From: Apostichopus japonicus
Lineage: Eukaryota > Echinodermata > Holothuroidea > Aspidochirotida > Stichopodidae
DNA length: 64,000 nt
Assembly: GCF_037975245.1 (NCBI RefSeq)
Contig: NC_092561.1
Span: 21,338,826 to 21,402,825 of the forward strand
Direction of reading: 5' to 3'
Shown: positions 1 to 64,000 of the stretch, piece by piece
How the letters are laid out: the number at the start of each line of letters is the position of its first letter
Numbering within the stretch: position 1 is the stretch's first letter
Notes under the pieces: model-generated
Seen by the model: only the letters and a program-made list of their open reading frames with translations
Told to the model about the DNA's origin: nothing
The model's database searches: none
Translations under genes and position numbers: made by a program

Positions 1-171
1 AAACAATCCCAGAAGTAAGCCTGATGCCAGAGAACTCTCATGTGAAGTTTTTTGAGAAATATGTCTATTTGGTAATGTAAAAGATGATCGCTTTCCGCGC
101 AGGCCGGCCAATGAGGGGCAAATTAACATGAGCATGGCAAGCCAATACACGTAGCTCACTGTACAGAACCT

Positions 172-524
172 TTAAAGGGTGTGAAGACTCGCGCAAAAAG
201 AAACGTCCGGTAATCTGACCTAGTTTCGATTGAGGTTTAACAGAAGTGTTAGACACCACCATCGATCCCAGAAAGTACACACACAGCTTGCTACCCTCGG
301 TAATTAGACACTAGTGTACACTGAGTCAGTATACATATACAGCTGCGGTCAATACGCACAGCACAGTGTATAAACGATACAGCAATGGACATCTCAGGTC
401 CAGCTAAAGATTACAAGGTATCACGTTTCATAGCGACACGAACAAAACGTCACTTGCAAGCAACAGAAAGTTAACTTTTTCAGATGGCCGCACACGGTTT
501 GGGCCGAGTCTTCAATGCCTTTAA
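172..524 (-). mobile_element. TTAA-flanked MITE, copy 1
   Basis: About 350-bp repeat, also present at 52024-52396 and 60315-60688 in the opposite orientation. The ends form terminal inverted repeats: in the other copies the left end reads TTAAAGGCATTGAAGACTCG and the right end is the complement of TTAAAGGGTGTGAAGACTCG. TTAA occurs at both outer ends of all three copies, as expected for target duplications of piggyBac-like or other TTAA-specific transposons (family knowledge). It has no transposase ORF, so it is non-autonomous. A 71-codon frame inside it is incidental. Confidence 0.8.
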
Positions 525-1525
525 GCGCCAGATTCAGCTAAACTTTTTACTTAACCATTAAGACTGGGCCGGGTTGAGACTGCGGGAGCAGATGAGCGGG
601 AGCAGGAGCAGAGCGGGAGCAGAAGAAGTAAAATGAAAGAGTAACAGTTTTCTTCAGTTGCATTGCTAACCTGTTGAATGTAAGCATAATCAAAATCTCA
701 TACTTTGTTTTAATTTGATGTACAAATTAGTCAATTGAACTTTATGCCAGATTCTGAAGCAAAAGAGACAGATCCCTTGACATCAATAAAAACTGGAAGT
801 CAACAGTGAGTTCCTTTACTGGTGTGACGTTTGAACATGATTAACAACATGATTAAATAAAAGAAGAATATTTTACCAAACATTGGAACATTTTAGCACT
901 GCGCCCTGGCTCCGCCCCCCCCATCCCACCACTTTTTGAATGTACCACCTAGAAATTTTAGCAACTGACATGTGATCTGAACAGAGATTATGGGTATTGA
1001 GTAACTCATCATTAGTCATGGCTGAGAATGGTACTACGTGCAATTGAACTTTAAATGTAAACTTTAAACCTTTAAAATGTAAGCTTTAAATTATGAGAAA
1101 CCACTTATAATGTGCTTATTTTACAGAAGGGAATATTACTCAACCCATATTGTTAACATGTAGTGTGATATTGAAATCCTTCAATATGGTAGATTTCAAC
1201 CCTACTTGCCCACCACAAATCATTCATTTACCCCCCCCCCCCCCCCCCAGTATAGAGCAAGTTGTAGAGGGTAACCCTTTTAAATCCAAAAAGACAATCC
1301 AAGTGACATTCATTCGGTCATGTTTTTGTTATGACTTTAATATTTTAATCTTAATACTGTAATTTATGTATTATACTGTCATACGTGATCACTAAGTTAG
1401 CTGAAAACATGTGATAATCATTATTCTTATCATATTGATTGGCCGTGGTTGTGTGCATCTTTAGAGGTAAAGTTGAGAATTTTGGTCAGCTTTCCCAAGT
1501 CTAACACCCTCTGCTTTGTTTTCAG
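525..1525. other. Unassigned sequence upstream of the zinc-finger gene
   Basis: No convincing coding exon. It contains a purine-rich GAGCGGGAGCAG-type stretch near 585-630 and a long C homopolymer at 1231-1248. Upstream (5') exons of the following gene may lie here but I could not support any. Confidence 0.4.
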
Positions 1526-1621
1526 ATGGTTCAGTGTGAATTTGATGTTATTTTCACTATTTGTATAGTTATAAACTAAATCAATGTATCCTCTTTATCC
1601 ATGGTGTTTTATTTTTCTTAG

Positions 1622-3265
1622 TATCATTCATTAAGGAACAATGGACCTCTGGTGCATTGGAGAAGACTGTACTGGAGGAGGTGGAGAGGGTCCAGTCGGC
1701 TGGCTTCCCCCGTGGAGCAGGGGGCTTCTCCGCCTTCCACATGGAGATGGTGGACTCGGCCTTGGCCAGATATGGGAGCAGGCGGTCCACTGCCCTTATC
1801 GACGAGGGAGTGCGGCTGTGGCTGTCGCTGACGATGGCAGAGGGCCGTCTGTGGTCGTCGCAGCTCCTGCACTACCGGGCCAAGGCCGACATCATCACCT
1901 TCGTGGGAGCACGGCTGATGGGTCAGTTTATCGGTATGTGAGATATCACTTTACATTGACTTACCTTCTGTAGCTGAAAGATGCTAGTTATTGATTGATT
2001 GATTTTTTTTGGGGAGGGGGGAGGGGGGACAGGGCAAAAAGGGTGGGTCAATTGTAGGTTGGGGAGGGAGGGTGAAGATGATGTTAAATGTTCAGTTAAA
2101 AGGGTAAAGTGTCTTTGTTTTGGTCATGTTCCTATGATAGTGTCATGGGTAGAGAGCACATCTAATTAACCAGCCAATTCAGGGCATACATCCCTCCCTT
2201 TAACCATCCAGATATTCAAAGTTTTGTAGGATATCAATAACCATAGTGGATTATCTTTCGATGAAGGTGAAACTTACATTGTTTTGACTCAGCATATGAT
2301 AGATCAGAAAATGTTAACCTTACTTTTCTTTCTCTTTTTTTCCACAGAAAGACGCAGGGTAAGTTACAAGATTTGGTGGTGACGGGGCAGCCAGTGTGGG
2401 AAGAAAACTAAGGAATTCACAAAATAAAAGCAGTTTTGAAGAAAACATTATACAGATTATATCTGTCTAGAAATTCTGATATTCATCCTGCCGCAGGATT
2501 TATTCTGTTGGATAAATTCGGTTTTGTTGTTCCTTTGTCTTAACATTATACAACATCTCGATGAATATTTTATCACACATTACGTACCTTAATTCTTCCC
2601 TTTCTTGTTTCAGAAAAAAATGCTATTTTTCTTTCAGTTAATGGAATGAAATTTTATTATGTTACTGGAAAGAGGGAGCGACAGCTCTCAAACGTCCTAC
2701 GAAGACGAAGACGAATACGAAGACGATGACGAAGACGAAGACGATGATGATGACAATGACAAAGACGAAGTTGAGGACTCGGAGGAGGAACAAAAGACAG
2801 AGGTCTCAGACGGTCTCACCATCATTGAAGATGACACGGACTTACCAGTGAGTGCCCTTTTTTAACTTTAGCCGAGTCAGGCACCATTTGTATTTAAATC
2901 TGAAAACAAAAGTTAATGTAAAATGATATGTTATACATAGTTCAGGTGCATAGTCAGTTTCTTGATTGGGGGAGGGGGCCATTCGGACTGACAAGCTTCC
3001 TAATCTCATCCATGAATGGTATCATTCACAGACAGGCTGTGTCGTCGGTGAGAGACCGTTTGAGGACCGGACGATAGAAGATATAGAAAATGACAGAGTA
3101 AGTAAAATGAAAGAGTGATATTTTTCTTCAATTGTATTGCTTTATATATATTTAGGTATATATATATATTTATATATTTTTTAAATTTTTTAAAATATTT
3201 ATTTATATATTTTATAAGTTTATTTAAATATATATATATATTTATATATATCTATATATATAAAC

Positions 3266-3304
<39 letters not shown>

Positions 3305-6300
3305 CATATATAAATGTGTGTGTGTGTCATAAGACGTAAGACGTAGCTATTAAAAACTGTCGTTATCACTCAAATTTGTCTTCATAATCTGAATAGATTT
3401 CAAAATTGTTAGCTATTCCACATTGTTCCCCTTCCAGGCGATGGACATACTGAAGAGTCTGGGGACGGAGGCCGCAGAGTCCGACACTTCCAGGCCTCTT
3501 TTCAGCGACCACGAATCGGTACTTAGCACACATTTGCCTTACTCATAAGGGTATGGGCCATTTCAGTTGGTAGGGTGGAGGGGTCAAAAACAGCTATGTC
3601 AGAATCTTGGCTGATTCTCACATTCCATGCCAATACGTTCAGAATAACCAAATATCTGGCTAATAAAAATATCATTTATATATATATATTCTTTGCACAT
3701 TTATATTCCTCAGGTTGATGAGCTGGAAGTGAAGGAAGAGAGAAATGACCGGGACGATGCGGCGATGGAACAAGACCGGGATGGCGATGACGAATGGACA
3801 GGAGGAGAGGACAGGGATGGGGATGACGAGGGGACAGGAGGAGAGGACAGGGATGGGGATGACGAGGGGACAGGAGGAGAGGACAGGGATGGGGATGACA
3901 AAGGACCGGACGTGGACAGGGATGGGGATGACGAGGGGACAGGACTAGCTAGCCGGGCGAAACGTCCTCGCCTTGGGGAACCGGTAAATATAATTCATTC
4001 ATTTACCTTTATGCTACTTTGATTTCCTGCTGAATAAACATTTCTCTTTCATTTTAAACACAGAAACGGAAACCAAGGCAATGTCCTCTTTGTGAGGGTA
4101 TGTTCGTCCGGCTGGCGACGCACCTGAAGGACAGCCACAACGTGGCCATGAACAGGGACAACCGACTCCTGAACCAAGCCCGCACCCAGTAAGTCTTTTT
4201 ATCGACACAAGTTGGTTCAAATTTTATCCTTGCTTATGTCGAGGTGTAGTATTTGAACAAATATCAGCTGATGTAGGAGACGTGAAAAGTAATTGTAACA
4301 CTGCAAATGAATAACTGGATATGTATGTGCATCGGTCTGGCTTCTTCACAAATCATAAATCAATAGACACACTATTTAAGTGAGTGCATTTTTACTTTCA
4401 ACAGAAAAGTCCAAAGGAGTGGGAAGGGAAAGGGGGCAGAAGGGAGGACCCTCCGTGATTGTCCGGTCCCTGGCTGCCCGTCAACGGCACTCCTGAGGAT
4501 CGACCAGCACCTCAGGAGGTGCCATGGTTTCGAAGTAAGTGTCCACTATTCCAATCCATCTGCTTTTTGCAAACGTTATTTCGTATTAGTGACTTCACTA
4601 ATTGTCTTTAAAATTCTGTAATATGCAAATGAGATACCAAAACAAACAGAAAGGTTGGTACCACTTCATCTTTGAATTAGTAGGCTCCACGGTCTAAAAC
4701 AGCATCGGACTCACCATACTTTCTCGGGAGGGGTCTTGAATACATTACAACTGAAATGGGGAAGACTAACCTACTCCCCTTCAACAGGCTTCCAGTCCAT
4801 GATAGGGGGAATGAAACCATGTGTAAATTCAAGAGGGAAAGGATCCTGCCCATCATCTCATCGTTTCCCGCCAAAATTTTTTGTCTGTTCTTTGCCATTC
4901 ATGAAGGTCGCAAGTTCCACAATTGTCGGCTACATGCCAGAAGTTCCACAATTGCTGGCCACAGGGTCAAAGGTTCCAAGCATTAGCAAGTCGGGTGAGC
5001 ATTATTAAGTATTGTTATACATGACATTGTAATACATGCTTTCCTGTTTTTCTTTTTCTCAGAAATCCAGCCAAGAATATATGCTTTGGCTGGCGGCAGC
5101 CAGGGCTACCGTGCCGGAAACTGACCCCCCTTCCCCCGAGAAAGCAAAGCCTTCGGCCCACTCAAAAATTCCTAAGAAGTTGGATGACAAGGCGGTTTTA
5201 GGTATAAACTACATGCTACGATATTCTTTGTTATCCATCCTACCATGCAGGTATTCACACAATGCGAAAGTATCACATATTAATGTTATTGTGAGATACT
5301 GATGAGCTGCGCTTTTAAGGGTAGATATGTCCATACAGCAAGCATTATTTCTTTTTACAAAAGATTTTTGACAGCAATAAATATATCTTCGTACGAATGT
5401 CTTGTTTACAGGCCCTCCTATTCTAATTATGAGTTAACTTTTCTTGTTACACAGACAGGTTCCTGAGCTACGAGGCCGCCATGGTTGGGGGTACTGGCCC
5501 CAACCTAAAGCAGGCAGAGCAGCACCGCCGGCAAGTGGAGATACTGCTCCAGAGACTGGAGGTTAATTCCATTGCCGGTCTGGTCGACCCGCTGTCAGTA
5601 CAGAGGTAGGTCTTATCCGGTTTAATTATGGCCACAGTTTGAGTCGAAAATTCGAATACAACACTAGATTTTCTCGAATTGTCAGAAATATGTTATATAG
5701 TGGCTCACCTATGCCGTCCAAACATCAAGATAAAAACTCAAGAAGGGATGAAAGTTGGAAACATTCACAGCAAATCCAGATATGTATCACCTCACTGTCG
5801 TTGTAAAGGCCAGTTTACTGTCACGAAGAAGTGTGAAAACATAATTTGTTAATTTCAGTATAATTGATAGAAATGTATTCGACCAAATGCTCTAACACCA
5901 TTCCAAAGTATCGATTCGTTCTTCTCTTACGCATACGTATCTTTTCATATTTTTTTCTAACTCAGGACTGCAAATCTTCTCCGGGAAGACAAGAAGGCAG
6001 TCGCTTCCTCAGACTAAACGAGGCTGTGTCCAGGTCCGCCGGTGTAAAGCCCAAGGCCGCAAAGCGGACGGACCTGGCGGCAGAGCAGTTTCAGGTAGCC
6101 TTGCGCCCGGAGATAGATCGCCATGGCAGGAAAATTGCAAGCCAGATCAAAGGTAAGTTCCCTTCATATCTCTTACTTTGGGAACGAGGCTCCATATGTC
6201 ATATTGGGCAGACCGTTCAGTCAATCTCAAATTTTCTGCACCCCCCACCTTCTCTTCTGTTGGTGGCAGGTGAAATCTTAGGGGGGTTAAGAATTTTTGC

Positions 6301-7972
6301 AAAACATTATATATTTTTAACAAATAAGTGGATGTATACCTTGAATAATCTTGATGAATTAAATTTTGGAAAACCCCTTTTGCATGCTCCTTAGGAAAAG
6401 CTGTTCCCCCTCCAGCCTCTCTGAGTGGGGCAAATCTTAGCATGATAGCAAATGGAATGAAAAAAATGATGGGCGTCTCAATATTGAACTTCCTTTTCTC
6501 TTACACAGACACGCACTCAGCAACAACGAGCCACCCCAGCTGCCAAATTTTCAGATGTTGCCGGCCCCTCTGGACTTCCGCGGGTAGGTTTGTCATATTT
6601 CTGATCCTATTTTTCACAATGTCGTGTATTACGTTGATCGAGACTGTTTTTGTTAAGCCAGACGAGATCAAAAGTTCAACCCTATTGCTTTTATGTGGAA
6701 TAATCTTGCCCTTGAAATTCATGCAGGCACGTCACTACGATAAAACTTGCCGAGCATTTTACACTTGCTGAAAGGGGTCTTGCGCCACTGAATCTTCGAT
6801 ACTTGTAGTTCGACTCAACAGATTGACATGTAAATATTGGCGTTATAATCTCTGACTCGTTGTTGGTTTTCCTTGATTACAGCCGACTCCTTCAGCCTCT
6901 CACCCAGGAACTCCTCCCAAGCGGCAGATGTCTTCAGATGAAGACGAACTGCCAGAGGTAATTTTTTATCTTCATAACCCCCTGAGATTGACAGGACTGA
7001 CACAACCAAAGCCTTAAGAGGTCAATTATGTTACATTAATCCATTAATGGTCCTGTCACGTGTCATTGCCACGACCGAAATATAAAAAAAAGTGCACACT
7101 GACAAAATATGTTTAACATACACTTAAATGATATATGTACATACTGAATGTATCCTTTCTTAGAAAGCCACATTCTTAACGACTCTTTTTACGTTTCTAT
7201 TTATTTTCTAGTTTGTTCCGCCAACGCCCCTAAGGAGACTGGTAAGTAAAAGTTTCAAGTATATGTACATCAGTATAAAAAGATATGACATATCAAAATA
7301 GGAGTCAAAAGCAAATTCACTGAAATAAATTGAGATATAAGTTAGAGCTAGGATTGACAATGACTGAAATTTGTTTAACCGCACCGTGAATACAAAAACC
7401 CTATAGACAAACCAATTCGAGTGTCGAGTAGTTCTCGATCTGGATGCATTGGCCCTATTTCTCACATTGTACGTAGTCTTTGGAGACGTTATTTCACCTC
7501 GGGCTCGTTGCTGAATGGGTGTACTTTGTTAGCTCTGTCAAGTTTCTTAGCTTCCCTTTCAAATTCATCTTTAGTCTCATTGCTAACCCTTGCTTAATAA
7601 TGATATTTAAATCCCAATATCATAATGCTACCTCTGATTTGAAGCTACAAGGATTAATATACTAATTTAATCTGTATTTTTTTCTTTTCAGCCCACTTAC
7701 ACCACTGATGTCGAGGATGCACCTCCAGTTGCTGCACCGCCCACTCGAGTCAGGGCCTTATATTTCAGGACTCCGATGTATCTATGCTGCTACATCTCTA
7801 TCGAGAAACTGTAAAAAAATCGAATAAAAAAATCACGAAAAAAGATGTAGTTAGAAAGATGCATCGGGAGAATGCCCACCTGGCCGGATGGACGGTGCAG
7901 CAGCTTTATGACAAGCTCAGGAAGCTCCTCGAAAAGGAAGAGGACAAGAACTTCCATGGCGATCCTAAATAG
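1622..7972 (+). CDS. Uncharacterised multi-exon protein with two C2H2-like zinc fingers and acidic repeats
   Basis: I do not recognise this gene. Predicted coding exons, from reading frame plus GT/AG sites, are 1622-1933, 2348-2358, ~2675-2847, 3032-3097, 3438-3518, 3714-3983, 4064-4188, 4405-4534, 5063-5201, 5455-5605, 6013-6152, 6509-6583, 6883-6957, 7212-7241 and 7692 or 7769-7972. The first exon encodes a novel ~100-aa domain (KEQWTSGALEKTVLEEVE...LHYRAKADIITFVGARL). Exons 3 to 6 are acidic, including a D/E tract and a 12-aa repeat (DRDGDDEGTGGE). Exon 4064-4188 carries CPLC-x9-H-x4-H and exon 4405-4534 carries C-x4-C-x10-H-x4-H, two zinc-finger-like motifs. Exons 5063-5605 encode a helical segment (RFLSYEAAMVGGTGPNLKQA, QHRRQVEILLQRLE) loosely like the helical N-domain of tyrosine recombinases; that is inference only. 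Proline-rich and lysine-rich C-terminal exons follow. Frames join cleanly from 3032 to 5605. The joins around 2675, 5966/6013, 6152/6509 and 7692/7769 are uncertain, so I may have missed a small exon, or the gene may be alternatively spliced or mildly degenerate. A possible 5' exon (MVQCEFDVIFTI, 1527-1563) is in phase but would leave an intron of only about 58 bp. Confidence 0.65.
3115..3325. repeat. TA-rich microsatellite in intron
   Basis: Imperfect (TA)n/(TATATT)n tract followed by a short GT run at 3318-3327, within the intron after the exon ending at 3097. The open frame across it is simple-sequence artefact. Confidence 0.85.
3765..3944 (+). repeat. Coding minisatellite (36-bp / 12-aa unit)
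   Basis: Inside exon 3714-3983 a 36-bp unit repeats about five times in frame, encoding DRDGDDEWTGGE, DRDGDDEGTGGE (twice), then diverged DRDGDDKGPDV and DRDGDDEGTG. The middle units are almost identical at the nucleotide level (GACAGGGATGGGGATGACGA), which suggests recent unit duplication. It gives the protein a strongly acidic, probably disordered segment. Confidence 0.8.
4730..4990 (+). repeat. Diverged copy of the ~380-bp dispersed repeat
   Basis: Shares with 9205-9590 and 10075-10450 the order: a GAATGAAACCA..GTGTAAATTCAA block, then a GGTCC/AAAGTTCCACAATTGT doublet. It is more diverged and truncated, and lies in the intron between 4534 and 5063 of the zinc-finger gene. The two ORFs across it are shadows. 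Confidence 0.6.
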
Positions 7973-9200
7973 GTAGGTTAGCGAATGTTCCTTTGCACAA
8001 CACTAAAAAGTTATTATTACTATTTCAAGCTGTCACTCAACTACAGGGATGGGTGTCGGTGTGGCAATCTAATGTTTGTTTGTTTTGCTTACAGATGCCC
8101 CCATGTATTCTTAATGAACTGTTGTACTCCCCACCCCCTCCCCTTTGAAATGTATGGTGCTGCTTAAGGTTTGCATTGCCTACTCTGTCTTCCAATACAT
8201 CCACAATGAAGTAGTATCATGGCCCTCTAACTCCATAACATTTTCTTGCATTTTGTTTTTGCAGGACTCAACAAACTCTGAGGCACCAAGGATCGGATTG
8301 GAAGTCCTCTTCCTTTTGGAGGAGGGGGGATAGTGGGGAGCTTGCATATTTCAATCTCCACCGCGGGGGCAGGGGGTTGTTAATTTTAATAATGGTACAT
8401 TATAACCTATCTGATTCTACATGGTTTATTTATGGGTGTGATGATTATGCTGTTCACGCTATTAGTACATTGTTAAATATTATAATTGAGAAATTCACTC
8501 TCTTCACCACAGGGTGGTGGGCAGGTGCAGAGGGTTGTGAATCTGATTCTACATGGTTGATTTGTTGGTGTAATGTTCATGCTGTTCACACTGTTTGTAC
8601 ATAATACTTTATTTTATTATCATGCTGTGGTGACGATAATTAAATAACTTATTATATATTAATAACTATTTATGATGTATATTTAAATTAAGCAACATTC
8701 ACAACCAACTGGAGTTGTTTCAATAACATTATCTGTATAAACATTTCTAGCTTTTTATTTTTATTAGCTTTTTTATGTATTATAATATATTTACCATCGA
8801 AAAGATTGAGTTTGTCTTATTATTGGTATTTCATAGTCTTTTCATTCACTACTTTGTGAGCACTAATAGGTCTCTCTGAGCAAGATGGCACCATATTTTG
8901 TCAGCAGCTAGATTAGTCGACTTGGGCCCCAATATGTTCTCTTTGCCTTACCCACCCTCACCCTATTACCCATATCCCCTTAGTATAAATGTTGGTGGGA
9001 TCACTGGTTTAAATCTAGCATCAGTGGGTTGGGAGGGGCACCCTTATCTAGCTGCCTGGGCCCTACAATCCTACCCCCACCCACCCCACCACCAACCCCC
9101 TCCCTCATTATATGCTGCGTTCGCAGGATGGGGTGCAGTTTTAATCTTTTTCATTTTGAGGAGAACTGATATACCAAGGCCTTCAATAACCTCTACCCTT
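7973..9200. other. 3' flank of the zinc-finger gene, no gene seen
   Basis: Follows the TAG stop ending at 7972. AT-rich, with no coding exon I can support. Two partially similar blocks (ATCTGATTCTACATGGTTTAT near 8409 and ATCTGATTCTACATGGTTGAT near 8540) are a short local duplication. It may include the 3'UTR. Confidence 0.4.
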
Positions 9201-9204
9201 GTAG

Positions 9205-9590
9205 TGGTCAATGATAAGGGTGAATGAAACCAACGTGTAAATTCAATACGAAATGGATTCTACCGCACCCTCTCTACATTTCCCGTCTAAAAGCGAGGGT
9301 CCAAAGTTCCACAATTGTCGACCACAGAGCCAAAAGTTCCACAATTGTTGGCTGGTCGATTTGTGTCACAGAATGTGCATTGTATTATCACGGCAACCCC
9401 CAGCCCCCGCTAATATCTGTATTGATACTAAATTAAGCTTCCAAAATATGTGCCCGTCTTCCACACCTATCATTTTGTCCAATTAAAAGAAATTGTATAT
9501 TTATATACATTTAGCTAGCCCGTAGGAGCCTTGCCAAGCAAGCTTTTTCACCCTATCATCACCAGCCCCTGCTTGTATGATGTGTTCTGC
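9205..9590 (+). repeat. ~380-bp dispersed repeat, copy A
   Basis: Nearly the same sequence recurs at 10075-10450. Shared blocks in order include TCAATGATAAGGGTG, AAATTCAATACGAA, two copies of AAAGTTCCACAATTGTTGGC-like text, GGCAACCCCCAGCCCCCGCT, and AAGCAAGCTTTTTCA. Short open frames across it are conserved only by sequence identity and do not resemble a protein family I know. Confidence 0.75.
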
Positions 9591-10074
9591 GTATGAGTGT
9601 GTGTATACTGATCCTACAAAATTAAGATATGTTTTAGAACTTTTGGTGTATCATCAAACGATAAAGGGGGATCTATACTCAACTTACACGTAGGTATGGA
9701 GTATATGATGTAAATAAGACGAGCTCTTTCCTTCTTCATGAGTGTAATGAGAAGGGGCAGGTGGAAATCCACCCCTACAGGATTTGCTTTAGGGATAGAG
9801 AAGCGCATACACCCCCTCCCGGTGATTGTGCTGTTTAGCTCACAAGCACTCTAGCCACCGGGTTCCTAATCCTACTGAGCCACCGCTCCCCACATTACTT
9901 TGATTGCAGGGTTTGGTGCTTCTTTTTTTCTTTTCTTTCTTGCAAAGGGAGGGGTCGGGAATGGCTTTCAGTCATGTTGGGATTAAAAAGAAGAATATAA
10001 AAACACGTAAGAGATTAGGCAAAGACTAATCTACCGCCCCTCGGTAGGCTATACCCTTTAAGTAGTCCTTCCAG
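9590..10074. other. Spacer between repeat copies
   Basis: No gene seen. It includes a C-rich segment near 9800-9895 and a T/C-rich tract at 9923-9940. Confidence 0.4.
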
Positions 10075-10450
10075 TCAATGATAAGGGTGTATGAAATCGA
10101 CGTGTCAATTCAATACGAAAAGGATTCTGCCGCACCCGCAATACATTTCCCCGCCTAAAAGCGAAGGTCCGAAGTTCCACAATTGTTGGCCACAGAGCCA
10201 AAAGTTCCACAATTGTTGGCTGGTCAATTTGTGTCGCAGAATATGCATTGTATGTTCACGGCAACCCCCAGCCCCCGCTTACATCTGTATTGATGCTAAG
10301 CTTCCAACATATGTGCCCGTCTTCCACGGCCTATCAGTTTGTTCAATTAAAAGAAATTGTATTTTTATATGCATTGAGCTTGCCCACAGGAACCTTGTCA
10401 AGCAAGCTTTTTCATCCTATAATCATCAGCCCCCGCTTGTATGATGTGTT
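10075..10450 (+). repeat. ~380-bp dispersed repeat, copy B
   Basis: Direct-orientation partner of 9205-9590, offset by about 870 bp. Substitutions and small indels are spread evenly, so the duplication is not very recent. Function unknown. Confidence 0.75.
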
Positions 10451-10464
10451 CCCTTACCGAAATC

Positions 10465-10580
10465 CCATATCTGGGCCAGATACAACTTTATCTGGTTGAT
10501 ATAAAGAAAATCCAGATAATCCAGTTATATCTGGCTCTATATATGGCCAGATAAATCTTTATCTGCATATCTGGAATAAC
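10465..10580. repeat. Clustered ATCTGG/CCAGAT inverted motifs
   Basis: Within ~110 bp the hexamer ATCTGG or its complement CCAGAT appears about nine times in both orientations (for example CATATCTGGGCCAGATA, TTATCTGG, TCCAGATAATCCAG, TATATCTGGC, GGCCAGATAA, TATCTGCATATCTGG). Several small hairpins are possible. It may be the remains of a short-TIR element. Confidence 0.6.
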
Positions 10581-13436
10581 TGTATGTGAGGGGGTTATGT
10601 CGATCAAATAGGAAATAAGTGGCCAAAACTGGACTAGCAGTGAGAGTAACTTTCCAGCGTGATCAGTTATCTCTGTTCTGGTACGGAGACCTATACAGAG
10701 AGTAAGACACACGCAAAATATAAACACAGAACTCAACTGGATTTGAATATAGTAGAAATATCTAATGTGCATGCACATTACACATTTTTACTATACCTTA
10801 CCAAAACATTTGCGAACTGATATTTAATACATGTACTTTCAAATTTTGGGCCCAACATCGCACGGCTTACCACTAGTACACTTAAAAATAATTCTTTAAG
10901 GTTGAATTCTTTATTCTTTTTTGGTCCTGTAGATGTTGATACTAAATTGCGTTGTGATATTCTGTTATTTAATATATTTGCTTTTATAAATAAGTTTCAG
11001 GAGGGCGATATATGTTCCATTCAGAAGTTCTGTTATGGTATCCAGTTTGTCAATATTGGTACGACTGTTGTACATTACTAAATTATATGATATATCAGAT
11101 TTAAGTTTAAAAAAAATTACTCTAATTTTGACTTTCAGAAACGTCTCACGAACCCCCTGGGATGGACTCACGCACCCCCTGGAGTTCATGCACCCCAGTT
11201 AGGGAACCCCTGCTTTATGGGAACTATAAAGGAACGCTGATGTACTATTTCGTAAGCACGCCACCATTTGTAGGAACTAGAAAAAAACACTATGGTACTA
11301 TCAGAGTCGTATACCGCTCAGAGTACTATTTCGTAAGCACGCCATCACTTATATATCAGCTGTAACTACGATCGAAATCTGGTCGAACGTAAATAGAATT
11401 GGCAGTGTCGGTAAGTGTCAGATTCGAGGAACCTCGGAACAACTGTAACTACATATACTATTGGTACGCAGGCCAGCTGTTTGCCCTCCGTTTGCTTGTG
11501 TTAACTTGAAAATTGTAAGTGTTGTTTCATTTCTTCATTCCATGAGATTTTTAATGGTTTTGGTTTTCTCTTTCGAGCTTTCTGCTGTCCTGGTACCAGT
11601 CGGTACGCTAGGTACCCATTTCAGCATCTAACAGCTGTACAACACCAGACGAAGGTCTTAGGGGAGTTGCTCTGGACTTGATCAAATCGTTTCACTTGAA
11701 GTAGAAACAATTAAACTTCATTAAGTTGGTTCAATATTGTGAAGTAAATTGAAGAATGAATAGAAAAATATCAACAAAAACATTGAAAATTGAGCCCCAA
11801 TTGTAAGGCATTCTAATTTGCAAACTGCAGCCCAATATTGCATACCTCTCAGACTCAGTAGCCTAGGTAGCTAGCCTACACTAGGCTACAATAGTACAAT
11901 GGATCAAGTCCAAAGTTTGTAACTTGCTTTATAGGGAAGTTAGGCCTGTGTAAAAGTAAGTTGGCCTGACGTTTCCATCCTAGCAGGATCTTCTTTAAAG
12001 GCTAAATGACAAGGAAGTTAGGCCTATATAACTACATAAAAGCTATTCCCATTAGTAATATTATATAGCAATGCCTGTTTGGGACTATAGATATTCTTCA
12101 TATCATTATTTGTGTTTCTTATAATTGCTGTCACGTAATTTTTGTTGTTCTTTTTCAATTCTTACAGTATGTGTTCCCTTATCAATTCTTGGTATCATTA
12201 AACTTAGGGGCTGTTTTGTGTTCATCATTTCCTGCATGTTGTTGGCATGCAATGGTCCCGTCAAGGTTACTGTATGTTTAGCACAGCCAGTATGCCACCT
12301 TAACATATTCAATCGTGTGACCATAGGCACTTCCAACTTGTTCCTACTTAATATACAAGAATAATTGGACAATGGAATGTAATTTATCAACAAAGATTGA
12401 CTGATGAAATTGTTGATTTGCCAAGCAGACTTGGCCACCATTACTTTCCCAAAGTGTGAGGTGCTGTGAGGTTATAATCCAACCTTTCCCTTTCAAAATA
12501 AGTTTAGAGTTCATAACATTGGAAAGGCCTTTTGCTTACTGTATGGCTACTTCACTAAATAATATTGCAATAATCTGAATGTTTTGGAAGATATGTTTCT
12601 CTAGTGTTAGTTTTAAGCCTCTGAATTATCTCAGTTTAGTTAAATGAATCTATGAGTTAGGAAGCCACGCATTGGAGTTCTTGAAACGTGATCATCTACA
12701 GGTGAGATAATTGTTTAAGAAAACTGGATGAATCTTTAAATCAAGGGGACTTTCTTGATGACAGTTCAAACAATTACATCGCTGCAAGTTTTTTTTGGTT
12801 CCAACTTCTGCCGTTGGGAATGCCACTCAACTTAGCCATTGGACCGATGAGAGCTAATTGCACATTCTGCTTATGATGCTTGTCGCTAACTATAATTTTC
12901 TAAATTATTCTAATTAAAAAGAACTGAGTATTTTCACACCAAATTGATATACTACTGTAGTTTCGGACAAAGATAAAAAACTGAATGTCGTGAAGGAACA
13001 GGGATGTAAGGAATCTGTATACAATAACACAAAGGGATAGTGTTTGCTACAAGCTTGCACAATTGAGTAGACCTTTTCGTTCATGTGCCTTCACAAAATG
13101 CACTTATCTCATGTACAAAGTTTAGACAAAGTTTTAATATATTCAATATTTGAACGTTATATTTTCCTTGCACTGCATATTTGCACAGTGTCAGTTTGGC
13201 CGTGTCTGGCCATTAGTTCTGATCAATAGTGTGGTGAAAGATACACAGTAAGTGTGCAATGCACAGTAAGTGGTACTGTGACTAGTCCATTGGTATATAT
13301 GCAATGGGAATGTCATGTATTTGTTCTTAGTTCCCCATTTACCTTCCATTTGAGACAATAAATTATCAGTTCGGGGGACATTATTACTAGTACAGTTTTT
13401 TTTCTGGAGAATTCTGAAACAATCAGTACTGTAGTA
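10580..13436. other. Gene-poor region
   Basis: No coding exon supported. It contains a degenerate copy of a ~40-nt GATCCTAGCAGGATC motif (11963-12003, minus strand) and two short repeated blocks (GTACTATTTCGTAAGCACGCCA near 11240 and 11320). A 5' untranslated exon of the downstream Rab GEF gene could lie here, for example before the GTAAGT near 11516, but nothing decides it. Confidence 0.4.
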
Positions 13437-13950
13437 TTTAGGCTATGTGAGCAGATAAACATGAACACGTAGGTGAGAGTCTACTGTACAACATAAGATG
13501 TTTAGGCTATGTGAGCAGAGAAATATGAACACATAGGTGAGAGTCTACTGTACAGCATAAGATGTTTAGGCTAAGTGAGCAGAGAAACATGAACACATAG
13601 GTGAGAGTCTACTGTACAACAAAGGTTTTTCGGCTATGTGAGCATATGAACATGAACGCATAGGTACGAGTGTTTACTGTACGACATAAGATGTTTAGGC
13701 TATGTGAGCAGAGAAATGTGAACGCATAGGTGAGGGTCTACTGTATTGCAAAGGTTTTTTCGTCCTTGTGAGCAGAGAAACATGAACACATAGGTGAGAG
13801 TCTACTGTACAACAAAGGTTTTTCGGCTATGTGAGCAGAGAAACATGAACGCATATGTACGAGTGTCTACTGTAAAACATAAGATGTTTAGGCTATGTGA
13901 GCAGAGAAACATGAACACATAGGTGAGAGTCTACTGTACAACAAAGGTTT
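13437..13950 (+). repeat. Minisatellite, ~62-bp unit
   Basis: About eight tandem units with the core TTTAGGCTATGTGAGCAGAG, then AAACATGAACACATAGGTGA, then GAGTCTACTGTACAACA. Variant units alternate between ending ACATAAGATG and ACAAAGGTTTTTCG, so a weak two-unit higher-order pattern is visible. Confidence 0.9.
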
Positions 13951-15341
13951 TGAATGTAACTTAAAATATCTTTGGGTACAGGTATGAAAACTGACTATAA
14001 CATATACATGTACTGTGTGTGTGTGCAATTGTATAGCAGAAAGTTGACCATCTTGCTATATAACTACAGTATATATGTTATTATATTGTTTATATGCTAT
14101 ATGCTATGCATATCAGATCTATTGTTTCCTGTTGCATTAAATATAAATGACATTGACAAAATTTGACAGGTCAATAGTCTGCCAATGTGGTGAAACCTCA
14201 AGCCTTTACTGTATGCGTTACCCCTTTGACTTACAGTTGTCTTGTCAATTCAGTCTTATAAAGCAAACAGATCATTGTTTGGTTTGTTGACAATTCAACC
14301 TTCAACCTGTATTGTGTGAATATTATGAGTAATGGTACAGACATTCATTATCATGAGTATTATGGTGTTTGTCTAGATTTGAGTATACATGCTACTGTAC
14401 AGTCTAGTTCGATACTGAACTTGTTTGTTTGCTCGTTGCAAGTCATGCAAATAAAACCACTCAAGGTTCACTTTTAGGGGATTCTTGATCTGTTTGCGAA
14501 CAATGGATTAAATAGAACCCTGGTAATGACCACATTTAATATGACCTAACACTTTGCGCATGATTCTACCTTTACTGTGTAGTAATATATAAAGCACCAA
14601 ATTGACCAGTATTTTTTAGGTTGCCTAGTTTTCATGAGAAAAATTAATGATTGAAACCATTTTGTGAATGTCTGATGGCCAGTGTCTCTAGTCTCTACAA
14701 ATATTAATACTTTAATGCAACATATATTGTACATTCATACTGTATACATGTACACACATAGCACAGCACTGTACAACAATTTTTTTGCTTCAGCCGTTTT
14801 TTTTCTTCTTCACTGTAACAAATTTCCTCTGTTGCAATAATGCAGACTTTACATATTTCTAGCCACCTATGTTTATTGTTTTTACTAGATGTCACTTTAA
14901 CATATGATTTTTGGAATTTAATCTGACTCTGGTTCGCAGAGTGTAGTTATAGTCCCATCATTTTCAAGATCGTAGAGTTATCTCTTACAACGAGAGGGAA
15001 TCCTACAACTCCATCTAGAATTACTCACTCACTCAGTCCCATGACTGTGAAGTCGTCGGGGGGACATAACGGTTGCAGCTGACATCGTCCTCCATGCAGA
15101 TCTGTTAGCAGCAGTGGCGAGCAGGTCTGGCATGTCCAAGCCGGTCCAGTCCTTCACGTTGTCGGACCAATTTCTCCTCTGACGTCCACGTCCATCTAGA
15201 ATACATCGCCTTTACTCTGTTTATATGAACCATGTTCAAGAATTTGGCAAATTTATGAGATTTTGAGATCCTACCAGTGGAAGCCCCATTGTCAAACAAC
15301 AACAATAATAATAATAACAATCAGCAGTTATTTGTACGACA
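13951..15341. other. No gene seen
   Basis: AT-rich unique-looking sequence; short open frames only. An (ATA/ACA)n stretch lies at 15295-15320 next to the SINE. Confidence 0.4.
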
Positions 15342-15604
15342 CTTAAGCAACCACAAATGTGGGAGAAACCTGCAAGGGCTTATGAATTACAACTTACACG
15401 TCGGGTGGCTTCCAACTCTACATTTTAACTCTAATTAGGAATCTTTTCAATTTAGAAAGTCATTTCACATGGGAAAACCATAGATTGCGATTGGATGAAA
15501 ACCAAACACACTATGACCCGGCCGGGGATCGAACCCGGAACCTCCCGATTGCTTAAGCGTCATTGCTTCAAATGCCACTGCCTTTATCCACTCGGCCACA
15601 GCAC
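15342..15604 (-). mobile_element. tRNA-derived SINE, copy 1
   Basis: About 260 bp, also present at 59550-59804. On the minus strand the head reads TGTGGCCGAGTGGATAAAGG (box A type) and later CCGGGTTCGATCCCC (box B), the layout of a class II (Leu/Ser-like) tRNA with a long variable arm. The body then ends at ACATTTGTGGTTGCTTAAGT. It is a pol III retroposon and not a functional tRNA gene, because the anticodon arm is not canonical and the tRNA part is fused to a ~170-bp body shared by both copies. Confidence 0.8.
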
Positions 15605-17330
15605 AGAATCTTCTGGATAATTTATTGGAAAACATTCTTCTAATTGTCCCTGTCTGACATTAACTATTGTATTTTTAATATCAACCTTGTGACATGATAA
15701 AATGTCAGCATGCACTTGTTGACTTTTGACAAGTAACACACATTACCCAGTAAATATTTGCTATTAATACTACTGTATGTATGTACATGTTCATTACTAT
15801 GTATGTACAGTACTATAGGTAAACATTCATGAAGTGCAAGGCACAAAAATTCCATTTTATTGTTTGACGAGATAAAATAGGTTCAATTGAGTGAAGGTAA
15901 TTGACAGAAATGGACAAAAATCGCGGACTTTCATTGGTTGTGGCATTGTGGCTTCATTGTAAAGTACTGTACTTGCTATAGTTGATTATTTTATCAGTTT
16001 TACCTAATTTTTGAGAAAAAAAAATAAACAGAATTTTTTTCAGCCCAAAAAATGAACAGATTTTTCCATCAATATTTAGGTGTAGAATAGGGGAAAATAT
16101 AAATAGGTTGCCATTTACTGTCTTATAATTCATCTCAGTCCTTAAATTTGATCATAATCCCCAAATTAAAGGGTTTGATGGTTTATAATATTTAGCTAAT
16201 GGAAAGCACACTTCAATCCTGCGATGTACAGTATAGTATTAATGCATCAGTTTTAGTTTCAACAGCATTCATGTATTTCACGGAAAAGAACCATGGGAAA
16301 AGATCGGGAAATCCTGTTGGAAAAGGTTTTCCTGTACGTTTGTAGAAGAATTTGACAATTGTTTGGAAAGTGAAACTACTTCCCTTTCAAATAGATATGG
16401 TTCATATAACACTCAAGGATGATAATTAGTTATGTGATAGGCAATCATTTTAATATAACTGAAGTGCTAGAAACAGTTGATAAGTGACTTCATAACAAGG
16501 CTGTAAACTTGTGAAATAGGTCTAGGACACTCCATCAATTACTACTTAAGGTAAATTAATCGTTTTTGAAACGACTACAAGGTTTGTTTCCTGTATTGAT
16601 AGTATATACATATACTGTATAAAGTTCGTGGTTGTGTGTGTGTAGTCTCTGTGTAGTCTAAGTGTACCTCCACAGTATTACTACATAGTGCTCACAGTAT
16701 CTGTATGTAGTCTCTATATTAGTGGTACATTTACTGTGTGTGAACAACATGTCTAAGTATAGGCTGTCTTCAAGGTTTTAGGAATAAAGATGGACCATCT
16801 TAATAATAGTGTCTGTGGGCACAATATAAAACTTAAGCCCAAAAATTGCTTGATCTATGCCAACATGGTTTCAAAGTTCTCTCAATGTCTCAATAACTAA
16901 TATCATTTGATGGAACACACTTGATGGAACTATTGAACATGACTTCATGCAATAACATAGCATGTTATTGCATGTTATGCAATGTTATGCATTCATGACT
17001 TCATGCAATAACATTTTATGAATGATGGTAACATTTTCTTTTTGTTTACCATCTTTCAAATGGATTGCAAATTGTAAAAAAACTCTAAAATGAGCTATAT
17101 AATGACTGTGTATTGCATAGCCACCTGACATGAAATCAGTGTATGGTCGATTAAGAGCCGTTTTCCTTCCCAGCATGCATCTTGCTGCCTAGGGTCTGCT
17201 TTAAGGTACTTCTTTACTGAATGTTCACGAATACTGGAGTGATGCTTCTTTCTGCTTCATTTCTCTCTCTGGGTTTAAAATAAGATGGGGTTAGATGGTG
17301 GAGGAAGGGGGGGGGGGTTGGGAGAAGATG
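15605..17330. other. No gene seen
   Basis: AT-rich unique-looking sequence. A hairpin and a direct repeat (CATGACTTCATGCAATAACAT at ~16938 and ~16993, with ATGTTATTGCATG between) mark 16930-17030. Confidence 0.4.
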
Positions 17331-17334
17331 TTAG

Positions 17335-17645
17335 TATGGAAGGGTGTAAGGTAGGAGGGATGTGAGGATGGAGGGATGTGAGGATGGAGGGATGTGAGGA
17401 TGGAGGGGAATGAGGATGGAGGGTTGTGAGGATGGAGGGATGAGAGGATGGAGGGGTGTGAGGATGGAGGGGTGTTAGGATAGAGGGGTGTGAGGATGGA
17501 GGGATGAGAGGATGGAGGGGTGTGAGGATGGAGGGATGTGAGGATGGAGGGATGTGAGGATGGAGGGGTGTTAGGATGGAGGGGTGTTAGGATGGAGGGG
17601 TGTTAGGATAGAGGGGTGTGAGGTTGGAGGGGTGTGAGGATGTAG
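17335..17645 (+). repeat. Minisatellite, ~15-bp GTGAGGATGGAGGGA unit
   Basis: About 20 tandem units of GTGAGGATGGAGGGG/A with variants (GAGAGGATGG, GTTAGGATGG). G-rich on the + strand, preceded by a run of nine G at 17309-17317. Confidence 0.9.
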
Positions 17646-18425
17646 AGTGTTATGTAAAGTAATATTTATAAGCATGTCTCAGTTAGGTTGATACTAAAAC
17701 CAGTCAAGAACATCAACAGTAGTGTATGGAGCAATGCTACAAATCACATACAGTAATGTAGCCTAGCATGTTGCACGGCCAGTTAAAATATACAGTTCAC
17801 TAATGTCAGCTCCGATTGCTACAACAAAAGGGACAAAAAGCCTGAAGCTAAGCTTTTGGCTGCCAACTATGCTAAAAAGGGAACCTGCACTAAGTATATA
17901 TTTCACAACCAATCAAGTGTTTAATCACTCTCAAGCCTGTTGTAACCAAACTCAGGTTGGGATATTTTATAGCCTATTAAAATGATCCATTGGGCACTTC
18001 CTACATTCAAGGAACTGTTTGATTCTTGAGGTCAGGAAAAGTAGTTGTTTCAGCATGTAGTACTTTTAGTACAATTACAGTTGAATGTAATTTCTTATGG
18101 CTAATGATGCCATGCTACAGACTGTGCAATTTCAGCACTCCTACATCCCCCCACCCACCCACCCCCACCCTCTCTCCCCAAATGTCCAACCTTGCATCGA
18201 AGACAGAACAGTATGGTTGAACAAGCCTTGTAATTATAGACATTTTCATGATGTTTTTACTACATTCAACAGTAAAAAGCCTGCTAAATACTGCCACTAC
18301 TGTAATACATTATTAAAAGTTCAAAGTTACTGGTAGGCATACATGTACACTCTAGTTATACTAAGAGTGCAATCAAACAGTATGAGCTCTTGAGGGTACT
18401 TATGTGTGCAGCACTTACTGTGTAC
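17646..18425. other. No gene seen
   Basis: Mixed sequence with a CCCACCCACCC-type stretch at 18148-18175. Overlapping open frames here do not resemble proteins. Confidence 0.4.
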
Positions 18426-18429
18426 TGCA

Positions 18430-19245
18430 CAACCTTGTAGGAGGGAGCTGCTGGTAACCAGAAGTAACCACTGGATATTGTACACGTATTATTATGTATG
18501 CCTAGTTAGTAGTAGGAAGGAGCTGCTGGTAACCAGAAGTAACCACTGGATATTATACAGGTATTATTATGTATGCCTAGTTAGTAGTAGGAGGGAGCTG
18601 CTGGTAACCAGAAGTAACCACTGGATATTATACAGGTATTATTATGTATGCCTAGTTAGTAGTAGGAGGGAGCTGCTGGTAACCAGAAGTAACCACTGGA
18701 TATTATACAGGTATAATTATGTACATGCCTAATTAGTAGTAGCAGGGAGTTGCTGGTAACCAGAAGTAACCACTGGATATTATACAGGTATTATTATGTT
18801 TGCCTAGTTAGTAGTAGTAGGGAGCTGCTGGTAACCAGAAGTAACCACTGGATGTTATACAGGTATTATTATGTATGCCTATTTAGTGGTAGGAGGTAGC
18901 TGCTGGTAACCAGAAGTAACCACTGGATATTATACAGTTATTATTATGTATGCCTAGTTAGTAGTAGGAGGGAGCTGCTGGTAACCAGAAGTAACCACTG
19001 GATATTATACAGTTATTATTATGTATGCCTAGTTAGTAGTAGGAGGGAGCTGCTGGTAACCAGAAGTAACCACTGGATATTATACAGGTATTATTATGTA
19101 TGCGTAGTTAGTAGTAGGAAGGAGCTGCTGGTAACCAGAAGTAACCACTGGATATTCTTATGTAAGCCTAGTTAGTAGTAGGACTAGGAGGGAGCTGCTG
19201 GTAACCAGAAGTACTGTAGCCACTGGATATTATACAGGTATTATT
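18430..19245 (+). repeat. Minisatellite, ~75-bp unit
   Basis: About eleven tandem units with the core GGAGCTGCTGGTAACCAGAA, then GTAACCACTGGATATTATAC, then AGGTATTATTATGTATGCCT, then AGTTAGTAGTAGG. Unit length is close to a multiple of three for the first units, producing a spurious repeated open frame (18406-18732). Confidence 0.92.
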
Positions 19246-20105
19246 ATGATGCAGATTAAGGCATCCACACTATATTTTAGTTTTATCACCCTGTTTGCAT
19301 ATTCTACATTTCTGTACTGTATGTTTTGATGATATTCAAGACAAATACAAGAGGTGGATCTGGATGATAAGATTTTGTCATCCTGTCGTTTGCTTACATT
19401 AATGTAATTTGTACATAGCAGATCTCTTTTTCTGGCCAAAAATGTTATCAAATATCCCCAAACACAGTAAGATTGCAGTCAATGAAGCTAGAATACCATA
19501 TTAACGTGAATATTCATAGTACAGTAAACCAGTTGTGCTGTGTCAAAAGTTAAAAAAAAATTCAGTACTACACAGATTTGATTATTAAAACATGCATATT
19601 ATTCACAAGGGAACTAAATGACAATTGTTGCTTTATTTAATACAGACAGGTCTCTGATAAATTTGTATTGATAACAATCTAGTTCCTTTTTATGAATGTA
19701 AAGTATTGTCGATCTTGCCATACAAAAAATGCAAGGTAATACTGGTGAAAGCAGTCAATTTATGAAAATATTGAAAACGTCATATTACTCATCGACCTGC
19801 ATAGCCCGAATGATTTGATTCAAAGTAATGAGGAAGTATTTCAAAAAGCAGATGTTTCCTGTCTGCTGAGCATACAGTAGATAGAGAAACTGTAGTATTG
19901 TGTTATGTAATGCATCAGGACGTACCTAGCACCACCAGCAATCATACATTAACACAGTCTTGATTATTAATACAGAGCCTGCATTCAACATGATTACTTT
20001 AAAGCAATATTTCTTGTCGCCATCAAACTCTCTTTCAAAGAAAGCAACCTTTTGTTGTACGGGTAAGTTTGTTTCATTTGCATATAAGAATCTGGGCGGA
20101 ACGAC
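19246..20105. other. No gene seen
   Basis: AT-rich unique-looking sequence between two minisatellites. Confidence 0.4.
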
Positions 20106-20109
20106 AAGG

Positions 20110-22140
20110 TAATGTGTAATTTACAGCGTAGTGCATATATGGTTAGCTACAGTACTGTAGTACCTACCTGTACTAAGGTACTGTGTATTGTACAATGTTT
20201 AGTTTGTGTGATGTACAGTGCAGTATATATGGTTAGTTACTGTAGTACCTACTGTACTGTAACTATACCAAGGTACTGTGCAATGTACAATGTTTAGTTT
20301 GTGTAATGTACAGTGCAGTATATATGGTAGTTACTGTAGTACCTACTGTACCTATACTAAGGTAATGTGCAATGTACAATGTTAAGTTTGTGTATTATAC
20401 AGTGCAGTATATATGGTTAGTTACTGTATTACCTACAGTACTGTACTGTACCTATACCAAGGTACTGTACAATGTTTAGTTTAATGTGTAATGTACAGTG
20501 CAGTGTATATGGTTGGTTCTACCTACAGTAGGCTACCTATACCAATGTATTGTGTATTGTACAATGTTTAGTTTGTGTAATGTACAGTGCAGTATATATG
20601 GTTAGTTACTGTAGTACCTACCTATACTAAGGTACTGTGTATTGTACAATGTTTAGTTTGTGTGATGTACAGTGCAGTATATAGTTACTGTAGTACCTAC
20701 CTATACTAAGGTACTGTGCAATGTACAATGTTTAGTTTGTGTATTGTACAGTGCAGTATATATGGTTAGTTACTGTAGTACCTACCTATACCAAGGTACT
20801 GTGCAATGTACAATGTTTAGTTTGTGTAATGTACAGTGCAGTATATATGGTTAGTTACTGTAGTACCTACCTATACTAAGGTACTGTGCAATGTACAATG
20901 TTTACAGTAGTTTGTGTAATGTACAGTGCAGTATATATGGTTAGTTACTGTAGTACCTACCTATACTAAGGTACTGTGTATTGTACAATGTTTAGTTTGT
21001 GTGATGTACAGTGCAGTATATAGTTACTGTAGTACCTACCTATACTAAGGTACTGTGCAATGTACAATGTTTAGTTTGTGTAATGTACAGTGCAGTATAT
21101 ATGGTTAGTTACTGTAGTACCTACCTATACTAAGGTACTGTGTATTGTACAATGTTTAGTTTGTGTGATGTACAGTGCAGTATATAGTTACTGTAGTACC
21201 TACCTATACTAAGGTACTGTGCAATGTACAATGTTTAGTTTGTGTAATGTACAGTGCAGTATATATGGTTAGTTACTGTAGTACCTACCTATACCAAGGT
21301 ACTGTGCAATGTACAATGTTTAGTTTGTGTATTGTACAGTGCAGTATATATGGTTAGTTACTGTAGTACCTACCTATACCAAGGTACTGTGCAATGTACA
21401 ATGTTTAGTTTGTGTAATGTACAGTGCAGTATGTATGGTTAGTTACTGTAGTACCTACCTATACCAAGGTACTATGTAATGTACAATGTTTAGTTTGTGT
21501 ATTGTACAGTGCAGTATATATGGTTAGTTACTGTAGTACCTACCTATACCAAGGTACTGTGCAATGTACAATGTTTAGTTTGTGTATTGTACAGTGCAGT
21601 ATATATGGTTAGTTACTGTAGTACCTACCTATACCAAGGTACTGTGTAATGTACAATGTTTAGTTTGTGTAATGTACAGTGCAGTATATATGGTTAGTTA
21701 CTGTAGTACCTACCTATACCAAGGTACTGTGCAATGTACAATGTTTAGTTTGTGTAATGTACAGTGCAGTATGTATGGTTAGTTACTGTAGTACCTACCT
21801 ATACCAAGGTACTATGTAATGTACAATGTTTAGTTTGTGTATTGTACAGTGCAGTATATATGGTTAGTTACTGTAGTACCTACCTATACCAAGGTACTGT
21901 GCAATGTACAATGTTTAGTTTGTGTAATGTACAGTGCAGTATGTATGGTTAGTTACTGTAGTACCTACCTATACTAAGGTACTGTGCAATGTACAATGTT
22001 TAGTTTGTGTAATGTACAGTGCAGTATATACAGTATGGTTAGTTACTGTAGTACCTACCTATACTAAGGTACTGTGCAATGTACAATGTTTACAGTAGTT
22101 TGTGTAATGTACAGTGCAGTATATATGGTTAGTTACTGTA
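20110..22140 (+). repeat. Large minisatellite, ~79-85-bp unit with higher-order structure
   Basis: About 24 tandem units over 2 kb with the core GTACCTACCTATACCAAGGT, then ACTGTGCAATGTACAATGTT, then TAGTTTGTGTAATGTACAGT, then GCAGTATATATGGTTAGTTA. Units differ by ATACCAAGG/ATACTAAGG, TGTGTATTG/TGTGTAATG and a shortened TATATAGTTACTG form. The shortened form recurs near 20665, 21003 and 21167, and blocks around 21424 and 21764 repeat exactly 340 bp (four 85-bp units) apart. The many ~60-aa frames here are repeat artefacts. Confidence 0.93.
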
Positions 22141-23549
22141 ACTCCTACGGATACCAAGGAACTGGGTTTCTGTAAAAGAATTCTAAAAATATTCCCATTC
22201 TTAAGACGTAGTATACACAAATTTGTCCTTAGATATATCCATATGTCTGGTTGCCTGTCTGTTAGGCCATCCAAGGCAACGTTGTGTTAAAAGTTGATAA
22301 ATTTAATAGACAACAGATTGATACTTGATGGACAGGCTGTTAAAGTTGAGAGTTATTGATCTGTACAGTGACATGTACACAGTATGGTAACGCATCTTAA
22401 ATTTTCCTGCATGATCATTTTTTTTTAAAAGTGGAATTTTGTTGAAAAGTAAAAAACCTGTAACAGTATCATTTCATTTCAGATTTTCCACATCTTTTAT
22501 ATTTAACTTGATCTAGTATGTGCTGGAAAAAGATAATTACAGTTACATCACATTCTCTTTTCATGTTTAACATTCACCAAAACATGACTTGCATTGATCT
22601 ATAGAAAAATCCTGCAAAGTAAAATGAGTTGGGATATTTCCCAGGAGTGACACAGCCCCTCTAAACTTTGACCAATACTTTCAAGTGGGAATATTTCCAT
22701 GGCTTGTAGGTTTTTTATGCTGAATCATTTGTGTATTCAATATTTTATGCTTCGAACAAAGAACTTCATAAACTTTGATACTATTAAATTTGCCCCATGA
22801 AGCTGTACATAATTCCATGCAGGTAAGTCTATAAAGTTGAAGTATATTAGCCCAGGCAACTTCAGTCACTTAAGACACACCATGGAGGTAAAAAACACTC
22901 TGTTTTAACCTCCATGGACACACTAATTATGTATTCTTACTCCACTGATAGCAGTGCAGGTTTTTGTTTTTTTAATTCTGTAAACAGAGAAATTTACATA
23001 ACCACTTTCTTACCAGGCTCCTGTAAATAGTATTTGAAGAGCAAAAACAGTGTTTTTGAAAGACTTTTACAGTTTATCGTGCATACATACGGCTGCATTA
23101 TATTATAATGGACTGCTGCTAATCTATATGCCTACAGTGTATAGAGTAGTAATAGTGCACTACTGTACATTCACAGCCCATCATGATCATGCTCAAAGTC
23201 ACAATGAAACACGACTATGGCTACCTAAGTGTGGGTACAAATAGCTATATTGACTTTGTGTGCCCAGGGTCACTTTATTTAAAGTTAAATGTACCATGGC
23301 AATATTTTACTATCTTTGCTACAGTGCTCTATGTACAGAACAGTGTTCAGTGTCATGTTCATGTATGTAGCAATAGTACAAGTAAGTAATAAAGAAGTTT
23401 AGTTAGTTCCCTGATCGACCTCGCGAGAGGTTCTGGGGGATATAATAGATTTTTATCGAAGAAAAGATGGGTTTTTTGGGTTTTTTTTTTTGAGGATCAG
23501 ATATAGCAATAGTACAGTTATGACCTGACCCTCTTTTATCTTTTACCAG
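22141..23549. other. No gene seen, presumptive 5' region of the Rab GEF gene
   Basis: Contains a small inverted repeat (CCATGGAGGTAAAA / GTTTTAACCTCCATGG, ~22878-22917) and AT-rich sequence. A pyrimidine tract and AG at 23530-23549 precede the first coding exon of the next gene. Confidence 0.4.
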
Positions 23550-26500
23550 ATCCATCGCTGACAGGACTCTCATTAACCATGACAGAAATAGGAACAGACC
23601 AGTCTAATATCTTAGAAAAGAAGAAGCTCCATCCCACCATGAGAGTCAAATCTTACAGCGAGTCTCACCTGGAGAATGGAGAGGAGAGTAACAGGGAGGA
23701 TGAGAACGACAACATCCCAGAGGATGGAGACGATGTGGAAGGAGAGAAAACTGAGAGGTAGAAATAATAATTAAAAATAATTTACTTTGTAAAGTGTAAA
23801 ATCCACAAAAGTGCTCTAAATACGCTATGTAACAGCAAATAAAAAAATATATGACACAAAATATGTAGTAAAAATGCAGAATATAATACAATATAAATGA
23901 GTATGACAAATAAAAAAGCATGCACGTTTGAGTTTGTTGGAGTATTGCACATGAATAGAATGAATACACAGTTTATATATTGCAGTGATGCTGTCTAAAA
24001 AGGAAGGTTTTCAGCTTTGACTTGAATGTCGTAAGACTAGAAACAGTTCTGAGTTCAGCTGGCAGCTCATTCCAGAGGCGTGGCCCAGCCACGCAAAACG
24101 CTCTGAAATAAAAGTGAAAGAGGATTTGAGGTTATTTGTTTAGATAAATATAGATAGCAATGTGTGTATGGAAGCAGTCATAGCAGAGCAGTGCATCTCA
24201 TAGTTATGATAATGCTTAGTAACGTTAGTATGCCAGGACACCTTCACCTAAACTCCCAATACAGCACTGTGTTGTTTAAGTGTGCATACAGAACTGTTAT
24301 GTACTGAAGTAGATTGTACACCTTACTGGTCCATCCATGCTTACAGCTTAAAAGTGGGAAACATTACAGCTGGGGCTGCAGTATATCAAACTTACAGTAT
24401 AAGCCCAATTTATAATACTGCTGTAAAAGCATAACTATATTTAGGAGAAATTCAACTCTCTCTGAGTTGTGAATACAGTTCTAAGTATCTAACAAATTAT
24501 GCCATGTGGTACCTTGGGCAATTTCTGTTTATAGATACACACAGGCTACACTCTAGTTCAATAATAAAATATTTGAGCAGTACTGTAGGAGATAACATGC
24601 TGAAAATAAAATATTTGCGCAGTACCATAGGAGATAGCATGCTTTAAAGACCAACTATGGAGACTTTTCGATGAACATAAAATCCCACCATTTTGCATGT
24701 ATCTAATCCTTAACTCGCTCCAATTACATTGCTGTAATTAACTTGACCAATTTCGAAGGTTAACTACGTGAAAAATGGGAAGAAAAGTCAGCTTTTTAGG
24801 AAACGTGTTTCAGACATTCCTGAAACATTCCTAAGACATCAGGTGACAGTGGTGTAGGAAGGTACTTTTGAGTGGGGGGGGGGCTGGAAAATGATGGTCG
24901 ACCTGGGAGAGGGGTCTAAGGGGAGGGGGTGTCCCCCTCCCCTTTGGAATTTTTGGGCATTTCCAGGTGGCCTCAGATGCAATTTGGTGCAATGTAGCAC
25001 ACTTCAACACCCACTCCATCTTGTAAAAAGTTTTGCATTTTCACCTGGCCTTAGATGCAATTTGGTGCTCCAAATGAGATTTTTTTCTCATTTGGAAATG
25101 AAAAAGGGGTTTTCTGACTTGCGAAGCGGGGGGGCGGAATGATACTTCCGCCCCTCCATATTTTTCACTGGGCGGGCTGGCACCCCCCAACCCCCCCGGT
25201 TCCTACGCCCTTGTCAGGTGACCATGTGACGTCAACGTTGGTATAACGCACTCACAACAATACTTTTAGTGTGTAAAGTTGTATGTACTTGAGCTGCCAA
25301 AAACATCAACGATATTACTCCTTTTTCCTGGAAATGCCACAATTTGGTGTTGTTATACCTCAGCCAACAAAAGCATCAGCTTTTTTAGCTTTCCAAGTAG
25401 AAGAACCGACGTAAAACACTGTAGACTTTGGATCAATTTTGTGAGATCCACGCGGAAAGATTTTTCAGCACCCGGAGTATCTCATGCCCATGAGTCCACA
25501 TGCATGACCCTGCCTCTGTGTATGCTGCAAATGTCTCATTCTGAGAAACTTATATACTTTCAACAGCTGTGGCGGACATAGCTAATGTGAAATTGACCCT
25601 TTCAAGTCGCCTCGTAAACACGCCCTGGCCGTTCTTACATGTAACATTATATCACGCATATATGCAGACCGTGTACAGTACATGTATATAGACCGTGCCT
25701 ATAGGGTAGCATTGTTAGTACATGTAGTGAGTTACAACTCTCACCGGGTATGTAAATAGTCATGTTAGGATTTCATCGCATTTATCCATGTCATTTGTTG
25801 TATTCCAGTATCGTGAGTTTGTGATACATGTGTTATATTGTCCGTTATGTTTGTTCCGGCATCTGCATGGTCCAAGGAGTGGAATAAAATGGTATTATAT
25901 AGCGATTGGACGTTTTATTTTGTTAGTGACTGTCTTGTGATTGTGGGATGTTACTGGTCAAGGCCTGTTTCAACTAGACCTAACTCTATGGAATTACACA
26001 AAGTCACGGTAGTTTTTCGCCCAGGATTGAACGAGAAACGTGGATTTGGATATTCACTGCTAAATTTGGTTTATTGACAGGATACTTTTTCTGTGTTTGT
26101 ACTTTTGGATATTAAAACGAGTAAGTACTATGTTCAGCTGAAGCTTAGTCATGTATATACTACACTGGTCGATTCGGGCCAGCGTCTTTTCGTAGTTGTT
26201 CGATTATGTTTAGTGTTTTTTAGGGTAATTTGGTGGCAGTAACGTAAACCATTTTCCCGTCACATATCACGCATGAGGCATCTTTTAGGTCTATTCTTCT
26301 GTTCAGTTTGCGGTATCTTGCGATCAAAATGTATTACGGAATCGGCAAGCTGCTTGCATGTTCTACAGTATATTGTACCGTACGGACCTATTGACGCTCC
26401 GCTATGTAAACAATGCCTCCATTTGAGTGGAAATTTTGCTAATAAAATAACCCATACTACTAAATTTTCTGCTTAAAATTGTCTTAAAACTAGTTGTTTA

Positions 26501-29500
26501 CCTTCATTTGTTCTTGTTTTAAGCTAACAGCTTTTCAAACGCTCGAAATTGGAAGTCAAATACAGTACAATTGTTCGCTATCTGTGTATAAACAGTGCCT
26601 AGTTTAGCGTTTGATTTTCGCGGTATACCAATTATGACATCACACGGTGACCAGAGGCTCCTTTGGGTCAATCTCTGTTTTCAGACATTCCAGAGGTTCA
26701 TGTCACGTGACTACAGTACCCAAAATGTCCATTTTCGTGGTCGTTTTTTGATGGGTCATAGTACTTAGGAAGATTATTTTTTACACATGTTGATTATGGG
26801 TATGTTAACTCCCAAATTAATGGAAAACCCCCCCCCAAAAAGTTTGTCTCCATAGTTGGTCTTTAAATCACATATTTGAGCAGTACTATAGGAGATAGCA
26901 TGCTCTAAGTCACATAATAAGCAGTACTACGTATAGGAGGTAACATGCTCTAGTAACACAGCTCAACACAAAAACACTGGTAATGCAGCAGCTTATTTGC
27001 GCAGGGCTGAATACATCCCTTACTATGTACTGTACAGTGCATAGTCACATTATGGAGATTTGGTTTTACTCTTTAATAGCATCTAAAAAGCAAGTGCAGT
27101 ATTTCTAACCTAGACATTGTCATACTGCAGACAACTGTTGTATTTCCTATATGGTTTCTGTGATGAAATATATACCACAGCTAATATAATGACACCAGTC
27201 TGTTATATTGATAGGAAGTGGTGTTTCCTATTGATGTATGGTTATCTAGTGGAGTTGGTTACAGTGTAGTTTGTAGACTCCAGCCTATTAAATATGGTTC
27301 ATTTCATTTTTCTGCCCCATAAAGTTAATTCTGTGGGTGTTTTACATACTGATATATACCAGTTGATGAACAAGTTGATAACATGTAGAGGTACCAGATA
27401 GATGCAGTGTTGGGCATGGCATACAGTAGTTATACAGTACTGCCATACTGTTATGTACCCATCATAGCGCTTTCTAACATGTACAGGTACTAGATAGATG
27501 CAGTGTTTGGGTATGGCGTACAGTAGTTATAATATACTGCCATACTGTAACATGTTATGTACCCATCATAGCAGCATAGCGCTTTCTAACATGTACAGGT
27601 GCTACAGTAGATAGATGCAGTGTTTGGGTATGGCGTACAGTAGTTATAATATACTGCCATACTGTTTACATGTTATGTACCAATCATAGCAGCATAGAGC
27701 ATTCTAACATGTACAGGTACTAGATAGATGCAGTGTTTGGGTATGGCGTACAGTAGTTATAATATACTGCCATACTGTAACATGTTATGTACCCATCATA
27801 GCAGCATAGCGCTTTCTAACATGTACAGGTGCTACAGTAGATAGATGCAGTGTTTGGGTATGGCGTACAGTAGTTATAATATACTGCCATACTGTAACAT
27901 GTTATGTACCCATCATAGCAGCATAGCGCTTTCTAACATGTACAGGTGCTACAGTAGATAGATGCAGTGTTTGGGTATGGCGTACAGTAGTTATAATATA
28001 CTGCCATACTGTTTACATGTTATGTACCAATCATAGCAGCATAGAGCATTCTAACATGTACAGGTACTAGATAGATGCAGTGTTTGGGCATGGCATACAG
28101 TAGTTATAATATACTGCCATACTGTAACATGTTATGTACCCATCATAGCAGCATAGCGCTTTCTAACATGTACAGGTGCTACAGTAGATAGATGCAGTGT
28201 TTGGGTATGGCGTACAGTAGTTATAATATACTGCCATACTGTTTACATGTTATGTACCAATCATAGCAGCATAGAGCATTCTAACATGTACAGGTACTAG
28301 ATAGATGCAGTGTTTGGGCATGGCATACAGTAGTTATATACTGTACTGCATGCCATACTGTTTACATGTTATGTACCCATCATAGCAGCATAGAGCATTC
28401 TAATATGTACAGGTACTAGATAGATGCAGTGTTTGGGTATGGCGTGCAGTAGTTATATACTGTACTGCATGCCATACTGTTTACATGTTATGTACCCATC
28501 ATAGCAGCATAGAGCATTCTATTGTGTCACTTGCTGTACATACTCTTCCGTAGTACAAAATGAAGGATACTGTGAACTTAATGGAATATCAAGGAAGGTT
28601 GCCTTAATGAGAGATGCTCAGTACAGTACACAAGTTATTAAATTAAATTTATTGCATTTCATAGTAAAGTTAACCTAAGGTGGCATCATGTTGGTTGTAA
28701 ACTATAACTCCATTATGACAACATTGTTCAGCATGTACAATACTGTGTACAGTAGTTTAGTTATCCTTTACTATGGATTTGCATTACATGTTAGCAGTAC
28801 AGTTTATCAAGACATGTATTGAGCTCTCACACAAACTCATACGGTTACACATTACCAAATGTTCTGAATTGATTGACACAGATTTACAAGAGTGTTGCTA
28901 CTCAAAATTACCAAGTATTTCTGCAAATAGAATTCAGCGTCCTACTTTCATAAACAACAACATGAAGTGGTGAGAGAAGTACCACCTTGAGTGATACATA
29001 AAGTTAACATACTGTACTGTACAATGAACTGGCCTAGATACCTCAACCAGACACAAACCTTGCACTTTGAAACAGCATCGCAAATCACCTCAATGTGTAC
29101 AGTTAGATCATACAGACAGTAATGTATGTATACCAACGACGACATAGTGGAACGTTGGTCAAATAGCTAAACAATAATATTTGCTTTTATGTAGCGCTTT
29201 ATACCAGCGATAGGTCTCAAAGCGCTTTACAGACGTTATATTACCCCTGGTCAATGATAACCTGTCCCAGAGACAATCCCTCCAGTCGGCATCAGTTATA
29301 TACTGCGCCCAATGACAAGTTACCTCATAGGTACCCATTTAACCCCTGGGTGGAGAGAGGCAAGTGAGATAAAGCATCTTGCCCAAGGACACAACGTAAT
29401 GAACTAGGCATGAATCGAACCAACAATCCTTGGATCACGAGTCTGACGCCTTAGCCAATTGGCCACCACACTCTCTAAACCTACAGACTTACCAGAACAG

Positions 29501-32500
29501 TACTAGGACATTTCATTGTCTCATGGTAGAGAAACCTTTTGAAGTGTCTTGCAAAAATGCTGACAGTGATATTAGGGAAAGTATAAGGGGGTGGGGGGGT
29601 GGGGGGGTTGGTACTGGGTACATTCACTAGGTCTCCTGCTTCTCATCCTATGTGATGTGTTAAAGTTTGTACACTGTCTGTCTGTGATGTGAATCTAAAA
29701 TCAAGACAAGTCAGAGTGAATAATATAATTTTTACAATCTAACACAACTAGTGACACTAATAGAATGGCCAGGTTTCCAGGGTCTTACATAACATGCCAT
29801 CAGTACTGTAGTATGATTAGTTCAAAAGTACTGTACTGTATTTGATATCTCTTGTTACATTTTTTTTCAGGATATCTTAATTTGGTATATTTAGTGTGTT
29901 GAGTTCAAGGGTCATTCTTCAATTATTCAATGCAACTTTTATGTAAATTTCTAGAGCAGACATTGACTTTTTTCCACAACTATGAAGTATATATATTACA
30001 TCTTGTTAACTTGTTACATTTTTCTTTTGACTCTATATTCTCCTCCTCTGTTGACTCATTATTTACGGCTATCAAGTATATTACATCTTGTTAACTTGTT
30101 ACATTGTTCTTTCGACTCTATATTCTCCTCCTTTTGTTGACTCATTATTTACGGCTATCAAGTATATGACATCTTGTTAACTTGTTACATTGTTCTTTTG
30201 ATGCTATATTCTCCTCCTTTGTTGAATCATTATTTACGGCTATCAAGTATATTACATCTTTTTATTACTCTTTTTAAACTTGTTACATTTGTCTTTTGTC
30301 AGTGATCAGGACCAGTACCACGAGGACCAACCTCTAGGGTCACCTAGAAGCCCAGTCGGTAGAACAGCCAGTATCTCTTTGGATGAAATGAGAGCGCATG
30401 CCTTTGAAAAATTGCAAGAAGAGTTGATGAAGGCTCAGGAGGTATGGCAATGTACTGTCATTCTATCCAGATATGTGTATAAGCTGAGGACATGAAAGTA
30501 TTCAGGTGCAGTGGTGGAGCTAGGGGTATTGGTCAGGGGGGCGAGAAAGGTCTGTAGGGGCGCTTTGACACTATCTTAGAGAAGCCCCACCACAGGTTGG
30601 CGCGGAGCGTACAGATATTTTATGAGTAAAGATACTCCCTAGATCTCCGGAAATGACCCTTTTTCGGGCCTTGCTTATTTGCAGATAAACGAAGAATAAA
30701 TAGGTTACATCGCCATTTTGTCAGAAAATTGCACCAAAAAGGTATTTGAGAGCGCGATAAAAAAGTCAATCGCGAATAAGTAAAAAGTGGTAAAAAGCTG
30801 AGAAGGGCGCCAGCAGTCCACTTGAGTCCGTCAGGGGGGGGGGGGCATCCGCCCCCTCTGACTGTATGGATGCTCCGCCACTGTTCAGGTGTTGTTAGCT
30901 CGATGTCCTTCTACCAAAAGTCTTCCACTGATTAACATCGGCTCCTTTCTCACTTACCATCGACATATATGCTCTTTCCCTTCTATATCCTAAACCACAA
31001 ACGTAATGGGTACCACTTGGCACTGTACTGGGTTTGCCCTCTGACCCACTTTGGGGTCACCATCGTCTTTCCCTAAGATGAAAAAAAAAGAGAAGAAAAC
31101 AGAGAGAGTAATTGATCACATCGATAAAAGAGAAAAATATGAAAAACAGAGAATAAACAGACAAAGAAGAGAGAAAAAATAATCTGCTCGATATTTTTAT
31201 TCCATTTTCACAATTGCACAAAAGTAAATTGGGACATTCTGCTAACTATTCTTATATTGTACATTCTGTACAGTACATGTTTTTGGAGGTAAAATGAGTT
31301 AAAGACCACATTGCAATATAGGAGGATTACATGAGTCGAGCAAACATTAAGCATGGAACATCTAGGAATATTTGGTAATTGACCTGTGATGTCCAGTTCT
31401 TCAACCATCTGGTGACATCACATTCTGCATCCCACAAGATCCACTTAATGTTACTGTTCCATGCTCTGCATGAAATCAATCAAGTGAGATGTTACAGCTA
31501 CTGTAGGATCGTATGATCGTCCGTAGTCATTAATTAATGAACTGTCAACCGTTAATCCACGACACATTAGGGAATTCCAGTCGATGGGATGTTGTCGAGT
31601 GTGGTGAATTTAAAGGAGTAACATCTTTTTCTTTGTTATCTAAATTGATGAACTTTTTCATCTTTTCAGGCTTTGGAACTAAAGGATGAACAGGTTTCTA
31701 AACTTTCTAAAGTTAGAGATGAGATGGACCAAGAAATAGTAGAGCTGACTGCAAATCTGTTCCAGGTAGGTGTCCTAACCACAGAATGTACTTAAACTAT
31801 ATAGTAATAATTTATACAATAACAATAGTTGTCATGACAACTATTGTTATTGTTTAAATAATGCCCTGCAGGGATGATTATTCATATTCTTTTGATTCAC
31901 TGCTTGTCTTTCTAATAATAATAATAATGGACATTTATAATGCGCCGGTATCCGTCAAATAAGACGCTTATGGCGCAGTGACACAAACAGTGCGACAGCA
32001 AAACAAAAACAGTAAACATAGTACAAGACAAAAATGCAAGCAAATATGGGCAACAGTGAACGATTAGTTAAACAGTTTTCATCAGATGAGTCTTGAGAGA
32101 GCGCTTGAAAGAAGCAAGAGGTGGACTGTGTTTTACATGTTCTGGAAGGCTGTTCCACAGAGAAGGAGCAGCAGCAGCAAAAGCTCTTTTGCCCCATGAT
32201 CGATTTGAGCAATTTTTCACACAGAAGTAATTTATTGTGTGATCTCATGAAACTACGATTTGCGTGAAATGCTTGCAGAAGTTCTGACAAGTAGAATGGC
32301 GAAGTTCTAACAAAATAGCGATATGTGAAAATCAATATTTTAAAAATAAATTCGGTCTTTGATCGGAAGCCAGTGTAATTCTCTCAGAATATGTGTGACA
32401 TATTCCCTTGGCTTGGAACGAATGACAATTCTGAGACTTTTTCAGGCTATAAGTATACTGTAAGTAAACTGTTAATTCTTCTCTGTTTGCCTGACTTAAA

Positions 32501-35500
32501 ATAAGTCCACTATTCTTCCTCAAATGCCAAACAAGAACAAATACAGCGGTCGCATGTTTTTCAGCTCTCAAGCCTCTTTACTCCTGTAACTACTGCCTCT
32601 TGATAATATTCCTCAATGAGAGATCAAATTGCTTTAATTTACTTCACTTTCTCAACTAACTGTCTCCTCACAACATTAGCACACTTGCTCTGCTATGTCT
32701 ATAGTGAAGTGGTAACCTTTTTAGCACTGTACACCCATAGCGTCCTTGTTTTGAGTCTCATTGTATTGGAACTGCTTTTGGGGAAGAAACTGTAGTAAAG
32801 GGATTAGATGCATTCTATGATCATATATATAGTAGCAATACACATAAACCTAGGCTCATAGGTAAGGATTGAGAGAACATAGGCAATGTTTTAGGGCTAG
32901 TTATTGCAGAGATTCCTTGGAATTTAACTGGAATGGCAGGACACCACAGCCACTTTTCAGTTTTCAAAAGGGAACCAAAATTTTTGGAACAAACTTGAAA
33001 GGGCACCAGGGCGTTTTTTCTAAAAAGTGAGAGAAAACATTTGAAGACATGACAGTAATACTGTGTGTTGATTAAAATGGCAGTTCTTAGGATCAGTAAT
33101 TTTCGTTGGCATTTCAATAACTGGTTGGGGCACTGATGGCTGTTTCCCGGCCATTAATTCCAACTCTGAGATAAGGCTGTAATCTGAATGAATATTTTTA
33201 GACCTGTCCTTGTAAATGTTGGTAAGTAAATGTAACAGTAATATAGAGATACAACATTGCATAGAATGTTCTTTTATTTGTTCGGATTGATAAGCAATTT
33301 TCTAATATTTTTTTATGTATCTTTTGTATGTATCTTTACCTTTTGTACGTCCGTCCCCCTTCTCCAGTTTATTCCCTACCCCCTTCCCTTAATCCTCTCT
33401 TTGTCCCTCCACTGTTTATCTCCTACTGTACCTCTCCTCTTTCCCTGTTGGTTTCTTTCTTTCTTCTCTCCATCCCTTGTCTACTAATCCTCTTACATCT
33501 ATCTCTTTGTGTTCACCATGCTCATTAACCTGTCTGTATTCTGTCATTTCTGTGCGTGTTTTTGTCCCGTCTTTTACTGTTACTTGTCATTTAGCCTTTG
33601 AAGAAGATCCTGCTAGGATTGAAAAGTCAGGCCAACTTACTTTTACACATTCACTTACACAGGCTCTCTAGTGGATAAGCAGTTTGCTAACAGTTTTATT
33701 TTATTTTATTTTCCAAAATAAACAGGAAGCACATAAGATGGTGAATGAAGCAAATGTAGGCCAAGCTGGAGCTCAGAAACTCTTAGAAGAGGCCAATGGA
33801 AAGGTAAGATATGACACATTAAAGGTCATAGATGTGATATCATAGGTAGACTAATACATTTTCAATCGAACGTGTTCCTTCAGTTATTCCTTATAAGTGA
33901 AAAGTTCCAAGTATAAGAGACAGTTGTAGCTGCTGCAACTCTTCTATTGGAGAGAGTGTCAAAGTTGGTTGTTATGGATTGATAAATATTTTTATATTTC
34001 CTCTTGTAGCCGAGCACAATCAGTAAACAGATGTTCAGCTTGTGTGTTTGAAATGCTTAATATAAAGGCAGATATAGTCTTTCATGCTTAACTTAACTTA
34101 TACAGCTGTGAAGGATTAAAATGGGAAATATATTTGTACTCACCTTATGTGGCTCACTGTATTGAAAACAAGGCCCGGGAGGTGTCCATGTATCGGTCCT
34201 AAACATTTCATTTATGTTCATAGATTGAACTCTTTCAGACAAAATTAGGGAACATTGAAAGCTGAAATAAATATCCAATGCAAGCACACCAAGCAGTAAG
34301 ACAATAGATAGTTAAAGAATTTGTTTGTTATATTAGTCTCTAAGACAATAGATAGTTAATTACCTCGTTTGTTATATTAATCTCGACAGATTGAAGTCCT
34401 CCAGGCAGAGGTACAAGCATTAAAAGCTTTGGTGATAACGTCCACCCCCAGCACACCCAACAAACAATCGGACAGTCACAATAAGATGTCTCTCTTACGT
34501 AGAAGGAAGAAGAACAACCCGAGCCATCATCGTAATCATAGTCTAACCGGACCGATAGGGGACTATCCAGATGGGACCGCATCTCAGATGAATGGCAATA
34601 GTCCAGATTCTGAAGGAGCCCAGCAACAGAAGGAGGTGAGTCATATCAGTAGAAAATAACTTTGAAATATTCGTTCAAACCATCCCATTAAAACCTTAAC
34701 AAAAAAGATGCTTTGTTGAGAGAGTGGACTAACTATTTGATCCATTGTTATTTGATCCATTGTTGTCTTTCAGGTGGACTAACTATTTGATCCATTGTTA
34801 TTTGATCCATTGTTGTCTTTTAGGTGGACTAACTATTTGATCCATTTTTATTTGATCCATTGTTGTCTTTCAGGTGGACTAACTATTTGATCCATTGTTA
34901 TTTGATCCATTGTTGTCTTTCAGGTGGACTAACTATTTGATCCATTGTTATTTGATCCATTGTTGTCTTTTAGGTGGACTAACAATTTGATCCATTTTTA
35001 TTTGATCCATTGTTGTCTTTTAGGTGGACTAACTATTTGTTCCATATTGTCTTTCAGGTGGACTAACTATTTGATCCTTTGTTATTTGATCCATTGTTGT
35101 CTTTCAGGTGGACTAACTATTTGATCCATTGTTTTTGATCCATTGTTATTTGATCCATTGTTGTCTTTCAGGTGGACCCACTGTTTCTACGAGACCTTCA
35201 GACTTGGCGTGAGAGTCCAACACTTCACAACGATAGTTCTTTCATGAATGGAATCTTCTTGGAGGATGTTCGTCCGTGTCTAAACTTCCCGTCTCAGGAG
35301 ACTTCTGCAACGCTCCAAGAATGTGTAGCTGTGAATTATCTATCTATAGAACCAATCAGTGGCAAGAGCTCGTTTCCAAGGTAACATTTTAAATAATGCA
35401 GAAGAAATGCACTCCTGTCATATTGAGCATACAAGCTCATTTGTAATCAAAAGTATATATCGATGTTGCGGTCGGCTCCTTTTCCAGAAGGAAAAGTTAG

Positions 35501-38500
35501 ATAATTCTTTGCGTTCTTTCTTAAGGTAGTAAATAAATTATTCAAAATGATTTAGTTCCCTTAATAACTATTAAGATAGTTCTATGAAATCATTCATAAT
35601 TTGGCCAAAGTGGATAATGTAATGTTCCCACAGTTTAAAGGTTTTTCATAACTCCCAAACTTGAAAGTAATTTAGTCATTTAATGATTTCCAAGGATTTG
35701 TTGAAGGGTATGAGATATGCATTGAAAACCAAAGTAATGTTTCTATCTTAAAATTCTCATCTAATACACAAGTTTTGTCTGTATCTGTTGAGACACACTT
35801 CTTTAATGTGAACAGCAATAGTACCCTTGTGTGCATTATTCATTATTATATCACATATATCTTTAATGCTAACAGCAGTAGCACCCTTGTGTGTGTTATT
35901 CATTAGTATATATATCTTTAATGCTAAGAGCAATAGCACCCTTCTGTGTGTTATTCATTAGTATATAACATATATCTTTAATGCTAACAGCAGTAGTACC
36001 CTTGTGTGTGTTATTCATGAGTATATCACATATATCTTTTAATGCTAACAGCAATAGCACCCTTGTGTGTGTTATTCATTAGTTTATCACATATATCTTT
36101 AATGCTAACAGTAATAGCACCCTCGTGTATGTGTTGTTCATTAGTATATCACATATATCTTTAATGCTAACAGCAATAGCCCCCCTTCTGTGGGTTATTT
36201 ATTAGTATATCACATATATCTCTAATGCTAACAGCAATAGCACCCTTGTGTGTGTTATTCATTAGTATATCACATATATCTGTAATGCTAACAGCAGTAG
36301 CACCCTTGTGTGTGTTATTCATTAGTATATCACATATATCGTTAATGCTAACAGCAGTAACACCCTCCTGTGTGTTATTTATGATCATATCACACACATT
36401 GTAGTAATATATTTATTCATCCATACCGGAGGGTTGTCTTATTAATTATGAGTTCTACTTTGACACCTTTCACTGAACCTCAACTGACCAAACATTTCCT
36501 TGTTTTTATTTTACAGACGCTGTAGTTTAACAGATCAACAGAGACCGTGCAGATATCGAATCAAGCTAGGCGACTCAGACTCCTGGATTAATATTTGTTC
36601 TGCGGCTAGAGACAGGGTGAGAGAGAGATATTGGTATTGTACTTAATATGTACTTAATATGGTCCAGTTTGGAAGAAGAAAAGTTGTAAGACCTAATTGG
36701 CTAATTATGATCCAATCGATGTGAAAAGTAAAGTCAAGCCTTGTTTGCTGTCGTTACTAAGCTGTTAGTAATACCTGTGTAGCCCCCTCTATTGATAAGT
36801 GTTGCTATGCATACATATGAATATGGTTTGTGTAACCTTGGCTGAACAGTGTACATACAATAGGTGTCAAGGTGCTAAGTAATGATATGAGTAGGTTTAC
36901 AGGGCAGCAGGACGGGTGAATGGTTCTGTATTCTATCCTTCATACATACACTTGACTGTATTCCTTCATACAGAACAGATATTTGTCAATGCTTATTCAA
37001 CGACTAAAATCTTTAACACCTTTCGCAGGATACCTCAATGCCCTAGATATATGTGTCCAATATCCGGCCTAGAAATTCATAATTTTATTTGCTTGCTAAA
37101 GAATTGACAGTGTATAATAACACTACTGGCCAAAATCAACATGCTAGTTTGCATTCTTCTTGAATTAATACAAAGATAACAATAAATTTGCACTGGCAGA
37201 CACATGCATTGGGTTTTTCCCCTCGTCAAATGTTGAAATCCACCGGCATTGAGCCAGTAAATTACCAGAATCTTGAGGCCTGCCAGTGGGTCTGTTTCCC
37301 ATATCATGGGGTCTGTACCTGTTTAGACTGGATGTGTGTTATCATTTACAGTGGGTTTGTTTCCCATATCATGGGGTCTGTACCTGTTTAGACTGTGTGT
37401 GTTACCAATTACAGTGGGTCTGTTTCCCATATCATGGGGTCTGTACCTGTTTAGACTGGATGTGTGTTACGAATTACAGTGGGTCTGTTTCCCATATCAT
37501 GGGGTTTGTACCTGTTTAGACTGTGTGTTACCATTTACAGTGGGTCTGTTATCCATATCGTGGGGACGGTACCTGTTTAGACCATGTGTGTGTGTTATCA
37601 TTAACAGTGGGTCTGTTTTCCCATATTGTGGGGTCTGTACCTGTGTAGGCCATGTGTGTGTGTTATCAGTAACAGTGGGTCTGTTTTCCCATATTTTGGG
37701 GTCTGTACCTGTTTAGACTGGGTGTGTCCTTTAACATATCCAGTGGGTCAGTATTTCCCATCTGTGTTGGTATCTTCCCATTGGTTTGGCCTGTTCATGT
37801 CAACATGCATAGCCCGGCTTGTGTGGATCAGTTGGTCTGCGTTGCCCGGCTTGTGTCGGTCAGTTGGTCTGAGTAGCCCGGCTTGTGTCGGTCAGTTGGT
37901 CTGAGTAGCCCAGCTTGTGTTGTCAGTAGGTCTGCGTAGCCCAGCTAGTGTCGGTCAGTAGGTCTGGGTAGCCCGGCTTGTGTGGGTCAGTAGGTCTGCA
38001 TAGCCCGGCTTGTGTCTGACAGTGTTTCCTTAGTTTTTCATTAGTTTTGTTTGCCTACCTTCTTTTCGTTGTGCCTACAATTTTATAACTGATTGCTTGC
38101 ACTTCATTTATTATATAACATTGTATATGACGTGAACACTGTATCTCTGGATACAGTGCTTAGGAGGTATACAGTGGTCAGTTTGAAGAATTCAAACAGA
38201 AAAATAACTGAGATTAAGCAGAATATTAAATGACCATGTTGTTAGCTATTTTATTTTTAATTTTGTTTCCTAGATTGCTGCTGTTTGTAACTATTACACC
38301 TACCTGAGATACATCCAACAAGGTCTGGTCAAAAGTGACTGTAAGTTGAAAAAATGAGATTCATATATATATATTAAACATTTAATAGTCATATAAAACA
38401 ACAGGATATTAAAAATATTAGCATGCCTTCTTTTGTTGTCTGCTGATATTTCATAATGAATGTTAACTATTCCATATAAACAATGACACTAATGTTCAAC

Positions 38501-39571
38501 TGCTGATATTTCTACAAGAATGAAAAATAGAACTCACCACTTTTATCAATATTTAAGATCTGGTGAGATCCCTTGTCAATTTTAGACTTGCTTAAATCTA
38601 AAATGATGGATGTGAATGAACATAACATCCTTTTCCCCAAGAACAAAAAAATAAAAAATCGGACCTGTTTGAAAGTATTTGTCATTCCCCAAACATAAAA
38701 ATCGTACCTGTTTGAAAAGGAGTTTTCTTTCCCCAAATAGCAAAAATCTTACCTATTTGAAAGGGTTTATTCTTTCATAAGAGAAATACCTGCATGTCAC
38801 AGAGTAATGATGACCTTTGGGGTTATTTGACATTCTTAATGGAAGTCTTTTGCGTAAGAATCTGGTAAATTTCAGATCCCCTTTGAAACTAAAAGATCCA
38901 ATAACTGTGCAACTCATTACCATATCTAGTCAACTTTTATTTGAAATGATGAAGGCAAAATAATGACCTCTTTTCCTATTCCTGTTTACATTTTGTTTAT
39001 TTTTAATGCCCATTTTGCAATGTGTCTAGAAAACAAAGATTTTGGTGTTGAATGGAATCATAAACATACATTCAATAAACATATCATCGAGGGAGTCTAA
39101 GGTTGGTTAATTGCAGCATAATGACCAATAAATGACCAATAATTGACAGTTTTGCTGTAAAATCAGAAATTGATGAAATAAGCACTGGTATGTATGTATG
39201 TACGTATTTTAGATTCTCCTGCAAGCAGGAACTCGCGAAGAAGCCTCATTGGCTTATCAAAGCCGCAAGCTGACCGAAGTCAGTCTCTTACATTCATATT
39301 TAACGTCCGTGATTATGAATTGTCAAATGTCAACAACTCTGTAACTGGACGACATACATTAATCTTGGAGTGACTCGAACCGGGGACCTTACGATTGGAA
39401 GGCACCGGCACAAGGCACCGGTTATTGCTATGTAAAATAATTGTATGATCTGGCACTGTTGGTATTTAATGTTGTTTTTTTTCTGTTCTAACTGCAGTGA
39501 ATGAGATGTACTGGGAAATTATACGTCTGCGTAAGGCCATGTCTCTTGCCAAGCTGGGTCTGCCTGAATGA
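23550..39571 (+). CDS. RAB3IP/RAB3IL1-like: Rab3-interacting / Rabin8-GRAB type Rab8 guanine nucleotide exchange factor
   Basis: Nine coding exons: 23550-23757 (ATG at 23579), 30303-30441, 31670-31765, 33726-33803, 34390-34635, 35172-35380, 36517-36616, 38274-38340 and 39498-39571 (TGA). All have GT/AG junctions and join in frame to 1188 nt, 395 aa plus stop, between human GRAB and Rabin8 in size. Residues ~75-180 form the Sec2-type coiled coil that catalyses GDP/GTP exchange on Rab8-class GTPases: LKDEQVSKLSKVRDEMDQEI, ELTANLFQEAHKMVNEAN, KIEVLQAEVQALKALV. The C-terminal half has the conserved family blocks DPLFLRDLQTW, CLNFPSQE, YRIKLGDSDSWINI, YYTYLRYIQQGLVKSD, and the terminal MYWEIIRLRKAMSLAKLGLPE (21 aa; 39504-39568). 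The family acts in exocytic and ciliary vesicle traffic. The N-terminus is acidic and serine-rich. Upstream non-coding exons were not identified. The intron before exon 35172 carries a splice-site-derived array (separate entry). Confidence 0.95.
23960..24125 (-). repeat. Degenerate interspersed repeat fragment
   Basis: Contains TTTTCAGCTTTGACTTGAAT, GGCAGCTCATTCCAGAGGCG and CACGCAAAACGCTCTG. The same layout (late-encoded 'cagatgagtcttgagagagc ... gttccacagag ... aaagctcttttgcccc') appears at 32080-32200. The two are probably members of one old repeat family widespread in marine invertebrates; I cannot name it. Confidence 0.45.
24644..26866. mobile_element. 2.2-kb TTAA-flanked non-autonomous DNA transposon
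   Basis: Terminal inverted repeats read TTAAAGACCAACTATGGAGA at the left and the complement of that (TCTCCATAGTTGGTCTTTAA) at the right, with TTAA at both borders as a presumed 4-bp target duplication. Internal short frames (25838-26077, 26273-26476) do not resemble a transposase I know, so it appears non-autonomous. It interrupts a tandem repeat and itself contains a hAT-type MITE, which orders the insertions: tandem repeat, then this element, then the MITE. piggyBac-like assignment rests only on TTAA. Confidence 0.78.
24847..25213. mobile_element. hAT-like MITE with perfect 8-bp TSD
   Basis: Left end CAGTGGTGTAGGAA pairs with right end TTCCTACGCCCTTG. Flanking 8-bp direct duplications TCAGGTGA (24839-24846 and 25214-25221) are identical. 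CAGTGG-type ends plus an 8-bp duplication are the hAT hallmark. 367 bp, no transposase. Confidence 0.9.
27379..28520 (+). repeat. Minisatellite, ~115-120-bp unit
   Basis: About ten units with the core AACATGTACAGGTACTAGAT, then AGATGCAGTGTTTGGGTATG, then GCGTACAGTAGTTATAATAT, then ACTGCCATACTGTAACATGT, then TATGTACCCATCATAGCAGC. Two unit types (GTGCTACAGTAGATAG and GTACTAGATAG) alternate, giving a higher-order pattern. Lies in the first intron of the Rab GEF gene. Confidence 0.92.
29171..29474 (-). mobile_element. tRNA-derived SINE, second family
   Basis: On the minus strand the element opens with GTGGCCAATTGGCTAAGGCG (box A type) and has GGTTCGATTCATGCC (box B). The body contains a CCTTGGGCAAGATGCTTTAT block and ends in AAAGCGCTACATAAAAGCAA followed by an ATT-rich tail. 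The family resembles SINEs common in invertebrate deuterostomes; I do not assign a name. Confidence 0.75.
29990..30270 (+). repeat. ~87-bp tandem repeat adjoining a splice acceptor
   Basis: Three to four units with CTTGTTAACTTGTTACATTG, then TTCTTTTGACTCTATATTCT, then CCTCCTTTTGTTGACTCATT, then ATTTACGGCTATCAAGTATA, ending just before the acceptor at 30302. The real acceptor tract (ACTTGTTACATTTGTCTTTTGTCAG|T) matches part of the unit, so the array includes duplicated pyrimidine-tract sequence, but the upstream units lack the AG. Confidence 0.85.
30509..30883. mobile_element. hAT-like MITE with perfect 8-bp TSD
   Basis: Left end CAGTGGTGGAGC pairs with right end GCTCCGCCACTG. Identical 8-bp flanks TTCAGGTG lie at 30501-30508 and 30884-30891. 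375 bp with a G-rich right interior and no transposase. It inserted 67 bp downstream of the splice donor of Rab GEF coding exon 2. Confidence 0.92.
31816..31853. repeat. Perfect 38-bp palindrome
   Basis: Two exact 19-nt complementary arms with no spacer, centred on TCATGA between 31834 and 31835 (right arm TGACAACTATTGTTATTGT). It lies 50 bp downstream of the splice donor at 31765 in the Rab GEF gene. Confidence 0.9.
31911..32345 (-). repeat. Interspersed repeat related to 23960-24125
   Basis: Begins with (AAT)n, then GGACATTTATAATGCGCC and CTTATGGCGCAGTGACACA. The later part (GTTCTGGAAGGCTGTTCCAC, AAAGCTCTTTTGCCCC) shares layout with 23960-24125. The 126-aa minus-strand frame over it is not a recognised protein. 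Confidence 0.5.
32346..33590. other. Intronic sequence, no gene seen
   Basis: Intron between Rab GEF exons ending at 31765 and starting at 33726. It includes a long pyrimidine-rich stretch at 33345-33490. Confidence 0.5.
33593..33632 (+). repeat. 40-nt GATCCTGCTAGGATC motif (hammerhead-like layout)
   Basis: Reads AGCCTTTGAAGAAGATCCTG then CTAGGATTGAAAAGTCAGGC. Arms GCCT...AGGC enclose a GATCC-TGCTA-GGAT hairpin flanked by TTGAAGA and GAAA. Related degenerate copies lie on the minus strand at 11963-12003 and ~45267-45302. The order of stem, CUGANGA-like box, stem and GAAA box resembles a hammerhead ribozyme of the kind carried by Penelope-like elements. The first core base differs, so activity is doubtful. 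Confidence 0.45.
34724..35171 (+). repeat. Splice-site-derived 50-bp tandem array before Rab GEF exon 6
   Basis: The unit is GTGGACTAACTATTTGATCC, then ATTGTTATTTGATCCATTGT, then TGTCTTTCAG. It repeats about nine times; AG dinucleotides after a pyrimidine tract end at 34773, 34823, 34873, 34923, 34973, 35023, 35057 and 35107, and the true acceptor ends at 35171. Each unit holds a branchpoint-like CTAAC, a TTGTCTTTCAG or TTGTCTTTTAG acceptor and the first six bases of the exon (GTGGAC). The true exon continues GTGGACCCACTG; every decoy continues GTGGACTAA. In the phase used (0) a decoy acceptor would add Val-Asp-stop. Whether decoys are used is unknown. Confidence 0.93.
35785..36405 (+). repeat. 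Minisatellite, ~60-bp unit
   Basis: About ten units with the core TATATCTTTAATGCTAACAG, then CAATAGCACCCTTGTGTGTG, then TTATTCATTAGTATATCACA, in the intron between exons ending at 35380 and starting at 36517. Minus-strand frames across it are artefacts. Confidence 0.92.
37265..37740 (+). repeat. Minisatellite, ~60-bp unit
   Basis: About eight units with the core CAGTGGGTCTGTTTCCCATA, then TCATGGGGTCTGTACCTGTT, then TAGACTGTGTGTGTTACCAT. The repeated FPYHGVCTCLD-like frame is an artefact of the array. Intron before the exon at 38274. Confidence 0.92.
37800..38025 (+). repeat. Minisatellite, ~33-bp unit
   Basis: About six to seven units of GCCCGGCTTGTGTCGGTCAG then TTGGTCTGAGTA, directly after the 60-bp array but unrelated to it in sequence. 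Confidence 0.9.
38640..38770 (-). repeat. Short tandem repeat (~55 bp, 2.5 units)
   Basis: Units share AAATCGTACCTGTTTGAAA followed by CATTCCCCAAACA. Intronic. Confidence 0.7.
39195..39425 (-). mobile_element. tRNA-derived SINE-like element, third family
   Basis: The minus strand contains AGGTCCCCGGTTCGAGTCAC, a box B motif, and ends near a GCGAGTTCCTGCTTGCAGGA block followed by a TACGTACATACATACATA tail. It sits in the last intron of the Rab GEF gene. Confidence 0.55.
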
Positions 39572-42500
39572 TGATGCTGATGATGTTGAGATGATGCAGA
39601 TTTGACCTCGAGGGGAGGATGTGACGTTGAGAGAATCAGTGCTCAGAATGAGAGATACACACTGCTCACATTCGGAAGTTTGTCGACACTTTCGGTTCAG
39701 AGGCCTTTATACCAATGTTAAAGTTTGCTGCATCTTGCTACATGAGGAACCCAAACATTTGATATTTTGGGCTGATTCAGAAGTTTTTTAAAGTCTGATT
39801 CGAGTGAATGATCAACGGACAAAGCTTTTAGTTTAGTAGATTGTTTTGTTTACAAACGAGGCTGTGCATTCCACATCAACTGATAAGTATCTGCAGCTTA
39901 AAAGTGAAGTAAACATTTAGTCTTTAATGAACATTGCACAGTAAGCAACTTGTTTCAATTCATCCTTTGAATTTTTTGGCACTTTTTGATACTTTAAAAT
40001 TTATTCTTATGTGGAGTACATCACTATTCTACTTCACATGAGGAGGAAATTCCATTTGAAGACATAAATGATACTGCACAATGCTTTAATTTGAACAGTA
40101 AACTAGCCTGCTGTGAACTTTAAAGGTTCATCACTTCTAGACTTGTATCTCAATCAGTTTCCTTTTCCCTTCAAAACCTGTCAATTTTAAGATATTACAT
40201 TTTGCTGTTACATCCAATTTGCAGACTACCTCTTTAAATTACAAATATGAACAATTACCAATGATGTAAACATATTATCAGAGTAACTTCCTTCACGGAA
40301 TTAAGAATTTTAGAAATCTGTTCTGTGAATTTGGATGCATAGTAGGATGTTTCCGTGGAAACAGCACAAGACCAAAGAATGATGAACGAAGCAAGGACAA
40401 TTTTTCCATACATTTTATTCTGTAATGGAAGGCACAATGCAAGGTGAACAAATTGTAGATGAAGTAAAAGTAAACAATTCTGTTTCTATCAAAACTAATA
40501 TAGGCCATCCTATTTCTCTATTAAAAATAAGAAAAAGAAAAAAGAAGAACCATGGTATCAATTTATCAATAAAAATTTAAAGTTTAGGGAAAGCAGAACA
40601 CATTGCAGTAAATGAAACCTGTTATTCTGTAACAGTTGAGTAGTTCATGTCATTGGTTTCCATTTACTTTGGAGATCTCTTAAAATTATGCTAAAAAAAA
40701 TTTGTGTTATTTTGCACCCAATCCTCATGTGACTCAAGAGAACCGTTTTGTACACAGTTTAATATGTCGATCAATGTCATCATGATATGATACAGCCCAA
40801 TGAATGACGTATCTTGTGGACCTGGTAAAACCCTAGGGGTAGGGTTAACCCCCTAGGGTTAGGGGAATCACATGTAGTCTCATGCAATTCCGTACTTCTT
40901 GAGACAATGGAACTTGCCACGCTATAAATTTTTCTTGAGAGGTAATAAGAAAAAATGGAGGTCTTGGTGTATATTGTGGGCTGAACGTGAATATTCATCA
41001 ATTACATTAAGACATTTGCATATGAGAGTGATGGTAATTCAGTGTTGGTTATTCATTACTGTATTCCTTAATGCACCCTGTTATCACAATTAGGCATTGT
41101 ATATAAGGATATATTGTATAATAAGTGCATTCTGCATCAGCAAAAGAAAACATGTCCTATGCCTATATCCTATGCACAAAAGAGGAACCATTTCCTTCGA
41201 ACATTTAATAGCTGGGGATGTTGATAATTTGGTGCTCAAGGGTATGCACTGCCTGATTGGCTAAATGTGTATAACTCTTGGTGTAATGACCATTTATTGA
41301 CAACACATCTTTGAAGTTGTAAAGCCAATAACTCTTGGATTTATATGAAGAATGTGTGCATTTGTACTATTTGATAATTTTTCTCATGAATATGCATTTT
41401 ATTTAAATCAACTTGTTTGGGGTCATCCAGTCAATAGTCGAGAAACACATTTTTGAGTACGCTCACACATATACGGACTAATCTGTACATTCCATCGACA
41501 GTACTGACTCATAAAACTTAGTCCTCTCTTAGTTTATATTTGTTTGTATTTGTGTGTGAGTATATGTTCTGTTTATTAATTTATTCACCATTTTGTACAT
41601 TTGTCAAATATTTGTATGTGTATTTAGCATATGCATGATTCTTTCTCTTGACCAATTAGTTAGTATGCAAACATATCATGCAGTATATATATTGTAACCT
41701 CATTTAAAAACAATTTTATTCTGGTTGTTGTTGCTGCAGCTGTTTCTATCAACTCAATAATATATGCTCTGATAGTCACATGCTGTCAGTCACATGTTGT
41801 GTGTCACATGCTTGTTAGTCACATTGTGACACACTTTTTTTCAGTGACACTTATTACAAGTTTTGTGATTAACTCAATGTTATGTGATGGTCACATGTAT
41901 GATGTCTTGCATGGAACACATGTCAGTCACATGTTAGGCAAACCACTGTATTAGTTATTATATAATGCAGTGAATACAAAATATCATTCTCTACAAAATA
42001 AAATATTTTTCTAAAATAAGTCATATTAGAACTTATTGCAAGAAACATCCTATCCTGTGATGCCAGTAACATTTTGCCTTAACATTGTTCAACCAGTAGG
42101 AAAGTAAGAATTTGTGCCTTCAAAATCATGTCAAATGTTTCATGGATATGTAAATCTCTTTAGCTAAAGTAGAGATATTCAGTTGTTTTATCTTTAAAGA
42201 GTTTAAAGTAATATCTATAATAAGTATCTAAATATGATAATAAGATAAAAATGATTGTCACATTTGGATTACTTCATATTCTAGGTTTTTTTCTTCATCT
42301 TACAGAAACTATTTTATTATTTGGGTATTACTTCTTTATAATTTATGGCAAAGCCGAATTTGAAAATTAAATTGATTTGTAAATGTAACATATAGAATGT
42401 TATTATTCTTGAATTTTCTTTGAAAACGATTTAGAGGGCTATTATGTTTATCTTTCTTTGAGCCACCTCTTATTGTAACATTCCTGGTCTGTCCGTATCC

Positions 42501-43345
42501 ATTGAACATCTTGAACATAGGAATTTGTTCCAAGGGTATAAATGTAACTTAGATCAGTGGTCTACATACCATGGGGGGAGGGGGGGGGGCTGGGGGCAGA
42601 ACTCAAAAAGTGGATTGTGAAAATGTAAATGTCAATAAAATTATCCACAAACATTTTTTCTGAGTGCTGATGGGAGATTGAATATTTGTTTTTTCTTTAA
42701 CATAGTCCCAGGACGCTTTCATGCATTCCAAGCATCAATTCTAAAAGATGGGGTATCATGGGTCGTGGCCCAGATCTTATGGAAGATCCTGGGCCACGGA
42801 TCTGAAATGGTGGAATGCAATGTTAATGTGATACAGAGGAAAGTACATTTACTATTTGGTTAGCAGACTAACTGTCTAAATTATGTACATATCAGAAAAA
42901 AATTTGATACAATAATTAATTTTAAATAGTTTTTAATTATTCCTTTTCAAATTTGATGATTTGTAAATTTATAGTACTACAATTTTGTATGCGATTAATA
43001 TGCACTTGGACAACAAACTGTTTCTCGATATTTCGATAATCAAGAAAAGAGTTTTTTTATATATTTCCTTTTAAGAAAATCTTTAAGGTTTGTTTTATTT
43101 CCATGTTTGATCAACTATTCCAAGTTTATGGCATTCCATGATGCTTGCTGTTAGCTTACACTGGATCACAATTATTCAAAAGTTAATGTAGTGATACTTT
43201 CTTAGACACGGCATGAAGCCTTTCACTTGTGGCGTTTTAAACGTCTCTTGTGGAGAAGCAAACCAATTGCCATTCTACAATGATTATATTGTCTGTCGTT
43301 GAGAAATAAAGCAACTGTCATGCTTTGTGTATTAAACAATTGTCT
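39572..43345 (+). other. Probable 3'UTR and downstream flank of the Rab GEF gene
   Basis: Follows the TGA at 39569-39571. No coding exon seen. Candidate AATAAA poly(A) signals occur near 40569 and 41998. A cluster of TCACATG-type words lies at 41776-41935, and an inverted repeat at 42721-42819. Confidence 0.45.
42721..42819. repeat. ~99-bp imperfect hairpin
   Basis: Outer arms TGCATTCCA / TGGAATGCA and inner arms CGTGGCCCAGATCTT / AAGATCCTGGGCCACG around ATGG. The stem is interrupted between the two arm pairs. It could be a tiny MITE or a structured RNA in the flank or 3'UTR of the Rab GEF gene. Confidence 0.75.
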
Positions 43346-43349
43346 TCGA

Positions 43350-44152
43350 AGAGTGTTTCTTGAGACATTTGTCTGTCTTTGAGGCATCAGACATTTGTCT
43401 GTCTTTGAGACATCAGACATTTGTCTGTCTTTGAGGCATTAGACATTGTCTTTCTTTGAGACATCAGACATTTGTCTGTCTTTGAGACATACATTTGTCT
43501 GTCCTTGAGGCATCATACATTTGTCTGTCTTTGAGACATCAGACATTTGTGTGTCATGAAGACATCAGACATTTGTCTGTCTTTGAGACATCAAACATTT
43601 GTCTGTCTTTGAGGCATCAGGCATTTGTCTGTCTTTGGGACATCATACATTTGTCTGTCATGGAGACATCATACATTTGTCTGTCTTTGAGACATCAGAC
43701 ATTTGTTTGTCTTTGAGACATTTGTTTGCCTTTGAGGCATCAGACATTTGTCTGTCTTTGAGACATCAGACATTTGTCTGTCTTTGAGGCATTAGACATT
43801 GTCTGTCTTTGAGACATCAGATATTTGTCTGTCTTTGAGACATCAGATATTTGTCTGTCCTTGAGGCATCATACATTTGTCTGTCTTTGAGACATCAGAC
43901 ATTTGTGTGTCATGAAGACATCAGACATTTGTCTGTCTTTGAGACATCAAACATTTGTCTGTCTTTGAGACATCAGGCATTTGTCTGTCTTTGAGACATC
44001 ATACATTTGTCTGTCTTTGAGACATCAGACATTTGTCTGTCATGGAGACATACATTTGTCTGTCTTTGAGACATCAGACATTTGTTTGTCTTTGAGACAT
44101 TTGTCTGCCTTTGAGGCATCAGACATTTGTCTGTCTTTGAGACATTCGTCTG
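43350..44152 (+). repeat. Minisatellite, ~26-bp GACATTTGTCTGTCTTTGAGAC unit
   Basis: About 30 units of AGACATTTGTCTGTCTTTGA then GACATC, with GAGGCATC, CATGGAGACATC and CATACATTTG variants. Stretches around 43490-43660 and 43850-44010 repeat the same variant order (including the rare GTGTGTCATGAAGACATC), showing block duplication of about 370 bp. It is not a CRISPR: there are no unique spacers. Confidence 0.92.
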
Positions 44153-45360
44153 TCTTTTTCTCTGTTGTTAATGACTTACAACCTTTCCAGAGGAACTTAG
44201 AATGTTTGAGTTTTATAAACACAGTACATTTACACTTCTGTTGGTTTCAGTTCTGAAGAAAGTCACTTTTTATTGGCAAACCATGAGCATGTGATTAAGT
44301 ACAATGAAGTTACTATGCATAGTATTTGGATTATAAAGAGGTGCTGAATAGATTAAACATGTTAGATTTATATATATACAGAACAAAACATATTGATAAT
44401 ATATATTATTATATATGCAACCAGGTATGCATGCCAAAAAATAAAGATTCTTGTTTCATATTTTCATCAAGTATATATATTTTTTCTGTTCTTTATTTCA
44501 TGTTTGACAACAACTTTTCCACATTGTTAAGATATAAAAATAGTAGAAATAAAAGACCACAACTCAATTCATTCTTGTTAATACTTCTATCTATTGGTGC
44601 TTCTGTATGTATTACATATAGAGTAACACTTGTGCCGATGTGGTTTGTGGGGGGGGGGGGGGGAGAAGAGGGATGGAGATGGGAGATCTTACACATTCAT
44701 TTATCCATTATTATGCAGCACGACCAATATTGTGATATTTCTGTGTTAGTTCAATATTGTTATATTTTTCCTTCCATTCCCCACTTTTTGTAACTTTTGT
44801 CTAGATTTTCAAGATACATTTTATCCTACGGTTTTCCTGAGTGTGTCCTGGAAGCCTGTGCGGAACTCCATCCCCCTCAACCCCCCCCCCCCATCTGCCT
44901 CACTCCCCTGTACATTTAGTATGTTAAGTTTGAATTTACGAACTTCCCACAGAGGATGCAGTACTTAACAAATTAGTTTCACCAGTCGGCAAAACTACAA
45001 GTAAAAGACTAAAGTATATATATATTACTGAATAAATAATGTAGTTTATGCTGATTATAGGTTATGTTTAGCTATCTACTGATAAAATTTACATTGTAGT
45101 AATACATAATAGAGTTATATTCGTATTGCTTTCATGAATACCTTGTACATGTATCTAAAATATGACTCATATATAGAAAAGAGCATAAGAGAGATAAGTT
45201 GTTAATAAACTGTATATCTACCACAGAAAGCTTATGTGGGTAAATATATATATATAAATGTTAGAATGCCTGACGTTTTGATCCTAGCAGGATCAAATGC
45301 GAAACGTATGAAAACAGAGTAGGGACATTTTTGTTTGCTTACAACTTATTTCTTTCACAT
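44153..45360. other. No gene seen
   Basis: AT-rich sequence with a G homopolymer at 44648-44662, a C homopolymer at 44881-44892 and a degenerate GATCCTAGCAGGATC motif near 45267-45302. The 155-aa frame 44326-44793 has no recognisable domain. Confidence 0.4.
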
Positions 45361-45378
45361 AATATATTATAGAATAAA

Positions 45379-45574
<196 letters not shown>

Positions 45575-46128
45575 GGAAATCGTAATGAGTTGGAAAATCA
45601 AGAACAGTGAAAAAACCTTCTATATATATATATATATATATATTAAACCAACCATTGGCTGTCAATCTCTCAATTTAATTTTCATATCTCACTGGAGCTC
45701 CAGCCACTCTCTAAATGCAGCATAGTTGTGTAACAGTTTTCTCCATTATTCCTATACAATATAAGATCACACGTACTATAAAAAAAAATATATATTCTGG
45801 ATTCACATCGCCAACGAAAGACTATTGTTGAGAAGGATGAAGAAGGCAACATCTCGGTCTCTCGGAAGACAGTTGGAATAATTGTCAAATTAAGGCTTTC
45901 TTTAAATAATTGAATTTGAGTCAGTAGGAAATTTGTCATGGTCACATTAAAATAGAGGGCAGTAGAGCAATTCCATGAATTTAAAAATATTATTATGGTT
46001 GATATGCATATTAAGCAGTGGATATATCATATATATATCTGCCAAGTAACATCATTTCCATATTACACTTCATAAGTGGGCTATCATCTCTTATCGAAGA
46101 CTTCAAGTAAAGTTGTTAAATAGATGAG

Positions 46129-49100
46129 TTACTTTCGTATTAACAGCCATTTTCCAATCCTCGGAAAGCTGTTACCACTGGATTTATCGCATCCGTATAG
46201 CTCTAAACAAGCTTCGTTGACTTCGTCTGGCAAATTAATCACTATATCTCTAAACTTTGAATCAGAATCATCTACTCTTACCGCTTTTTGGTAAGAAAGA
46301 TTTTCGCGCCCATTTGCTTCTACTAATTTTCCAACGATAGTTAAGTTTTTCTTTTTCCCAAGGGCGAGTTTCAAAGTATGTTGACCGTTTGGTATATTGA
46401 CCATTGCATCGCAAGTCATTGAAAGGTCTAGTGCTTTGAAGTCGTCCCAACTTGGACCCCAGGAATCATCACTTGGTGGAAACAAGTCACCGTCGTATCC
46501 TTTCGAGCAGACGACCAACCACCGCATTGCCAGCGTTTGACGAATGAAGAGATGCAGGACATAAAATCCGGCTTCGTCGATACGGAGAGAAACGCTAGAC
46601 TTCTCCAGGTCGTTTTTACCAAAGTTTGAATGGGCGAATATCAGTTGCGACGATTTTTGAAATTTGTCAGAGTTGATGTCGTTAAGAGTAAATTTGAGGG
46701 GACAGTTTGATTGGAACGGTCGAGTTATAGCTAAAGAACCTTCGCCCTTTGTAAGTCTGATGTAAGAACTCTTATGACTCACACATTTCACGTTACTTTC
46801 ATAATATATACCTAAAGGGTTCCATTTGATTCCTTCTGGAAACACTGGATTGGTGTCACTTGACTGTCCTGTGAAATGAATCATAAACACGGCAAACTGT
46901 GTGTACTGACCGGACTTGGGATCGTTGTGGAAGTATACGTAGTACCAACCTGCTCTTGGTAAGTGAATGTGGAAGGCATGCTTCCCCTTTAACCTCTCGT
47001 GGTACATTCTGTTTTTCAGAGCGACTGTCGGCTGATTTTCAGTGCTCAGTTTTGCAAGCAGATCACCATCTTTAGGACATGAATATTCAATGACGACCCT
47101 TTCCGTAGAAGTCTCTATAATTGGTTTTGTGTGACTTACACACGCAAACCCTTTCAGAACGTCCGGCGGCAAACTACCAAAACGTCTTTTATTCAAGGGT
47201 GTGTTTCTCTTTGCTGATTGGCCAATGATAGTATACGTCACCAGTTTATCGTGCATTTCAGATCCTTCACTGGCAGTGCTTGCGTTAAGCGTCTTTGTAG
47301 CGTACACGTCTAGTTTATACGTACCAGGGCCAGGCAATCGCACATGCAAAGTTATCTTGTTATCCTTCCAGAAGTGCATCACTTGATAACCGATATCTTC
47401 TTTAAAATCTGTAGATTTTGACGTTAGAAAGTGTTGAATTGAACCAAGAACTTCCATCTTAAGATTAATATCTATTTCGTTTTTCTCGTTTGCATGAAGT
47501 ACGCCCTCTCTCTGAGTAAGTGACACCTTCATGACGTACATCATGGGCCCGATCTTAGGAGACAAATTCCAGCTTTCCAGTGATTGGTCCTTCTGTCTAC
47601 TTGTGGTCTCTGATTGGTCGTTTGGGAGGTGAGTGTTCTCGAAATGATTCGGTTCTGCTAGAAACCAATGTTCCCTCCATTCTTTAGTGTATGTATTGGT
47701 TGACTTACCTATATATCGAAAGAGAACGAAAACATCATAATATGAAAATATTTGATGACTGACATCTATAGACTCAAAAGTAAGACTAAAGAAGCCTTCG
47801 CAGAACAACCTCTTAGCATGCTTAGTCCTAAGATGGAAACGTAAGGTCCCTTAACTATCATGTATTTACCTGCACATGATGTTATTACTAGATGAGTATT
47901 TTGTTGACAGTGTTTTCTCTACAAGAAAGCAAACTTGCCTGCATAAATTATACAGGAAATTATTCAACACAGTGCATAAGGTGAGGAAGTGAGCAGCCGG
48001 CATGGCTTTCGAAATTTTATCCGGCGTGCGAATTATGCCTACCTGGCGTCCCACAAATGCGTGAATGGGAGGCTGTCGTATCTATGTACGGTGTGCGAGA
48101 AGGACAGGGGAAATGGGGGAGGTGTTATATCTACTAAATTCTTTGACCAGGCGTTTTTGTATAAATTAAATAAAGCTTAAACAAAATAATATCATTTAAA
48201 TAATCATCATGCTAATTCATAAACAAAATTATTTAGGATACAACCATGGCAACGATAAAAAAAAAAAACATTGTTTCCTCGCACTGAGCATCAGTCCTCT
48301 GACGTCAGATATGTGTCAATATGTTCGCGGCTGTCTCAGTGTCTATAGTTCTGTGTTATGATCTTTGAATGAATACTACAGGAAGCCAATAGTGAAACAT
48401 TTCACCAAAATTGTTGAAACAGCGAGCTGCATATACAATAAACGCAAGGACTCGCATTCTCACATAGGCCTACACATGCAAAGCGACACATAAATATGCT
48501 GAGGCAACATCCTAACAACAATCATGATTCATTTGAGAGTGACGCAGTTAAATCACCTGATCAACATAAAAAAGGAACGCAAGGACTCGCAAGCACGTGC
48601 GCACATATGCACAGCGACACACACATAATACTGAGACAATATCCTAACAACAATCATGATTCATTTGAGAGTGACGCAGTTAAATCACCTGATCAACATA
48701 AAACAAGAAACGCACGGACTCGCAAGCACGTGCACACATATGCACAGCGACACACAAATAATGCTTTAACAACAATCATGATTCTTCTGAGAGTGACACA
48801 GTTAAACTACTTTATCAACATAATTAGCCAATATTCAGGCTAACGCCCGCTCATAAATATTGCAATGAGATATAGATATACAAAAACGAGCAACACCCAG
48901 CAATCTTCCACCATCCTAAACTTGAAGATTTGATGCTCAATAAAATAAACTTGATTTAATGTTTTTCTGATTTCTTACGGCAGATTAGACTACATGTAGG
49001 CTACACCAGATAAAACAAACACATTGATATGTTGGAAAATTTGCTAATTCTTTCTCTCTCTCGAAAAATACAAAGACGAAAGTTCAAATGAGAGAAAAAA

Positions 49101-51718
49101 ATATTTCAAATCGGTCGCCTCGCTCACCACAATAAACGTGGAGTATGGAGCGTAGTTTATTAATTGTTATTAAAACTTCCACAGTTACAGGTATAATCCG
49201 TATATGACCCTTTATTGTTTCAAAGTCTGACTACAGGACTCAGCTGCTGCAGTATTCACTGTACGTATAGGTCTATGTACATATACTTACTAACGTTACC
49301 AGCTGCCCACGTAGGATCACAGTAAAACGGTTTTCCGCCCAAGTAGATTAGACCCCATGCATGGCTACAGGAATCAAGGTTATCGTGTCCAACATAGTAG
49401 TTTGCACCTTTATCATAACCATTCACGGAGTCAAATTGAAGTTCTGCAATTCTAAATGACACAAATTTTAAAATATTTTTATAAATTTTATATTTTAATA
49501 TAAAAAACATAATATATATATAAATAAAATTAAAAAAGAGATAGTGATAGCTGCGAGGTTTTACTTGTAACATTGGCAATTAAATCACGCTGCTGACTTA
49601 CTTGTCTCCTCAATATAATTGCACTCCATGTATCCGTGAGCCGGGATCAAACAGTTAACTGGCAATGCCCATCACACACCCCTGTCCAATTCCCTAACCC
49701 TAACCGACAATTTCAAATACATCATAAGATTAATTTCGATGCCAATAATCGTGGATAAAGGCAAAGACATTAGGTAACAAGTCTGGAACACTATAACCTT
49801 CTTGCAAAGTTCATTTCGTTCCTATTGTTACCGTACCAGTAGTCTATAGAAGCGCTAGCTAGACCAGCCTTGTGCTACTTATTCTCTTTTTATCTCAGAT
49901 CACATCAATCTTTATTTTTAACAGTCTACATTCATAAAAGTGATATTCGTTTGCCTGCACTTCAGACTAACACACAAACTTAAAGCTAATTCATTAGCCT
50001 ATAAGTATAGTTACACATTTTAATGTATTTATTTTCTTAAATGTCATCAATTTTGGCCGCCAAAATATGCTAGCATGTCAAAAATGGTCACTACTGCATG
50101 CACAATTAACTTTTTAATGTACATGTGTATTCTTCTGTGGTCGTGATATATCTACGACTACTGAATATGCATGAAACAATACTTTGGACTTATTTGTCTT
50201 AGTCCATTTATCTGACATATGGTGTTGACATGTCATATACTCACTCGCAAAACTTCTTTAGCAAGTCCACATAACCTCCACACACAGCAACACCACGCTG
50301 AAGTGCCTCTTGGGCAGTAGACACGCCTGCACCAGCCCGTAAGCCAACTACGTCATAAGCTATGTTTTCTGCGATCCAACGGAACAATACTCGATATTTC
50401 TGTGTAGGGTTCTTTGCTGGACCAATCAGATGCTGGACTAAACCAGTCATGTCTCCCTTCAAATGACTCGGTGTCTGTTTTAATTAATCAAGTTGAATAG
50501 AAATTAACACTATCTTATCAACAGAGAAAAATAAATACGGCGTGCACTACGTGTATCGTAGTATAGACATTACAATACATCAACCTATAGTAATATATAT
50601 ATGGCTTGAGATAACAACGTTGTGTGAATTCAAGATTTAAAATATTAACAAACTATATATATATGATACATTTTTCCGAGATTTAACATTACAGCTGTTA
50701 TACCGTATCGCACCATGCACACACTAGTAACGAAAGACCGCATCACATTATCTTATGTTGTTTTGACTCGGTGAAAAGCAATCCAGGGATTTTCCGCGTA
50801 TTCAAACGTTAAAATGTTTTCTTTTGATTGGAGGCAACTAGATTTTGATGGAAAAAAAATGATTTTTTTTTTGTATTGTCATTATTTGTTGTCTGAGTAG
50901 AGCGTAGTAGTGGTGCGTTATTTTAATATAGTAAGGGGTAATAGAAAAATAAATCCACGGACAATTACTAACTAGATATGACAAACCCTCACAAATATCC
51001 CACATGCCCCCTCCCCTCCCCCTCATCCCCACTGAAGCATCAACGGCACCGTCCCGCGACACCTCACCTCATAAACCTCTATATCCACTCTGATTGTTAG
51101 TCGTGTCGTGACGTCTTTTACAAGAATCATTCATTATATGGTCGGTGGGAACACTTTGAAGAAAACGATCGGAACGTAACGGCGTTCTATGAATTGAGGA
51201 AAACTGTCACTAACTGCGTGATTGCAGCTCCTCGCGATAAACAGAGCTTAGATAGCCCTATTCTGTATAGAGCAGTTTATATACCGCAGTTAAACCTGCA
51301 GAAGTACTGTGGCCATCCCTGAAACTGGCCAATTTACACTGAAAAAAACGTATCACTTTGCTTAAAGGATATTGTTTAGCACACCAACTTTATTATACCC
51401 ACTATGATGAAAGGTCAAGGGTCTATTTGCTTGTTTAAAACTGTCCTGAAATTAAAATATTCAGTAAGTATAAAAAGAACTTACTTTTATTGCATGTTGA
51501 TCTAATAACTTGAAGGGTTCAAAGTCCTTCATGAGTGACTTCTTGCCCTCCCAGAAGGTATCCACCAGGGTCAGTTCCTTGTCCATCTTACGGTAGAGTT
51601 GTCGCTGGTTCTTCATGGCTTGTACGCCAGGTTTGACTGATGTTATAAAATAAGGGTTGGCTCCGTGACCGCCATCGGTTCCTCCTGCAGTGTGTCTGGA
51701 CTGTTGGGATCCACCCAT
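46129..51718 (-). CDS. KY-like: KY/hillarin-type transglutaminase-like protein
   Basis: Four coding exons on the minus strand: 51718-51485 (ATG at 51718), 50474-50245, 49451-49291 and 47708-46129 (TAA). GT/AG junctions and phases agree, giving 2205 nt, 734 aa. The in-frame TGA at 51730-51728 just upstream supports this start. Exons 2 and 3 form a transglutaminase-like papain-fold core: QKYRVLFRWIAENIAYD, then GVAVCGGYVDLLKKFCE (Cys143), GHDNLDSCSHAWG (His185) and KPFYCDPTWAAG (Asp200). The triad spacing of 42 and 15 residues fits the KY (kyphoscoliosis peptidase) family as I recall it. Exon 4 encodes ~525 aa of repeated beta-rich KY-type domains with GPGTYKLDVYA, RAGWYYVYFH and EAGFYVLHLF blocks. 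Vertebrate KY acts in muscle cytoskeleton; fly hillarin is a related septin/cytoskeletal protein. Whether this one is an active peptidase is not shown. A candidate 5' untranslated intron ends at the AG at 51733-51732. If it is used, an out-of-frame ATG at 51731 begins an overlapping upstream ORF. Confidence 0.93.
47866..49250. other. Third intron of the KY-like gene
   Basis: Intronic, 47709-49290. Contains the three-unit repeat at 48488-48800 and no coding exon. Confidence 0.6.
48488..48800 (+). repeat. ~118-bp tandem repeat, about 2.7 units
   Basis: Units share TCCTAACAACAATCATGATT, CATTTGAGAGTGACGCAGTT and AAATCACCTGATCAACATAA, followed by a GGACTCGCAAGCACGTGC and CACATATGCACAGCGACACA block. 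The third unit is truncated. Lies in the KY-like gene's third intron. Confidence 0.88.
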
Positions 51719-51819
51719 AATGGTCACTCATCTAAAGATGACTTGACGAAAATAAAAAAGAGTAAGACTAATTATATCAACCATTCAATTAGGTTTTCCT
51801 AAATAAAAGTATTAAATAT

Positions 51820-51870
51820 CATCAACATTAACCCCCCCCCCCCACACACACACACACATACACGTGTACA
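51820..51870. repeat. C run and CA microsatellite
   Basis: Eleven C followed by (CA)n at 51832-51861. Confidence 0.9.
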
Positions 51871-52023
51871 CAGCCCCTTCTCTGGTTCCAACATATACTC
51901 AGTACTTTAAAACATCTTCGTCATGCATAACAAAAGGACGTATAGACTTGTTAAGTTGACATATAGCATTCGCACTTTTTTACGGAGATTATCAACATGC
52001 TTGAATTTGAGAACAGTGTATAC

Positions 52024-52396
52024 TTAAAGGCATTGAAGACTCGCCCCAAACCGCGTGCGGCCATCTGAAAAAAAAGTTAACTTTCTGTTGCTTGCAAGTG
52101 ACGTTCTGTTCGTGTCGCTACAAAATGCAGACAGCAATGAAACGTGATACCTTGTTATCTTTAGCTGAACCTGAGATGTCCATCGCTGTATCGTTTGTAC
52201 ACTGTGCTGTGGGTATTCACCGCAGATGTATGTACTGACTGTACTCTATAGTGTCTAATTACCGACGGTAGCGAGCTGTGTGTGTATTTTCTGGGATCGA
52301 TGGTGGTGTCTAACACTTCTGTTACACCTCATTCGAAACTAGGTCATATTACCGGCATTAGACGTTTCTTTTTGCGCGAGTCTTCACACCCTTTAA
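52024..52396 (+). mobile_element. TTAA-flanked MITE, copy 2
   Basis: Same family as 172-524 and 60315-60688. Ends TTAAAGGCATTGAAGACTCG and CGAGTCTTCACACCCTTTAA. Located upstream of the minus-strand KY-like gene. Confidence 0.88.
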
Positions 52397-52500
52397 GTTG
52401 ACATATATCATTCGCAACAGTGTATACTTAATACAAACATAGACCCCATTAACCCGTACACATGGCTTGTATGTGGATGTTTTGATATTGAAACCATCAA

Positions 52501-52750
52501 CGACTTCAGAATGACTTCAAATATTATACATGTTATTTGTATCCGAGAGAAGATGGTACATGGAGTTCGTTACGTCACTAGCAGTAGTTATAACTATATT
52601 ATTCGAATATTTGTTAATGCACAATGGGTATTTAGTACGGATACTAATACAATCGTTATAACAGTACTGCTAGTGACGTAACGAACTCCATGTACTATCA
52701 TCTCCCGGATACAAATAACATGTGTATTATTTGACGTAATTCTGAAGTCG
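52501..52750. repeat. 250-bp imperfect inverted repeat (long hairpin)
   Basis: Arms of about 95 bp: CGACTTCAGAATGACTTCAA...ATGTTATTTGTATCCGAGAG...GGAGTTCGTTACGTCACTAG...GTTATAAC, against a right arm reading GTTATAAC...CTAGTGACGTAACGAACTCC...CGGATACAAATAACAT...TTCTGAAGTCG. The spacer is about 60 bp. Only a few mismatches and small indels. No obvious target duplication at the ends. Confidence 0.88.
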
Positions 52751-54565
52751 AATACAATCATGTATACAGCACATAATAATATTTCACTGGGACGATAGGT
52801 ACCCTCAGCATTGTTTTCGACCAATTATGGAATGAAGTGCTTTAGTATTTACATGTACCACTCACCTATATGCGTTTATGCCTAATAAAATACAAGAATG
52901 ATCAGAAACAAGAATATTTACCTAAGTTGTAGAAATGTGAAAGATTTTCTTTAAGTATCTCCAAAGCGACACATTTCTCACACTATTATATTAGATCTAG
53001 CGATTCTCTACGCTGGTCTGACTTCTTCCTCTCGTCTTCCAGTACACGTATAAAGACGATCTTCAGAAAAGAGTCTATAAATGTTTATTTCAAATCACCA
53101 ATTAAGCAAAGGTCACATAACTCTATTATGGTCTCTATTTGTTGAACACTTTAATAATCCAATTGACTTGTATACTCACACGTGCTTATCAAGATGACCA
53201 TCGATAATTAAAATAACAGCTAAGTATACAAATATTACGTAATCGAAGCAGTTTGTTGTCTTTTAAAGGTCATTATTAACCAAAGATGTAAACAGATCGC
53301 AACCACACGTAAATGTCAAAAGGGCGTCAGAAAACCGTATCAGCTCTTGCAAGATGGCTAACCAAAGTTTCCATGGTAACTGTTATGACGTCATGCTATT
53401 GTACCCAATTGATTCCGTTCTCAGACTTAATTCAAAGTCGATTACGCTGATCTCTCTTTGTAATGTCATTGTTCAAATTGGGAAGTAGGGTGAAGTCATT
53501 CTTCCACTGTGAATGTACTATATGTATACTGTGTACATACATACAGGGATGTGTTCACGCCGAGCGGCTGCGTCCGGGCAGTTCTGAATGCCGTCCAGCA
53601 AAAACAGTATTTTAAATATTTCAGCCCGGTAATAGTTTTGATGATTAATATAACACATTTTAATTTTACCAAAACATGGGTGAATACTTGGCACAGAAAT
53701 TAGCTCCAGAAGAGGATAAAAATAGCACCATTTACCAACTAAGCGTACTTCATTTGCAAACTTTCAAATGGGGTGGAAAATACCCCCACCAATTTGAGAG
53801 CACTTCCCTGTATATATATGCACATGCCTACTCTCCTTCGATCAGGATATAGATCCACCTTACTATGTAATTTACTAAGGATACATGAATGTGCGCGCGT
53901 GTGGGGTGGGGTGTGGATGAGGTGGGGAAGTGGTGTCACTGTGTGATGTTAGTAAACGTGAGAAAGCTAAACTGGATTTTAAGTTTTTCTACTAAACTAA
54001 ACTTAAGTCCAAAGTGTTAGCAATTCCAGACCCTTGTTCGAATAGAAAGGCTTCTTATGTTTTAAATCTATATTGATCTATGATCTCTCTCCCGCCTCCC
54101 AACCCCACCCCTTCCACCCCTGCACATATCACCACCACATAAACAGCAGTGACAACAGCCGCCACCCTATAGTATGATAGTTTTCCTTGTGTGAAAGATT
54201 CAAGGTGAATTTCGGCGTTAAATTCTATATTAACTGGAAAAGTTCAAACTTCATGGACATGCACAATGATGCATTGTTTGTCTGGCGTATACAAAGTACG
54301 CAGTGCATGTAGGCTACAATGATTTATTCCTTGTCATATCCCAGTGAACATTTATCTATTAAAAGACGTCGACAGAAAAAGAAGGGATTCATGAGATATC
54401 GATTAAACGAACGAGACTGCGAATAACCGATAGCATTTGCCACGTGTCCGCGATGAGTTGAATAATGCCTACGTGATATAGAATGCAACAGTATTAAGCT
54501 GATCATACAACCTGCTTGAACCCAATGATAACTACAGATGTATTTCAGGCAAGTTAGAAGGTAAA
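52751..54565. other. No gene seen
   Basis: Intergenic, 5' of the KY-like gene. A TGACGTCA-like site (ATGACGTCAT at ~53386) is present but nothing ties it to a promoter. A GT-rich stretch lies at 53890-53940. Confidence 0.4.
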
Positions 54566-54569
54566 ACCA

Positions 54570-55265
54570 CTTGGAGTGTATTATATGGTATACTTAATTT
54601 ACATTAAGAACAACCAAGCTGATTAGAAAACTACCTCCCCTCTTAGTACTAGACGGTATATGATGAAACATACAATATAACACATAATGATGTATAGTTA
54701 GCTTACCTTGTGTCATCAAATCACTTTGAGTGTATCAGGTGGTATATTTAATTTACATTAAGAACAACCATGCTGATTAGAAAACACCTCTCCGTCATAT
54801 AATATACTGTATATAACGAAACATACAATATAACACATAATGACGTAGTTCGCTTGCCTTGCGATGACATCAAATCACTTTGAGTGTATCAGGTGGTATA
54901 TTTAATTTACGTTAAGAACAACCATGCTGATTAGAAAACACCTCTCCGTCATATAATATACTGTATAACGAAACATACAATATAACACATAATGACGTAG
55001 TTCGCTTACCTTGCGATGACATCAAATCACTTTGAGTGTATCAGGTGGTATATTTAATTTACGTTAAGAACAACCATGCTGATTAGAAAACACCTCTCCG
55101 TCATATAATATACTGTATAACGAAACATACAATATAACACATAATGACGTAGTTCGCTTACCTTGCGATGACATCAAATCACTTTGAGTGTATCAGGTGG
55201 TATATTTAATTTACGTTAAGAACAACCATGCTGATTAGAAAACACCTCTCCGTCTTATTATATAC
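54570..55265 (+). repeat. ~150-bp tandem repeat, about 4.5 units
   Basis: Unit blocks: ATCAAATCACTTTGAGTGTA, TCAGGTGGTATATTTAATTT, ACGTTAAGAACAACCATGCT, GATTAGAAAACACCTCTCCG, TCATATAATATACTGTATAA, CGAAACATACAATATAACAC, ATAATGACGTAGTTCGCTTA. The three middle units are almost identical; the outer units are diverged, typical of central homogenisation. Confidence 0.92.
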
Positions 55266-55854
55266 TGTATATAATGAAACAGATAGTATATAAGACATGC
55301 AGAATGACCTAGTAGAGCGTGTTGACGACATCAAGTATTGTCCTGTGTTGTATCTCTGAATGGAATAAGCAAACAGACATTAGCTGCTTATGTAGGTTAA
55401 CTTGATTCCGTGAAGGTAGCTGCACAGGCTAACATAACGAACACATAGACGACCCCGAAGTGGTATACATGTATAGTGTGATATATAAACCCTTCACAGT
55501 ACAGACACACATAACATTGAACTTTTGGGTAGGTTGAAAAGGCAACTTGTCCAAAGTCCATATCCTTATATTCAGGAATATTTGTTTATACTGCTTACTT
55601 TTATAATGTGTACCAGATAGAACATATTGAAACGCCGTGAACCATGGGAAGATAAACAGCTGTAAAATAGAGGTTATAGTCAACGGTCTACCGTGCGTTT
55701 CTTACAGGGTAATGCATGAACGGGTGTATAACATAAGCGATGAACGATACCCTCGTGAGTGCATTATCCTGCGATAAACGCACGACAGACAATTCATTCA
55801 CACAGAGCACTACTGAAAACATTTAATGACTTATTCCAACATACTGAAAAGCAG

Positions 55855-56265
55855 AAAATTGCTAAAAACAGTGATTTAGTATTTGACCTTTGATCTATGA
55901 CGTTACCAGTTACGCAGACACGAGTTTATATGGCCAGACACCTACCCACCAACTTTGAACTTGATCATCGAAGTTAGGGTCTAGGATCGGACACACAAAA
56001 TCTCCACAATTAAGGTCAATTTAACCTATGAACTCAATGGACCTTTGACCCCGACCCTTAACACCTAAATCTGTCCTATTTTAAAATTCGTTTAATCATT
56101 CTCTACATATCGTCTTGTTTAATGACTTTTTTATACAGGATGACGAGCAGAAATGGCTAAAACTCAATTCAAACGTCTGACCTCTGACTTTCGAACTATG
56201 ACGTCATAAATCACCCAGGCACGAGTTTACATGGTCAGTCTCCAACCCAACAAGTTAGGGTCTAG
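55855..56265 (+). repeat. Diverged direct repeat, two copies
   Basis: 55855-55990 and ~56150-56265 share AAATGGCTAAAA/AAATTGCTAAAA, then TATGACGT, then GACACGAGTTTATATGGCCAG/GGCACGAGTTTACATGGTCAG, then GTTAGGGTCTAGGA. Old duplication; identity unknown. Confidence 0.6.
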
Positions 56266-58880
56266 GAAGATTTCGGGCGACAACTTGTTTTGCTCACTCC
56301 CACACACACACACTTACCTTTCTGATGTGGTGGGGGGGGGGGGGGTGGGGATACATGTACGGAGATGGGATAAAAAAAAGTGTCACTTTTGTACGAGTAC
56401 ATTATGAAAGCTGATATAATTATACACACTCTTTCAAGGGAACCGTAGGTTAATTTTAATGTGGAGTATTGAGTATTAAGTATTGAAATACTTACTGCCA
56501 TCAGCACACAATTTCTAGTTTCATCTCTATTAGTCGGGATGAAAATTCAACATTAAATATTATCTATGCCTAAGTTTCTAAGCAGCGACAATTACTATAG
56601 TATCACAGTTTTCATTTTGACCATTGCACTTCAATATCGTCTTCTTGCCATATTTTGTTAATCACATTTGTAGTATAAAATGTTGAACTCGTCTTCGAAA
56701 TAACTGTTTGCAACTCAAGAATCTTAGAACTAGTCTGAAAGCTGGATATTTGTCAACTGCAAAGAGTGGTTATTGGCTGAACAACCCTCCAAGTATTTTT
56801 CGGTAATTGAGTTACTTTAGTCAACTTATACAAGTCAAGTTATGAATGATGTATTTGGGAAAAACTTCGCCCGAAATTTCATACCGAATTTCCCCCCCCC
56901 CCCTTCAAATTAGTGTGCTTTGGTTATACTTTTACAGATCTCTTATGTAAAATCATTTACGTCATTGCACATGACGGATGCGAAAAGTCGTGACCATTTC
57001 CCAGATCTCATAGCATATGAAAAGAAAAGTGATAGCAAAACTTTTTGGCGTAAACGGCTCACCATAGAATTTACGGTGCCCATTCAGCCATACCAACGCC
57101 CATAACACATCCCTGGTGTAATTAGGGCGCATGTCAAGTGACCGAAACAACCCAGTGTTACTTATAAGCGCTGTTCCTGCAGTGACGACGGGCGTGCCAG
57201 CATCAATTTGATACCTTTAATTCATCACAATTGTAAGATCCAGCCACTGTAACCAAGGTAATGCCGCTAACTTTTTCTTATCGCTGTCGCCGATTGCTTA
57301 TGGATTCAGCCCATACTTGGCTGAGTGTAGCTGCTGCGCCGATTGCAATTTTCACTGTATTCGTTCGTCACCTAATGTTTCAGTTGGCTAACGTTAATAC
57401 AAATGTCTAAGCTAGGCTAGCGGTGTAACACTAACACGTACTGTGATGCCATCATCATATGGGATGTGTGTATAGCAGAATCATGTCATGGTTTGTGTAT
57501 ATTCTGCCTTTTACAAAGTTAAATTACAGTCTAATTTAACACCTTGGTAGTGTAAACAGTGACAGCAGATGCGCCTATGTTAGTGGCCACTGCATATTAT
57601 AAGCCTAGGCCTAGGCTTCGACCTACCCTTAATTGTACAATGTACAGTAAGAATACCTAGGCTATGCCCAAGCATAGCCGAAATTAGGCCTTAACTTCGT
57701 ATGGTGGTGTACATCAGTTTTGCTGACAGTCATTGTAGTTGACGTGTTCGTAGGTATAATTGTAACCACTTTCTCATTGACAATTTAGACTAAAAATCCT
57801 CAACGTTTACCACAGAAATTGCCACAGTGAATGAAGGAATTAACTACAGTACAGTTTATATTTTGAGACACTTTCATGGATTATTCCACCAAATTTTGCG
57901 GAATTATACATTTAACTTCAACGGACCTAGTGCCATTCCACCATAGGTACATACTGCTATAGGTTTTCGAGCCTTTCCGCCATGGCGGAAAGCCTCAAAA
58001 CCTATGGTAGAAAGATACACTTTAGGAATGGATTTTAACGTGGCGTACAGGAATGTATCCGTGAAACTTTCTTTGAATCATGTGGAATGATAGGTACACC
58101 ATCTTCAAATGTGATGGTTCGCTGGATAGACTGAATTGTTGTTAAGACAAGATTGGGGAATTGATACACAGTCTTTAATGTACAGGTTGATTGAATAGTT
58201 TAATTGTAAGTTTGTAAGAGTCAATACACTCTCTTCAAATATATAATTGTTGGTTGAATAAATCAATTTTAATTAGGCTGATTGTTTATTGAAAAGTCTG
58301 ATCCTAATTAACGATTTAAATGACCGATTTTATGGATTTTGCGGGCCTAGGTAGAGTGAAGCGAAGCAATATACAGTGCATATAATGCACCCACAATAAT
58401 GTGCTAATTCCGCCATACAAAAAGTGCTCTACAGCCATGCGGTAACATAGCAGAATGGCACTTTTTCTATGGCTTAAAAAGAGCCGATGGCGGAATGACA
58501 CAGCCCCCAACTTCAACTCATGTGCAAAGATAGGGGAAATCTTTCCTTGCTATAAACAGGCTTTACTCCGGGCCTTTACAAGTAAAATTCTTTCTATATA
58601 CTGGCGGAATCTGGTCAAACCTCTGATGAAATCACATAGCTGAAGGATTGTACTAAACCACTGAGCAAAGTCAGCCAGATTGTCATCACAGCTATTCTTT
58701 AAAATAATATCAATGGAAAGATTTCAAGACTATATACTGTATCCAAATATAACCTTGTAAGAGCTTCAACGTATACATTACATACAGTTCTTTATAAAAT
58801 ATATGTGCATATTATGAAGTGTTGTACTGTCATAGATTGAGTTGTCCTTTAACAACATGTATATTGTACAAATCATTTGC
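56266..58880. other. Intergenic region and probable 5' flank of the FKBP gene
   Basis: No coding exon seen. A CCAAG|GTAATG donor-like site at about 57257 could end a 5' untranslated exon, and an AG at 58881-58882 could begin the next. A near-perfect hairpin lies at 57957-58008. Short GCCATTCCACC / TTCCGCCAT words recur around 57930-58490. Confidence 0.35.
57957..58008. repeat. ~52-bp near-perfect palindrome
   Basis: Left arm CTATAGGTTTTCGAGCCTTT then CCGCC; right arm GGCGGAAAGCCTCAAAACCT then ATGG, meeting at CCGCCATGGCGG. A few mismatches. Related words (ATGGCGGAAT, TTCCGCCAT) recur at 58410-58500. Confidence 0.8.
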
Positions 58881-58989
58881 AGGAGCCAGATAGGAAGTTT
58901 GATGCACCCTGCTGCTGTACGATACAGGAAAGAAAGCAAAGAAACCCAAAGTTCTTGGCCTCTTATGAACCAAGCCATTACCTATCATC

Positions 58990-60914
58990 ATGATATGGGG
59001 TAAGTTAAGTTTCTCTTCACTTGAATAATCAATAAAGATGAAACCGGTATCAATACAAGAGTCTGAAGTATAATGAATTAAGCAAGATGCATTTACAGCC
59101 ACCTCCCATTCTCTCAGCATACCTGCTTTCTGAGAACTATAAATTAGGAGTTCTTTTGTTCTATATCCATGACTTTCATTTTGGCATCTAATGTACTGTA
59201 ATATTCCGGTTTCTCAAGAGTAGGTTTATCCTTACGGATTTCAGTGTTCGCTTTAATAATCATCATTTTATTTTTGTTACATTTTGTACTTATTCTACAG
59301 TATTGTATTTTACACCATTCTTTAGCAACCACAATAGGTCCTGTTATTGTGACCATCAACCTACCCTAAGAAGCATGGGGCTGTGGTCACTCTTAGGAAT
59401 GTTTGTATATATGATGCATGTTAGTAGAAGTAGTTAAAAACAATGAGTGTGTATAATGAGACACTCTGAATACAGAATAAAGCTATAAGAACTCCTCTTT
59501 GAATCATCTCTTATATAATTATCATCAAGAATATTACAATTTTAAACCATTAAGCGACCACAAATGTGGGAGAAGCCAGCAAGGGCTTATTGATTACAAC
59601 TTACATGTCTGGTGGCTTCCAATTCAACATCTTAAATCAAATTTCGAATCTTTCCAATAATTTAGAAAGTCATTTCAGATGGAAAAACATAGATTGCTCT
59701 TGGATGAAAAACCCACCTTACTATGACCCGGCCAGGTATCAAACCTGGAACCTCCCGATTGCTAAGCTTCAAATGCCACTGCCTTCATCCACTCGGCCAC
59801 AGCATTTCAAAATCATCCTTAATTAGTTCTTATTAGGCTTGTGGCTGAGTTAATCATTGCTTTAATCTAAAATTCCCTTTTTAGACTTCTTTTAAAAGTT
59901 TTATGTATAGTGGTTCCAGATTTGTTGTGTTTTCATAGAATGATTCTCTTTAATCTTTTAGGCTTGGCTTTGGAACCTGGACATGACTACACAACCAGAT
60001 CAGAAGATGAAGTGCATCTCTCTCTGGCTGCGATCGAGAGCAGAGTTGAAATCGGTGAGTTAGTTAACTGTCACGGTGGAAAAATTTGACAAAACCTCCA
60101 AGCATGATAGCTGCACGTCTTACTTAGTGATAAAAATATAACAAAGAGGTCAGAAAATTGATGAAATCAGTGGATATGTAGTTATAATGAACGTAGTAAG
60201 AGAAATGTATTGATCACTTACATTCTTATTACATTGACTGCAACAATGACCTAATTGCACCCCCTTCTCATAAAAAAAGAAAAAAGAAAAAGAAATCAAT
60301 AAACAAAAACTTGTTTAAAGGCATTGAAGACTCGCCCCAAAACGCGTGCGGCCATCTGAAAAAGTTAACTTTCTGTTGCTTGCAAGTGACGTTCTGTTCG
60401 TGTTGCTACAAAATACAGACAGTAATGAAACATGATACCTTAATTGTTATCTTTAGCTGGACCTGAATGTCCATCGCCGTATCGTTTGTATACAGTGCTG
60501 TGGGTATTGACCGCAGCTGTATGTACTGACTGTACACTAGTGTCTAATTACCGACGGTAGCAAGCTGTGTGTGTGTATTTTCTGGGATCAATGGTGGTGT
60601 TTAACACTTCTGTTACACCTCATTCGAAACTAGGTCAGATTACCGGCATTAGACGTTTCTTTTTTGCGCGAGTCCTCTTACCCTTTAACATTAAATGCTG
60701 CTGTGGGGACACCTACCAACACAGACTGCTGAGTAAAATGTCTGTTTTTTTTACCTGTCTCTAGGGAAAGCAGGAAGTTACTCTCAGTTGGTGCTGAAGA
60801 CCAACGATACAGAACAGTTGCTATGTACTCTGGTTCACGGCACAATCTTCCAGCAATGCTTGGACCTGAAACTCATGGCAGGAGAGGAAGTCACTTTCTC
60901 TGTCCAAGGATCAT
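58990..60914 (+). CDS. FKBP with nucleoplasmin-like N-terminal domain (5' part only)
   Basis: First three coding exons: 58990-58999 (ATG ATA TGG G), 59962-60054 and 60765-60914, all GT/AG and in phase, 84 complete codons, continuing beyond this point. The protein begins MIWGLALEPGHDYTTRSED, then EVHLSLAAIESRVEI, QLVLKTNDTEQLLCTL, FQQCLDLKLMAGEEVTFSV. The WGL.LEPG start, the LLCTL strand and the GEEVTF strand are hallmarks of the nucleoplasmin-like domain that precedes the peptidyl-prolyl isomerase domain in insect FKBP39/46-type nuclear immunophilins. These act as histone chaperones in the nucleus (family knowledge). The acidic linker and FKBP domain would be downstream of the window. The first exon probably extends upstream from 58883 as 5'UTR, which includes an out-of-frame ATG at 58900 opening an upstream ORF that overlaps the true start. 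Confidence 0.85.
59550..59804 (-). mobile_element. tRNA-derived SINE, copy 2
   Basis: Same family and orientation as 15342-15604. Minus strand opens TGTGGCCGAGTGGATGAAGG; box B reads CCAGGTTTGATACCTGG-like, so the promoter is decayed. It lies in the first coding intron of the FKBP gene. Confidence 0.8.
60315..60688 (+). mobile_element. TTAA-flanked MITE, copy 3
   Basis: Same family as 172-524 and 52024-52396, with TTAA at both borders. It sits in the second intron of the FKBP gene, 76 bp before the acceptor at 60764. Confidence 0.88.
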
Positions 60915-61378
60915 GTACGTATACATGCAATTATCCAACTCTTGTCTTGGAAAGCTTATCTTGGTGTCAGTGAGAAGAATATCAGGATTGAAAACAGTGT
61001 AGTAGTACTTAGTAAACCTCAAATGACATATTGGGCATAAAATTCACTGTCTGTAAGGAAACTTTTCAGGTTTGGGAGATAGTGGTGGAGAGCTTGGGTT
61101 TCAGGCAGGGGAGAGGGGGGGGGGTAAACAGGGTGTAGCTGGAAATTTGAATAAACCCTGGGTTGGTTTAGTTCAATCTCTGTGTAACATATGTATGTAC
61201 ACACTACAGAGTTATATGTATTTTTGCAACAGAGTTATATGTATATACACACAACAGAGTTAAATATATACAACAGAATTTTACAACAGATTGATATATA
61301 TGCACAACAAAGTTACACACAACAGAGTTATATATACACACAACAGAATTATATATATATACAACAGATTTATATATG

Positions 61379-63848
61379 TGTTCCGCGCAATTTACCGATC
61401 TGCGCTATCTTAAGATTGCGCTGCGCGTTCTTAGGATCCTATAATTGCGCACCGATCTTAAGATTGCGCAAGCTGTTAATAGCAAGCTGCTAGTGTTAAC
61501 TGTAGGCCTGTACGGGAAAGAACATGGCAGGAGGGGTCAAGGTTTTTCTTTATATCAAACACACCAAATTCTACGCAACACAAAATGAATAAATACGGGT
61601 AGCCAATGTTAGGGCTGTGAGTTTTCGTTTAAAGACCTAAACGTTTAAACGGCCGATTTTTCGTTCGTTTAAACGTTCGCGAAAATCGCGAAAAATGGTT
61701 TTATTACCGAAATCGGTCTTTTCCGACCGAATTTCGGTACAATTTTTTATTTTAAGAAAACCGAAATGTGAATTGTAAATACTGGAGAAAAAAAAACAAA
61801 GTTAAAGCTTCCATCCATCATTTGTTGACTTTGGTTTCTCCTACTTACTGTTTTTTTCGCAATATGAAAGTAAATTGTAACAAGAGAAAGCTTTTCTGCT
61901 AGACGACATTGTCAGCTACGATCGGCACACGCTATATACCAGTGCTGAGTGCCAAAACTAGGCCTAACATTAGGCTATGCAGCCCTTATATGCGTGAATC
62001 AGTTTGGTGACTTTTTAGTATTGAACTGACCTTGGTGGCCAACGTTAGTAGTTGTGAGAAATACACACTCAAATGACGATATGCAGTTCAAAATAAATTG
62101 TTATATCCAACGTGTTTGCCCTCTTTGTGATGTTTTTATTATTTTACTTCAATTAACCAGCAGAGGATATAGAGAAAATCTTTTCAAACACATTGCGCAC
62201 ACTGGCGGATCCAGGGCCTTTGTTTGGGAGGGGCCAAAGTGGCGTTAGAGTGATATGGGGAAGGGTCAAAGGGGAGGGGTGCCCCCCAGATGCAATTTGG
62301 TGCGACAAAAGTGTACAATGGTGATGTTAATTTACTTCTAAAAAAAAGTTTCCTAAAATATTTATGAAACAAAGTTGGGATCATCTTTCTCAAGAAATTT
62401 TATTTTTCTTAGGTTATAAATCTCTTACAACCAGCCTGTAACTGCAAAATGGTGATAAACTGTAAATCCTCATTTAATCATACATTTAATTTAAAACCAG
62501 AAAACGAAAAGGTTTAGACTAGTCTTCCACTGCTATTCCTCTCGATTTTTTAAATTTCCAATCATATGATTTAGCGGATGTTCGGAAACACTTTTGGCTC
62601 ACCTTTGGGGGGGGGGAGCACGGCCCCCGTTGGCCCCCCTCCTTGGATCCGCCAGTGATTGCGCACAGTTCGTCTTCAAAAAATGATCGTTAAATTTAAA
62701 CTTGCAAGGTACATTGCGCAATCCAAAATACCATACGACATGTACAGCCGCGCACGCAGCTGGACCAGAACACAGTCCTAGCAGTGTGAAAACATTTGAA
62801 CAGGGCTCTGTTAGTTAAACAACAAAAATGCAAAAAGTAACATTAGACCAATCACAGTCCATTATTCACTGTTAATAACTGTTTAATTATGTGTTTGAAT
62901 TCAGCTCCTTTTACCACCACAGAATGTTTATTTAATCTATCATTGTGTGCCTCATTACGATGTAATTTTAATCATTTTAAGTCATACCACTAGGAACGAT
63001 CCTAATGTACTTACGGCAGCATTTAGAAGCAAATGATTGTATCATTAAGTTTGTAAATGAATGAAGACGAATATCATACATTGTATGATCCTGTAAACTT
63101 GAAATTATCTATATATTGTATAAATGTTGCCAGCCACTGTATTGAGAATTCCAATGTCTTTAGTTTTAATGTGTTGTGCTGTAAATAAAGAACCTGTTAA
63201 CACAATTGACAGGATTTATTTTTATTACATGAATTTCTTAAACTCTAATCATTGACAGGATGTGTTTTAATAGATCCTTAAACAGAGAGGACATCGATTA
63301 ATAAGAATGATGAAATCCGACTGAAAAAGAAGACTGGTTGCTGTTCTTCTTTAGTGCTGTCCTTTAGTAGTGTTACAGTTCAACCTGAAAAACTAATGAA
63401 TAATTCTTAGAACATGCATGAAATGAGACAAAATTGATCCCCATCATAAAGGAAATCAACATGCCCAATGAGAACTGATGTTTTAGAGGGACTCTTTTTG
63501 TAGGCTATACAACTTTTATTGCGAAATAAAGAAAAAATTTAGAAAAAACCTGCCTATAGCCGTCCCTTTAAGTACTTATTATACCTACGAACTGACGTGA
63601 ATTATCTCCACCTTGGCATCCCATAGGATTGATGATTACGTCAGTTGAGTGTTGCAGAAAATTAATGAGGTACCGACACCATCACTTGATTCAGATACTC
63701 CATACAGCTACGATCGCAAGATAGCGCAGTATCGATAAAACGCGCAAGACGGGCCTTGCGCAATCTTAAGATCGGTGCGCAATTATAGGATCCTAAGAAC
63801 GCGCAGCGCAATCTTAAGATAGCGCAGATCGGTAAATTGCGCGGAACA
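61379..63848. mobile_element. 2,470-bp DNA transposon with perfect 94-bp TIRs
   Basis: Positions 61379-61472 and 63755-63848 are exact inverted repeats (TGTTCCGCGCAATTTACCGA...TTAAGATTGCGCAAG), flanked by TATG on each side (61375-61378 and 63849-63852), a likely 4-bp target duplication. The TIR contains the internal repeat CTTAAGATTGCGC. The interior has no long ORF, so it is non-autonomous. It includes a CG-rich GTTTAAACG patch at 61625-61740 and a nested hAT MITE at 62200-62657. Perfect TIRs suggest recent movement. I do not assign a superfamily. Confidence 0.9.
62200..62657. mobile_element. hAT-like MITE nested in the 2.47-kb element
   Basis: Ends CACTGGCGGATCCA and TGGATCCGCCAGTG form a perfect 14-bp inverted repeat. 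Flanking 8-bp duplications ATTGCGCA (62192-62199 and 62658-62665) are identical. 458 bp, no transposase. It must have inserted after the host element formed. Confidence 0.93.
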
Positions 63849-64000
63849 TATGCACAACAAAGTTAAATATACACACAACAGAATATATGTATATGCACAC
63901 AAAAGAGTTAAATATATACAACAGAATTATATATATTACAGATTTGTTTATGCACAACAAAGTTATATACACAGAACAAAGTTATTTATACAACAGAAAT

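Follow-up and report, generated by a model that had tools for sequence, protein, structure and literature searches.

Where a row of nearly equivalent acceptors lies ahead of a single exon, which AG does the splicing machinery use? The question is raised by intron 5 of a Rabin8/RAB3IP-like gene of the holothurian Apostichopus japonicus, in which a minisatellite repeats the intron/exon junction and places eight acceptor-like copies before the true site. The locus offers a clean natural test of how a 3' splice site is chosen, for all eight copies carry the same branchpoint-like motif, four of them carry the same 31 bases around the AG, and the true site is set apart from these four almost only by its position relative to the exon. 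The AG that is used would tell exon definition from scanning from the first branchpoint and from re-splicing, an in-frame stop marking every error. The case also bears on the rise of intron ends and of new introns by slippage. Throughout, the window is the whole stretch of DNA that was analysed (64,000 nucleotides, positions 1-64000).

The host gene and the exons that flank the array are as follows.

23579-39571, plus strand: Rabin8/RAB3IP-like coding region, nine coding exons in a joined gene model
23579-23757, 30303-30441, 31670-31765, 33726-33803 and 34390-34635, plus strand: coding exons 1-5
35172-35380, 36517-36616, 38274-38340 and 39498-39571, plus strand: coding exons 6-9
34390-34635, plus strand: exon 5, ending in phase 0 with ...QQQKE246; donor GAG/GTGAGT
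34636-35171, plus strand: intron 5, 536 nt, of which 448 nt are the tandem array
35172-35380, plus strand: exon 6, 209 nt, beginning with VDPLFLRDLQTW..., the tenth GTGGAC; donor at 35380

Exon borders and the start codon were chosen by eye, aided by a human sequence, and the product of the nine joined exons is a 396-aa open frame with GT/AG borders. Its N-terminal half matches PDB entry 6f6p, the coiled coil of the human Rab-3A-interacting protein (E=1.4e-29), while from exon 6 onward it matches 4uj3 and sister entries of the same human protein (E=1.4e-37), which are presumably complexes with Rab11. The Rabin8 C-terminal domain (Pfam PF25555) is matched with E=4.3e-28 and starts at the exon 5/6 border; the Pfam Sec2p model reaches only 22.2 bits, under its cut-off of 28.5. 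By these matches, the host is a Rab GEF of the Rabin8/RAB3IP/RAB3IL1 type, with a Sec2 coiled coil and a Rabin8-like C-terminal domain. Protein homology is present on both sides of the array, and the frame runs through the 35172 junction and is otherwise intact. According to the coordinates of the gene model, its longest intron measures 6545 nt. An acceptor-like CTTTTACCAG at 23540-23578 lies 29 bp before the assigned start codon, so that an extra exon upstream of it is possible.

The array itself is composed of the following elements.

34724-35171, plus strand: minisatellite of nine units (six of 50 nt, then 34, 50 and 64 nt), each GTGGAC + TAAC + T-rich stretch + (C/T)AG
34724-34729, plus strand: leftmost GTGGAC, its left flank being unrelated DNA with no match to the unit tail by eye; proposed partner in the founding slippage
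34772-34773, plus strand: decoy AG 1 (CAG), first of eight
35024-35057, plus strand: short unit of 34 nt, with a single inner 15-bp repeat, 25 nt from CTAAC to AG and the best acceptor score of the series
35108-35171, plus strand: last unit of 64 nt, ending at the true acceptor, 55 nt from CTAAC to AG

GTGGAC occurs ten times, at 34724, 34774, 34824, 34874, 34924, 34974, 35024, 35058, 35108 and 35172, the tenth copy being the start of exon 6, and the units thereby follow in the order 50, 50, 50, 50, 50, 50, 34, 50 and 64 nt. After the first decoy, the further decoy AGs end at 34823, 34873, 34923, 34973, 35023, 35057 and 35107, and that of the true site at 35171; GTGGAC marks both limits of the array exactly. 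An initial annotation of this DNA had described a 50-bp unit, a length which holds for seven of the nine units, the remaining two measuring 34 and 64 nt; the composition that it gave for the unit, namely a CTAAC, a pyrimidine tract with AG and the first six exon bases, recurs in all nine, with the exon copy at 35172. The branchpoint-like CTAAC is formed where GTGGAC meets TAAC (9/9 units), the T-rich stretch holds one to three copies of a 15-bp repeat, and the units end with CAG in six cases and with TAG in three. A 50-nt unit comprises 44 nt of intron type and 6 nt equal to the start of exon 6, the following exon base being different. Each unit border also reads AG/GT and might be spliced again, a feature that had not been considered in the initial annotation.

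The two top-scoring TRF rows for the array have scores of 595 (period 50, 34724-35045) and 687 (period 150, 34724-35147, 2.9 copies). Only 9 substitutions distinguish the units in 448 aligned nt; none of them falls in an AG or a CTAAC, and three are at the tolerant -3 position. Variants are common to units 3 and 6, and a -3 variant is common to units 2, 5 and 6. Since so little has changed, the fact that AGs and CTAACs are intact is no argument for selection on the units. The structure, the frame, the acceptor signals in common and the block period can be taken from the DNA sequence directly. The array as coding sequence was ruled out, the 50-nt unit being no multiple of three and the exon frame stopping at once. 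That the unit belongs to a dispersed family was likewise rejected: other copies of it in the 64-kb window amount to short weak matches (E 0.02 or worse), and a search of viral_contigs with an exact 30-base piece of the array returned 0 stretches.

As to the origin of the array, the simplest history would be one in which the intron had a GTGGAC of its own, and this copy and the one that opens exon 6 took part in slippage or unequal exchange; it is favoured because the leftmost GTGGAC abuts unrelated DNA and only six exon bases are common to the units. Before the array arose, GTGGAC would have been present as a 6-bp direct repeat, with one copy immediately ahead of the branchpoint and the other opening exon 6. 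An event of slippage or unequal exchange that involved both may then have duplicated the last ~44-50 bp of intron 5 plus the intron/exon junction, and growth to nine units would have proceeded partly via duplication of a three-unit (150-bp) block, as the period of 150 and the variants common to units 3/6 and 2/5/6 suggest. The earlier claim that the array was made by duplicating the junction can be retained insofar as the boundary is duplicated, yet with only six exon bases in common the export of exon sequence would not necessarily be needed. The small number of substitutions indicates that the array is young or homogenised.

What, then, distinguishes the true acceptor from its copies? Eight near-perfect acceptors do precede it, as had been claimed: over the last 25 intron bases and the first 6 exon bases, four of the eight are identical to the true site, three differ from it by one base (TAG for CAG) in the same 31 bases, and the decoy of the 34-nt unit matches it at 22/31 bases, ungapped. 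Acceptors and donors were scored in bits with a human weight matrix. On this scale, the true acceptor and the CAG decoys of the 50-nt units both reach 8.71 bits, the TAG decoys 7.60 and the decoy of the 34-nt unit 10.84, above the true site; the gene's other acceptors range from 4.24 to 14.72. At the true site the branchpoint-like A is 55 nt from the AG, farther than in any decoy (41 nt in seven and 25 nt in one). Given such scores and the shorter CTAAC-to-AG distances of the decoys, nothing local favours the true site, and most decoys are locally about as good. The exon that results is of a different length, for it measures 209 nt up to the donor at 35380 only with the true site and 273 to 607 nt with the decoys; the first decoy would leave a compact 138-nt intron. 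A looping-out of the array by RNA structure found no support and was rejected, the fold of intron 5 being less stable than those of its mononucleotide shuffles (z +1.6 for 60 shuffles).

The consequence of decoy use had been anticipated correctly. The phase-0 end of exon 5 falls after codon 246, and each of the eight decoys, read in frame, yields E246-V-D-stop; the decoy product would keep the exchange (Sec2) coiled coil and lose the C-terminal region, the PF25555 domain included, which starts at that very border. By the usual rule of nonsense-mediated decay (NMD), an mRNA whose stop codon has introns downstream is degraded. NMD would be expected for the decoy products, if this rule applies, because three introns follow the decoy stop.

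Could such a series of copies ahead of an acceptor be due to chance? As a control, all AGs between positions 600 and 63900 were considered, a near copy being defined as 28 or more of 31 bases within 500 nt upstream. Outside arrays, 0 of 2,975 AGs have even one near copy (best 24 bases), whereas the true acceptor has seven. Of the 757 AGs that arrays contain or that directly follow them, 440 are preceded by one near copy or more. Seven or more are counted for 26, which are the true acceptor and 25 AGs of two other arrays (17336-17642 and 43363-44157). Repetition in itself is thus nothing unusual in the window, and the special point is that a junction of the gene model is repeated. The window (GC content 37.7%) is minisatellite-rich, with 53 TRF rows and, after a hand merge, 23 intervals that make up 15.4% of its bases. 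The merge omitted the short rows 1049-1090 and 33309-33337, the latter being in intron 3 and outside the count of nine arrays in the gene; coverage is 9,836 bases without the two rows and 9,913 with both. With the nine intron arrays of the gene placed randomly, an acceptor AG is reached by one or more of them in 6.4% of trials, so that touching an acceptor is only mildly surprising in a repeat-rich stretch. As for a second junction array, the other seven acceptors and the eight donors of the gene model have no close copy within 2 kb (best 21/32 bases).

Three of the nine arrays in the gene, that of intron 5 included, end at most 45 bp from an acceptor, against 0.32 expected (P=0.003 in 20,000 random placements, the 45-bp limit having been set after the distances were seen), and a threshold-free test gave KS P=0.21. 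The idea that arrays generally favour the 3' ends of introns was dropped, given this KS value and the post hoc limit. Two arrays lie close to other acceptors of the gene: a 44-bp unit in two copies (34297-34384) stops 5 bp short of the exon 5 acceptor (34389), the AG of which is not duplicated, and an 85-bp unit in 3.2 copies (29992-30264) stops 38 bp short of the exon 2 acceptor (30302). The 85-bp units carry a pyrimidine-tract-like stretch (best 21/32 bases around the junction) and, by eye, are without an AG at the matching place.

Splice sites multiplied within a minisatellite are not peculiar to this gene. By the title of Turri et al. 1995, the minisatellite of an interferon-induced transcript, the gene of which is said to be IFI6/6-16, reportedly provides multiple splice donor sites; going by that title one splice site is multiplied as here, but it is a donor and not an acceptor. 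In amphioxus, tandem repeats across exon-intron boundaries have been described and named 'mirages' in Adh3, and are present also in the globin genes BflGb6 and BflGb9 (PMC3087553). PGBD5 has been added as a case, with troponin C cited, accurate splicing being held undisturbed (PMC3902484). Mirages are reported not to interfere with regular splicing (PMC3087553, PMC3902484), and one of the two papers allows that the extra AG/GT signals of the amphioxus arrays could serve as cryptic sites. The likeness to the Rabin8-like array is one of structure, that is, a minisatellite-like tandem duplication of an intron/exon boundary in units with splice signals; in BflGb6, as here, the 3' end of the intron and the 5' part of the exon are repeated. 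Units are mostly 50 bp here, against 150-160 bp in BflGb6, 157 bp in BflGb9 and 10-72 bp in Adh3 (PMC3087553). The gene is a different one and every decoy here is an immediate stop, while the PGBD5 repeats are imperfect (PMC3902484) and the mirage cases described in these texts come from cephalochordate genomes.

By its structure, the tandem junction repeat is of this already-described kind, a 'mirage' minisatellite, here in a Rabin8-like gene. Its tandem units are of minisatellite length (34-64 nt, 448 nt in total) and span the intron/exon boundary, the junction lying at the edge unit of a gene model that is intact as judged from sequence; the known mirages are characterised, in addition, by length polymorphism and somatic instability. 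Searches of the literature on tandem-duplicated splice junctions did not name the gene, and no array of such kind in a Rabin8 gene is described in the passages that they brought up.

Two further systems invite comparison. The VNTR in intron 18 of human ABCA7 is a minisatellite with a 25-bp unit that begins with a splice donor, and retention of one unit leads to a frameshift and a premature stop; this retention amounts to 2 +/- 1%, on one reading of the word 'respectively' in the source, and is unaffected by VNTR size (PMC5954066). It differs from the present array in lying on the donor side, in its shorter unit and far longer arrays, and in that length acts on exon 19 skipping and not on unit retention (PMC5954066). 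In potato RdRp, an intron was gained by tandem duplication across an intron-exon boundary which, as here, crosses the 3' end of the intron and the start of the exon, so that a branch site, a pyrimidine tract and a 3' site are all included (PMC4974935); that duplication, however, created a new intron that is used, while here there are many short units without a new exon.

Taken together, the array is probably a mirage-type minisatellite that grew by GTGGAC slippage, with the exon-nearest AG used via exon definition, decoy RNA going to NMD, and no dedicated function. Exon 6 would be recognised as a whole, over its 209 nt and together with its donor at 35380, whereby the exon-nearest AG would be chosen; occasional use of a decoy would yield E246-V-D-stop RNA, to be cleared by NMD. 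I infer normal splicing to the exon-nearest AG, NMD of the decoy RNA and the absence of a dedicated function. To judge by related cases, splicing would pass over most of the copies; the array is most likely recent and nearly neutral. Against this reading, local signals do not favour the true site, the decoy of the 34-nt unit even scoring higher, and under intron definition the first decoy, with its 138-nt intron, should win.

If intron definition did prevail, an early AG would be used in most transcripts, and the gene would be largely silenced or would produce mainly a 248-aa GEF-only protein. The short intron that ends at the first decoy and the equality of decoy and true signals are in line with this outcome, which is nevertheless very unlikely: frame and splice sites are otherwise intact over the nine exons, as expected for a gene still in use, and introns of up to 6545 nt are long for intron definition. 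The initial annotation had suggested a splicing rheostat, in which unit number sets the share of V-D-stop transcripts and length polymorphism tunes the Rabin8 level or that of a GEF-only isoform. Such a device would be served by the eight acceptor copies that precede the true one, each with its CTAAC and each leading to the same stop. Splicing can also depend on an intronic VNTR: in ABCA7, longer VNTRs bring more skipping of exon 19, so that a neighbouring VNTR could in principle have a tuning effect (PMC5954066). Yet amphioxus arrays of the same structure are reported to leave regular splicing undisturbed (PMC3087553, PMC3902484), and the ABCA7 isoform with a retained repeat unit is constant across array lengths (PMC5954066); the units bear no sign of selection either, though 9 substitutions afford little power. 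The rheostat thus finds no support and is improbable. It is, lastly, extremely unlikely that the array is an assembly artefact, with a wrong unit number or built from the reads of two haplotypes. Such arrays are hard to assemble, and that of BflGb6 appeared mis-assembled in the draft amphioxus genome (PMC3087553), but here the units differ by variants of their own, which are arranged in orderly blocks, and at both flanks the limit of the array is clean.

A different answer would be that decoys are used and then corrected. Each CAG/GTGGAC border would act as a zero-nucleotide exon, acceptor and donor in one, so that splicing to a decoy would rebuild a donor, GAG/GTGGAC, from which splicing would continue to AGs further on, as far as the true exon. 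AG/GT is found at 9/9 unit borders, and the recursive sites of Drosophila are likewise 3' and 5' sites juxtaposed around AG/GT (PMC6110457). The predicted U1 pairing of the CAG border is -7.6 kcal/mol, stronger than that of four of the eight gene donors; of the 1132 GTs that the gene span contains, 24 do as well, array borders and real donors included. Moreover, donors regenerated at exon junctions, though weak, are capable of activity once the exon junction complex, EJC, is lost (PMC8184009). With the human matrix, the donor at the unit border scores 4.77 bits (CAG) or 3.30 bits (TAG), the border acceptor being fair. The rebuilt donor, however, scores 3.85 bits with the same matrix, below all eight real donors (4.41 to 11.18). 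Its predicted U1 pairing of -6.2 kcal/mol is weaker than that of seven of the eight, with 60 of 1132 GTs as good, and lies inside the range of the real donors (-5.4 to -13.7 kcal/mol). The normal exon 5/6 junction reads identically, so that exon 6 too would be at risk from an active site, and in flies the EJC represses such re-splicing (PMC8184009). The known fly cases have strong motifs and lie in very long introns (PMC6110457), whereas nine candidate borders with weak donors are contained here in an intron of 536 nt. Stepwise re-splicing is therefore decidedly improbable; if true, the intron would be removed by a ratchet, the poison stop would never reach the ribosome, and it would be explained in general why mirages with AG/GT units leave splicing undisturbed. 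Use of the exon-nearest AG via exon definition remains the preferred reading.

Other features of the window were noted along the way. Rfam and tRNA (ARAGORN) scans of the whole window gave 0 matches, among them none for a stretch of intron 8 (39215-39430) that, by eye, is a candidate tRNA-derived SINE-like element on the minus strand. Downstream of the Rabin8-like gene, minus-strand exons at 46132-50483 belong to a KY-like gene. While seven other ORFs tested alongside had no family match, its 573-aa ORF contains Ig-like_KY domains (PF23265, E=2.6e-32), and its 80-aa ORF matches the transglutaminase-like core (PF01841, E=1.7e-05).
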